Part shown: positions 1-43,379 of the stretch, piece after piece
How positions within the stretch are numbered: position 1 is the stretch's first letter
How the letters are laid out: every line of letters starts with the position of its first letter
IMG/VR virus record: IMGVR_UViG_3300037258_000211
Coordinates: 1 to 43,379 of that record
DNA from: a virus
Length of the DNA stretch: 43,379 nucleotides
Reading direction: 5' to 3' (one strand)
The notes under the pieces: generated by a model
The model's input: only the letters and a program-made list of their open reading frames with translations
The model's database searches: none
What the model was told of the DNA's origin: nothing
Translations under genes and position numbers: made by a program

Positions 1-35
1 TTAGAGATCGAAAACTGGCGCTCGATGATGCCCAT
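1..35 (-). CDS. 5' end of a gene cut by the window edge, downstream of the DGR target
   Basis: An ATG at 35-33 on the minus strand opens a frame (MGIIERQFSIS) that runs off the left edge without a stop. An AGGA Shine-Dalgarno-like stretch lies about ten bases upstream. In DGR operons this position usually holds the accessory gene avd, the template repeat or the reverse transcriptase. Eleven residues are too few to tell which one this is. Confidence 0.4.
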   Translation of the reverse strand, partial: MGIIERQFSIS

Positions 36-65
36 AAATTTGACGTCCTATTGTGTTTCCAAATC

Positions 66-85
66 GCCGTCGCTTTCGCGACGGC
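66..85 (-). repeat. DGR-type hairpin/cruciform after the variable region
   Basis: On the sense (minus) strand GCCGTCGC and GCGACGGC form a perfect 8-bp stem closed by a GAAA tetraloop. The stem starts at the last base of the target gene's stop codon. Short GC-rich hairpins with an 8-bp stem and a 4-nt GRNA loop just 3' of the variable region are known to be required for target recognition in the Bordetella phage BPP-1 DGR. The geometry here matches that description. It could also act as a weak terminator, but no U-run follows. Confidence 0.75.
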
Positions 86-963
86 TATACAAGTTGCAGG
101 TGGTCACCGCGGCCCCGCGCCCCCAAGCTCCCGTCCGAGACCCCCGGCCAGCGGCCGACGAGCGCGTAGCGCGAGCCCGCGCAGCCGCCGCCGAGCCAGG
201 AACCGCCGGCGATGGAGGCGCGCGGCACCAGCGGGTGACCGTCATGGCACCAAATCCACATATTGCCGGTCGCTTGCATCAACCCGTATTTGCTGGTGCG
301 CAGCGCATCGAGGCCGGTGACGCGCGGATCGGACCCGTAAGCCGTCATTTCGGTGACGCCGATCAGCGCTTCGAAGCAGTCTTCGATCGACAGCAGCGTC
401 TTTCCGTGGTGTTTCATGACCGTCTGGGCGGTCGCATAGTCGAATTTGTCGTAGCGACCGCCGGCAGGATTCTGCGGCGTATCGTTCCCATCGGCGATCG
501 TGACCCCGCACTTGCTAGTGCCGTCAGCGATCGTGACGCCGGTGAGATAGATATCGACCCAGCAGTTGCGCGGGGCGATGAATGCCATGCCGCGTGCATC
601 GGGACACTTGGGCCGGTGCTTCAAATCCCACAATGAGAATGGATTGATCGCCGGCGTCGTGTTGCCTCCACTGTATTTCGGCGCATTGCCGCCGGGAGCA
701 AAGTGAAAGCCCGCAAAATATTTCTTAGAGGGCACAGCGACCAGCGGCTCAACGCTAAATCCGCCATCGTCAAGCGACACGCCGTAATCGGTTCCGGCGA
801 CCATCTCTGGAAGCCGGATGAAGGCATCCCTGGAAAACTTTTCGCCTGCGATGGATGTGCCGCCACGGAAATAAAGCTTGATTCCAGCGAGCTTGAGCGC
901 CGGCAGAGTTGGATCGAGCTTCGTCAGTGTTAGCGGGCTCGATTTCGAATTACGTTTCGCCAT
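85..963 (-). CDS. DGR target protein, C-type-lectin/Mtd-like receptor-binding protein
   Basis: A 292-residue protein. The start at 963 is chosen because GGAG lies 8 nt upstream and the preceding gene ends five bases away; a longer frame reaching 1047 would overlap that gene. The C-terminal third contains GSDPRVTGLDAL, GNMWIWCHDG and GGSW-GxxAGSR-GARGRGDHL, the layout of C-type lectin or formylglycine-generating-enzyme-like folds used by DGR targets. The N-terminal half is not recognised and may trimerise or bind the virion. The likely role is binding the host receptor at the tail tip, with sequence variation generated by a reverse transcriptase encoded outside the window. It is the second gene of a leftward operon. 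Confidence 0.8.
   Translation of the reverse strand: MAKRNSKSSPLTLTKLDPTLPALKLAGIKLYFRGGTSIAGEKFSRDAFIRLPEMVAGTDYGVSLDDGGFSVEPLVAVPSKKYFAGFHFAPGGNAPKYSGGNTTPAINPFSLWDLKHRPKCPDARGMAFIAPRNCWVDIYLTGVTIADGTSKCGVTIADGNDTPQNPAGGRYDKFDYATAQTVMKHHGKTLLSIEDCFEALIGVTEMTAYGSDPRVTGLDALRTSKYGLMQATGNMWIWCHDGHPLVPRASIAGGSWLGGGCAGSRYALVGRWPGVSDGSLGARGRGDHLQLV
88..207 (-). other. Putative DGR variable region (VR) in the 3' end of the target gene
   Basis: The last 40 codons encode a segment beginning GGSW, followed by GxxAGSR and ending GARGRGDHLQLV. This is the conserved frame of DGR variable regions on a C-type lectin fold, compare the GARGxxDHL ending of BPP-1 Mtd. The terminal part is a GC-rich block (about 103-125), resembling the (G/C)-rich part of an initiation-of-mutagenic-homing site. 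The template repeat is not in the window, so the extent is an estimate and the individual variable positions cannot be assigned. Confidence 0.7.
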
Positions 964-968
964 GTCGC

Positions 969-1472
969 TCACTCCGCTCGTTGCAGTTCGCGCCGATGCT
1001 CGGCGGCGGTGTCGGGATCGTTGGGAGGCGTGACATTCTCGCCGCATTGGTCGAGGACGTGGGTGGCGTTGCCGTCGATGGCGCCGAGCAGCACATCCTT
1101 GAAGCAGTCGTTGAAGTCGCGCTCGGGAACGCCATTGCTATTGCGGCAGGCTTCCTTGCCGATCTCCTCGATCAGCGGGTCGATGGTTTCCGCGATCGTG
1201 CGCAGATCATCGTTCAGGCGCGCGAAGTCGGTGGCGTCGGGATTGATGGGCAGCGTGTAGAACTTGCGCGCAAGGATCGCCTTGGCGGCGCGCAGCGCGG
1301 CTTGTTCGATATCGGAGAAGCCGGCGTAGATGGCGCTTTGACCGGCGGCTTCGAGCTGGCGAAGCGCGACCGTGATGTGGCCGTTGAACTGTGAGCGGTG
1401 AACTTGGCGCGCGCGACGAGCGGCTTCGCGGGGAAGATCGGATTGTGAAGTAGCGGCGGGTTGCAATGGCAT
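969..1472 (-). CDS. Unknown helical protein, first gene of the DGR operon
   Basis: 167 residues, preceded by TGGAGG about 9 nt before the ATG, and ending five bases before the DGR target starts, so the two are co-transcribed. The sequence is mostly helical and charged, with an NDDLRTIAETIDPLIEEIGKE stretch. No family is recognised. It is longer than, and does not resemble, the four-helix Avd accessory protein, which also usually lies downstream of the target. A chaperone or virion-attachment partner for the variable protein is possible but is only inferred from position. Confidence 0.75.
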   Translation of the reverse strand: MPLQPAATSQSDLPREAARRARQVHRSQFNGHITVALRQLEAAGQSAIYAGFSDIEQAALRAAKAILARKFYTLPINPDATDFARLNDDLRTIAETIDPLIEEIGKEACRNSNGVPERDFNDCFKDVLLGAIDGNATHVLDQCGENVTPPNDPDTAAEHRRELQRAE

Positions 1473-1503
1473 TTTTAGGCCTCCAGAATCGCGAGGCCTT
1501 CAA

Positions 1504-1552
1504 GGTACATTTTAAATGTACCATGTCAAGCGAAAGACATTCCAAATGTACC
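1504..1552 (-). promoter_or_regulatory. Operator pair and promoter of the leftward DGR operon
   Basis: A perfect 19-bp palindrome GGTACATTTTAAATGTACC lies at 1504-1522. A second, half-conserved copy ending AAATGTACC lies at 1544-1552, with right arms spaced exactly 30 bp, about three helical turns. Between them, on the minus strand, is TTGACA (complement of 1524-1529), a consensus -35 box running into the palindrome. Binding of a repressor here should block transcription of the DGR genes. The same core, TACAT-N5-ATGTA, recurs at 35280-35294 and partly at 2379-2393. Confidence 0.65.
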
Positions 1553-1608
1553 GCTAAAGTTCAGCCCAAATGGCGCGGCAAATAATAGGTCAGTGATTCT
1601 GTCCCTTC

Positions 1609-1620
1609 GTCACGCGTGAC
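1609..1620. repeat. 12-bp palindrome GTCACGCGTGAC, copy 1
   Basis: A perfect palindrome in the gap between the DGR operon and the immunity region, followed closely by a second smaller inverted repeat (GTGAC-C-GTCAC). It is one of eight identical copies in the window. The rest of the gap to 1803 is AT-rich, with a pyrimidine tract near 1656-1675 and a purine tract near 1695-1711, and holds no convincing gene. Confidence 0.7.
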
Positions 1621-1803
1621 TCCGTGACCGTCACACCAGACAGAGACTTAGACAGTCCTCTCTTTTCTTTTCTTTAGCCGCGAAGGGGCTGCCGAAGAAA
1701 AAAGGGAAGTGAACCTGACGTTGTATTTCTGTGAAAAGTAACCGCTGAAAAAGGTCGCTATTTCAATATGTGACAATAAAAAATATCGCGGTCGGGGGAT
1801 TGC

Positions 1804-1998
1804 ATGGGCGAGGTGACGCCCCTCGATCGCGGGGGGAAAGGCGGCGGCCGTCGCGACCCCCCAGACCTCCTGTGGTTGCGGCGCCAGGCGCTGACAGTCG
1901 TCGAGCGGCTTCCCGAAAAGCCGGAAGACGCAATGCTTGTTTTGCAATTCGCGATTGAGCTTGTGCGCTATATCAGCGCCGGTCTGCCACCAACTTAG
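1804..1998 (+). CDS. Small hypothetical protein, 64 aa
   Basis: The ATG follows a GGGGG stretch 4 nt upstream. The C-terminal half (VVERLPEKPEDAMLVLQFAIELVRYI) looks like a real amphipathic helix, while the N-terminus is compositionally odd. It overlaps the end of the convergent repressor gene by about 26 bases. No family is recognised and it may be spurious. Confidence 0.35.
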   Translation: MGEVTPLDRGGKGGGRRDPPDLLWLRRQALTVVERLPEKPEDAMLVLQFAIELVRYISAGLPPT

Positions 1999-2314
1999 GT
2001 GATTCGGCCTCAAGCCTCTCAAGCCGCGCGATCTCAACCGCGAATGGGTGCGGCAGATCCCGCTCATCCCCATCGTAAATATAATTCAGGCCCACTCCGG
2101 TTCGCTTTCGCACGCTGCGCGCGTTATCGAGCCCGAGCCGGCTGTCGCCGGTTTCGGCGTTATTCCAGGCCTGCCGGTTGATCTCGCAAAATTCCGAGAA
2201 GTCCTTTTGCGTCATGGTCTTTGCGTAGCCCTGCAGATTGCTGAAGGCGATGCGGATCAGCCGCAATCTGCGGCCGACGGCTTCTGCCGAATCGAGACGG
2301 GGTGGGCGTGCCAT
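1973..2314 (-). CDS. XRE-type helix-turn-helix repressor (CI-like)
   Basis: 113 residues from ATG at 2314; a frame extending to 2383 is available but would overlap the promoter of the divergent gene. Around residues 30-75 the segment MTQKDFSEFCEINRQAWNNAE with SRLGLDNARSVRKRTGVGLNYIY fits the five-helix XRE/Cro-CI fold, and YIYDGDE closes it as in many short phage repressors. There is no C-terminal peptidase domain, so induction is probably not through RecA-stimulated self-cleavage. It lies back to back with a Cro-like gene and is the natural candidate for binding the TACAT-N5-ATGTA operators. Confidence 0.8.
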   Translation of the reverse strand: MARPPRLDSAEAVGRRLRLIRIAFSNLQGYAKTMTQKDFSEFCEINRQAWNNAETGDSRLGLDNARSVRKRTGVGLNYIYDGDERDLPHPFAVEIARLERLEAESPKLVADRR

Positions 2315-2369
2315 GGTGGGGCGGATGCTTCCAAATACCGCACCGACACGCGAGCAATCAGAACGCAAC

Positions 2370-2397
2370 TTGACTTGGTACATCCAGCGTTTACTTT
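2370..2397 (+). promoter_or_regulatory. Rightward (cro) promoter overlapped by an operator
   Basis: TTGACT (2370-2375) and TACTTT (2392-2397) are separated by 16 bp. GGTACAT at 2377-2383 begins an imperfect TACAT-N5-ATGTA operator (2379-2393, right arm GTTTA) lying between the two boxes. The cro start codon is only ten bases downstream, so the transcript would be leaderless or nearly so; no Shine-Dalgarno fits in that space. Confidence 0.5.
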
Positions 2398-2406
2398 CCC
2401 CGGTCC

Positions 2407-2664
2407 ATGAAGAATCGGCGGCTGCGTAGCGTTACCCAAATCATTCAAACGATCGACGACGCGCGCGGGCATGGTCGCTTCCGCGAGCTGATCAAGCATC
2501 CTCGTTTCAAGCGAGGCAAACAGAGCATCCAAAACTACAAGGCCGCGAACCGTCTTCCGCCCGACACCTTCCTGATCATCACCGCTGAACTTGAAACTCT
2601 TTCGTGCACTGCGCCGTCTTCGTTGTGGGACATCACCGAAGTCCCGAAGTCGCGCGCCGCTTAG
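2407..2664 (+). CDS. Cro-like helix-turn-helix protein
   Basis: 85 residues. VTQIIQTIDDARGHGRFRELIKHPRFKRGKQSIQNYKAANRLPPD has the arrangement of short Cro/YdaS-type regulators, in which the recognition helix (QSIQNYKAANRLPP) is followed by the conserved LPP turn. It is divergent from the repressor gene, first in the rightward transcript, and directly downstream of the operator-bearing promoter. The expected role is antagonising the repressor to start lytic development. Confidence 0.7.
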   Translation: MKNRRLRSVTQIIQTIDDARGHGRFRELIKHPRFKRGKQSIQNYKAANRLPPDTFLIITAELETLSCTAPSSLWDITEVPKSRAA

Positions 2665-2803
2665 TTTGTTGCCGCTGTCAAGCGGAGAGTCGAGTCGATT
2701 TGGCTGAAAAGCCGGTTGTAGACCCCCCTGTGGATGCCTGTGGAAAAGTGGGGACCGGTTTTGTTGCGTAAGCGTGCGTGCGTTTTTCTCGGGGAAAAAC
2801 ACC

Positions 2804-3691
2804 ATGGCTTTCGCAGCGCCGATCCCGGCGCGAAAAAAGGTGAAACGATACGGCTGGTATCGCACCTACGAGGACTTCATTGCGCATCCGAAGTGGCGCC
2901 TTGTTGCCGCGAAGGCCGGAGTGCCGCTGACAGAAGTTCACTCGATGGCGCAGGCACTATTCTCGTGCGCGTCCAAGAACCGCAAGAACGGCTGGATCGC
3001 AAATTTCGATCCCTTCGAATGCGCGATCATGCTCGATATCGCGCCCGAGCACGTCGCCTCGATCTACCGGACCTTCGAAGAGATCGATTGGGTCGTCGAC
3101 GGCTATATCGTCGATTGGGCCGATCGAAATCCTGACCAGGAAGACCCGACGGCCGCCGATCGCCAACGCAACGCGCGCGCGCGAAAGATCGCCCGACGCA
3201 AGCTCGGCGCCGGTCAGACGCTCACCGAGGCAGAGACGCTGCTGCTGTCACGCGTGACGCCGTATTCGTTGGAGCCGCCGCGTTCGCATGAAGGGCTTGC
3301 CACCTTCGATCCGATCGATCCCGTCGGCGATAGTCCCGAGGAGGTCAACCGGGCACGGATCGAAACCGGCCACCGCGCGCGGATTTATCTATTCGGGAAT
3401 GGCACCAACGGCCCCACCGATTGGGGCCCGGCGAGCGCGGTCGTTGCTGACAAGCTCGGCATGCGGCGTTTTGCGGCCGATACCACGATCAGGCGCTGGC
3501 TGGGCGAAGTCGATGGTGATCATGTCGCGCTTGCGACCCTCATCGATGGCGCAAACCATCAAGGCACACTTGGCGAAAGCTTCGAAGCCATTATCCGGCA
3601 GGGCATTGGCCGCGTCGCCATGGAAAAACACAAAGGCGCGCAGTTGCCTTTGCCACCGAGGCTGTTCGAAGGAGGGAAGAAAATTGCCTGA
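2804..3691 (+). CDS. Replisome-organiser-like phage replication protein
   Basis: 295 residues from ATG at 2804, with GGGGA upstream; a GTG at 2774 would add ten residues. The N-terminus (YGWYRTYEDFIAHPKWRLVAAKAG with later NGWIANFDPFECAIMLDI) resembles the winged-helix N-terminal domain of phage replisome organiser proteins. It continues into a basic ADRQRNARARKIARRK linker typical of such proteins. The C-terminal part is unrecognised. It is the first long gene after cro and probably starts phage DNA replication or loads the host helicase. Confidence 0.55.
   Translation: MAFAAPIPARKKVKRYGWYRTYEDFIAHPKWRLVAAKAGVPLTEVHSMAQALFSCASKNRKNGWIANFDPFECAIMLDIAPEHVASIYRTFEEIDWVVDGYIVDWADRNPDQEDPTAADRQRNARARKIARRKLGAGQTLTEAETLLLSRVTPYSLEPPRSHEGLATFDPIDPVGDSPEEVNRARIETGHRARIYLFGNGTNGPTDWGPASAVVADKLGMRRFAADTTIRRWLGEVDGDHVALATLIDGANHQGTLGESFEAIIRQGIGRVAMEKHKGAQLPLPPRLFEGGKKIA
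3247..3258. repeat. 12-bp palindrome GTCACGCGTGAC, copy 2 (inside replication gene)
   Basis: Lies within the replication-like gene, where it is read as part of SRVT near residue 149. Phage replication genes often carry the origin inside them, so this copy could be part of an origin, but no iteron cluster is seen around it. Confidence 0.65.
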
Positions 3692-3983
3692 ATCTCACGC
3701 GCGCCGCGCGCCGGCGCCAGATCCGTATGCCCCGCCGCATGCTCGCCAGCAGCGGATCAATTTCGTGCAGGAAACTTTGATGCTGCTCGAGGGCACAGCG
3801 TATCGGTGGAAGTACCGCGACGGCTCGCTTTCGATCTGGCGCATGGCGCCAGAGCGCGAAGTGGTGCCGATGCCGCCCGACGCGATCGCCTTCGAGCGCC
3901 TTCACGGCGAAAAGGCGAAACAGACGATGCAGGTCCAGCGCCAGCTCGCAAATCCGCCACCGAAACAGCCTGGCGCAGCCTGA
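3684..3983 (+). CDS. Small hypothetical protein, 99 aa, TTG start
   Basis: The TTG at 3684 is preceded by GGAGGG and overlaps the stop of the previous gene by eight bases, indicating translational coupling. The centre (ETLMLLEGTAYRWKYRDGSLSIWRMAPE) looks like a compact beta domain; the ends are Pro/Ala-rich. The family is not recognised. It is probably an early accessory protein. Confidence 0.65.
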   Translation: MPESHARRAPAPDPYAPPHARQQRINFVQETLMLLEGTAYRWKYRDGSLSIWRMAPEREVVPMPPDAIAFERLHGEKAKQTMQVQRQLANPPPKQPGAA

Positions 3984-4003
3984 CTGTCCAACTGCGCTTA
4001 CGG

Positions 4004-4023
4004 TATTATGTGACCGCATAATA
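4004..4023. repeat. Inverted repeat TATTATG-N6-CATAATA
   Basis: Perfect 7-bp arms with a 6-bp spacer in an intergenic stretch. The AT-rich arms contrast with the GC-rich surroundings and no T-run follows, so an operator is more likely than a terminator. Only one copy was noticed. Confidence 0.4.
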
Positions 4024-4104
4024 GTGGACCTCCTTAGCCTTTGACCTTCCACTGGATTTTGCGATTCCGCGCAGCTATGTTCCCCGACGCAACCGGGGGT
4101 TCGG

Positions 4105-4314
4105 GTGCCAGCAGACTTCGCGAAAAAGCCTGACTTTAAGCCGGGATCAACGGTTCTGGTCGTAGGCCAGGTCGTTGCCGCGCTGGCGGCCGACGAAGGG
4201 ATCGATCCCGGTCTATCGGTGCGCCTTGCCATCCGCCAGACCTGTGGCGGCTTCAACCAGGTGCATGTCCCCTTGAGCAGCTGCCGCACCGCGCCCACCG
4301 AGGAAGCCGCATGA
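4105..4314 (+). CDS. Small hypothetical protein, 69 aa, GTG start
   Basis: Reads as a plausible small soluble protein (TVLVVGQVVAALAADEGIDPGLSVRLAIRQTCGGF) with codon use like its neighbours. The start is GTG after a G-rich stretch. The family is unknown and the start uncertain. Confidence 0.45.
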   Translation: MPADFAKKPDFKPGSTVLVVGQVVAALAADEGIDPGLSVRLAIRQTCGGFNQVHVPLSSCRTAPTEEAA

Positions 4315-4332
4315 AAATGTAACCGCGCAACA

Positions 4333-4344
4333 GTCACGCGTGAC
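4333..4344. repeat. 12-bp palindrome GTCACGCGTGAC, copy 3
   Basis: Intergenic, 78 bases before the start codon of the next gene (4422). Its position is suitable for an operator or protein-binding site in that gene's leader. Confidence 0.7.
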
Positions 4345-4421
4345 GGGTGAGGCCGGCGCGCGGGGCTTATAACAATTTTGCGATAGTAACCGGGACCATC
4401 GGCAAGCGTGGTGTTGCGCTG

Positions 4422-5207
4422 ATGGCTAAGAAGAAACGCAAGGACGCCGTGAGTAAGGCGTCCAGAGCTGCACCGGGCCTTCCGGGATTCGAAGGCAAAA
4501 TCCAAGAAGGTGAGCGCACGATCGAGGACCCCAACGAGCCGGGTCAGCGATACCGCGCCAAGATCAACGTCCGCGAAAGCGCGATCGAGCACATGGCCTC
4601 GCGCGGTCGCCTGAATACTTCTGAGATTGCAGCCGGTGAATTGTTCCGCCGCCTGGTCGAGACGGCCGCGATCGGCCGCCAGCGCGGCATCGATATCAGC
4701 AATCCTGGCGGTGGGGGCGGTGGCGGAAGCGGAGATCCCATAACCGACAAGGTGGTGCGCGCCGGAAGGCTTTTAGCCGCAGCACTGCAGGCAGTCGGTA
4801 AGGCGCGGGCAAAAATTTTATTGAGCGTCGTCGGTGAAGGAAAACTGATCGAGCATGTGGCGCGAGATTATTCCAGCGCCGGCGGCATCGTCTCAGGCCG
4901 CAGAGCAGAGGGATATATCACCGGCACCCTGATCGACGGTCTCGATGTTCTCGTCGATCTTTGGCGGCTCGAAGCGCGTGGAGCGCCGAAGCGCAATAGC
5001 GCGACATACAAGGCGGCAGGAAAAGAAGTCGTGGTTAATGATTCAATTCGTGCAAGCGGTCCAATAAGTTCGACGGGTCCGGTGAACGAAATTACGATCG
5101 GCAGGTTCGGTGATCCGCACGTCGAAGCAAAACGTCCGCTTGACAGGGGACCGATGTCTCAGCATGTTTCGGGCACGGTGCACGAAACCGCGCCGAAGCG
5201 AAAATGA
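4422..5207 (+). CDS. DUF6456-like phage/rhizobial protein
   Basis: 261 residues from ATG at 4422, starting with a very basic MAKKKRKDAVSKASR tail. The middle (KAKILLSVVGEGKLIEHVARDYSSAGGIVSGRRAEGYITGTLIDGLDVLVDLW) resembles a domain recurrent in rhizobial replication-associated proteins annotated as DUF6456. A GGGGGGG run at about residues 102-108 forms a flexible linker. It is followed by a strong terminator, so it closes the first rightward block. A DNA-binding role in replication is inferred only. Confidence 0.5.
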   Translation: MAKKKRKDAVSKASRAAPGLPGFEGKIQEGERTIEDPNEPGQRYRAKINVRESAIEHMASRGRLNTSEIAAGELFRRLVETAAIGRQRGIDISNPGGGGGGGSGDPITDKVVRAGRLLAAALQAVGKARAKILLSVVGEGKLIEHVARDYSSAGGIVSGRRAEGYITGTLIDGLDVLVDLWRLEARGAPKRNSATYKAAGKEVVVNDSIRASGPISSTGPVNEITIGRFGDPHVEAKRPLDRGPMSQHVSGTVHETAPKRK

Positions 5208-5208
5208 T

Positions 5209-5237
5209 GAGCCCGCAGCCAAGCGCCGCGGGCTTTT
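5209..5237 (+). terminator. Rho-independent terminator
   Basis: AGCCCGC (5210-5216) pairs with GCGGGCT (5228-5234), followed by TTTT. It lies two bases after the stop of the preceding gene. Confidence 0.75.
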
Positions 5238-5252
5238 GCATTTGAGGCCCGC

Positions 5253-5396
5253 ATGTGGCGCAAATTCCTTCTGCTGCTTCGCCGGCGACGAGCTGGTGAC
5301 CAATCGGGCCGCAAGCCCTGGACTGTCGATCGGGATGGGTGCGTGCGCACCGGCAAAGAGCGCCCCGTGCAATTACGGGCCCGGCTATCCCCTTAA
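5253..5396 (+). CDS. Possible 47-aa basic peptide; rest of the gap is empty
   Basis: An ATG five bases after GAGG opens a short Arg/Leu-rich frame (MWRKFLLLLRRRR...). It is the only frame with a ribosome site in the 5238-5520 gap. The remainder of the gap holds two GGCGCGCC palindromes (near 5434 and 5496) and GC-rich inverted repeats but no convincing gene. Confidence 0.3.
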   Translation: MWRKFLLLLRRRRAGDQSGRKPWTVDRDGCVRTGKERPVQLRARLSP

Positions 5397-5520
5397 GACA
5401 ACGGCAATAATTTAGTCCCATATCGGACCTATCGGCGCGCCCGGCCAATGACCGGTCCCGCGGCTTTGCGCCCCTCACGGCGTCAAGTGTGTCGGGCGCG
5501 CCCATAGATTCGGAGACGAC

Positions 5521-5859
5521 ATGAGCCTCGAAGCCACCGAAAAGGAATGTGCCGCGAACGCCACCGCACCGCGCGTGAAGCTCGCGGACATCGAAGCGGC
5601 GATCGCCAGGCGTTACGACACAACGGCCGATCTTGCGCTTCAAGTTGTCGCCGTCGGCGAGGACGCGCCATTGCGGCTCCTCTCGATGTGCATTCTGGTG
5701 ATGAGGAACGGCTTTACCATCATCGGTAAGAGCGCGCCGGCATCGCCGGAAAATTTCAACGCCGAGCTCGGCAAGAAGCTCGCTTACGAAGACGCGGTCC
5801 GCCAGCTTTGGCCCTTGATGGGCTTCGCGCTGCGCGATCGCCTCAGCGCCGAGAAATGA
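5521..5859 (+). CDS. Gp49-like phage protein
   Basis: 112 residues after a GGAG site. The segment LLSMCILVMRNGFTIIGKSAPASPENFNAELGKKLAYEDAVRQLWPLMGFALRDRL matches the conserved core of the Gp49-like family of small phage proteins (Phage_gp49_66), whose function is unknown. This family is common in early regions of alpha- and gammaproteobacterial phages. Confidence 0.8.
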   Translation: MSLEATEKECAANATAPRVKLADIEAAIARRYDTTADLALQVVAVGEDAPLRLLSMCILVMRNGFTIIGKSAPASPENFNAELGKKLAYEDAVRQLWPLMGFALRDRLSAEK

Positions 5860-5969
5860 CCGGCTCGCTGCATAAGATGCTTGCCTGCATTGCGCAGTGT
5901 CCTTCCGTCGATCGAGACGTGCGCGATCGCGCCGATTGGCTTTGGCGGCATCTGCCACAGTGGTGCTGA
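5856..5969 (+). CDS. 37-aa protein coupled to the gp49-like gene
   Basis: The start overlaps the previous stop as ATGA and the stop lies two bases before the next ATG, the pattern of a tightly coupled operon. The peptide (MTGSLHKMLACIAQCPSVDRDVRDRADWLWRHLP...) is Cys/Trp-rich and has no recognised family. Confidence 0.5.
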   Translation: MTGSLHKMLACIAQCPSVDRDVRDRADWLWRHLPQWC

Positions 5970-5970
5970 G

Positions 5971-6423
5971 ATGAGCGGCCGTTCGCTTCACTTGCGCGAC
6001 GGCGAGCTGATCACAAATCGTAAAACCGATCGACGGCAATCACCACCGCGGCCGATGGCTGAGCGCTTGCGCGAGGTCAATCTAAAGGGCCTCGATGAGA
6101 TCGTTGGCATTCAGGTGCGCATGGCGTTCCTGTTGCCGAAGTCGCTGCAGGGCTTTGTCGCCTCGGGGCATCACGGCATCGGCGTGAACGTTCTGGCGCG
6201 CGGTTTTGTACAAATTTCCGGACACTCGGCCGAACAATGTTACGGCCTGGCGCGGGCGTTCTTCGCAGAGGTCGCGAAGGATCGGCCCGGATTTACAGCG
6301 CTCGCGTGCGTCATCAGCACGAAAGACCGCAGCCTATCTTTTGCGCGGCATCTCACCGTGGTGCGTGGCGCGCTGGTAGTTTCGAACGGCAGTCACGAGC
6401 CGAAGGTTTTTGAGGCCGCCTGA
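5971..6423 (+). CDS. Hypothetical protein, 150 aa
   Basis: The start at 5971 sits two bases after the preceding stop. The C-terminal two thirds contain RMAFLLPKSLQGFVASGHHGIGVNVLARGFVQISGHSAEQCYGLARAFFAEV, a mixed alpha/beta domain. The N-terminal 35 residues are charged and probably flexible. No family is recognised. Confidence 0.7.
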   Translation: MSGRSLHLRDGELITNRKTDRRQSPPRPMAERLREVNLKGLDEIVGIQVRMAFLLPKSLQGFVASGHHGIGVNVLARGFVQISGHSAEQCYGLARAFFAEVAKDRPGFTALACVISTKDRSLSFARHLTVVRGALVVSNGSHEPKVFEAA

Positions 6424-6713
6424 TGGTCGAGGTCGTGCGCCTTCGTCGCAAGCCCGGTGCCGTGCCGCCGTCACGCGTGACGGCGGTCAAGCGTCCGATG
6501 AGCCGGACGGAGATCGCGCAGGAAGTGGCCGCGATTAAAGAAATGGGTCGCAGGCTGAGACCACCGCTCAATGAGCGGCCCCACGCTTTTCATGAGGACA
6601 AGTCCGACCTGGTGCGCGCGCTCGAGCTTCTCGAAGACGCGGTGCGCGGCGACCGACAATTAACGCCTGAGACCGGCGAGAGGAAACGATATGGCCAAAC
6701 TGGACGCTGCTGA
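6423..6713 (+). CDS. Hypothetical protein, 96 aa
   Basis: Starts within the stop of the upstream gene (TGATG). Its end overlaps the next gene by 23 bases. The protein is basic at the N-terminus and helical in the middle (SRTEIAQEVAAIKEMGRRL, SDLVRALELLEDAV). A GTCACGCGTGAC palindrome falls in codons 16-20. The function is unknown. Confidence 0.65.
   Translation: MVEVVRLRRKPGAVPPSRVTAVKRPMSRTEIAQEVAAIKEMGRRLRPPLNERPHAFHEDKSDLVRALELLEDAVRGDRQLTPETGERKRYGQTGRC
6470..6481. repeat. 12-bp palindrome GTCACGCGTGAC, copy 4
   Basis: Located 47 bases into a small gene, again read as SRVT, the same frame as copies 2 and 8 relative to their own genes. Confidence 0.65.
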
Positions 6714-6957
6714 GCGGAAGGAAATCCCAGCCAAGAAGTTTGCGCTGCCGAAAGAGCGCAAATATCCGATCGAGGACAAATCCCACGCGTCCAACGCGAA
6801 GGCGCGCGCCAGGCAGATGTTCAAGAGCGGCCAGATCACCAAGGCGCAATACGACGAGATCTGCGCCAAGGCCGATAAAGTGCTGGGCAAGACAATGGCC
6901 AAGCCCAAAGCGAAAGCCGACGCCGGCGGCAAGGAAGACGGCGCCTATAAAGATTAG
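6691..6957 (+). CDS. DUF6582-like small protein
   Basis: 88 residues after GAGAGGAAA. FALPKERKYPIEDKSHASNAKARARQMFKSGQITKAQYDEICAKADKVL is the pattern of a widespread small protein family of phages and their hosts (DUF6582-like): a conserved FALP...YPIED motif, then a SHOCT-like helical hairpin with the GxITxxQYD turn. The tail is Lys/Ala-rich. Confidence 0.7.
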   Translation: MAKLDAAERKEIPAKKFALPKERKYPIEDKSHASNAKARARQMFKSGQITKAQYDEICAKADKVLGKTMAKPKAKADAGGKEDGAYKD

Positions 6958-6993
6958 CAGGCGCCACCGCGCCAAAACTACGGAACCACCGCC

Positions 6994-7251
6994 ATGGCAA
7001 AATCACCTTCGCCGGTCGCTGCCGAGCCGATGAGCGACAAAGAACGCCAGCTCAAATATCAGACCGAAGACGATCTGCGCTCGCTGACCCGCGCGCAGGA
7101 AGTCCTCGACGATCCGGAGCGCGCCAAGCGCGCACGGGCGCTCGCCGAGGAGCAAGAGAGCGAGATCAGCAAGGTTATCGATCAGCTTTCATCGAAGGGC
7201 CTCATTTCCTCGAAGCAGGCGATGAAGGCGAAAAAGAAGGCCGAGGAATAA
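6994..7251 (+). CDS. Small helical protein with SHOCT-like C-terminus
   Basis: 85 residues, nearly all helix and highly charged, ending SKVIDQLSSKGLISSKQAMKAKKKAEE. The GLISSKQ turn resembles that of both neighbours, suggesting a small duplicated family. Its stop directly abuts the next ATG. Confidence 0.65.
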   Translation: MAKSPSPVAAEPMSDKERQLKYQTEDDLRSLTRAQEVLDDPERAKRARALAEEQESEISKVIDQLSSKGLISSKQAMKAKKKAEE

Positions 7252-7524
7252 ATGGCTGACACGGCGATCGCGCCCACCAACGAGAAGGTGGTGTTCAAGG
7301 GCAAGCCCCAAAAGGAAGCCGCTGCGCCCGGCGCTGATGGCGTAGCGCCAAAGGCTGCCGCAAAAGTAAAGCCCAAACCGAAAGACGGCGAAGCGCTGAA
7401 ACGGGCAAAGAAGCTTCTGAGCACCGGCGCGATCTCGCAAAAACAGCACGACAAGATGGTCGGCACTTTTGCTCCAGCACCGGCTGGCGCTGGCGCGGAG
7501 ATCGCAATGAGCGACGACGACTAA
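7252..7524 (+). CDS. Small Ala/Lys/Pro-rich protein with SHOCT-like hairpin
   Basis: 90 residues. The N-terminal half is a low-complexity KPQKEAAAPGADG linker. The second half, ALKRAKKLLSTGAISQKQHDKMVGTF, is a clear SHOCT-like helix-turn-helix-hairpin. Its start abuts the previous stop, and it is last of three adjacent genes with this motif. It faces the HigA gene on the other strand. Confidence 0.65.
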   Translation: MADTAIAPTNEKVVFKGKPQKEAAAPGADGVAPKAAAKVKPKPKDGEALKRAKKLLSTGAISQKQHDKMVGTFAPAPAGAGAEIAMSDDD

Positions 7525-7530
7525 GACGCG

Positions 7531-7842
7531 CTATTTCGCCTCTGCCTTTTTGATTTTCGCCAGCTTCGGACCGAGCGCCTGACGCGCGTGCCACAGGTCG
7601 TAATCCTGCTGCATGCGCATCCACAGTTCGGGCCCGTTGCCGAAGAACGCGCCAAAGCGCAGCGCCATATCGGGCGACACCGCCGATTTCGTGTTGAGCA
7701 CGTTTCCGAGCGCCTGCGGGGTGGTGAGCATCGCCAGAGCTGCTTGGCGCGGCGAAATGCCGAGCGCCTCGATGCTGTCGGCAGCGATTGCGCCGGGATG
7801 GGTCGGAGGCCGCCTGCGCGGACCTGCTGCATATTCGGCCAT
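7531..7842 (-). CDS. higA: HigA-family antitoxin
   Basis: 103 residues from ATG at 7842 (GGGAG upstream); an ATG at 7899 would overlap the toxin gene. PPTHPGAIAADSIEALGISPRQAALAMLTTPQALGNVLNTKSAVSPDMALRFGAFFGNGPELWMRMQQDYDLW is the standard HigA/VapI XRE fold with its terminal WLRxQxxYDLW-like helix. It lies downstream of the toxin, the reversed toxin-first order typical of higBA. It should neutralise HigB and repress the shared promoter. Confidence 0.85.
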   Translation of the reverse strand: MAEYAAGPRRRPPTHPGAIAADSIEALGISPRQAALAMLTTPQALGNVLNTKSAVSPDMALRFGAFFGNGPELWMRMQQDYDLWHARQALGPKLAKIKKAEAK

Positions 7843-7873
7843 CGTGGCTCCCGTTGAGCCGGGAAGCCCGGCC

Positions 7874-8152
7874 TCAGTGGTATTGTTCGAAGTCAACACG
7901 GTAGGCGTCTCCTTTATCGAATTCGAAGGTGATCCGCCATGCTCCGCTGACCCAAATCGAGTAGCGCAGCGGGGCGTATTGTTTCAGGGCGTGCAGGTTC
8001 CAGCCCGGAAGGTTGATGTGGCGAAGGTCGCCAGCCCGATTGAGGCCGTCGAGCCGTTCCCGCACCCGATCCTGCATCTTGCTGTCGATTCGGGCGGTAC
8101 GGCCCTTCTCGAATAGCTCCTTTAAGCCTTTATGCGAAAACGACCGGATCAT
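7874..8152 (-). CDS. higB: HigB-family toxin (RelE-like mRNA interferase)
   Basis: 92 residues from ATG at 8152 (MIRSFSHKGLKELFE, the family's usual opening). An in-frame start at 8179 exists. Conserved features include LDGLNRAGDLRHINLPGWNLHALK, Y..R.SIWVSGAWRITFEFDKGDAYRVDFEQYH, the compact RelE/HigB fold that cleaves ribosome-bound mRNA. The pair is inserted against the direction of surrounding phage genes, which suggests separate acquisition as a stability or anti-superinfection cassette. Confidence 0.85.
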   Translation of the reverse strand: MIRSFSHKGLKELFEKGRTARIDSKMQDRVRERLDGLNRAGDLRHINLPGWNLHALKQYAPLRYSIWVSGAWRITFEFDKGDAYRVDFEQYH

Positions 8153-8184
8153 CTCTAAGTCCCTTTTCCCTGTCTGCAATAGAG

Positions 8185-8213
8185 AATGTAAAGTATCGCT
8201 TTATACATGTCAA
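8185..8213 (-). promoter_or_regulatory. higBA promoter
   Basis: On the minus strand TTGACA (complement of 8208-8213) and TACATT (complement of 8185-8190) are separated by exactly 17 bp. Imperfect inverted repeats built on TGTAAAG/CTTTACA (8187-8227) surround both boxes and are suited to HigA autoregulation. Confidence 0.7.
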
Positions 8214-8872
8214 GTGTCACTTTACACAAATCTGGCGCGTTAAATAGGGCTCAGCTGCGCCCCCGGCCCCCGGTGCAGCTTTACGGCATCGACGAAAGCC
8301 TGATGCTGCCGCGTTTCGAGCCTGCTCCCGAATTGCTCGATTGGTTGACCTCAACCTTTATCGTTGAGGGCGCGCCGCTGCAGAATCCTGATCACGCCCA
8401 CCTTGCGATGGCCCAGCTGGGCGTTTTGTGGACCAACGTCGAGAATTCCCGGAGCGGAAGGCGGGTTGTCGGGCAGGCCGAGTTCAAGCCGCCCGGTGGC
8501 ACGATGGGGAAGTGGGCGAGAGCGCGCATGCAGGCGCAGCTCTATGCCTGGTTCGGCGCGATGCCCGACTTCCTGCTGACGTTCGACGCGGAATACTGCG
8601 CCGCCTGCAGCGACGAGGAATTCTGCGCCTTGGCCGAGCACGAGCTCTACCACTGCGGACAGGCACGCGATGAGTTTGGCGTGCCAAGGTTTACCAAGGA
8701 CGGCTTCGTGGTGTTCGTCTCACGCGGTCACGACGTCGAGGAGTTTATCGGCGTCGTTAGGCGCTACGGTCCCGCAGCTGCACATCTTGAGCCGTTGATG
8801 GAGGCGGCGGCCTTGGCCCCGGAGATCCCTGCCGACCGTTTGGCGATCGCCTGCGGAACCTGCGGTGGTTAG
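8207..8872 (+). CDS. Phage metallopeptidase-like protein
   Basis: Up to 221 residues. ALAEHELYHCGQ carries an HExxH zinc motif (about residues 145-149) in the setting of the putative phage metallopeptidase family, and two Cys motifs (CAAC, CGTCGG) flank it. The ATG at 8207 overlaps the -35 box of the divergent higBA promoter, so the real start may be further in, for example GTG at 8273 giving VQLYGIDESLM. The family occurs near terminase genes; its substrate is unknown. Confidence 0.7.
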   Translation: MSSVTLHKSGALNRAQLRPRPPVQLYGIDESLMLPRFEPAPELLDWLTSTFIVEGAPLQNPDHAHLAMAQLGVLWTNVENSRSGRRVVGQAEFKPPGGTMGKWARARMQAQLYAWFGAMPDFLLTFDAEYCAACSDEEFCALAEHELYHCGQARDEFGVPRFTKDGFVVFVSRGHDVEEFIGVVRRYGPAAAHLEPLMEAAALAPEIPADRLAIACGTCGG

Positions 8873-8885
8873 CCGCGACTGAAAC

Positions 8886-8930
8886 TCTCCCGCTCGAAAG
8901 AGGCGGGAGACGGGGTGCTTCAACACCCCG
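8886..8930 (+). other. Two tandem GC-rich hairpins
   Basis: The first hairpin (8886-8910) pairs TCTCCCGCTC with GAG-G-CGGGAGA, ten base pairs with one bulged G and a GAAA tetraloop. The second (8911-8930) pairs CGGGGTG with CACCCCG. There is no spacer between them and no U-run. They could slow polymerase, protect the mRNA 3' end or control the methyltransferase downstream. Confidence 0.5.
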
Positions 8931-9022
8931 AACCGCGAAGCCTGACTTCGCATGACCCGAGCCGGCCGATCTCAGGCCACCCCGCCACCGCACGCGCGGC
9001 GGGAAAACGTAAGTCTCATGTC

Positions 9023-9802
9023 ATGCCCACAGGTAAATCGAACCCCGCAAAACGCGGTGGTGCTCGTAGCAATTTCGTTAAGCATGGCGACATCTGGCAG
9101 CTCGGCCGGCATCGCCTCGTCTGCGGTGATGCGACTGATCCGCAAACAGTGAAGAAGGCGCTGGGCGGTTATCGCCCGCGTCTGATGGTGACCGATCCGC
9201 CCTATGGCGTGAATTACGATCCGGCATGGCGGGAGAAGGTCGGTCTCGGTGCTCGAGCGGTCGGCGCGGTGATCAACGATCATCGTTCGGACTGGCGCGC
9301 AGCGTGGCGGCTTTTCCCCGGCGACATCGTGTATGTCTGGCATTCGTCGCTGCATTCATCGACGGTTGAGCGAAGTCTGCGCGCGGTGGGGTTCTTGCCG
9401 CGCTCGAACATCATCTGGGACAAGACGCGCCTGATCATTTCGCGTGGGCATTACCACTGGCGGCACGAGCCCTGCTGGTACGCGGTGCGCAAGGGAAAGA
9501 CTGCGAACTGGAAAGGCGATCGCAAGCAGACGACGGTGTGGCCGATCGCGCATCGACGCTCGATTACAGGACACGGCGCGCAGAAGCCGATCGAGTGCAT
9601 GCGGCGTCCGATCGAGAACCACAGTCGGCGCGGGGACGCCGTGTATGACCCGTTTCTCGGGAGCGGGACGACGATCATGGCGGCCGAGATGACGGGCCGC
9701 ATCTGCTGCGCGATCGAGATAGATCCCGGCTATTGCGCGGTGGCGATCACGCGGTGGCAGGAAGAGACCGGCCGCAAGGCGCGGTTGCTGACAAGGCGGT
9801 GA
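9023..9802 (+). CDS. DNA methyltransferase, N6-adenine/N4-cytosine type
   Basis: 259 residues from ATG at 9023; a GTG at 8915 is in frame but would translate the second hairpin. HRLVCGDATDP opens the domain. DPPYGV (residues 58-63, catalytic motif IV) precedes HGAQKP (184-189) and DPFLGSGTT (209-217, motif I, AdoMet binding), the beta-class order seen in CcrM. No endonuclease gene is adjacent, so it is an orphan enzyme that probably protects phage DNA from host restriction or alters its methylation. Confidence 0.85.
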   Translation: MPTGKSNPAKRGGARSNFVKHGDIWQLGRHRLVCGDATDPQTVKKALGGYRPRLMVTDPPYGVNYDPAWREKVGLGARAVGAVINDHRSDWRAAWRLFPGDIVYVWHSSLHSSTVERSLRAVGFLPRSNIIWDKTRLIISRGHYHWRHEPCWYAVRKGKTANWKGDRKQTTVWPIAHRRSITGHGAQKPIECMRRPIENHSRRGDAVYDPFLGSGTTIMAAEMTGRICCAIEIDPGYCAVAITRWQEETGRKARLLTRR

Positions 9803-9806
9803 GGCG

Positions 9807-9950
9807 ATGCTGAAAACCGAAGTGCGCCGCCTCACAGGCCAGAACCCTGACCGATCCCTGATGTATCCCGGCGAATGGGTTTTCACTTGGGCGCGGATGC
9901 CTGGTGCCGGCATCTGGGTGCTGATCGGCATTGAGCCGAAAGAAGCGTGA
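9807..9950 (+). CDS. 47-aa hypothetical protein
   Basis: The ATG follows GAGG and lies four bases after the methyltransferase stop. The peptide MLKTEVRRLTGQNPDRSLMY-PGEWVFTWARMPGAGIWVLIG is Trp-rich and probably a small beta domain. No family is recognised. Coupling to the previous gene supports expression. Confidence 0.5.
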   Translation: MLKTEVRRLTGQNPDRSLMYPGEWVFTWARMPGAGIWVLIGIEPKEA

Positions 9951-10065
9951 ATATGAGCCGCCGGGCGTCGTCCGGTGTCGCTCGAGAGAGGCGCGGCGCT
10001 TCGGTGCCGAGCCTCTCGCCGATCGGCGGTCCGGCGTAAAACCGACCGTTCGTAGAGAAGCGCGG

Positions 10066-10143
10066 ACCCGCGTAGCTCAGAGGGAGAGCGCGGCATTGCC
10101 GAAAGGCTTGCGCGAGGTCGCTGGTTCGAATCCGGCCGCCGGA
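10066..10143 (+). tRNA. tRNA-like gene with abnormal anticodon arm
   Basis: A canonical D-arm (GCTC/GAGC after T8-A9) and T-arm (GCTGG-TTCGAAT-CCGGC) are present at tRNA spacing. Acceptor strands ACCCGCG and CGCCGGA pair with two mismatches. The canonical anticodon stem does not form: between the arms are 30 bases with alternative hairpins CGGC-ATT-GCCG or GCC-GAAA-GGC. No CCA is encoded. Flanks GAGAAGCGCG (10055-10064) and CGCGCTTCTC (10144-10153) are perfectly complementary and extend the acceptor helix by ten pairs. It may be a degenerate tRNA or a tRNA mimic. Amino acid identity is undetermined. Confidence 0.5.
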
Positions 10144-10177
10144 CGCGCTTCTCGCCATTTGACCCGGTTTGACAAGC

Positions 10178-10699
10178 ATGGCGCTATCGGAAGAGCTCGC
10201 TTTCAACGTTAAACGCTTTATCGTTCAAAGGCTTGCCTGCTACGAAACGCCCAACCAGGTTGCCAAGGCGGTCAAGGAGGAGTTTCAGCTCGAGGTCAGT
10301 CGTCAGCGGGTCCATTTTTATGACCCGACGGCCAAAGCCGGCGCGGCTTTGATGCCCGAGCTGAAGGAGCTCTTCGACACAACGCGCAAAGCATTCCTCG
10401 AGGAGATCGGGAATATCCCGATCGCCAATAAAGCGGTGCGATTGCGCGCGCTCAACAAGCAGCTTGAGTTCTTCGGCGAGAAAAACGCCGCCGGCATCGT
10501 CAAGGATTTGTGCGAGGCCGCCGCAAAGGAGATGGGCAACGCCTTCACCAACCGGAGAGAATTTTCTGGCCCAAATGGCGGCCCGATCGAAACCAAAGCC
10601 AGCGCGCAGGCTCTAACGGATGAGCAGCTTGAAACTATCGCCAGAGGCGGCAGCGCGGGAGCTGATGCGACGCCGGCGGGCGCGAAACAGTCTGGTTGA
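10178..10699 (+). CDS. terS: Terminase small subunit (DUF2280 family)
   Basis: 173 residues from ATG at 10178. LSEELAFNVKRFIVQRLACYETPNQVAKAVKEEFQLEVSRQRVHFYDPTAKAG is the DUF2280 signature, an N-terminal helix-turn-helix that recognises the packaging site. A helical oligomerisation region follows, then a Gly/Ala-rich tail. The last 80 bases overlap the large terminase gene in another frame, a usual arrangement for this pair. Confidence 0.85.
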   Translation: MALSEELAFNVKRFIVQRLACYETPNQVAKAVKEEFQLEVSRQRVHFYDPTAKAGAALMPELKELFDTTRKAFLEEIGNIPIANKAVRLRALNKQLEFFGEKNAAGIVKDLCEAAAKEMGNAFTNRREFSGPNGGPIETKASAQALTDEQLETIARGGSAGADATPAGAKQSG

Positions 10700-12170
10700 G
10701 TTCGCCAGCGCCATCGACGTGCCGGGCAGGCCGATGTCGGACGATCCCGACGAATGGCTGTTTCATCCGATCGAGACGAGCGTTGCGCCGCATCACGTGC
10801 TGCTGATGAATGCGGCCGAGCGTGTCATCACGCGGCGCCATGGCCGCGGTATCTTTCTTCTGCCGCCGGGTTCGGCCAAATCGACTTACTGCTCGGTGGT
10901 GCTTTCGCCCTACGTCATGGGCAAGTGGCCCGGCAGCCGCATGATTGTGGCGAGCTACGGCTCTGATCTCGCGCGCAAGCAGGGACGGCGATCACGCCAG
11001 ATCGTTCGAAGTGCCGGCTATCGCGGCATCTTCAATACCGAGATTTCCTCCGAATCGAGCGCAGCCGACGAATGGGCCATGCTCAACGGCTCGGAATATA
11101 TGGCGGGCGGCATTTTGTCGGGCATCACCGGCAATCGCGCCAATGGCATCGTCATCGATGACCCGGTGAAGGGCCGCGATGAGGCCGACAGCAGCGTGAT
11201 CCGAAAACGCACGCGCGAGGCTTACGAAGACGACATCAAGACCCGCCTGGTGCCGGGTGGGTGGATCATCGACATTCAGACGCGGTGGAACGAAGACGAT
11301 CTCGCCGGCGGCATCCTGCCTGAAGGCTGGAATGGCGAAAGCGGATTGATCCGCTGCCGCGACGGCATGGACTGGGAAGTTCTGTGCATCCCGGCCAAGG
11401 CCGACCGCGCCGACGATCCGCTCGGCCGCAAGATCGGCGAATATCTTTGGCCCGAGTGGTTCGATCGCCAGCACTGGGCGCAGTTTGAAAAGAACGCGCG
11501 CACCTGGTCGGCGCTTTATCAGCAGAAGCCGGCGCCCGAGACCGGCTCTTATTGGCGCGCCGATTGGCTCAAGCCCTACATCACGCCGCCGGCGCGCGAG
11601 ACGCTCACTGTTTATGGCGGTTCCGACTACGCGGTGACCGCGGGCGGTGGTGACTATACGGTGCACGCGGTGATCGGCCTCGATCCCGAGGACCGGCCTT
11701 ATCTGCTGGATCTGTGGCGCGGCCAGGAAAGCTCGGACGTCTGGGTCGAGCGCTGGTGCGACATGGTGCTCAAGTGGAAGCCGCTCGGTTGGGCCGAGGA
11801 GCTTGGCCAGATCAAAGGCGGCGTCGGGCCGTTCCGAGACAAGCGCGCCCGCGAACGTAAAGCCTACACTGCGCTGCAGGCATTCCCGACGCGCGGCGGC
11901 AAGGGCGTCAGAGCACAATCGATGCGCGGCCGCGCTGCGCAGCTCGGTCTTTATGTTCCTACCGGTGCGGATTGGTATCCGGACTTCAAGTCGGAGCTGA
12001 TGGCTTACCCGGCCGGCAAGAACGACGACCAGCACGACGCGATCGGCCTCGTCGGTCAGCTGCTCGATTTCATGGTCGCCGGCAAGAAGCCGAAGACGAA
12101 AGATCAGACGGTGGCCGACGGCTATCGCGAGGCCCAGGACGAGGCCAACGAATCCTTCCTGACGATGTGA
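10620..12170 (+). CDS. terL: Terminase large subunit
   Basis: 516 residues. The ATPase domain has Walker A LLPPGSAKST (80-89) and Walker B GIVIDDP (176-182). The RNase H-like nuclease has GGSDYAV (about 333-339) and the late acidic motif KNDDQHDAIG. It drives DNA into the prohead and cuts the concatemer. Its association with DUF2280 and a P22-like portal fits a headful-packaging podovirus. Confidence 0.93.
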   Translation: MSSLKLSPEAAARELMRRRRARNSLVEFASAIDVPGRPMSDDPDEWLFHPIETSVAPHHVLLMNAAERVITRRHGRGIFLLPPGSAKSTYCSVVLSPYVMGKWPGSRMIVASYGSDLARKQGRRSRQIVRSAGYRGIFNTEISSESSAADEWAMLNGSEYMAGGILSGITGNRANGIVIDDPVKGRDEADSSVIRKRTREAYEDDIKTRLVPGGWIIDIQTRWNEDDLAGGILPEGWNGESGLIRCRDGMDWEVLCIPAKADRADDPLGRKIGEYLWPEWFDRQHWAQFEKNARTWSALYQQKPAPETGSYWRADWLKPYITPPARETLTVYGGSDYAVTAGGGDYTVHAVIGLDPEDRPYLLDLWRGQESSDVWVERWCDMVLKWKPLGWAEELGQIKGGVGPFRDKRARERKAYTALQAFPTRGGKGVRAQSMRGRAAQLGLYVPTGADWYPDFKSELMAYPAGKNDDQHDAIGLVGQLLDFMVAGKKPKTKDQTVADGYREAQDEANESFLTM

Positions 12171-12174
12171 GGCT

Positions 12175-12444
12175 ATGGCTGCTTTGAACGGCGATCAAAA
12201 CTCTATCGAGGTGATGGCGCCGATCGATGCGTTGCCCGTCGCTTGGCGTCACCTGGTGCACGAGTTCGGCCGCGAAATCGTGCTGGTGATGCGCGACGAA
12301 TTTGACGATCCCGACATGGCCTGGATGGCGCTCGAGGCACGGCGCTCCCGCCGTCAGGACGAATGGCTCGCCACTGACTATGTGCTCTCGCAGTCAGCGC
12401 GCATTGAACGCGCAATCGATCGCGCCTTCGGCAACGCCGCCTAA
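12175..12444 (+). CDS. Hypothetical protein, 89 aa, between terminase and portal
   Basis: Starts four bases after the terminase stop behind GAGG. It is acidic and helical (LVHEFGREIVLVMRDEFDDPDMAWMALEARRSRRQDEWLA). No family is recognised. Its position suggests a packaging accessory. Confidence 0.7.
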   Translation: MAALNGDQNSIEVMAPIDALPVAWRHLVHEFGREIVLVMRDEFDDPDMAWMALEARRSRRQDEWLATDYVLSQSARIERAIDRAFGNAA

Positions 12445-12456
12445 GAAAGCTTTTCC

Positions 12457-12684
12457 ATGCACTCAAAGAGCCAAAACCGCGCCGAGGCATCGGCTGCGGC
12501 CAGCCGGACATTGCTCGACTTGCAGATCCGCATGGCGATCGGCCGGCCGAGCCCGGAGCTTCGCGATTATGCACGCTTCACCACATCGGGTGCAGCGATC
12601 GCGCGCGCCATGCCGCCGATCCATGGCGTGAAGGTGCAGCAAGCCATCGTTGCATCAGGCTGCCTGCTCGGACTGATCCGGTAA
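12457..12684 (+). CDS. Hypothetical protein, 75 aa, between terminase and portal
   Basis: A small helical protein (RTLLDLQIRMAIGRPSPELRDYARF...VKVQQAIVASGCLLGLIR) ending six bases before the portal start. No family is recognised. Codon use matches the structural genes. Confidence 0.6.
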   Translation: MHSKSQNRAEASAAASRTLLDLQIRMAIGRPSPELRDYARFTTSGAAIARAMPPIHGVKVQQAIVASGCLLGLIR

Positions 12685-12689
12685 GGCGC

Positions 12690-14630
12690 ATGTACACGGC
12701 CAAGACCTCGACCACCGGCATCGGGACGAACCAGCCCGACGACGATTGGGGCGATAGCGACGACGGCAAAGGCTTCCTGCCTGTGTCGCGGCTACGCCGC
12801 CAGTACATGGATTATCTCACGGGCAAAGCGCTGGAGATCGAGGAACAAAAAGAAGCCCGGCACTACTATCACGCCGCCCAATGGACGGCAGAGCAGGTGC
12901 GCATCATGCGCGCCCGCGGCCAGCCGATCATCACGTACAATCGCGTCGGCCGGAAGATCAACGGCATCTGCGGCCTGATCGAGCGGATGCGGCAGGACCC
13001 AAAGGCCTTCCCGCGCAAGCCGAGCAACGAAGACGGTGCCGAGGTCGCAACCGCGACCGTTCGTTATGTTCTCGACGGCAACGACTGGAAGACACGCGAT
13101 TCGGAATGTCTGCGCCAGGCCGCGATCGAGGGCATCGCCGGCGTGGAGCTCAAGCTGGTCGCCGGCGATAAGGGCGACCCCGACATCGACATGCGGCCGG
13201 TGTTCGGAGACGACTATTTCTACGATCCGCGCAGCTATCGCTACGACTTCAGCGACAAGATGTACGACGGCCTGGCCAAGTGGCTCGACGTCGAAGAGGC
13301 GGTCGAGCTATTCCCAGACCAGGAAGAGACGATCCGCAATCTGGTCGAGAACGGCAACGATCTCACGACCCATGCCGATCGTGAATTCAAGTGGATCATG
13401 ACCAACGAGAAGCGCGTGCGCCTCGTTGAGCATTGGTACAAATATAAAGGCCGGTGGTGCTGGTGCTTCTATATCGGGCAAACCATCCTCGACGAGGGCA
13501 TGTCGCCTTTCATCGACGAGCGCGGCAAGACGATCTCGCGCTTCATCATGTTTTCGGCCTGCGTCGATCATGACGGCGATCGCTATGGCTTCCCGCGCAA
13601 TCTGAAAGGCGCGCAAGACGAGATGAACCAGCGGCGCTCGAAGGCGCTCCATATATCGAATAGCCGCCGCCTCATCATGGACAAGGGCGCGGTCGACGAC
13701 GTCGAGACGGCAAGGCGCGAATGGGCGCGCGCAGATGGCGTGGTCGAGAAGAACAAAGGCTTCGACGTCAAGACCGACGACACGCAGGCCGACCTTGCCA
13801 ATCAGTTGCAGTTTCTGAACGAGGCTCGAAACGAAATCGACGCCTACGCCAACGTCAATCCGCAGACTTACACAGGCGGCTCGATCAATAACTTGTCGGG
13901 CAAGGCGATCAGCCTATTGCAGGCGCCAGGCATTGCCGAGCTTGGGCCCTTCATCATGGCCTATCGCGGCTGGAAGCTTCGCGTCTATCGCGCGATCTGG
14001 GGCATGGCGCAGCGGTACTGGACCGGCGAGCGCTGGATCAGGGTGACCGGCGATGAAAACCTCGCGCAGTTCATCAAGATCAATGGGCTCGATCTCGACG
14101 AATATGGGCGTCCGGCCGTGGTCAATGCGCTCGGCGCGCTCGATGTCGACATCATCATGGATGAGGGCCCCGACGTTGTCTCGATGATGCAAGACACGTT
14201 CGACGTCTTGAAGAACCAACCGCCGGGCACGATCCCGCCGCAAGTGCTGATCGAGCTCTCGCCGATCCAGGGCACCGAGAAGCAGAAGATACTCAAGATG
14301 ATGCAGCCGCCGATCGATCCGGCGCAGCAGATCGCCAAACGCATCGAGCTCGAAGGCATGGCGGCCGAGGTCGAAGAGACAAGAGCCGCGGCCATGGAAA
14401 AACGCGGCAAGGCCATGAACGATATCGCCAGCGCCGCCGAACACGCCAGTAAAGCTCATCTTAACGCGCTGGAAGTATTCACCACTGGCGCGCAGCAGGT
14501 CGGCACGGCAGCCCAGCCGGTACAAACCGCGCCGGCGCCCACACCAGGAGCGCCGCCGGCGCCGGCACTACCGAATGTCACGCCACCACCGGCCGCCAAC
14601 CCGCTACCGTTCGCTCACCCACCCGCATAA
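12690..14630 (+). CDS. Portal protein, P22-like
   Basis: 646 residues, typical of P22-type portals. ARHYYHAAQWTAEQVRIMRARGQPIITYNRVGRKINGICGLIERMRQDPKAFPR is the conserved N-terminal wing. VFGDDYFYDPRSYRYDFSDKMYDG and VNPQTYTGGSINNLSGKAI are further landmarks. After a long C-terminal helix (residues 550-605) the protein ends in an Ala/Pro-rich tail. It forms the dodecameric DNA entry ring at one capsid vertex. Confidence 0.9.
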   Translation: MYTAKTSTTGIGTNQPDDDWGDSDDGKGFLPVSRLRRQYMDYLTGKALEIEEQKEARHYYHAAQWTAEQVRIMRARGQPIITYNRVGRKINGICGLIERMRQDPKAFPRKPSNEDGAEVATATVRYVLDGNDWKTRDSECLRQAAIEGIAGVELKLVAGDKGDPDIDMRPVFGDDYFYDPRSYRYDFSDKMYDGLAKWLDVEEAVELFPDQEETIRNLVENGNDLTTHADREFKWIMTNEKRVRLVEHWYKYKGRWCWCFYIGQTILDEGMSPFIDERGKTISRFIMFSACVDHDGDRYGFPRNLKGAQDEMNQRRSKALHISNSRRLIMDKGAVDDVETARREWARADGVVEKNKGFDVKTDDTQADLANQLQFLNEARNEIDAYANVNPQTYTGGSINNLSGKAISLLQAPGIAELGPFIMAYRGWKLRVYRAIWGMAQRYWTGERWIRVTGDENLAQFIKINGLDLDEYGRPAVVNALGALDVDIIMDEGPDVVSMMQDTFDVLKNQPPGTIPPQVLIELSPIQGTEKQKILKMMQPPIDPAQQIAKRIELEGMAAEVEETRAAAMEKRGKAMNDIASAAEHASKAHLNALEVFTTGAQQVGTAAQPVQTAPAPTPGAPPAPALPNVTPPPAANPLPFAHPPA

Positions 14631-14639
14631 GGAAATCCG

Positions 14640-14921
14640 ATGCGAAAGCTGATCCTCGCCATCGCACTTGCTCTCCCCATTGCTCCGGCGGCGATGGCCC
14701 GCGACGTCTCGCTGCCTCTTAATGATGCCGCACAAAATCTGCTCACGCAGCTTCCGACCGCTCTGGATCAGTGCATTGCCGGCGTGACGCTGCGAGGCGA
14801 CCCCTCGATATGCCGCAGCGTGTCGACAGTGCTTTCCTCACTCTCGGCCGAAGTCGTCAAGGCGCAGCATGCTGCAGACGAAGCGGCCAAGGCCGAAGCC
14901 GTCAAGAAGAAGAAAAAATAA
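14640..14921 (+). CDS. Small secreted protein in the head gene cluster
   Basis: 93 residues with a clear Sec signal peptide (MRKLILAIALALPIAPAAMA, cleavage about residue 20). Two Cys (CIAG, SICRS) could form a disulfide, and the tail is a Lys-rich helix ending KKKKK. It is flanked by portal and scaffold genes. Export to the periplasm is unexpected for a head gene and its role is unknown. Confidence 0.75.
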   Translation: MRKLILAIALALPIAPAAMARDVSLPLNDAAQNLLTQLPTALDQCIAGVTLRGDPSICRSVSTVLSSLSAEVVKAQHAADEAAKAEAVKKKKK

Positions 14922-14961
14922 GCGGCTAACCGGGCGCGTTTTAGCGCCAATCATTTCGTGA

Positions 14962-14981
14962 GCGCCTGACGAAACAGGCGC
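14962..14981 (+). terminator. Hairpin in the portal-scaffold gap, possible weak terminator
   Basis: GCGCCTG pairs with CAGGCGC around a six-base ACGAAA loop and is followed by GGGGCTTTG. There is only a three-T run. The rest of the 14922-15100 gap shows GC-rich repeats but no gene. Confidence 0.35.
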
Positions 14982-15100
14982 GGGGCTTTGACCGGCCCGC
15001 GTAACGGTCGCCGCTGCGCGCAGCGATAAGCGCGAGCCCGCCCCGGCCAGGGTCATTTGGCTGCCGTCTCACGACGATACCGTGAAAAGGAACGACCACT

Positions 15101-16240
15101 ATGCCGACCGAAAATGAGAAGGAGATTGCGTTACTTGGTGATGCCATTGCGGCCACGGACAGGGAACTGTTCATTGGCGCGGCAACTGGCAAAGACGACG
15201 AGGAAATCGTTCACGACGAGACCGGCGACCGTACCCGCGAGGGAATGGGCGATGGTCTTGAAGGCCAGGTCGAAGCCGAGGAGCCGGAAGAAGCCGAAGC
15301 TGATGCCGATGCGGAGACGTCCGAGAAGGGCGGCGATGCGGAAGCAGACGAAGAGGCCGATACCGAAGCCGAAGGCGATAAGAAACCTAAGCCCGATCGT
15401 GAAGTCGATGGCAAATTCGCTGCCAAAGAAGGTGCGGACAAGACCGACGTTGCTGCCGATAAAGGCAACAAGGACGGCCGGGTTCCTCCTGGGCGCTTGC
15501 GCGAGGAAACGCAAAAGCGCGTAGCAGCAGAAGCCGAGCGTGACGAATACAAAGCTAAGGTCGAGGCCGGCCAGCGCGAATTCGCCCAGCTCAGTGCCAA
15601 GCTCGATCAGGCGGTAGGCCGGATCGATGAAATCTCTCGTCGCCCCGCAGGCGATGTTGCCAAGCCCGCTGCGGACACCAAGACCGAAGCTCCGGACATT
15701 TTCTCTGATCCCGCCGCCTTCATCGCACAGATGCAAAAGCCCTTGCTCGATCGCATCGACAAGCTTTCGCAATCACGCGAGGTCGACCGGGCAGAGCTGA
15801 GCATGAGAACGGCACGCGGCGAGCACAAGGAAGTGTTCGATCGGGCCTACGAAGCGCTCGGCAAGCTTGATCCCAAGAACCCCGACCAGTTTGCCATCGG
15901 TAGCCGCATCGCAAGATCGGCCGATCCAGGGCAGGCCCTGGTCGATTGGTATCGCCAGGATCAGGTGCTCAGGGAAGTCGGTAACGATCCCGCCGCCTAT
16001 CGCGAGAAAATCGCGAAAGACACGCGGGAGGCGCTGCTCGCCGATCCGGAATTCCGCAAGGCAGTCGTAGCCGAGCTGAACGGGGAAGCGCGCGGCGGCA
16101 AAGGTGGCCGTCAAAACAATATCACCCGTCTCCCGAAATCGTTGAACGACGCTGCCGGCGGTTCATCCGCTCAACGCAGCGCGCCCTCAGACGATTCGGA
16201 ACGCGGCGTCTTCGAAGACGCCATGTCCGCCACGGGATAA
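15101..16240 (+). CDS. Scaffolding protein
   Basis: 379 residues with the composition of phage scaffolds: a very acidic stretch (about 35-95, EAEEPEEAEADADAETSE), a long helical section (about 130-165, ETQKRVAAEAERDEYKAK), and a basic tail. It sits directly before the capsid gene. Identification is by composition and position, since scaffolds diverge rapidly. Confidence 0.8.
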   Translation: MPTENEKEIALLGDAIAATDRELFIGAATGKDDEEIVHDETGDRTREGMGDGLEGQVEAEEPEEAEADADAETSEKGGDAEADEEADTEAEGDKKPKPDREVDGKFAAKEGADKTDVAADKGNKDGRVPPGRLREETQKRVAAEAERDEYKAKVEAGQREFAQLSAKLDQAVGRIDEISRRPAGDVAKPAADTKTEAPDIFSDPAAFIAQMQKPLLDRIDKLSQSREVDRAELSMRTARGEHKEVFDRAYEALGKLDPKNPDQFAIGSRIARSADPGQALVDWYRQDQVLREVGNDPAAYREKIAKDTREALLADPEFRKAVVAELNGEARGGKGGRQNNITRLPKSLNDAAGGSSAQRSAPSDDSERGVFEDAMSATG

Positions 16241-16267
16241 CCGCCCCGCCGATCGACGCAATGACCG

Positions 16268-16290
16268 ACCCGCCTCACGGCGGGTTTGTT
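16268..16290 (+). terminator. Terminator between scaffold and capsid genes
   Basis: ACCCGCC pairs with GGCGGGT around a TCAC loop, followed by TTGTT. The U-tract is short, so partial read-through is likely. Confidence 0.6.
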
Positions 16291-16340
16291 ATTGCCCGGA
16301 CGGCCGCGGCTCCCAGGCATTTTGAAAAGGGATAGCCGCC

Positions 16341-17486
16341 ATGGCTCTCACGACCGTCCAGGTCAACAACAAACTGATCCAATTCCGCAAGGAGATCACG
16401 CGGGAATATATCCGTCAGAACCTCTTCTCGCCCTACATGGGAGCGGAGCTGACGGCGATCATCCGCATCATCCAGGATCTGAAAAAAGGCGGCGAGCAGA
16501 TCAACGTTCCGCTCGTCGCGCGCCTCAAGCAGCAGCCGGTCGCTACCGGTCCGCTGGTTGGCAACGAAGAGCCGATCGACAACTACGGCTTCCGGCTGTG
16601 GATCGATTGGGCTCGTAACGCGATCAAGCTCAACAACGCCGACGAGCAGAAGTCTTCGATCGACCTCTATGGCGAAGCGAAGCCGCTGCTCGAGGATTGG
16701 GGTAAGGAACTGCACCGCGACGAAATCGTGGACGCGTTCTACGCCCTGCCAAGCGAAGCGGCTCCGGCCGGTCTCGGCTCGGCCGCCGGCCAACGCGTCA
16801 ACGGTCTCTTGTTTGATACCGCGACCGCTGCTCAGCGCAACACCTGGGTCACCGACAACGCCGATCGCGTGATGTTCGGTAACGGGCTGGCCAACCTTGT
16901 TGCTGGCAACTTCGCGTCGTCTTGCCAGAACGTCACCACTGGCATGGCGCTGTCCGCGACGATCCTGACCCAGCTCAAGCGCGTGGCGAAGAAGGCCAAT
17001 CCGCGTATCCGCCCCTACCAGCTCAAGAATGGCCGCGAGTATTTCGTGGTGTTCGTGGGTCAGGAAGCGTTCCGCGACATCCAGGCCGACACCACCATCG
17101 TCACTGCCAACACGCAGGCTCGTCCGCGTGAAGGCGACGGTCTTGCCAAGAACCCGCTCTTCCAGGACGGGGATCTGATCTACAACGGCATGATCATCCG
17201 CGAAGTGCCTGAGCTCTCGATCCGCCTGCCCAACTTCTATACGACGGCGGGCGCCGGCGGCATCCAGATCGCCCCGGTCTTCGTGTGCGGACAATCCGCG
17301 CTCGCGTGGTGCTGGGGCCGCATGCCGACCCCGACGTTCCTCAAGGAAGACGACTATCAGTTCTTCCGCGGCGCGGGCGTCAAGATGGCCTACGGCATCG
17401 GCAAGATCGCCAAGAAGAACCCGGCTGGTAACCTCAAGGAGTGGGGCATCATGACCGGCTTCGTCTACGCGAAAGCCGATAGCTGA
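16341..17486 (+). CDS. Major capsid protein (DUF4043 / N4gp56-like)
   Basis: 381 residues after AAAAGGG. REYIRQNLFSPYMG, GGEQINVPLVARLKQQPVATGPLVGNEEPIDNYGFRLWIDWARNAIKL and FVVFVGQEAFRDIQAD follow the DUF4043/N4gp56-like capsid family with the HK97 fold. It is isolated between two terminators, the usual sign of a gene needing its own high expression level. Confidence 0.9.
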   Translation: MALTTVQVNNKLIQFRKEITREYIRQNLFSPYMGAELTAIIRIIQDLKKGGEQINVPLVARLKQQPVATGPLVGNEEPIDNYGFRLWIDWARNAIKLNNADEQKSSIDLYGEAKPLLEDWGKELHRDEIVDAFYALPSEAAPAGLGSAAGQRVNGLLFDTATAAQRNTWVTDNADRVMFGNGLANLVAGNFASSCQNVTTGMALSATILTQLKRVAKKANPRIRPYQLKNGREYFVVFVGQEAFRDIQADTTIVTANTQARPREGDGLAKNPLFQDGDLIYNGMIIREVPELSIRLPNFYTTAGAGGIQIAPVFVCGQSALAWCWGRMPTPTFLKEDDYQFFRGAGVKMAYGIGKIAKKNPAGNLKEWGIMTGFVYAKADS

Positions 17487-17504
17487 TCGGACTGACTGAA
17501 ACAG

Positions 17505-17534
17505 GGCGCGGCGGGTCATCTCGCCGCGCCTTTT
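17505..17534 (+). terminator. Strong terminator after the capsid gene
   Basis: GGCGCGGCG (17505-17513) pairs with CGCCGCGCC (17522-17530), then TTTT. Confidence 0.8.
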
Positions 17535-17572
17535 CGTTCCCCCACATCTAATCGGTCCGAGGAGGACCACCC

Positions 17573-18163
17573 ATGAAGAATACCCGTATCTTTACCGCGG
17601 CGGCATTTGCCCTCGCATTGATCGGTAGCGCCGCGCTGGTCGCGTCGCAGCCGGCAAAGGCGCTGACGAGCCCGCCGACGTATTCGCCGCGCGTGTTCAA
17701 TACCCAACAGACGCACTATTTGAGGTTCGTCGTGAACTTCAATTCGTGCCCGCTGCCGGCTTCCGCTGGCAACTGCTCGTACAAAGTCGGCTCGCTGCCC
17801 TACAACGCCTTCGTCGTGCGCGCCTATCAACAGGTCTACACGGCGTTCAACTCGACCACGACCGATACGCTTGCGATCGGCACGGCGTCGGGCGGCGCGC
17901 AGCTCGTGGCGGCTCAAAGCGTGCATACGCAAACGGCAGGTCTTGGCCTCACCGTCGTCGCTGCCAATCTCGGCACGGTGGCCACCGGCGACGGCGCTAC
18001 TCAATCCGGCGGTAATGGCGGTTTCGACGTGTGGGCAACGCTCGCTTATACCGGCAGCTCGCCGGCAACGGCGGGCTCGGCTGTCGTCATCATCGAGTAC
18101 TTCGCACCGAATGACGGTGGCTGCTACCCCGTTCCGCAAGGATCGACCGCGGTCGGCTGCTGA
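17573..18163 (+). CDS. Signal-peptide-bearing protein next to the capsid gene
   Basis: 196 residues with GAGGAGG upstream. A Sec signal (about residues 1-30, AAAFALALIGSAALVASQPAKA) precedes a Ser/Thr/Gly-rich beta domain with Cys near 59, 67, 188 and 196. The position right after the capsid gene is where decoration proteins are often encoded, but an export signal argues for a different role or for a misleading hydrophobic N-terminus. No family is recognised. Confidence 0.75.
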   Translation: MKNTRIFTAAAFALALIGSAALVASQPAKALTSPPTYSPRVFNTQQTHYLRFVVNFNSCPLPASAGNCSYKVGSLPYNAFVVRAYQQVYTAFNSTTTDTLAIGTASGGAQLVAAQSVHTQTAGLGLTVVAANLGTVATGDGATQSGGNGGFDVWATLAYTGSSPATAGSAVVIIEYFAPNDGGCYPVPQGSTAVGC

Positions 18164-18174
18164 GCCGCAACCGC

Positions 18175-18186
18175 GTCACGCGTGAC
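18175..18186. repeat. 12-bp palindrome GTCACGCGTGAC, copy 5
   Basis: Intergenic, 12 bases after a stop codon and 54 bases before the next start. It is the only copy in the whole morphogenesis region. Confidence 0.7.
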
Positions 18187-18240
18187 AACCGCGGCGCCGG
18201 GGCAACTCGGCGCCGCACCTGTTTCAACCAGCGAGGATAC

Positions 18241-18735
18241 ATGGCAAAGATCACTTACCTTCCCAAAGACGGCGACGGCCTCAAGACCGTCTTTCACGGT
18301 CACAAATTCGAGGCGAACAAGCCGATCGAGGTCAGCCACGCGCTGCTGATCCGTCAGGCTTCAAAAAATTCATGGTTCAAGGTCGAGGGCGCTACGGCCG
18401 AGCAGCTCGCCGATCCCACCGAGGTGCCAGAGGCCGCGCCGGCCGACAAGGCCAAAGCGGCGCCGCACCAGAACGTCAAGTCGGCCAAAGACGACGGCGA
18501 CAAAAAGCCCAAAGTCTACGACCCGAACACCGATCTGCCGACCACCAGCGAGCAGTATCGCGGCTTCGCGCTGGCCTGGATCAAGACCGTCGATGAGAGC
18601 GAGGCGATGGATCTGCGCTGGAAGGAAGAGGAAGAGCTCCGCCAGAAGTGCGGTTGGGGCAGCGATGACGAGGAATATCTCGCCACGTTCTTCAACCAGA
18701 AGCGCACCGAGATGGTCGCGGCCGAACAAGCCTAA
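18241..18735 (+). CDS. Hypothetical head-associated protein, 164 aa
   Basis: The N-terminal 55 residues (ITYLPKDGDGLKTVFHGHKFEANKPIEVSHALLIRQASKNSWFKV) resemble the small beta domain of phage head-tail or decoration proteins. A charged linker and an acidic helical C-terminus follow. It lies between capsid and gp4-like genes. No firm family. Confidence 0.65.
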   Translation: MAKITYLPKDGDGLKTVFHGHKFEANKPIEVSHALLIRQASKNSWFKVEGATAEQLADPTEVPEAAPADKAKAAPHQNVKSAKDDGDKKPKVYDPNTDLPTTSEQYRGFALAWIKTVDESEAMDLRWKEEEELRQKCGWGSDDEEYLATFFNQKRTEMVAAEQA

Positions 18736-18741
18736 GCGATC

Positions 18742-19122
18742 ATGTCCCAGTACCGCACGCGCGCCGATCTGGTTCTCGAGGCTCTTGAGAGCCTCGGCGC
18801 GCTTGCGGCTGGCCAAACGCCAGAGATCGAAGACACCACGCGGATCGACGAGAAGCTCGATTCGATCTTCGCAAAGCTGGCGGGCCTCGAGATCGTTTAC
18901 GTCTCCGATCCCGACAACATTCCGCAGGCCTATTTCGCTGATCTGGCAAAGATCGTCGCCGATGAATGCAAAACCAAGTTCGGCACGGTGGGCGAAGACG
19001 CCGCTCAGCTCGAGAGGGAAGGCCTCGGCGTTCCAGCCGGCACGGGCGCTGCCGCAATGTCGCTCAAGGCGATGACGCGCGGCCGACCAACTTTTGAAAC
19101 CCAGCGCGCGCTTTATTTCTGA
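18742..19122 (+). CDS. P22 gp4-like tail accessory factor / head-tail adaptor
   Basis: 126 residues. YRTRADLVLEALESLGALAAGQTPEIEDTTRIDEKLDSIFAKLAGLEIVYV matches the N-terminal pattern of P22 gp4-type adaptors, which bind below the portal ring and close the filled head. Gene order (adaptor, then gp10-like) is as in P22. It overlaps the next start by one base. Confidence 0.8.
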   Translation: MSQYRTRADLVLEALESLGALAAGQTPEIEDTTRIDEKLDSIFAKLAGLEIVYVSDPDNIPQAYFADLAKIVADECKTKFGTVGEDAAQLEREGLGVPAGTGAAAMSLKAMTRGRPTFETQRALYF

Positions 19123-20600
19123 TGGCAATACGACCGCCCGTTGCAGTTCGCTGGCCGCTGAGTTCGGCGCCTGGTGCGACACCGCAGGAAAGCGCAGGGC
19201 GGCTGGTCAATTGTTACGGCGAGCCGCTGGGTGATACGGGCCCAGCAAAAGCCGTCTGGCGGCGATCACCGGGGCTCACTGCATTCGCCACCACCGGCTT
19301 TGTCGGCTACCGCGGCTCGATCCTGGTCAACAATCTGGCGTTCGTCGCGCTGAAAGATAAGGTCATTACCGTCGACGATACCGGCGCCGTTACGGTGGTG
19401 GGCACACTGGCAGGCACCAAGCGCGTGACATGGGCGCGCAACGTGCTGTCGCCAACCCCGCAGATCCAATGCGTTGACCCCGATAATGGCGCCTTCGATG
19501 TGACGACAGGCGCGGTCAATGCGTTCAATGCCGGGGGCATACTTCCGCAACCCAATTCGGTGTTCTACCAGGACGGCTATTTCTTCTGGACCATCGCCGA
19601 CGGACGCGTGTTCGCCTCCGAGATCAATTCCGAAACGGTGAATGCGCTCACCTTTGAAGCAATTCAGAGCCACGCTCAGGACACGCTAATCCGCGGCATC
19701 GGCTACAAAGGCCTCGCGTTCTTCTTCAAAACGAAGTCCTGCGAAATCTGGAACGACACCGCCAATGCGGCGCCGGGATTTCCTTATTCGCGGCTCTCAG
19801 TCATCGATCGTGGATTGCTGGGAGCATCCGCGATTGCGGGATGGGAAGATGGCTTTGGCAAGGTGCTGTGGGTCGCCGACGACTTCGGCGTCTATATGTT
19901 CGGCTCGGATAACCCCGGGCTCTACCAATCGGCATATGGCTTACAACCGCAAAAGGTTTCTTCGCCCGACGTCGACCGCGATATTCGCGCAGTCACCGAC
20001 CCTTCGACGCTCGAGGCGAGCTGCTACGTCCACGCCGGGCATTCGTTCTGGTCGCTATCGTCGCCGACATGGACCTGGGAGATCAATCTCAACACCCAGA
20101 AATGGAACGAGCGTCTGAGCTTCAACGCGGGTCAGTATTCGCGCTGGCGCTCCACGGGCAGCTTGAATGCCTTCGGACGCTGGCTCACAGGCGATGCCCA
20201 GACTGGCAACCTCGTCTTTATCGATGACACCAATTATAGCGAACTGGGCCTTCCGATGCTAATGCGTATGGAAAGCGGTCCGGTCGTAGACTTCCCGAAT
20301 CGCATGCGGGTAGCGCGCGCCGACTTCGATTTTGTCACAGGCGTGGGCATGTCGGCCGGAACGACCGCGAACCAGACCGATCCGGCTTGTGCGATCTCGT
20401 GGTCGCGTGACGATGGCGTGACTTGGGGCAACCCGTTGATCCGCGCGCTTGGCCGCCAGGCCAATTCGCAGCGTCGGATAAATGTCATGCCGAACGTTCT
20501 TGCTGGGCCGCAGGGCATGCGCTGGCGCTTTGACATCACCGATCCAGTCTATGCCGCGTTCATGGGCTCAACGATGAGCGCCAATCCACGGGCGAACTGA
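19122..20600 (+). CDS. P22 gp10-like packaged-DNA stabilisation protein
   Basis: 492 residues. SAPGATPQESAGRLVNCYGE at the N-terminus and the repeated beta-propeller-like strands (VFYQDGYFFWTIADGRVFASEIN, GKVLWVADDFGVYMFGSDN) are characteristic of the phage stabilisation protein family. It forms the lower tail hub and prevents DNA leakage. Directly coupled to both neighbours. Confidence 0.88.
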   Translation: MAIRPPVAVRWPLSSAPGATPQESAGRLVNCYGEPLGDTGPAKAVWRRSPGLTAFATTGFVGYRGSILVNNLAFVALKDKVITVDDTGAVTVVGTLAGTKRVTWARNVLSPTPQIQCVDPDNGAFDVTTGAVNAFNAGGILPQPNSVFYQDGYFFWTIADGRVFASEINSETVNALTFEAIQSHAQDTLIRGIGYKGLAFFFKTKSCEIWNDTANAAPGFPYSRLSVIDRGLLGASAIAGWEDGFGKVLWVADDFGVYMFGSDNPGLYQSAYGLQPQKVSSPDVDRDIRAVTDPSTLEASCYVHAGHSFWSLSSPTWTWEINLNTQKWNERLSFNAGQYSRWRSTGSLNAFGRWLTGDAQTGNLVFIDDTNYSELGLPMLMRMESGPVVDFPNRMRVARADFDFVTGVGMSAGTTANQTDPACAISWSRDDGVTWGNPLIRALGRQANSQRRINVMPNVLAGPQGMRWRFDITDPVYAAFMGSTMSANPRAN

Positions 20601-21226
20601 TGGCTTTGCCTCCCAAGCTCAAGCCGCTGCCGCCCTATCCGCAGATCCCGATCGCTTCACCTGGTGGTGAGGCTACACAGGCTTACGCCGAATATTTCGC
20701 GGCGGCCGATAAATTGATCCGCACGCTCCTCAATGGCGCGGTCTTCGATTATCCCGCCATCTCGCAGAATGGCCTCCCGCTCGGGAGTGCTGCATTCGCA
20801 AATGTGGGGACCGCTGCCGGCGAAGTCGTGGCGCTCGATGCAGGCGACAAGCTTCCCGCGGTCGATGGCTCGCAGCTAACCGGCCTACCTAGTCAGTCTG
20901 GACGGCTTGTGGCTGGCACGCCGTTGGTAAAAAACCCCTGGGTAAACGGCGCCATTGTTACGCAAGCGCATGCCCTCGGCGCACAACCAACATTTTTGTC
21001 GTTTGTGTTTCAATGTCTATCGGCGGAACTAAACTACTCCATTGGGGATCAGGTTGTGAACATGAGCGCCATCGGCATATACGCCGCGGTGATTGCAAGC
21101 CCAGTAAATCTAACCGCCGTTCTGGCAAATGCCGCCCCGTTCCTCTTGGACAAGAGCACTGCTGTGGGGACCAACATTACGCCATCGAAATGGAAACTGA
21201 TCATCACGCCTTACAAGCTATCGTAA
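20600..21226 (+). CDS. Tail fibre- or needle-like protein, 208 aa
   Basis: The N-terminal helix (EATQAYAEYFAAADKLIRTLLNG) and the GEVVALDAGDKLPAVDGSQLTGLP repeat type occur in phage fibre shafts. The C-terminal half is a beta-rich domain. It follows the gp10-like gene, where P22 encodes its tail needle. Function is inferred from position. Confidence 0.5.
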   Translation: MALPPKLKPLPPYPQIPIASPGGEATQAYAEYFAAADKLIRTLLNGAVFDYPAISQNGLPLGSAAFANVGTAAGEVVALDAGDKLPAVDGSQLTGLPSQSGRLVAGTPLVKNPWVNGAIVTQAHALGAQPTFLSFVFQCLSAELNYSIGDQVVNMSAIGIYAAVIASPVNLTAVLANAAPFLLDKSTAVGTNITPSKWKLIITPYKLS

Positions 21227-21238
21227 AGGTCCTCTTCC

Positions 21239-21577
21239 ATGATAGACCGCGAGCGCATGAACGGTCGTACCGACGAGCCAGAAATTCCCCCTTTCGTAGC
21301 GCGCCTCGAAGAAGTCGAAGACGCTTCCGATCCGCGCGCCTGGGACTTCTGGCATGTGACGCCATCGGGCGATGATGCCAAGGACTATGCATTAGGCGAA
21401 AGTTACGCCGATATCGCCATTAAGCTTTCACGGCATCGAGGTGACGTCGGTGCAATAACATCCGCGCTCGCCTCGATCTATCTCAAGCAACATCTGGGGC
21501 TGATCAACGCCGGCGCGCTCGAGCGCGGCTTTATCGATCGTGTTGCAAAACGCGCTGTAGCTGGATCGCTCAACTGA
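21239..21577 (+). CDS. Hypothetical protein, 112 aa
   Basis: A soluble, mostly helical protein (ARLEEVEDASDPRAWDFWHV...ADIAIKLSRHRGDVGAITSALASIYLKQHLGLI). It is encoded among ejection genes. No family is recognised. Confidence 0.65.
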   Translation: MIDRERMNGRTDEPEIPPFVARLEEVEDASDPRAWDFWHVTPSGDDAKDYALGESYADIAIKLSRHRGDVGAITSALASIYLKQHLGLINAGALERGFIDRVAKRAVAGSLN

Positions 21578-21641
21578 TCGCGACCTCGCAAGACTAGTCA
21601 CCAACTTCACAATTCATTCTGCAAGCGGAAGGCCTCGCGTC

Positions 21642-22271
21642 ATGGGTCTGTTCGATATTTTTGGCACCAGCGATCAAGACGCCGCGGCGCAAGCCCAGAT
21701 CCAGGGGCTGACACAAGCGCAGCAGCAGGGCACGTCCGATATCAATAACGGCCTCTCGCAGGCCACGAGCTCGTTAACGTCCGCGCTCGCGCCTTTTGCG
21801 ACAAATCTTGCGACCAACCAGGCTGGCCAAACTGCTTATGCCAACGCGACCGGGGCAAATGGTGCTGCCGGCTACGCAGCCGCGCTCAATAATTTCCAGA
21901 CGAACCCCGGCTATCAGTTCACGCTCAACCAGGGCACGGAGAATGTTCTGCGCAACCAAGCGAAGACCGGAGCGCTCAATTCCGGCAACACTGACGTCGC
22001 GCTCGATAATTATACGACCGGCCTCGCCAATAATACCTGGCAGCAATACCTGACGAATCTGCAGCCCTTCCTGCAGGGCTCGACCGCGGCCGCGGCGGGC
22101 ACGGCAGGTGTCGATACCTCGCTCGCCCAGACGCAAAGCGCCGCCGGCAATAACCTTGCGTCTCTCGATTATTCGACGAACACCGGCATCGGCAACGCCA
22201 ATGCCAACGCCGATCTCGCGGGCCTCTCGGCATCCGGCAATCTCGTCAATCTGCTCACCAGCTTCCTCTGA
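21642..22271 (+). CDS. DNA ejection protein, P22 gp7-like
   Basis: 209 residues, Ala/Asn/Gln-rich. It contains NPGYQFTLNQGTENVLRNQAKTGALNSGNTDVALDNYTTGLAN, a motif recurrent in podovirus internal proteins expelled with the DNA. It starts with a short amphipathic segment (MGLFDIFG). It is first of four genes in the position of the P22 ejection cassette. Confidence 0.7.
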   Translation: MGLFDIFGTSDQDAAAQAQIQGLTQAQQQGTSDINNGLSQATSSLTSALAPFATNLATNQAGQTAYANATGANGAAGYAAALNNFQTNPGYQFTLNQGTENVLRNQAKTGALNSGNTDVALDNYTTGLANNTWQQYLTNLQPFLQGSTAAAAGTAGVDTSLAQTQSAAGNNLASLDYSTNTGIGNANANADLAGLSASGNLVNLLTSFL

Positions 22272-22283
22272 TCGGAGCGCCCC

Positions 22284-22625
22284 ATGTTTCCCGAGACCGT
22301 ACCGGCGCCGAATTACAGCGCACCGCTCTTGAACTTCAAGGCGGCAAGCCCTGGACAGCAGCAGCCGCAACAGCAGCCTCAGCAGGCCGCGGGATTTCTG
22401 CCGAAACTACAAAACGGCCAGATCGATTTCCGCAAGATCGCCACGGATCTGCAAAACATGGGGCAGACCGCCGGCGGTGCAGCGCAGAAAATCGGTCAGA
22501 ACGTGGGCGGCCTTATACAAGGCATCGGCAATGGCGTCGGCTCGATCGCGCAGGGCGCTGGAAACGGTGCGGCCGCCCTGGTCAATGGGGGCGCCAACGG
22601 TATCGCTGGACTTCTGGGGCTCTAA
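22284..22625 (+). CDS. Small ejection-cassette protein, 113 aa
   Basis: The N-terminus contains APNYSAPLLNF, closely repeated in the next gene. A Gln/Pro-rich linker is followed by a Gly/Ala-rich amphipathic C-terminus (QKIGQNVGGLIQGIGNGVGSIAQGAGNGAAALVNGGANGIAGLL) that resembles membrane-inserting segments. It may help form the DNA conduit. Confidence 0.65.
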   Translation: MFPETVPAPNYSAPLLNFKAASPGQQQPQQQPQQAAGFLPKLQNGQIDFRKIATDLQNMGQTAGGAAQKIGQNVGGLIQGIGNGVGSIAQGAGNGAAALVNGGANGIAGLLGL

Positions 22626-22628
22626 GCA

Positions 22629-24548
22629 ATGCCTGATTTTCCCGCAGCGGTGAACGCGCCAGGTGGTGCGAGCTATTCCGCGCCTCTTTTGAATTTCGGC
22701 GGCCCGGGCGGCATCACAAATGCCATCCAGGGGCAAATTCAGAAGCAGCGCGATATGGATTATCAGCAGTCTCTGCGCACTGCTTTTCAGGGCGGCGTCC
22801 CGATGATCCCCGGCACCAACATGCCGGATTACGGGGCGATGGCAACGAAGCTGATCCAGCTCGGCGATACGAGCCAGGGCGTCACACTCGCCAATGCCGA
22901 CGTCGCTCGTCGTGGAATTATTGAAGGGGCCAAAGCCTCCCAAAATATGACGACGGGCAATCTTCCCGGAGACAATAATCCCCCAGGCGTCACCGTTCCG
23001 CCTCATGGCATACCTGATGGCGCCAATCTCCCGGCACCAGGTGCCAATAATGCACCCGTCACGGGGCCGCGCGCGCCGGCGCCGAAAGTCTCGGGCAATG
23101 GCGATAACGGCCAAAATACGCTTATGACCATGATCGGGGATAATGGCGTTCCAGACGAGAAGGCTGGATTTGTAGCCAATACGATTGCGAAGAGGCTCAA
23201 CATTGATCCGAACGCGCCGATCACCGATCCGAAAATCGCGCAGAGCGTCGCGCGCCAGATTCTCGCCTATAAGACCGCTACCCAACCTAAGAGCTCACCT
23301 GCGCTAGCTCAATCCGATGCGTCGGCGACCGATGACGCAAACGGCGATGGCTCGACAGTTCCCGCTCCCAGCATAGCCTCGCCGGCGCCGGCGCAATCCG
23401 CGGGCAGCAAGACGGCCGCGCCGAACGGAGCGGCGCTTTCCGATCCAACGCTAGGCGGCTTGGTGCCGACGCAATGGGTGCAGAAGTTCGGACCGGCTGC
23501 AGCTGGTAACTATATCCGCTATTTGACCGGCATTGCCGCGATGCCGGGCATTCCGGCGAACACGAAGGAAGCAGCTCAGAAAAGGGCCGACAGCATCGCC
23601 ACCGCTTTGCAAAAAGCGAGCGAGCCGACCAATGAGCAGAAGAACGCTTCGGCATCAGGTTATGCGAATCCGAGTGACTACACTGTCGATACGGCAAACC
23701 GTACGTTCACGCCCGAGCAGAAGGCATACAAGGAATACACTGACCAGGGCGGCAAGCTGACGTTTCAGGATTGGACAGCGGCGACCGCGGGCGGAAAGAA
23801 ACAGGCAGAAGTTACTGCGGAGAACTCGTCACTCACGCCCGAGCAAAAGAATGCAGGTGGCGCAAATCAGAGCGTTCTCGATTATGAGCGCTCTAAGGAA
23901 GAGGCCAAGGACGACGTCAAGCGCTTTGGCAAAATGGCGGAAGGCCTCGATGCCGCGGGCGCTGCCGCCACCTCGATGATGCCGCACCTGCAGCTCGCGC
24001 GATCGCTGATGAATAGCCCGGATTTCTACTCGGGCGCCGGCGAGGGCGTAACGCTGGCCTACAAGCGCGCAGTCGCTGCCCTTGGCGGAGATCCCAACCA
24101 GGCGCTGCCGCAAGAAGGCTTCCGCAAAGTCATGGCGGCCAATATCCTCGACCAGGTCGCGCAGCTCAAGGCTGAGACGCAGGCAAGCGGTGGCGCAACG
24201 CGCATCTTCCAGTCGCAGATCGCGTTGATGGAAAAGGCCGCGCAGAACCCGGACAACACGATCGCGGCGAACCGGCTACTCACCGAGATGGGTTTCCGAG
24301 CGGCGTCGCGTGCCCAGCAGATCGCCGACATGGCGAACAATTACAACGGCGGTCATCTCAATCCGCAATTCAACATACAACTGCGGAAATGGAATGCCGA
24401 TCATCCGCTGTTCACGCCACAAGAGCTCGCTGATCCGCGCTTGATCGCGCCTCCCATCTTCTCGAGCCCGCAAGCCGTGGCAGCGGCGAAGCTGCCCAAG
24501 GGCACACCGTTCAAGACCGGTGACGGCCGGATTAAATACGTGCCCTAA
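22629..24548 (+). CDS. Large ejection/internal virion protein, 639 aa
   Basis: Starts with a YSAPLLNF motif shared with the upstream protein. A Pro/Asn/Gly-rich region (about 95-290) is followed by a helical C-terminal half (about 390-590) of the kind found in podovirus internal proteins, with QTQASGGATRIFQSQIALMEKAA, a pattern seen in several phage structural proteins. It corresponds in position to P22 gp20. Confidence 0.65.
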   Translation: MPDFPAAVNAPGGASYSAPLLNFGGPGGITNAIQGQIQKQRDMDYQQSLRTAFQGGVPMIPGTNMPDYGAMATKLIQLGDTSQGVTLANADVARRGIIEGAKASQNMTTGNLPGDNNPPGVTVPPHGIPDGANLPAPGANNAPVTGPRAPAPKVSGNGDNGQNTLMTMIGDNGVPDEKAGFVANTIAKRLNIDPNAPITDPKIAQSVARQILAYKTATQPKSSPALAQSDASATDDANGDGSTVPAPSIASPAPAQSAGSKTAAPNGAALSDPTLGGLVPTQWVQKFGPAAAGNYIRYLTGIAAMPGIPANTKEAAQKRADSIATALQKASEPTNEQKNASASGYANPSDYTVDTANRTFTPEQKAYKEYTDQGGKLTFQDWTAATAGGKKQAEVTAENSSLTPEQKNAGGANQSVLDYERSKEEAKDDVKRFGKMAEGLDAAGAAATSMMPHLQLARSLMNSPDFYSGAGEGVTLAYKRAVAALGGDPNQALPQEGFRKVMAANILDQVAQLKAETQASGGATRIFQSQIALMEKAAQNPDNTIAANRLLTEMGFRAASRAQQIADMANNYNGGHLNPQFNIQLRKWNADHPLFTPQELADPRLIAPPIFSSPQAVAAAKLPKGTPFKTGDGRIKYVP

Positions 24549-26953
24549 TGCCAGATATTGCCTACGGCTCTAGCAACGATCCGGCGTTGCCGCCGATCAA
24601 TCTGCCGTCATTCGGCGACGGCGCGCCTCGGCAACCGCTTCGCATCGTTATCAATAAAGCGCCGCAGCCGGCTGTTCAGCAGACTCAGGCGCCAGCGCCT
24701 GCCGCGGGTGCACCGCAAGATGATCCGTGGGCCGCTTTCCCCGATGCGCCGGCCGCAACCACCGCGCCGGCAAAAGCCGCTGAACAAAAACCGGCCGAAA
24801 AGCAAGCATCGAGCGAGGGAGACGCATGGTCGGCGTTTCCTGACCAGCCGCCGCCTGGCGCGCCTGGTTCAACCCAACCCGCCCCCGCCAAGCGCGAGGT
24901 AGAGACGGGGGAAGCGGCCTCGCGAGGTATTCTCAATTCGTTGACGTTCGGCGCAGCGCCGGCGATCGCCGGGCTCGCCAGCGCATCGGGAATGCCGAGC
25001 GAAGCGAAAAACGAAGACGAGGTCGATATCAATCCGATCCGTCCCGTCGTGGGTGCGGCGCGGCTGCTGCATAATTATTTCTCCGATCATCCCGATCCGG
25101 ATGTGCAGGCCGCTTACGAAAAGGGGCGCAAGGACGCACTCGATCAGCAAACCTTGTCCCAAGAACAACACCCGACCGCCTATCTCGCGGGACAACTAGG
25201 GGGGGCGCTTCTGACGCCAATGGGCGTCCTTGGGCCCGTTGCAAAGGCAACGACGGTACTTCCCCGCATTGCTCGCGGCATGGCGGTTGGAGCTGGCGGC
25301 GGTGCGCTTTTCGGAACGGGCGAAGGCCTCAGCGAAGGTGACAATCTCGCTGATCTCGTAACCGATGCAGGAAAGGGCGCGGTGACGGGGGGCGCCTTTG
25401 GCACCGTCGGATCGACCGGGGCAGAGCTTTTAGGTAAAGGCGCGTCTAAGGTCATGTCGATTGCGCGCGGCACCCGTGACGTCGACGCCGAAGCGGGTCG
25501 CCGTGTCGCAGGCGCGCTCGCTTCCGACTTTGAAAATCAGGGGGCGGCCTTAACGCCGGAAGAGATCGCGGCTGGCAACGCAGCTGGCACGCCACGCGCA
25601 ATCGTTGATACCGGTGGCGAACGTACGCGCGCCCTGGCGCGCAGCTCGGCCAATACATCTCCGGAAGGCCGACAGGCCTTGACCGAGATGACGCAATCAC
25701 GGTTCGAGCAACAATCGCCGCGCATCGCAGGCTTCATTAGAAATCTGACGGGGGGTGGTCACGCCGCGGATGATGCCGAGGCCTTATCGGCCGTCGCGCG
25801 CAAGGTGAACAAGCCGCTTTATGCGAAGGCCTATGCCGCCGGCGACAAACCGATCTGGTCACCAGAGCTCGAGCGGCTCACTGGCAGCCCTTCAGTCAAG
25901 GCCGCCATCAACGGCGCTGTGACCCGCGGCAAGGACCGCGCCATCAATGACGGCATGGGTGCGTTCCGGCCAACCGCGAAAGTCACGCCTGACGGCCAGC
26001 TGATTTTTAACAAAGGGCCGACAGGCGTTCCGACCTATCCCAATCTACAGTTCTGGGATTACACCCAGCGAGAATTGCGCGATCTGGCGGAAGCGGCGAG
26101 CCGCACGGGACGCAAAGAGGAAGCGGCGTCCCTCAAGGGATTACATGCGCAGCTGCGCGCGGAACTCGATCGGCTTGTTCCCGAATTCGGCAAAGCACGT
26201 CAAACGGCAGCGTCTTTTTTTGGCGCCGAGAATGCGCTCGATGCCGGACGCAAGTTCGTAATGATGAATGCACCGATCGCGGAGGTGCGAAGAGCGCTGT
26301 CGAAAATGTCGGCACCGGAGCGCGAACTATTCGCGCGGGGTTTTGCTTCCGATCTGGCGGACAAGATTGAGCGGACGGGCGATAGCCGAAACGTCCTCAA
26401 TTCGATCTTCCTCAATAATAGCGCTGCACGGCAGAAGATCGAGCTTGCGCTCGGGCCGGGAAGAACCGATCAGCTCGAGGCCCTTTTGCGGATCGAGGAC
26501 GTCGTGGACCATGCGCGCAAGGCGCTGGGAAATTCCACCACTGCGCGTCAGCTCACCGAAATGGGTCTCGCCGGCGGCGCCGTCGCCACGTTTGAAGGCG
26601 TCAAAGAACATGACTTCAACCCGACGCATATCATCGTTGCCGCGCTCACTTATGGGGCGGTTCGTCACGGCGCAAAGATAATCGACGAACGTGTGGCTCG
26701 CCGCGTCGGCGAAATGCTCGCTTCGGACGATCCGGCCGTCCTTGCGAAAGGCGTCAAGGTGGTTGCTTCCTCGCCGGTCTATTTCAATGCGCTGAGGCGC
26801 GCGACGGGCGCAGCTTCGCGGATCGGCGCTCACGATATCGGTCCCGGTCGGGCTGCTGCCGGCGTTGCGGCGGTGCTTCAGGGCACGCTGGGTCGCGCGG
26901 AAGAAACGCTGGAGCATACCGAGCATCCTTCTTACTCCGACAGCGGACAATGA
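24548..26953 (+). CDS. Ejection protein, P22 gp16 position, 801 aa
   Basis: The first 110 residues are Ala/Pro-rich with two DxWxAFPD repeats (DPWAAFPDA and DAWSAFPDQ), a short motif common in phage internal proteins and structural transglycosylases. A Gly/Ala-rich hydrophobic stretch (about 210-260) could insert into membrane. The remainder is helical. No transglycosylase catalytic motif was found. Its start overlaps the previous stop by one base. Confidence 0.65.
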   Translation: MPDIAYGSSNDPALPPINLPSFGDGAPRQPLRIVINKAPQPAVQQTQAPAPAAGAPQDDPWAAFPDAPAATTAPAKAAEQKPAEKQASSEGDAWSAFPDQPPPGAPGSTQPAPAKREVETGEAASRGILNSLTFGAAPAIAGLASASGMPSEAKNEDEVDINPIRPVVGAARLLHNYFSDHPDPDVQAAYEKGRKDALDQQTLSQEQHPTAYLAGQLGGALLTPMGVLGPVAKATTVLPRIARGMAVGAGGGALFGTGEGLSEGDNLADLVTDAGKGAVTGGAFGTVGSTGAELLGKGASKVMSIARGTRDVDAEAGRRVAGALASDFENQGAALTPEEIAAGNAAGTPRAIVDTGGERTRALARSSANTSPEGRQALTEMTQSRFEQQSPRIAGFIRNLTGGGHAADDAEALSAVARKVNKPLYAKAYAAGDKPIWSPELERLTGSPSVKAAINGAVTRGKDRAINDGMGAFRPTAKVTPDGQLIFNKGPTGVPTYPNLQFWDYTQRELRDLAEAASRTGRKEEAASLKGLHAQLRAELDRLVPEFGKARQTAASFFGAENALDAGRKFVMMNAPIAEVRRALSKMSAPERELFARGFASDLADKIERTGDSRNVLNSIFLNNSAARQKIELALGPGRTDQLEALLRIEDVVDHARKALGNSTTARQLTEMGLAGGAVATFEGVKEHDFNPTHIIVAALTYGAVRHGAKIIDERVARRVGEMLASDDPAVLAKGVKVVASSPVYFNALRRATGAASRIGAHDIGPGRAAAGVAAVLQGTLGRAEETLEHTEHPSYSDSGQ

Positions 26954-27036
26954 CGGCTCCCACACGACGCTGAGTCTCGTCCCAAACTTAGCACGCTGCG
27001 CGCTCACCGCGCCTCCCTAATTATTGGAATTTCCCC

Positions 27037-28020
27037 ATGGCTGGTACGTTTCCAGGCGTCTGCAACGCTCAGCAGCACGACATGAACGGCAAGCCGCTGG
27101 CCGGTGCCATCCTGACGGTATTCCAGGGGGGCACATTGACACTGGCCAGCGTGTTCCAGGACATCGGGCTCATCATTCCAGGTAAAAACCCGATGGAGGC
27201 CGATGATAGCGGCCGTCTTCCGCTTTTCTTCGTCGATGACGGCACCTATCGGGTGCGTCTTACCGACTCGACCGGCGTCACCACGAATGGCGGTTTCGAT
27301 TACCCGCAAGTGCCCTCGATCGGGCCTTCCGCCGGCGGAGGAGGTGGGACACCGGTTGATCCCACCACCGTCTCTTCGACCGGCGATGTGAAATGGCAGC
27401 CGATCGAGAACGTAATCGCGGGCTGGGTGCGCATGAATGCGCGCACCATCGGCTCAGCCACTTCGGGCGCCTCGGAACGCGCCAATGCAGACACCCAGGC
27501 GCTGTTTCTTTTTATCTGGACTAATTATCCGGATGCGATCTGTCCGGTCGTTGGTGGTCGCGGTGGCACAGCGCTCGCTGACTTCAACGCCAATAAGCAA
27601 ATCACTCTACTCGACATGCGCGGTGCCACGCCGTTCGGCCTCGATGACATGGGGAACGTAGCGAAGGGCGTCTTCGCCGGCGTTCCTTTCGGCGACGGCG
27701 ACGCGACGCATGCCGGCTCATCAGGCGGAGAAGCGACACATGCACTCGCCGTTGGCGAGATGCCGGCGCACACCCATGTCCCGCAAGTCACTGATCCGGG
27801 GCACAAACATGAGCAGACCGTCACCAATAATGTGGTCGGCGCATTCATCGGTCCACTAGCAGAACAAAATCAGGGGCAAGGGACTCCTGCCAGTACGCCC
27901 GCTTACGATTCATCAATGGCAGCAACCGGCATCACCGTCGCGAATGCAGATACTGGTGGCAATTTGGCTCACAATACAATGCCGCCATTCGTGCTCGGCA
28001 CATGGTTCTGGAAGCTTTGA
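27037..28020 (+). CDS. Tail fibre with collar domain
   Basis: 327 residues. The N-terminal domain (MAGTFPGVCNAQQHDMNGKPLAGAILTVFQGG...GTYRVRLTDS) is a small beta fold that docks fibres to the tail. GDVKW and the C-terminal MPAHTHVPQVTDPGHKHE ... HNTMPPFVLGTWFW form a phage collar-type domain with histidines that usually bind metal. It probably binds the host envelope. Confidence 0.85.
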   Translation: MAGTFPGVCNAQQHDMNGKPLAGAILTVFQGGTLTLASVFQDIGLIIPGKNPMEADDSGRLPLFFVDDGTYRVRLTDSTGVTTNGGFDYPQVPSIGPSAGGGGGTPVDPTTVSSTGDVKWQPIENVIAGWVRMNARTIGSATSGASERANADTQALFLFIWTNYPDAICPVVGGRGGTALADFNANKQITLLDMRGATPFGLDDMGNVAKGVFAGVPFGDGDATHAGSSGGEATHALAVGEMPAHTHVPQVTDPGHKHEQTVTNNVVGAFIGPLAEQNQGQGTPASTPAYDSSMAATGITVANADTGGNLAHNTMPPFVLGTWFWKL

Positions 28021-28023
28021 GCC

Positions 28024-28449
28024 GTGTATCAAAATCCTGTTCTTTTCCCGCAGCTCACCAATCGGGAAAGCTGGACGCTGCCGGTCCAGATCAACGATGA
28101 AGATACCGATGACCCGATCGCGCTTGCCGATGACGAGGGCAATCCGCTTGTCTCAATTCAGTTCGAAGTGCGGCGTACCGGTCATCATCACGTAAGCTCC
28201 GGGTACGGGTCTTCGTTTTACGATTGGGGTGTCGGCAATGAAGGTCCGGCACTCAAGGCCTCGATCGGCAACGGGATTACGCTTCTCGATACCGGCGTGT
28301 TCCAGGTCTACTTCTCCGAAACACAGATGCGCTGTCTTCGGCGAGGCACTTATGAAGTGGGCTGCACCCTCGCGAGCCTTGACGGCGTCGACGTGCGCCA
28401 GCTGTTCCGCGGCCGCCTTCCCATCCTCGACGGGTTAGTCACGACATGA
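28024..28449 (+). CDS. Virion-associated protein, 141 aa, GTG start
   Basis: GTG at 28024, three bases after the fibre gene's stop. ESWTLPVQINDEDTDDPIALADDEGNPLVSIQFEVRR and RRGTYEVGCTLASLDGVDVRQLFRGRLPILDG form a single beta-sandwich-like domain seen in proteins beside phage fibre genes. Overlaps the next start. Confidence 0.65.
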   Translation: MYQNPVLFPQLTNRESWTLPVQINDEDTDDPIALADDEGNPLVSIQFEVRRTGHHHVSSGYGSSFYDWGVGNEGPALKASIGNGITLLDTGVFQVYFSETQMRCLRRGTYEVGCTLASLDGVDVRQLFRGRLPILDGLVTT

Positions 28450-28994
28450 CGTTGCCAGCAAGCATTCGCATCAACGTAACGGCGCCGTTCCCGGCTCTTG
28501 TCGTCGGGACTGGTCCGATTACACTCGAGAAGGCGAATGGAATTTGGAGCGTCGGTTTTTCAATCGACAGACTTGCCTATGTCGTCCCTGCGCCAGCCGC
28601 GCTCGCCTCCGATTTTCTGATTGCCTACGACAGCGCGGCGAGAACATTCTTCAAGCTCACTCTCGCTGACGTGGCCGCGGCGGCCAATGTCTCAACGCCT
28701 TCTTACGACAGCGCCGCGGGCACTTATAACGTCACGAATGAAACGGTCCTGTTGATCGATAAGCTCATTCCGGCCGCGCATAACATTCAGCTGCCGGCAG
28801 CAGCAGCCAGAAATGGCGTCCCTATCGTCATCAAAGATTTTGCGGGGGTCTGTGGGGACCCTACAAAGATTGCCACGATATTGCCCGGCGCCGGCGAAAT
28901 GATCGATGGACTCGCGGCCCTTCCGGTCAATTCAAATTACGGCGGCTTCAATCTCGTCCCGATCGCTACCGGTGGATGGTACATCTCGCCATGA
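28446..28994 (+). CDS. Tail appendage protein, 182 aa
   Basis: Start overlaps the previous stop (ATGA). A beta-rich protein; the C-terminal IVIKDFAGVCGDPTKIATILPGAGEMIDGLAAL resembles a repeat common to tailspike and receptor-binding tips (IxIKDxxG...DTIDG). It probably caps or decorates the adjacent fibre. Confidence 0.6.
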   Translation: MTLPASIRINVTAPFPALVVGTGPITLEKANGIWSVGFSIDRLAYVVPAPAALASDFLIAYDSAARTFFKLTLADVAAAANVSTPSYDSAAGTYNVTNETVLLIDKLIPAAHNIQLPAAAARNGVPIVIKDFAGVCGDPTKIATILPGAGEMIDGLAALPVNSNYGGFNLVPIATGGWYISP

Positions 28995-30538
28995 GAAAAC
29001 TTTTAAGGCTCGGACTGATCGCCGCCTTCCTGGGCGGCTTTTTTGTGTCCGCGAATGGGCAAGGCGTTGGCCAACTTGGCTCCGGCCAGGTCTGGGGCAA
29101 CCCGAACGGCAGCCAAGGTCTTGCGCAGCCCGCAAGTCTCACCTCCATGCTGGATCGGGCATTCGGCTCGACCAACGGCATGCTGCTGGTCCGCGGGGCC
29201 TCGAATTGGGGCGCCGTGCAGCTCGGTACAGGTCTTGCGGTCGGCGGCGGCAATCTGAATTTGCAGCCGGCCGCTGCAGGCACGATCGGTGGCGTTAATT
29301 CGATCACGTCGCTGGCGAATAACTGGATTGCCTATATCGACACGGCGGGCCTGCCGCATCAGTCACAGCCTGGATTTTCAAATCTTTCCGGATCACTCGG
29401 CTGCTCGCAGACGCCGGCATATACCGGAGACGCGGCGAAATCGGCCGGCAGCTGCGTAACGGTGCTCGGGAATATTCCTTCCGGTACGACTGCAGCCGGC
29501 AATATCCTTCATTCCAATATCGCGGCTCCGTCCACGCCGGCGTCCGGCAAGGATATTATCTGGTCGGATAGCACCGATCTTCGCTTCCACGACAAGAACG
29601 CGAGCGGGGTCATCGGTACGACAGTGGTGGCGGCCACAGCCTCGGCCCATCAGTTCGCCAATGCAATCAGCGCCGCGGGCGTTATTTCCTTTGCGCAGCC
29701 GGCCTTCACCGACATCAGCGGCACGATTGCCAGCGCGCAAGTGTCAGGCTCCTACACCGGCATCACGGGCCTTGGAACGCTCACGGTAGGCAGCACGGGC
29801 GCTGGCTTTACGATCGCGCTTTCTACATCGACATTGACCGGTCAGGTCGGCCTCACGAATCTGCCGACACTTGGTGCGAATACCGTCCTGGGCAGCATTG
29901 CCGGCGGCACGCCAATCGCGCTCACGGCCACGCAGCTGACTACTTTATGCAATGTTTTCAGCGCGACCGTGAATGGCTGCGTGCCGAATCCGGGATCAGC
30001 CACCGGAAAAGTTCTCAGCGATAACGGGACATGGATCAGCGTCGCAGGTACGGGCACGGTCACCAGCGTGGCCATGACAGTGCCAACCGGATTTTCAGTC
30101 GGCGGGTCGCCGATCACCGGTGCCGGCACTTTGGCGATCACGCTTTCGAATGAAAGCGCCAATACTATCTTCGCCGGCCCGAGCAGCGGTGGCGCGACGA
30201 CGCCGGGCTTCCGCGCCATGGTCACGGCCGATCTTCCAGCCGGCGTCTCACAGACGATAGCCAGCGGCTCCCTTACGCTGAACACCACCTCTGTAGGATC
30301 GGCGGCATGCTCCTCCGCCCAGACCGCGACGGCGACCGGCGCAGCTACTACGGACGCAATCGAAGTTTCGTTCAACGGCGACCCGACAGCGGTGACCGGC
30401 TACATCCCGCTGACCACCGGCATGCTCACGATCATTCCATACCCGACGACGAACACCGTGAATTTCAAGGTCTGCAATAACACTGCCGCGTCGATCACAC
30501 CGGGTGCGGTGACACTGAACTGGCGCGTCATCCGATGA
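28991..30538 (+). CDS. Long tail fibre-like protein with N-terminal signal-like segment
   Basis: 515 residues from ATG at 28991, overlapping the previous stop as ATGA. The first 24 residues look like a Sec signal (RKLLRLGLIAAFLGGFFVSA). The body is a Gly/Thr/Ser/Ala-rich fibre shaft with repeated AGTGTVTSVAMTVPTGFSV and GNIL/GPSSGG-type elements usual for phage fibres. A signal peptide on a fibre is unusual: either it anchors the fibre or the protein is exported. Confidence 0.75.
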   Translation: MRKLLRLGLIAAFLGGFFVSANGQGVGQLGSGQVWGNPNGSQGLAQPASLTSMLDRAFGSTNGMLLVRGASNWGAVQLGTGLAVGGGNLNLQPAAAGTIGGVNSITSLANNWIAYIDTAGLPHQSQPGFSNLSGSLGCSQTPAYTGDAAKSAGSCVTVLGNIPSGTTAAGNILHSNIAAPSTPASGKDIIWSDSTDLRFHDKNASGVIGTTVVAATASAHQFANAISAAGVISFAQPAFTDISGTIASAQVSGSYTGITGLGTLTVGSTGAGFTIALSTSTLTGQVGLTNLPTLGANTVLGSIAGGTPIALTATQLTTLCNVFSATVNGCVPNPGSATGKVLSDNGTWISVAGTGTVTSVAMTVPTGFSVGGSPITGAGTLAITLSNESANTIFAGPSSGGATTPGFRAMVTADLPAGVSQTIASGSLTLNTTSVGSAACSSAQTATATGAATTDAIEVSFNGDPTAVTGYIPLTTGMLTIIPYPTTNTVNFKVCNNTAASITPGAVTLNWRVIR

Positions 30539-31233
30539 TGAAGCGCGCTGCGGTTTTATGCTTTTTGGCGCTCGCCATTGCCTGCGGGGCGTCCGCGCAG
30601 AGCGTCATGTTTCCTGGTCCGGGGCTATCGATCGCGCCCAAGGTTCTGACCTATCAAACCACCACCTTTACTGCTGGCAGCACAAGCCCCTTTACTTTTA
30701 GTTCCCTCGCTATTGGGACAGCAGCCGCCAACCGATATGTCATCGTCGGTATCGCCGGCACCGCAACGCCGTCAGCCGTAGCATCAGTCACGATTGGCGG
30801 TGTCACCGCGACGCCGGTCGTTTCGCAGGTTGCCGGCAATAGCGTAGCAGCCATCTACATTGCTTTGGTACCGACAGGAACGACGGCCACCATCGTCGTT
30901 ACCTTCACTGGCGCAACGCAGAAGTGCAGCATTGGAGTGTGGTCCGCGACTGGCATTTCGGCAACCCCGGTCGGAACAGCATCGAGCACTGCCAATCCCG
31001 CCAGCCTGGCGCTCACCACCGTCAAGGGCGGCTTCGCCGTGGCCCACATGCAGGTGGACAGCACGGGAAGCTACACATGGACAAACGCCACCAAGGAATA
31101 CGAGAACAGCAATATGGACGGTTTCACGTCATATTCTGGCGCGGATGCTCTGACGACAACGACAAGCCTGACCATCACGGCAACGCCGGTGGGTGGCAGT
31201 TCATCGCGCCCAAGCGTGGCTGCAGCGTGGTAA
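30535..31233 (+). CDS. Exported beta-rich protein at end of tail cluster
   Basis: 232 residues, start coupled to the fibre gene. Signal-like N-terminus (AAVLCFLALAIACGASAQS) followed by an all-beta Thr/Ala-rich domain (RYVIVGIAGTATPSAVASVTIGGVTATPVV, TATIVVTFTGATQKCSIGVW). This domain type recurs in phage particle proteins of unknown role. It is last in the tail operon. Confidence 0.7.
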   Translation: MMKRAAVLCFLALAIACGASAQSVMFPGPGLSIAPKVLTYQTTTFTAGSTSPFTFSSLAIGTAAANRYVIVGIAGTATPSAVASVTIGGVTATPVVSQVAGNSVAAIYIALVPTGTTATIVVTFTGATQKCSIGVWSATGISATPVGTASSTANPASLALTTVKGGFAVAHMQVDSTGSYTWTNATKEYENSNMDGFTSYSGADALTTTTSLTITATPVGGSSSRPSVAAAW

Positions 31234-31298
31234 GGCAAGCAGCCCTTTCGTTTCTTTTTGATCGCCGTAGATATTCTGGACGGCCGAAAGGGCGCGGA

Positions 31299-31451
31299 TT
31301 AAAAATAAAAAAGCAATGCGGAAGCGGCAGATCCAAGGCCCAATGGAATAAAAAAACTATCCTGAACGAGCGCCGCCGCTACCGCCAGCACAACTCCGAA
31401 AAGCTTAATGATAATGCGTTTTTTTAACATAGCTGGAACGATAGGCGTCAT
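31299..31451 (-). CDS. Possible 50-aa membrane protein on the opposite strand
   Basis: MTPIVPAMLKKRIIIKLFGVVLAVAAALVQ then a second hydrophobic stretch: two short membrane segments separated by a turn, like a small holin. No good Shine-Dalgarno is seen, and the surrounding 31234-31527 gap is otherwise free of genes apart from an inverted repeat (GCCCTTTCG...CGAAAGGGC) and a terminator. Confidence 0.35.
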   Translation of the reverse strand: MTPIVPAMLKKRIIIKLFGVVLAVAAALVQDSFFIPLGLGSAASALLFYF

Positions 31452-31488
31452 CTCAAAATAATACAACCCGACTCTATCGCCTTTCCCC

Positions 31489-31512
31489 AAGCCGCCTCCG
31501 GGCGGCTTTTTC
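31489..31512 (+). terminator. Terminator just upstream of the endolysin gene
   Basis: AAGCCGCC pairs with GGCGGCTT around TCCG, then a T-run. It ends the tail transcript only 16 bases before the endolysin start codon, so lysis genes depend on read-through, antitermination or a promoter not recognised here. Confidence 0.75.
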
Positions 31513-31527
31513 TTTGGAGTAACAGTC

Positions 31528-32658
31528 ATGAACCCGATCGTTGCTGATATTTTCCATGGCGACCGCGTGATCGGCGATCGGCCCGGCGAACCGAACGGCT
31601 TCATTCAGGCCGCGGCCGCGGGCATCAAGGGCATCATTCACAAGGCCACCCAGGGCGTCGTCTCGGCCGACCCGCTCTATGCCGCGCGACGTAACATGGC
31701 CGCCGCTGCCGGCGTTCCTCTTTGGGGCGCCTACGATTTCAATACCGGCGACCCTGTATCGCAGCAGGTCGAATTCTTCATGAAGGCCGCGCAGCCGGAT
31801 AAGGCGACGTTCTGCGTGCTCGACTTCGAAGACAATACGCACAGCGAAATGACGTTGGCACAATGCGTGGAGTATTTGCGGCAAGGCGATGCGGCGCTTT
31901 CCGAAATATGTGGCATCGAGCGCCGCTTCGGCATCTATAGCGGCAATCGCATCAAGGAATTAATCACCGGTGCCGACCAGGGCACGCGTGACTTCTTGGC
32001 GCTGCATCCGTTCTGGCTTTCCGAATACGGCTTGGTCGCGCGTCTCGTCGACGTCAATGGCCATCCGCTGCCCTGGTCGCGATATTCGCTATGGCAATGC
32101 TCCGCCGATGGTGCGGGCCCGCTGCCACATTCCGTCCCGGGCATTCCGGTCAACGGCCTCGATCTCAATGTCTGCGATAGCGGCTACGATCGGCTCGCCG
32201 CAGAATGGACAGGGGGCGCCACGCCTTCATCTGCCATTGCGCAGCCCGCGCCATCTACGGCCGCAGTACCGGCGATCGCCAGCTCCGTGAGCATGGGCCC
32301 GCGCCAGCATAATATCGTCGCGACCTGCTTCGGTGGTGCCGGCGATAGCGAAGCAAGCGCCTATGGCGGCCATGTCGATCCGAACCAGCCGGGTGTCGCG
32401 CTGCCATTTCGTTTCCGCACGCCGCCGAAGGTGACGGTCTACGGCGGCAATCAATCGGTCACTTGCGCCGTCGTCGACGTCGGGCCGCACAACACCAACG
32501 ATCAGTATTGGGCGAGCGCATCGCGGCCGCAGGCCGAAAGTCAGTCGGGCAATCATGCAGGCATCGACATGACGCCGGCAGTGTTTGCAGCGCTCGGAGT
32601 CAATCCTGGAGATCCCGCCTATGGCGAGATGACGGTCGATTGGGAGTTCGCTGCGTGA
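31528..32658 (+). CDS. Endolysin: GH25 muramidase plus double-psi beta-barrel domain
   Basis: 376 residues with TTTGGAG upstream. Residues 1-215 are a glycoside hydrolase family 25 lysozyme: VADIFHGD at the N-terminus, CVLDFED (97-102, catalytic Asp/Glu pair) and SRYSLWQCS. After an Ala/Pro/Ser linker, residues about 270-376 (VATCFGGAGDSEASAYGG, VTCAVVDVGPHNTNDQYW, NHAGIDMTPAVFAALG) form an RlpA-like double-psi beta-barrel, a domain that binds or cleaves septal peptidoglycan. No signal peptide, so a holin is needed. Confidence 0.85.
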   Translation: MNPIVADIFHGDRVIGDRPGEPNGFIQAAAAGIKGIIHKATQGVVSADPLYAARRNMAAAAGVPLWGAYDFNTGDPVSQQVEFFMKAAQPDKATFCVLDFEDNTHSEMTLAQCVEYLRQGDAALSEICGIERRFGIYSGNRIKELITGADQGTRDFLALHPFWLSEYGLVARLVDVNGHPLPWSRYSLWQCSADGAGPLPHSVPGIPVNGLDLNVCDSGYDRLAAEWTGGATPSSAIAQPAPSTAAVPAIASSVSMGPRQHNIVATCFGGAGDSEASAYGGHVDPNQPGVALPFRFRTPPKVTVYGGNQSVTCAVVDVGPHNTNDQYWASASRPQAESQSGNHAGIDMTPAVFAALGVNPGDPAYGEMTVDWEFAA

Positions 32659-33218
32659 TGAGCGACTGGGCGCTCGCGTTTTTCCGTCTTACGAGGCGGG
32701 AATATTTCGCGGACTTTTTCATCACGCCTCCCGTCACGATCGCGCTCGCGTGTGTCTCGCTTTATCACAGCGCCTCGGTGTGGTGGCCGCCGCTGTTCAT
32801 CGCCGGCGTCTTCGCCTGGACATTTTATGAATACGCGACGCATCGCTGGGTCGCGCACCGCATCTGGTTCTTCAAGCAGGCTCATGGGCTGCATCACCAG
32901 CACCAGAAGGAATACATCGCAGTCCATCCGCTCGCGACAATTGCTGCCTATGTCGGTTTTTGGCTGGTGCTGGGATTTAAGAGCAGCGCGTTCATGGTCG
33001 GTTTCTCGACCGGCTACATCGCTTACTCGGTAGCGCATACGCTCTTCCATTACGCGACCATCGTCGAAGGCGGCTGGCTATTTCCTGCCAAGCGACGGCA
33101 CGCGCTGCATCATCGAAACGACAAAGTGAATTTCGGCGTTACCACCGCACTGTGGGACGTCGTTTTCAGAACTCACAGAACATCGCTAGCGAGAGTTCGC
33201 GGGATCATTCCCCGCTGA
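32658..33218 (+). CDS. Fatty acid hydroxylase / sterol desaturase family membrane enzyme
   Basis: 186 residues; start overlaps the endolysin stop (TGATG). Histidine clusters fit the di-iron membrane hydroxylase superfamily: YATHRWVAH (62-67), HGLHHQH (76-82), HTLFH (127-131) and RRHALHHRNDKVNFGVTTALWDVVFRT (147-172). Three or four membrane helices lie between them. Members hydroxylate or desaturate acyl chains, sterols or carotenoids. In a phage lysis cassette it may modify host membrane lipid. It could instead be acquired host cargo. Confidence 0.8.
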   Translation: MSDWALAFFRLTRREYFADFFITPPVTIALACVSLYHSASVWWPPLFIAGVFAWTFYEYATHRWVAHRIWFFKQAHGLHHQHQKEYIAVHPLATIAAYVGFWLVLGFKSSAFMVGFSTGYIAYSVAHTLFHYATIVEGGWLFPAKRRHALHHRNDKVNFGVTTALWDVVFRTHRTSLARVRGIIPR

Positions 33219-33275
33219 CCACCTTTAGATTTCCGTGCCCGGCCGGCTGTCCGGGTCAACTCATGGGAGGCTTGC

Positions 33276-33980
33276 GTGGATTGGACTTTGATCACTCAGT
33301 TTATCAACGCCGATAAGGTCGGCGGCTATGTCCGTGGACTTGTGGCGGCAGGCCTTGCAGCGCTGATCGCAAAATATCCGCCGCTCGCGGGCATTCTCGA
33401 TCCCGCGACCGAGACCGCGCTCGAGGTGGCGGCCGCTGGCATTGCCGTCGGCATATGGTCGCATGTCGCCAAGCGCATCGCCAGCGGTCAGTCGGCCGTT
33501 AGCACCGCAGTGACTAAGCAGCTCATACTGCTCGCGATCCTCGCGCCGGCAGCGCTCGGGCTTTCGGCCTGCAACTTCCAGACTCTTCAGGCATCCTTCC
33601 AAGCAGACGTCTCGCAGGTTGAGGCGCAGATCGCCGCGTTCATCGCCAAGGTCAAACAGAACGCGCCGATTGTTTTGGCCGATGCCGAGCAGGCGGTGAG
33701 CCTGAGCTGCAGCATCGTGCCGGGTGTCCAACAAAACCTTGCGAGCTTCACCACCTCGATCTCGAATCCGAGCCCGAAGGTTCAGGCCGCGCTCACCCAG
33801 GCGAACGATGCCGCGGTCGCGGCGGCGGCGGCGTGCGCGACCTACAATGCGCAGCTGGATTCATCTCAGCCACCGACCCTAGCGCAGGCCGTGAATTTCG
33901 GGCTGGCGATCTGGAATTCCTATCAATCGGCCAAGACGGCGTTGCAGAACGCCACTACCATCGTGGCGGCAGGGTCCTGA
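33276..33980 (+). CDS. Holin-like protein fused to a lipoprotein-like region
   Basis: 234 residues, GTG start after GGGAGG. Residues 1-70 (FINADKVGGYVRGLVAAGLAALIAKYPPLAG...VAAAGIAVGIWSHVAKRI) resemble the Pam3-gp28-type phage holins. An in-frame second start (GTG at 33510) would give a lipoprotein signal with lipobox LSAC (Cys about 99), followed by an Ala/Gln-rich helical domain with three more Cys. One frame thus holds a holin and a spanin-like or Rz1-like lipoprotein. Whether it is a true fusion or uses two starts is unclear. Confidence 0.65.
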   Translation: MDWTLITQFINADKVGGYVRGLVAAGLAALIAKYPPLAGILDPATETALEVAAAGIAVGIWSHVAKRIASGQSAVSTAVTKQLILLAILAPAALGLSACNFQTLQASFQADVSQVEAQIAAFIAKVKQNAPIVLADAEQAVSLSCSIVPGVQQNLASFTTSISNPSPKVQAALTQANDAAVAAAAACATYNAQLDSSQPPTLAQAVNFGLAIWNSYQSAKTALQNATTIVAAGS

Positions 33981-33981
33981 C

Positions 33982-34389
33982 ATGCTGAAAAAACTGATGG
34001 CGGCGCTGTTCCGCGGCGCCGCCATCATTGTTGCAGCAGTCTGGCGCAAGGAGGGCGATAAATTGTCGATCGATATTTCAAGGCTGCTTGTACTACCGAA
34101 TGGCAAAGCGGTCAGCGTCGCCGATATCAAATCGGCCGCCCAGGTCGTTGCCCAGATCTACGAAGGTCGTGCCAATGGTCAGACCACGGCCCAGATCGAG
34201 GCCGCGATCGCGCCGGCGCTCGAGACGATCGCCGCAGACGCCATCAATCTTTTTGTTCCAGGGTTCGGTGGTCTCGCGGTAGGGCTGGTCGAATTCGTCA
34301 TCAAGGATTCGATCCCGTTCGGGCAGCTCCCGCAAGAACAACAGAACGCGATCATGGACCGCCAGGGCGGCACGTCGCAAAACTTCTGA
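33982..34389 (+). CDS. Hypothetical protein in the lysis region, 135 aa
   Basis: Starts one base after the previous stop. The N-terminus is hydrophobic (ALFRGAAIIVAAVW). It then reads as a soluble helical domain with ADIKSAAQVVAQIYEGRANGQTTAQIEAAIAPALETIAADAINLFVPGFG. It may be membrane-anchored. No family is recognised. Confidence 0.65.
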   Translation: MLKKLMAALFRGAAIIVAAVWRKEGDKLSIDISRLLVLPNGKAVSVADIKSAAQVVAQIYEGRANGQTTAQIEAAIAPALETIAADAINLFVPGFGGLAVGLVEFVIKDSIPFGQLPQEQQNAIMDRQGGTSQNF

Positions 34390-34401
34390 CGGGATTCGAT
34401 A

Positions 34402-34920
34402 ATGGCGAAACGAACGACAAGCCCGGCCGAGATCTCAGTGCCGCATGGCGATCGAGCTCAGATCGAGCAGATGCATCAATCGCTGGCGCGCGTCGCCACC
34501 AAGGCAGCGACCGAAGCCGCGACGCGCGCGGCCAAGGAAACCCTTAACGGTTTTTTTCTCACTATCGGTTTCGATATCACCGAACCGAAAGAGATACAGC
34601 GCTTGCAAAAGACCTTCACTTTCGCCAGCGACATGATGGTGGCGCGCGATACGATCCGCCGCAAAACCTTGAGCACGCTGGTGGTGCTGGTCGTCACTGG
34701 GCTGGGTACGCTGCTCGCGATTGGCGTGAGAAACTGGATCAAGCTGCCATCGGTCGCGCTTGCGGCAATGATGCTCGCGACAACGCCGGCGCCGGCGGAT
34801 GCGCACTGGAAGCCCGAATACGCGTCTGCCCCCCCCCGAGGTGCAGGATTGGTACGCCAAGGCGGAGACGACGCTCGCATCGCGGCCGCGGCTGCACTTC
34901 GCTTCATGTTGCGCTCATAG
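34402..34920 (+). CDS. DUF6127-like membrane protein, reading frame runs into a C9 tract
   Basis: 172 residues as read. ARVATKAATEAATRAAKETLNGFFLTIGFDITEPKEIQRLQKTFTFASDMMVARDTIRRKT then one membrane helix (LSTLVVLVVTGLGTLLAIGV) is the pattern of DUF6127-like small phage membrane proteins. After it the frame continues into what looks like a signal peptide (LPSVALAAMMLATTPAPADA) and a domain start (HWKPEYASAPP), then switches to out-of-frame sequence at nine C. The last 28 residues are probably not native. Confidence 0.65.
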   Translation: MAKRTTSPAEISVPHGDRAQIEQMHQSLARVATKAATEAATRAAKETLNGFFLTIGFDITEPKEIQRLQKTFTFASDMMVARDTIRRKTLSTLVVLVVTGLGTLLAIGVRNWIKLPSVALAAMMLATTPAPADAHWKPEYASAPPRGAGLVRQGGDDARIAAAAALRFMLRS

Positions 34921-35119
34921 CGACATCGTGAAGACGCGATTCCGGGTGAGCAAGATCGATGGCGCCGATGCCTGGGAATGGCAGCTGGCGGACGGCTCGT
35001 GGAAACGCATCCCGACCGACATCATCCATTGGGGCGAGCATGCGCCCGGCGGGCAGGCCACGCTTTTCGCGATCGGCGAGCTCGAAACCTGCTTTTATCC
35101 GCCTGACGGCGGGATCTGA
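34799..35119 (+). CDS. Exported Cys-containing protein, frame-shifted from its signal peptide
   Basis: The convincing part begins at EVQDWYAKAETTLASRPRLHFASCCAHSD and ends GELETCFYPPDGGI. It resembles small exported rhizobial and phage proteins with a CC motif and a terminal CFxPPxGG. The natural N-terminus (signal peptide) lies in the other frame before the C9 tract. The ATG at 34799 is available but would lack a signal. The role is unknown. Confidence 0.6.
   Translation: MRTGSPNTRLPPPEVQDWYAKAETTLASRPRLHFASCCAHSDIVKTRFRVSKIDGADAWEWQLADGSWKRIPTDIIHWGEHAPGGQATLFAIGELETCFYPPDGGI
34829..34837 (+). repeat. Run of nine C at a frame junction
   Basis: With eight C the upstream frame reads straight into the downstream protein (...SAPPEVQDWYAK). 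With nine it terminates at 34920. It is either a sequencing or assembly error, a mutation, a phase-variable tract, or a site of ribosomal or polymerase slippage. Confidence 0.6.
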
Positions 35120-35177
35120 TCTCTGATCCGGCCGAGAGGCCGGTAACTGCCCGTCCACGCGGGCTCATCCAAACTAT

Positions 35178-35212
35178 ACCGCCGCTGGCCCTCGGGCTGG
35201 CGGCGGTTTTTT
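35178..35212 (+). terminator. Strong terminator ending the rightward late region
   Basis: ACCGCC-GCTG-GCCC pairs with GGGC-TGGC-GGCGGT (two wobble pairs), followed by six T. Confidence 0.85.
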
Positions 35213-35277
35213 GGCGTTTCGGAGGATCGATGTTTTTTTGCCCGCGCGCCGGGGCAGCGCCCAGCCAGTTTCGCGTA

Positions 35278-35296
35278 AATACATGCCGGATGTACC
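35278..35296. promoter_or_regulatory. TACAT-N5-ATGTA operator upstream of the zinc-ribbon gene
   Basis: TACAT (35280-35284), GCCGG, ATGTA (35290-35294), then CC. The right half GGATGTACC is the exact complement of GGTACATCC at the cro promoter. It is about 60 bp upstream of an extended -10 promoter. Confidence 0.6.
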
Positions 35297-35352
35297 GCGG
35301 GCCTCCGGCGAGGAAGGGGCCTTGTGGGGCTTCCTATTGGCTCGGGCGAGGG

Positions 35353-35361
35353 TGGTATAAT
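35353..35361 (+). promoter_or_regulatory. Extended -10 promoter
   Basis: TGG-TATAAT, a perfect -10 hexamer with the TGn extension that makes up for the poor -35 region. It is 44 bases before the zinc-ribbon start codon. Confidence 0.6.
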
Positions 35362-35405
35362 GTGGGGGATTGTGGAGGGCAGCGTCTCGCAAAAGGCGAT
35401 CCACG

Positions 35406-35657
35406 ATGACCTGGAAGCACGATCTAAAGCTGAGCGATCTTGATGGCCGCACAGAGATTGAAATTGTCTGCAAGCGATGCGGTTGCGCTCGAACGACAAC
35501 TGCCGGAAAATTGCAGGGCAATCGAGCCTTCGACCAATTCTACCTGGACCAGGTCGAGTCCGGCCTTAATTGTTCAAGGCCCGGATGCGGTGGCCCTGTG
35601 CGAATCGCTTTGCTCCATGAAGACAAAGTAGAGGGCTGGGTCGGCGGCCTGGCTTAA
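35406..35657 (+). CDS. Small zinc-ribbon protein
   Basis: 83 residues from ATG at 35406. CKRCGCARTTTAGKL and NCSRPGCGGPVRIALL provide two CxxC-type knuckles about 35 residues apart, a zinc-ribbon of the kind found in small regulators or anti-host proteins. It has its own promoter and operator outside the late transcript, so expression in the prophage state is possible. It converges with and overlaps the opposing operon's last gene by three bases. Confidence 0.7.
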   Translation: MTWKHDLKLSDLDGRTEIEIVCKRCGCARTTTAGKLQGNRAFDQFYLDQVESGLNCSRPGCGGPVRIALLHEDKVEGWVGGLA

Positions 35658-36604
35658 AAACGATTTGCAAGCGCCAGCGCCTTCTTCTCGAAGTTTTCGA
35701 GCGCGATCTTTTGGCCGAGCATGACGTCGCCGGCAACGAGTGCGCCTTCGGGCAGAAAGCACCATCCGCAAACTTTGCGATCGCGCACATCGATCTCGTC
35801 GATGTTCATCTGGTGCCCGTGGCGAATCCGGTAGCGCTTTCCCGTGTCGGAACCGATGACGTCGAAGTTCTGTTGCTTCTCATATTGCTTGAGCTGTTCG
35901 GACGATAGCCACTCCTTCAAAAGCTTAAGGCCCTTTTCCCGGCTCGCCTCATCACCAAGGTCCAGGCCCATGTCGAGGCCCATATAGGTCATGAATAGAT
36001 TTTCACGGGAAAAATTCTGGAGCGCCTCGGAACGCCAGGTATTATATAAATTCTGAGCGCGGGTGGCTTCCACAAGCCTGCTGGAAGCATATTCGACGCG
36101 CACGCCCTCAAGATCATCGACCTCCCTAAACAGGACGCCGCTGTAATTCATGGGCGGTAAGAGCTGCTGTTGATGATGAATGCGCGCGTGATCTTCGAGC
36201 GCCCGCGCATTGCGCAGCCATTCTCGCGCAAGCTCGACGTCGCCGATGGTCATTGCGGCGTAATCTGCGGCCTCACGCATGACCCGGTACTGGGCGCCCA
36301 TTAAATGGTTTTCGAAGCAACGGGAATAAAGACTTCGCAGCTCGCGCTCAAAATAGCGGTCGAGCGTGGGCTCTCGATCACCGCTCAGCCGATGGTCGTT
36401 AAATATACTCGGATGGCTATCCAGCTGGGCTTCGGCTACGCGCCAGGCGATTTCGGTGCCGTTGCTGAATCTCGCTCTGAACACAACATAAAAATTATAG
36501 TGATCGCGTACGCATGAGAGGTCATGCAGCGCCGGCGGCCGATCGGCGATGCCATGCAGGAAGTGATTGAACTCGCGTTCAGCGGCGGTAATCGCCGGGT
36601 GCAT
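35654..36604 (-). CDS. Hypothetical protein with conserved rhizobial C-terminal domain
   Basis: 316 residues. The last 90 residues (LKLLKEWLSSEQLKQYEKQQNFDVIGSDTGKRYRIRHGHQMNIDEIDV...CGWCFLPEGALVAGDVMLGQKIALENFE) resemble a domain of unknown function common in Rhizobiales. The N-terminal part is helical. Its start overlaps the previous stop by one base. It is last in the leftward operon. Confidence 0.7.
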   Translation of the reverse strand: MHPAITAAEREFNHFLHGIADRPPALHDLSCVRDHYNFYVVFRARFSNGTEIAWRVAEAQLDSHPSIFNDHRLSGDREPTLDRYFERELRSLYSRCFENHLMGAQYRVMREAADYAAMTIGDVELAREWLRNARALEDHARIHHQQQLLPPMNYSGVLFREVDDLEGVRVEYASSRLVEATRAQNLYNTWRSEALQNFSRENLFMTYMGLDMGLDLGDEASREKGLKLLKEWLSSEQLKQYEKQQNFDVIGSDTGKRYRIRHGHQMNIDEIDVRDRKVCGWCFLPEGALVAGDVMLGQKIALENFEKKALALANRF

Positions 36605-36825
36605 CAGCCGCCTTGCAGCCTCGGCACGAAGATTGTCTCCTCGACGGCCGGGTCGAATTTGTGGATGACCTTGGATTGCCCGTCGCCAACGCGCGCGGCC
36701 GCGGTAAAGCCCGAACCCGTCAATTCCTTGAAGCGCTCTTCGGCTTGCGCGATCGCGGCTGCATCATCGGCCTTGAATTCGTGCCGTGTGTCGCCGGTGT
36801 GATCCATAACAATCTGTCGGGGCAT
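36604..36825 (-). CDS. Small conserved protein, 73 aa
   Basis: DHTGDTRHEFKADDAAAIAQAEERFKELTGSGFTAAARVGDGQSKVIHKFDPAVEETIFVPRLQGG is a well-kept small family in rhizobial phages and prophages with no assigned role. Coupled to the neighbours on both sides. Confidence 0.7.
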   Translation of the reverse strand: MPRQIVMDHTGDTRHEFKADDAAAIAQAEERFKELTGSGFTAAARVGDGQSKVIHKFDPAVEETIFVPRLQGG

Positions 36826-36859
36826 GTTAATTTTCTCCGTGAGATTTGAGGGGGACGCT

Positions 36860-37060
36860 CTACAACTTGAACTTCTGGCTGCCGATCTTCACCGAGCCTT
36901 TGACAGTGCCGAGCTTTCGCGCTTCGTCGGCGAATTTATTCGCCTTATCGGCTTCCGCGGTGAATTCCGCCATCGTCATGTCGGCCTTGGCCGAATAGGT
37001 GACCGTCATCGTGACGGTGACGGTGGGCGCTTTTTTTGCCGGGGTGACGGTGGTGCTCAT
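36860..37060 (-). CDS. Small hypothetical protein, 66 aa
   Basis: The start at 37060 is supported by AGGAG six bases upstream. VTVTMTVTYSAKADMTMAEFTAEADKANKFADEARKLGTVKGSVKIGSQKF has a beta hairpin, a helix and a strand. No family is recognised. Confidence 0.6.
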   Translation of the reverse strand: MSTTVTPAKKAPTVTVTMTVTYSAKADMTMAEFTAEADKANKFADEARKLGTVKGSVKIGSQKFKL

Positions 37061-37100
37061 GATCGCTCCTGATTGCGTCGATCGGGCGGACGTCGCCTGA

Positions 37101-37289
37101 CTATCCAACTTTATTTGAGCGGGCGTCGTATTTAGCCCGCTGAATTGCTCTATTCGTGATCGCTGCTCGCTCTCGATTGAGGTCGAGCCACGCCAACTTC
37201 GCTTCGTCAGCGCGCTTCAACATGGCGGCTTCCTCGCTAGTTAAAAACTCTCTCCAAGGCCATTTGCCGCGTTTTGTTTTCCACGCCAC
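37101..37289 (-). CDS. Small basic protein, 62 aa, GTG start
   Basis: AGGAGG lies eight bases before the GTG. A Trp/Lys/Arg-rich helical protein (WKTKRGKWPWREFLTSEEAAMLKRADEAKLAWLDLNRERAAITNRAIQRAKYD), possibly binding nucleic acid. No family is recognised. Confidence 0.6.
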   Translation of the reverse strand: MAWKTKRGKWPWREFLTSEEAAMLKRADEAKLAWLDLNRERAAITNRAIQRAKYDARSNKVG

Positions 37290-37339
37290 TGCCCCACCTC
37301 CTTATTTTCGTTCAAGCTTTCGAATATAGGCGCGCGACA

Positions 37340-37624
37340 TCAGATCCGCGTATAGCCCTCCTCGAAGGCCTTCGCCGGCGAGAACGATTTGTAGCCGTCG
37401 TCATAGACCACGTAGTAGCCGCCGATCTGCGGACTGTGTTTGTCCACGTAGGCGTGGTCGACCTCGAAGGGCGCGTAGCCGACATCCTCCGGCGTGATTG
37501 TCGCGCCGGTCGATGGCTTCTCGGGATGATGCAGTACGACATTCTTGATCTTCAGCGCGTGCACCGTCTTGTGCGATTTATATCGCGGCATTTCGGCTGA
37601 GACGCCGGAAGTCATTTCAGTCAT
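37340..37624 (-). CDS. Phage protein of the short 'YKSHK' type, 94 aa
   Basis: MPRYKSHKTVHALKIKNVVLH...APFEVDHAYVDKHSPQIGGYYVVYDDGYKSFSPAKAFEEGYTRI is typical of a small family found widely in phages of many hosts, with function unknown. Start overlaps the previous stop by four bases. Confidence 0.75.
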   Translation of the reverse strand: MTEMTSGVSAEMPRYKSHKTVHALKIKNVVLHHPEKPSTGATITPEDVGYAPFEVDHAYVDKHSPQIGGYYVVYDDGYKSFSPAKAFEEGYTRI

Positions 37625-38097
37625 GGTGCCATCCTCTGTTTGATGATCAGTTCATTTTCTTGCAACCAGATTAACGTCTCGCGGACCGCCTTCATGGTTT
37701 CGACGTGAAGCTCGAGCTCGGACTTGCGCTGAGGGTTGTTGCTGGCGATGCGCTTATAGACATCCGCGCGCTGCTCGAGCTCATAATCGACCTCCGCGAT
37801 TTGTGCAGCGAGGGACTTCTTCGGGCGCTGAAGCGGAGCAGATTCGGCCATCGCAGTTGCTTCCTCGATCGACATTTCACCGTTAAGCATTGCCAGAGCG
37901 GCATTCAGATCCCGGCATGCTTTGCCATCCACTAACCAAGTGCGGACGAAACCAGCTTCGCGGCTGTGCGCGTCGCAAATTTTCAGCCGCGGAATCCCCT
38001 CGAGGCCGTAAATCCAGGCCGAGGCGCTGCGCGTGTAATCCACGTGCACGGCGCCGGTGGTTTTTCGGCCTCTGAGATCGGCGGCTGTCAGGCGCAT
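37621..38097 (-). CDS. Hypothetical protein, 158 aa
   Basis: The N-terminal 75 residues form a mixed domain (RKTTGAVHVDYTRSASAWIYGLEGIPRLKICDAHSREAGFVRTWLVDGKACRDLNAALAML) and the rest a long helical region that may be a coiled coil (AAQIAEVDYELEQRADVYKRI...ELHVETMKAVRETLIWL). Three bases from the ATPase gene upstream. A partner of the ATPase is possible. Confidence 0.65.
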   Translation of the reverse strand: MRLTAADLRGRKTTGAVHVDYTRSASAWIYGLEGIPRLKICDAHSREAGFVRTWLVDGKACRDLNAALAMLNGEMSIEEATAMAESAPLQRPKKSLAAQIAEVDYELEQRADVYKRIASNNPQRKSELELHVETMKAVRETLIWLQENELIIKQRMAP

Positions 38098-38100
38098 GCG

Positions 38101-39927
38101 TCATGCCGCGGTGGCCACGCCGGGGAATATGCAGTCGGCGGCCTGGTAGGTTTTTGCCGCCGGGCTTTCGAGCAAACCGAGTGAGCGCATCTGGCTCACG
38201 TATTTCTCGAAGGTCGACGACGTCGCCGACATGCCGGCGGCCATCGCCAGGTCTTCTTTGCCGATCGAGTTCGGAAATACCGCGACGGCACCACGCACGA
38301 TCGCGAGCTGGCCATCGGTGAGCTTGCGCGCGATCGCATCCATCATCGCTTCATGGGTGGGCGGCGTGTCCATCTGAGCCGCTTGAGCTGCGCCCTTATC
38401 CGTCAGGTCATAGAAATGGGGCTTCGGCGAGACGATAAAGCCGCCCGATTTGAGCAGGCTGATGTACTTCTCGAAGGTCGATGATTTCGGGCTGCTGTCG
38501 GCCAGGAACGCGACCATCATCTTCGAGGCGCCGTTCGCGCCCAACAACTTAGTCCAGGCGATCGCGTCGAGAATGGCCTGCTGGGTTTTTGTGATTTCGA
38601 TGTCGCCGGCGCCCCCTTCGGCTGTCACGCGTGACGCCTGTCGTTGCGCCGGCGGGGCCTTTTGTTGCACGGGAGGGGCCGGAGATGGCGTGAACGCAAT
38701 CTCCTCCGCCTTTGCTTCCCTGAACCTGACGGCCTCCAACTCGCCGTCGAGCTGCTCGACGAACTTCGCCGTGTAGCCTCGAAGCGAGCTCAGGACGGAT
38801 TTCAGCCGCTTATGCAGCTCGCGTTCCATATTCCGGTCGAGCTTCTTCTTCGCCTGCTCGAACCCGCGCTCCTCGGCCGCGGCGATCGCGGCCTTGTCGG
38901 CCTTCTTGGTTTCCTTCGGGTCGGCCGGCTTGCTGGCAGCATCGGCGGCCCTCTTTTCAAGGGCGGTCTTCTCGGCGGTGAGCTTCGCCACTGCGGCGCG
39001 CAGCTCCTTCGGATCACTCGCCTTGACCTGCTCGACATAAGCGCTGATTTGCACCTTGAGCTTGTCGAGGTTGATCGGCTTGAGCTTCTTGGCCTTGACG
39101 CGCTCGCCGCGCTTCGGTGCCCGCGAGCTGTCGAACGTCACCTTTTTAGGAAAGGTGTCGAGCTTGAAGACCTTCCGCCTCGGAAGCCAGACAAGGGCTC
39201 GCCCGGTCTCGAGGGTAGGCATCGTCGACCAGATTTCGTCCCATTGCTCTTCGTTCGCCTGACCTTTGACCCAATTTCCGATTGCATCGCGATCCTGCGA
39301 CGACGTCAGGCTGAAGCTCACCATGCCATCGACCTGGCCAAGGACGCTTTTCGCGATGCCGGCCGGATTCTGCGTTATCAGCCAAGGGATGAAGCCTGGC
39401 TTGCGGCCGCGCTTCACGAGCTTCTGCATCATGCCGAGCAGCTTGGGGGCCTCACCACCATCCTTGTCGAGGATGATCTGCGGCGCGAACATATCGGCTT
39501 CGTCGCAAATCACATGCAGCAGGACGTCGCGCGGCTTATTCTTGAAAAGGCTCATGAGCATCGCGAGCACGAAGCGCCGCTGTTCGGCGTCGGAACCCAT
39601 CTTCTCGAGGTCGACGATGCAGCTCTCGGCCATGCCGGCGATGGTTTCGCCCATCAGTGCCCCGGAGTTCGGCAGGAGCTCCATATCGCCGTGCTCACCG
39701 CCGAAGATCACCAACCTCTCCTTGTCGCGGAAGACGGAAGGGTTCTTGCCATCGGAGGTGATGCCAAGGCCCCACCAGGCGCCAAGCGGATCGATAATGA
39801 CGACACGAGCCTTGCTGACTAGAAGCCGCTCGACGGCGCTGCCGGCGCCGTAAGTTTTGCCACTGCCGCTCGTGCCGACGAACGCGAGGCGATCGTCCAG
39901 GGCGGTGTTCGGAATAGGGTGACTCAT
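38101..39927 (-). CDS. HerA/FtsK-like ATPase with coiled coil and duplicated winged helices
   Basis: 608 residues. Walker A GTSGSGKT (18-25), Walker B LLHVICDEAD (136-145) and LITQNP (183-188) are those of HerA/VirB4-type DNA or protein pumps. A charged helical region (about 305-400) links to two similar winged-helix units (446-513 and 535-598) sharing (K/T)SSTFEKY(I/V)S...GG/LG. These are likely to bind specific DNA. Start overlaps the Dam stop as ATGA. GTCACGCGTGAC is 17 nt before the ATG. Confidence 0.8.
   Translation of the reverse strand: MSHPIPNTALDDRLAFVGTSGSGKTYGAGSAVERLLVSKARVVIIDPLGAWWGLGITSDGKNPSVFRDKERLVIFGGEHGDMELLPNSGALMGETIAGMAESCIVDLEKMGSDAEQRRFVLAMLMSLFKNKPRDVLLHVICDEADMFAPQIILDKDGGEAPKLLGMMQKLVKRGRKPGFIPWLITQNPAGIAKSVLGQVDGMVSFSLTSSQDRDAIGNWVKGQANEEQWDEIWSTMPTLETGRALVWLPRRKVFKLDTFPKKVTFDSSRAPKRGERVKAKKLKPINLDKLKVQISAYVEQVKASDPKELRAAVAKLTAEKTALEKRAADAASKPADPKETKKADKAAIAAAEERGFEQAKKKLDRNMERELHKRLKSVLSSLRGYTAKFVEQLDGELEAVRFREAKAEEIAFTPSPAPPVQQKAPPAQRQASRVTAEGGAGDIEITKTQQAILDAIAWTKLLGANGASKMMVAFLADSSPKSSTFEKYISLLKSGGFIVSPKPHFYDLTDKGAAQAAQMDTPPTHEAMMDAIARKLTDGQLAIVRGAVAVFPNSIGKEDLAMAAGMSATSSTFEKYVSQMRSLGLLESPAAKTYQAADCIFPGVATAA
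38624..38635. repeat. 12-bp palindrome GTCACGCGTGAC, copy 6
   Basis: Inside the ATPase gene, where it encodes SRVT in the linker between the coiled coil and the winged helices. Confidence 0.65.
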
Positions 39928-40670
39928 GCAGTTCTCCGTTGGCTGTCACGCGTGACGCGCTCCCAACGACCTGGAGCCACACGGATAAATTCACCGACTT
40001 GAAGCTGTTGCCGGAGCTTCGCCCGGTAATTTGGATTGCGGCGCGACTTCGGATGTGTCGCGAAGTCGCGGTAAAGAGTGGCCAGCTCGATTACGGGGCT
40101 TTCCCGCTCAGCCGCATAGGCGGCGAGGACCTCGCGCCAGCTCATGTCCCGTTTTTCTTCATCATCTGATGCAGTAAAAAGGGACACGACCACCGATCGC
40201 GGCAAGCGCAGCGCGACGAATTGGCCCTTGATGCCGCAGACGGCCAGTATATCCATATCCTCGCGGCCGTAGGCGCAGAGCGCTGGCGCTTCACGCGCGC
40301 CGTGATGCTTCAGGCCGTCCTCGCCGATGAAGTCGAAGCGGCCCTTCGGGAACAGGATCGCGTCGGCGCGTTGCCAGACGAAACGATGAAAGGCAGCCGT
40401 CGCTACCCGCGCGAAGAGGAGCGCCGTTCCGCGGCCATGCTCGGCCATCCGCGCGAGGAACATCTCGAGCAGCGGGTCGGAGTAGGGCGGATTAAGGAAA
40501 ACCCGTCCGCGCCACGGACGTTGCAGCCCATTTTCGCGCTTGGTGATGACACGGCGCGCGGTGCGTGTGATCTGCGGCCGCGGAGAGCTGGGGTCGAGAT
40601 CAAAGCTTCGCCAGCCGCCAAGTGCGGCGATCACGAACGGTTGCGTGTACCAATCGTCGGTGGACGTCAT
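39924..40670 (-). CDS. Dam-type N6-adenine DNA methyltransferase
   Basis: 248 residues from ATG at 40670, which overlaps the upstream stop as ATGA. DWYTQPFVIAALGGWRSFDLDPSS (6-29) and GRVFLNPPYSDPLLEMFLARM (55-75, catalytic NPPY) follow the phage Dam family (N-6-adenine-methyltransferase). It is translationally coupled between two ATPases, so methylation could mark the DNA they recognise, or protect it. Confidence 0.8.
   Translation of the reverse strand: MTSTDDWYTQPFVIAALGGWRSFDLDPSSPRPQITRTARRVITKRENGLQRPWRGRVFLNPPYSDPLLEMFLARMAEHGRGTALLFARVATAAFHRFVWQRADAILFPKGRFDFIGEDGLKHHGAREAPALCAYGREDMDILAVCGIKGQFVALRLPRSVVVSLFTASDDEEKRDMSWREVLAAYAAERESPVIELATLYRDFATHPKSRRNPNYRAKLRQQLQVGEFIRVAPGRWERVTRDSQRRTA
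39945..39956. repeat. 12-bp palindrome GTCACGCGTGAC, copy 7
   Basis: In the last codons of the Dam gene, ending 17 nt before the start codon of the winged-helix ATPase; a GGAG Shine-Dalgarno lies in the spacer. Confidence 0.7.
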
Positions 40671-42517
40671 GCTGCTCTGTTTCGGTTTGGCGTGAAGTCC
40701 AAGCGCATCAAATTGGACATGCGCGCGACCGTGGCATACGTCCGGCCCGGTAATTCCGCGACGCAATCAACGAGTTTATAGCCTTCGGTATGCAAGCGCC
40801 TGAGCTTCTCCTTTTCTTCGTCGGCCCAGGCCTGGCGTTGCTTCAGACCGAGCTTGCTCGCCATCGTGGCAACGGCCGCCCGGCTCTTGCCGAGAGCATC
40901 GGCAATAGCCTGCACCGGCTTTTTATCGGCATACATTGTTCGCAATGTTGTTTCTTCCTCGGCGCTCCAAGGCAGATTCTGGCCGCGCGTGATGTTGTGG
41001 CGTTGCGCCAGTTTGGTGATGCCTGTAATGCCGCGAGAAAAGCCTGCTTCGGCAAGATCGGCGATAATCTCGCGTGTGCTTTTCCCGGAATTGATACCGG
41101 CCAACGCGATCGCTTCTTCATCCGGCTTCCAATAATTGACGCGGTCGCGCGTGATGCCGAGCGCGATCGCGCGCATCTGGATCGATTGACGGCTGCGGCG
41201 AAATCCCTCCGCTGCGAGCAGCGTTGATATGTCCATGATGCGCACTTCACGCGCATAGGCATCGCGAACGATCTCATCCTCGCGATCGCGCCATTCGATA
41301 GCTGCGCTGGCGCTGATGAGGCCGAGCGAGTGGGCTCGAGAGGATATATTGCTGGTCGACGTGCTCAGACCGATTGCAGCTAGTTCAGCGCCGATATCTC
41401 GGATGGCCGCACCGCGCTCATATCCGGCGCGGATGATCGCGTCTTCCGCCTGAGCCCAATCGCGGCCGCGGCGACCCGAGCCTCGCCGATGCGTATCGCC
41501 TGTCGCGGCGTCACCATCCAAATTAGTTGTAGCGCTCGGCAAGCCTTTGAGCAGCGCGCCGGTAGCGGCGGCCGTGACCTTCGGAGGCGCGATCAGTTCT
41601 GGCGCGCTCCCCTTATGTCGGGACTTCACGGCAGCGGTGCGAAAGCGGACACGCTTGGGACCGCAAATCGCCGGGCCCAGGCAAATGAACTCTCCGTCGA
41701 CGAGTGAGCGTAATGCGCGGCCTTGGCCAATCGTGAAACCCAGGATGCCGCTCGCGCGCTCGAGATCCCGGTCGAAGATTGTGCGGCCGCAGATGATGTT
41801 GGTCGCCTTCGAGGAAATCGCGATGGAGGTTTCGCCGAGCCGCTGGGTGGCGATGATGCCGGCAATGCCGCGCTTGCGGCCGCGGCCCATCATGTCGGCG
41901 AGAGCTGCAACCGTCTGTTTGCGAAGAGCGGGGTCAACGTCGCCGAGGTCTTGACGTGGCGCGACGACTTGCGCTTCGTCAACGAGCACTAGAAGCGGAT
42001 GCCAGTGCTCCTCCTGGGCGTCGATAAGTCCGGTGGCCAGGTCCGCCATCAGTTTCATGCGCTCATCCGCCGTGGCATCGGAAAGATCGAGGATCGCGCT
42101 GTAGCGGTGTTCACGAAGATGCAGCGCGAAAGCGTGCGCGCCGATGCGCAAGACGTCGGCCGAGGAAAGTACCGCGACATCGAAATGCTCGGCCAGCGTC
42201 GAGAATTCACCGTCGAGATCAATGAGCAGCTGCTGCACGCGGCCAAAAGCCTGTTCGAACAGTCTGCGAAGCAGCATCGACTTGCCGGCGCCGCTATTGC
42301 CCTGGATTAGCAGCCGGCCGGCGATCAGCTTCGGCAGACTTAAGCCGATCGGGATATTCGCCGCCGTATTGCCAAGGTGTAGGTCATCTGCCCTCAGGGC
42401 CGGGATGCCGATTGTGGGAGGCGGCGTTTCGCTGACCGTCCCGAATTTCCGGCCGCCAGCAAGGGCTGCAAGTTTCGCTTCCGGGCTGAAATCTTCTGCG
42501 AGATTGGATCGCGCCAT
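40667..42517 (-). CDS. HerA-like ATPase fused to five Myb/SANT-like repeats
   Basis: 616 residues. ATPase domain: Walker A GNSGAGKS (73-80), Walker B LLVLVDEAQ (175-183), GIIATQR (220-226). After a linker, five repeats of about 50 residues each begin with a Trp and end in a basic recognition-like helix: WAQAEDAII (354), WRDREDEIV (409), WKPDEEAIA (463), WSAEEETTL (517), WADEEKEKL (564). Such repeats are helix-turn-helix DNA-binding modules, related to Myb/SANT and GcrA. The combination predicts a DNA pump or loader directed to specific sites. Palindrome copy 8 is 17 nt upstream. Confidence 0.8.
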   Translation of the reverse strand: MARSNLAEDFSPEAKLAALAGGRKFGTVSETPPPTIGIPALRADDLHLGNTAANIPIGLSLPKLIAGRLLIQGNSGAGKSMLLRRLFEQAFGRVQQLLIDLDGEFSTLAEHFDVAVLSSADVLRIGAHAFALHLREHRYSAILDLSDATADERMKLMADLATGLIDAQEEHWHPLLVLVDEAQVVAPRQDLGDVDPALRKQTVAALADMMGRGRKRGIAGIIATQRLGETSIAISSKATNIICGRTIFDRDLERASGILGFTIGQGRALRSLVDGEFICLGPAICGPKRVRFRTAAVKSRHKGSAPELIAPPKVTAAATGALLKGLPSATTNLDGDAATGDTHRRGSGRRGRDWAQAEDAIIRAGYERGAAIRDIGAELAAIGLSTSTSNISSRAHSLGLISASAAIEWRDREDEIVRDAYAREVRIMDISTLLAAEGFRRSRQSIQMRAIALGITRDRVNYWKPDEEAIALAGINSGKSTREIIADLAEAGFSRGITGITKLAQRHNITRGQNLPWSAEEETTLRTMYADKKPVQAIADALGKSRAAVATMASKLGLKQRQAWADEEKEKLRRLHTEGYKLVDCVAELPGRTYATVARMSNLMRLDFTPNRNRAA

Positions 42518-42534
42518 CTTGTTTTCCTGTTGTT

Positions 42535-42546
42535 GTCACGCGTGAC
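42535..42546. repeat. 12-bp palindrome GTCACGCGTGAC, copy 8
   Basis: Ends 17 nt before the start codon of the Myb-repeat ATPase, with AGGA in the spacer. Same geometry as copy 7. Confidence 0.7.
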
Positions 42547-42547
42547 G

Positions 42548-42937
42548 TCAGAGGGACACGCGAACTAGAAACCCGAACGCACTCACAAAACCCACGCACC
42601 AGCCGATCGCGAAAATGGTCCAAAACGAGTAGCGCCGCGGTGACGGTGCGGCCGGAAGTGCCGGCGCGGTCATTACCGGCACGGGCGCTGGCAGCGCCTC
42701 CGCTATCTTCGGTAACGGCCATTGCGTCGGTGTCTTGAGCCGGCCGACCACGCGATCGGAAACCGCAAAGGCGAAGGTGGCGGCCTCGTCCGCGCCCGCC
42801 AAGCGCATCAGGGCGTTAAACGAGCCGTCGATCTCGCAGCGCGCCAGGTTGGTGGCGAAGTCTTTGCCCCGCGTTCCGGCATGTTGAAGGAGGTGGCCTT
42901 CTTGCATCATGATCATGCGCGCGTTGTCGTCGCTCAT
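42548..42937 (-). CDS. Small membrane-anchored protein, 129 aa
   Basis: Soluble N-terminal domain (MMQEGHLLQHAGTRGKDFATNLARCEIDGSFNALMRLAGADEAATFAFAVSDRVV), Pro/Ala-rich linker, and a C-terminal membrane helix (YSFWTIFAIGWCVGFVSAFGFLV). Its start overlaps the previous stop (ATGA). It could tether the ATPase next to it at the membrane. No family is recognised. Confidence 0.7.
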   Translation of the reverse strand: MSDDNARMIMMQEGHLLQHAGTRGKDFATNLARCEIDGSFNALMRLAGADEAATFAFAVSDRVVGRLKTPTQWPLPKIAEALPAPVPVMTAPALPAAPSPRRYSFWTIFAIGWCVGFVSAFGFLVRVSL

Positions 42938-43101
42938 GATGGGCGCCCGCGATTATCGTTGTGGTGGTGACCGCCTTCCTGCCGCGGCGATGGCATCCCG
43001 AGCGGCCGCAGAAGGTGGCCCTGCAGCTGGAAGGCATAACGCCAGCCACGCCGGCGCAAGTACGCCATCAAATCTTGGAAGGTGTCGGCCCAGCGCTTCA
43101 T
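42934..43101 (-). CDS. 55-aa basic protein, coupled on both sides
   Basis: The ATG at 43101 overlaps the previous stop, and the stop overlaps the next start, each as ATGA. MKRWADTFQDLMAYLRRRGWRYAF is a basic helix; an HHH stretch follows. Coupling on both sides is the main support. No family is recognised. Confidence 0.55.
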   Translation of the reverse strand: MKRWADTFQDLMAYLRRRGWRYAFQLQGHLLRPLGMPSPRQEGGHHHNDNRGRPS

Positions 43102-43283
43102 CGCGCCACCTGTGCCGGGGTGCCATTGGCGTCGATCGGTGGTGGCCCGAAGACATGCCCGAGGAGCGCGACGGCGCCGAATGCGAGCGCGATGGCGAGG
43201 ATCGAGGCTCCCAAGCTCAGCGGGACTGCGACTATCAATTTCGGGGAATCGCGGTGCGCCTTGAACTCGTTTCCGTCCCGCAA
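43098..43283 (-). CDS. Small membrane protein, 61 aa, TTG start
   Basis: One membrane helix (SLGASILAIALAFGAVALLGHVFG). The TTG at 43283 is the only start before the frame closes. It is first in the leftward operon. The 43284-43351 stretch ahead holds no recognised promoter. Confidence 0.5.
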   Translation of the reverse strand: MRDGNEFKAHRDSPKLIVAVPLSLGASILAIALAFGAVALLGHVFGPPPIDANGTPAQVAR

Positions 43284-43351
43284 AACCCGCGACTCGCCCA
43301 GGTTGCGCCCGGATTTCTGAGAATCGCAGGTAGAAATATCAATGACTTGGG

Positions 43352-43379
43352 ATAGGTTCGATCCCTGTCGCGCCCACCA
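43352..43379 (+). other. tRNA 3'-end fragment, probable attachment site core
   Basis: The T-arm is intact (ATAGG-TTCGATC-CCTGT), followed by seven acceptor bases CGCGCCC, discriminator A and CCA, which is the last base of the window. No matching 5' acceptor (GGGCGCG), D-arm or anticodon arm precedes it. Many temperate phages carry the 3' part of a tRNA gene so that integration restores the gene. The host tRNA cannot be named with certainty from this fragment. Confidence 0.7.

Follow-up and report, generated by a model that had tools for sequence, protein, structure and literature searches.

Putative sequence-addressed DNA motors of a phage: two HerA/FtsK-type ATPases with DNA-reading-type tails

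Motors of the HerA and FtsK kind are DNA pumps of cells, viruses and defence systems, and only in a few cases is it understood how the motor is directed to particular DNA. A phage locus that encodes two ATPases of this kind, each with a tail of the type that reads DNA, raises a question. To which DNA might such motors be addressed, and what would they do there? The locus lies in a virus record of 43,379 bases, which was analysed at its full length and is called the window here. Its plus strand encodes a canonical terminase as well as portal, major head protein and endolysin; the ATPase genes HerA1 and HerA2, with a Dam methyltransferase gene between them, form a minus-strand operon on the strand opposite to TerL and portal. 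The phage genome is of a soil type. A replication-initiation-like protein is also encoded. The features of the operon and the gene that follows it are:

40667..42517, minus strand, HerA1: HerA/FtsK-type ATPase without HAS barrel (about residues 45-290), with five C-terminal GcrA/Myb-like HTH repeats (352-606)
39924..40670, minus strand, Dam: Dam-family (PF05869) adenine methyltransferase, accessory and not conserved with the HerA genes
38101..39927, minus strand, HerA2: HerA-type ATPase without HAS barrel (1-270), coiled coil (345-410), disordered linker (412-439) and two winged helices
37621..38097, minus strand, small protein of 158 amino acids, starting three bases past HerA2

The original prediction, made from the sequence alone, was correct in the coordinates and strand of its genes. 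The ATGA junctions that it placed among all three were both located in the sequence, at 40670-40667 for HerA1/Dam (the Dam ATG is at 40670) and at 39927-39924 for Dam/HerA2. Upstream, the genes at 42548-42937 and from 43098 onward, proposed to encode small membrane proteins that could act as an anchor, match no Pfam family; the first has a weak PHROG match (0.037). Homologues of the 158-aa protein follow HerA2 in records G521 and G529, and a weak homologue does so in G001.

Are these ATPases HerA/FtsK-like, as had been proposed? Motifs, profiles and Foldseek agree that they are. Walker A, Walker B with acidic residues, and an arginine finger followed by a sensor glutamine are present in both proteins (GNSGAGKS, VDEA, RGRKRG and ATQR in HerA1; GTSGSGKT, CDEAD, RGRK and ITQ in HerA2) and are conserved in alignments. 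HerA1 matches DUF87 in Pfam (2e-8). HerA2 matches the Pfam HerA family weakly (2e-4, slightly under the curated cut-offs), the PADLOC HerA model at 3e-14 and, as a profile, HerA in the PDB at 3e-28; profile searches likewise put both ATPases with HerA. Foldseek groups the two with solved HerA and STIV2 B204 ATPases (probability 1.00, target TM about 0.7 to B204). HerA1 begins with a disordered stretch, its ATPase starting at about residue 45, and the HerA2 ATPase begins at residue 1-15; there is no HAS barrel in either model, and no membrane helix in the sequence or model of either protein. NurA had been said to be absent, and a PF09376 scan of the window is indeed empty.

In computational terms, both tails are of a DNA-reading type. 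The structures are monomer models. That of HerA1 (AlphaFold, pLDDT 82) has five three-helix HTH units at 356-603, and the tail matches Pfam GcrA (7e-5) and HTH families as well as phrog_323 (transcriptional regulator) in PHROG. Alignments of repeat against repeat reach z values of up to 15, with R3 pairing weakly with R2, R4 and R5. Together these results bear out the five Myb/SANT-like repeats that were predicted for the end of HerA1. The HerA1 recognition helices are fairly conserved among phages (0.43-0.72 identity to the window). The HerA2 model (pLDDT 88) displays the coiled coil as a long helix at 345-410 and, as was also foreseen, two winged helices, at 447-508 and 525-596.

Of most interest are the recognition helices of these two winged helices. 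In an alignment of 71 HerA2 proteins they are near-identical within one protein and strongly different between proteins, e.g. SSTFEKY/SSTFEKY in the window and GSNLRNRLSE/GSNLRNRLSE in G529. The key positions are 12-18 and 20 of the aligned segment: seven of the eight are equal within a protein in 90-97% of cases (position 15 in 77%), whereas the same eight positions compared between HerA2 proteins are equal in 10-47%. Over the 71 proteins, identity within a protein is 0.80 for the recognition segment against a permuted mean of 0.27 (the maximum of 5000 permutations is 0.337), and 0.43 against 0.31 for the remainder of the winged-helix domain. The effect persists among 35 HerA2 proteins less than 50% identical to one another (0.905 vs 0.30 shuffled for the recognition segment; 0.395 vs 0.313 for other winged-helix positions). 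In the model, the twin positions lie where helix 3 of each winged helix begins, at about 482-490 and 570-578. Did the twin helices arise by a recent domain duplication or gene conversion? Where the residues agree, identical codons are used in 135 of 246 cases, close to the 124 expected from codon usage. This speaks against recent duplication or conversion, which is rejected, and for selection on the protein as what keeps the helices alike. The simplest reading of these alignments is that the two helices would bind two like half-sites, with the half-site differing among phage lineages. Searches for the site itself identified no target, a point against the explanation that follows: dyads shared among phages with the same helices are not clearly above random groups, except for a palindrome that other phages also carry, and within the window neither a repeat cluster that might be the HerA2 target nor an outstanding strand-skewed octamer was found.

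The best explanation as a whole, to which we give a probability of about 0.5, is that HerA1 and HerA2 are sequence-addressed double-stranded DNA motors that act early on the phage's own DNA. They would be ring-type motors encoded by the phage and belonging to the HerA/FtsK superfamily, and their own C-terminal readers would direct them to particular places on the DNA. The winged helices of HerA2 would constitute a built-in pair that reads two like half-sites, comparable to FtsK gamma and KOPS, with a site that varies by phage. The five GcrA/Myb-type units of HerA1 are more conserved between phages, and HerA1 may partner HerA2 or a ParB-like protein. Encoded in the early operon, they would most likely serve to replicate or recombine the phage's own DNA or to segregate its copies, and not to fill heads. 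The ATPase fold and motifs, the tails, the recurrence of the pair and the constraint on the twin helices are shown by computation; we infer ring (hexamer) assembly, DNA translocation, site binding and a biological role, which would most likely be early DNA handling. The proposal of site-reading HerA motors is supported, and is strengthened by the twin recognition helices. A bolder extension can be put forward tentatively: as both HerA2 helices change together, each phage lineage could possess its own motor-DNA code that tells its genome from that of the host or of rival phages.

Could the variable readers instead be directed at others? The main rival, rather unlikely in our estimate, is that HerA2 is an inter-phage weapon or a superinfection exclusion device, whose readers hit competitor genomes that the motor then blocks or displaces. 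Hypervariable recognition helices are what such a role might produce, and HerA/FtsK capture systems, proposed to be defensive, do pair HerA with fast-evolving wHTH proteins (PMC10853773, PMC12839542). However, no nuclease, NADase or other effector was recognised beside HerA2 in the window, and the strictness with which both helices of one protein match points to a cognate site that is stable. A known defence system is rejected for a similar reason, in that HerA models match, yet no effector stands beside the genes.

If HerA1 and HerA2 are early DNA motors, do they travel together, and with what? HerA1 fused to HTH repeats is present in 15 viral contigs, the window included; contigs are often fragments, so that counts of absence translate into lower bounds on presence. 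HerA1 and HerA2 are adjacent in five of the 15 (the window, L010, L002, L240 and L246), in both gene orders, and in three more (G002, G008 and G009) HerA2 is elsewhere on the same contig. About half show no HerA2, many of these contigs being fragments, and this counts against the best explanation, as does the lack of a strong conserved neighbour of HerA2, whose commonest neighbouring family occurs in 16 of 84 loci and does not pin down a pathway. In L007 and L008 HerA1 is split into one gene for the ATPase and one for the HTH repeats, with a four-base overlap, and in L024, L030, L035 and L141 into two neighbouring genes; these split arrangements support the view that motor and reader work together. 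Chromosomes of Sphingomonadales, Acetobacter and Bradyrhizobium often carry relatives of HerA1 that are single genes with the ATPase only, and no strong conserved neighbour was found for them. HerA1 relatives point to Alphaproteobacteria as the putative host, and GANTC is scarce in the genome, but the best named terminase matches of the window are cyanobacterial phages.

The motor pair recurs in other genomes, then, but the trio with Dam, which had been put forward as a methylase-marked system, does not. The methylase itself is real (PF05869 match 4e-10, with NPPY and DPSS motifs). It is present in one of 44 whole records with HerA1/HerA2 and absent from 43; two further records have a Dam gene some 2 kb upstream of HerA2. 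A methylase-centred three-gene system is rejected on this ground; because Dam is so rare among relatives, the three-gene unit is peculiar to this genome and the motor pair is not, and by this distribution Dam appears here as an accessory passenger.

ParB-like genes directly follow HerA1, often overlapping by ATGA, in eight other loci (of which L003 and L004 are near-duplicates); in L002 such a gene is about 1.2 kb downstream. Among the candidate roles first put forward, namely partition, replication, genome entry and defence, these neighbours favour a putative one in DNA segregation or replication. Judged by sequence, the neighbouring genes resemble those for recombination and replication in phages, and they include GcrA-like and LexA/C1-like regulators. 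Might the role be partition of an extrachromosomal prophage, in which HerA1 moves the DNA and HerA2 or the ParB-like protein marks the site? The ParB-like genes and the replication-initiation-like protein of the window speak for this, but a HerA1 relative (L016/L117) is in an Aminobacter chromosome contig, likely an integrated prophage. The window has no ParB_N match, and the ParB_N matches of relatives fall below the curated cut-off, although HTH_ParB passes in L002. We consider partition unlikely.

The window carries a second kind of signal, a dispersed palindrome, GTCACGCGTGAC, with eight exact copies where the repeat analysis expects 0.005. One-base extension gives its usual form, YGTCACGCGTGACR. 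The copies are, with no strand assigned:

1609..1620, copy 1
3247..3258, copy 2, inside the replication-initiation-like gene
4333..4344, copy 3
6470..6481, copy 4
18175..18186, copy 5
38624..38635, copy 6, within the part of HerA2 that codes for the linker (codon 431)
39945..39956, copy 7, ending 17 nt before the HerA2 ATG, with identical spacing in G521
42535..42546, copy 8, ending 17 nt before the HerA1 ATG

The replication-initiation-like gene of G521 and of G497 also holds a copy. Is the palindrome the cognate site of HerA2, and the whole set a genome-wide address similar to KOPS or matS? Several observations point that way. It is the top de novo perfect palindrome in the window and in G001, where it is far the most enriched, and it also leads in G477 and G497; G001, in which HerA1 is directly joined to HerA2, has nothing in common with the window beyond HerA1, HerA2 and a weak similarity to the 158-aa protein. 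In a DNA-only scan with a 14-base version, covering 50 records above 20 kb among the matches listed, HerA2 is present in 3 of 3 records with at least five copies vs 0 of the 47 others (Fisher 5e-5). It is also the only gene family common to six of seven copy-rich records; HerA1 is in two of the seven, and is thus an unlikely reader. But the carriers are scattered in a quick HerA2 tree (five changes, no clustering), at least four dissimilar types of recognition helix occur among them, and many HerA2 proteins close to carriers come from phages with no copies. The carriers also share other gene modules and therefore are not independent. These points weaken the HerA2 helices as the reader and make the cognate-site reading very doubtful; for the same reasons, the palindrome is kept as a separate, real feature, apart from the site of HerA2. 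Its distribution follows the phages that carry HerA2 but probably not the helices of HerA2 itself. Candidate readers are a host protein, the replication initiator, the 158-aa protein and a contact that HerA2 would make outside its helices. As a host chromosomal motif it finds no backing: 385 Alphaproteobacteria chromosomes are not enriched in it, with at most four copies per genome, and the true host may lie outside this sample. In the literature, the string was met only in an unrelated E. coli paper.

Copies so close to gene starts bring up another role, that of operators, with HerA1 and HerA2 acting mainly as regulators of transcription or replication timing whose tails bind promoters. The common distance of 17 nt before HerA1, HerA2 and the G521 HerA2, the phrog_323 and GcrA matches of the HerA1 tail, and close operator-like pairs of the palindrome in other contigs are compatible with this. 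Against it, most copies in G001 and G477 are inside large coding regions, away from gene starts, and HerA2 recognition helices differ among phages that have the same palindrome; we regard this role as highly improbable. Genome packaging is unlikely and was rejected, since a canonical TerL and portal are encoded elsewhere in the window, and the terminase large subunit label that PHROG gives to HerA1 and HerA2 is misleading for the same reason.

Sequence-addressed motors acting on the phage's own DNA would be of wider significance. The HerA2 family, with at least 153 viral-contig matches in one scan, offers helix pairs that evolve in lock-step and are diverse among phages, a natural set for working out a reading code, and it allows one to ask if sequence is a means by which phages mark the DNA that is theirs. 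Proteins whose present annotation goes no further than HerA helicase, DUF87 or terminase also gain a handle at the level of function.

How do HerA1 and HerA2 compare with systems already described? They share ATPase fold and motifs with the HerA of HerA-NurA and HerA-DUF4297/SIR2, but they are without the N-terminal HAS barrel and without NurA, and have DNA-reading tails added; no DUF4297, SIR2 or REase effector domain is present among the window neighbours scanned. With the HerA/FtsK capture defence systems (DndH and relatives, PMC10853773) they have in common a HerA/FtsK ATPase and fast-evolving winged-helix DNA readers. Here, however, the readers are fused to HerA itself, there is no restriction effector, and the genes are in phage early operons. 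The HerA1 repeats resemble the DNA-binding domain of the cell-cycle regulator GcrA, but there are five tandem units fused to a motor, the neighbouring enzyme is of the Dam family, and the CcrM site GANTC is rare in the genome (55 observed vs 214 expected in the window). Nor is the methylase conserved with the reader, unlike in a methylation-guided system of the GcrA/CcrM type. A further parallel is with FtsK/SpoIIIE, a RecA-like double-stranded DNA pump whose C-terminal winged helices, on a linker, read DNA sequence (KOPS/SRS) (PMC3646729). HerA2 belongs to the same superfamily and has C-terminal winged helices on a linker, with DNA reading predicted. The phage-encoded proteins differ in having no membrane domain, and HerA2 in that each subunit has two winged helices whose recognition helices match, and a predicted specificity that varies from phage to phage.

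An early operon of prophages is conserved around HerA1, the ATPase with C-terminal GcrA/Myb-like repeats, in L003, L004, L005, L011, L014, L015 and L016. It encodes a GcrA-family protein, HerA1, a ParB-like protein and several unassigned proteins, one of them RuvC-like as judged by eye; a LexA/C1-type repressor gene is divergent to it. HerA1 relatives consisting of the ATPase only (loci L118-L196) are widespread single chromosomal genes of Sphingomonadales, Acetobacter, Bradyrhizobium, Bosea and Azospirillum, and no conserved neighbours were found at these chromosomal loci.

Two large prophage contigs carry Dam methylases about 2 kb upstream of HerA2, the winged-helix ATPase; their C-terminal domain is also present in the Dam that the window encodes:

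L086, 5212-5955: Dam methylase upstream of HerA2
L102, 5362-6102: Dam methylase upstream of HerA2

Within window positions 1-43379 the CcrM site GANTC is strongly depleted (55 vs about 214 expected, first-order model), and GATC is commoner than expected (401 vs 276).

Window, 10620-12170: terminase large subunit

It has 58% identity with its counterpart in Microcystis phage Mwe-JY13 and 53% with the one in Pseudanabaena phage Pan3, in contrast to the HerA genes, which point to alphaproteobacterial phages.

An exact palindrome is present in eight copies where about 0.005 are expected.

Window, 1609, 3247, 4333, 6470, 18175, 38624, 39945, 42535: 12-bp palindrome GTCACGCGTGAC, scattered genome-wide

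The HerA2-carrying viral records G001, G477, G497, G521 and G529 also contain it; G519 has four copies, yet no HerA2. Giant frames related to that of G001, whose product is a giant virion-type protein, are found in G477 and G521.

G001 (IMGVR_UViG_3300048599_000143), 19476-31742: 4088-codon open frame

In other viral contigs the palindrome forms close pairs or clusters, with spacings from adjacent to about 200 bp:

G523, 34910-34969: palindrome pairs/clusters
Also G561, G541, G554, G559, G564, G565

By analogy, this paired or clustered arrangement resembles the operators of a putative regulator.
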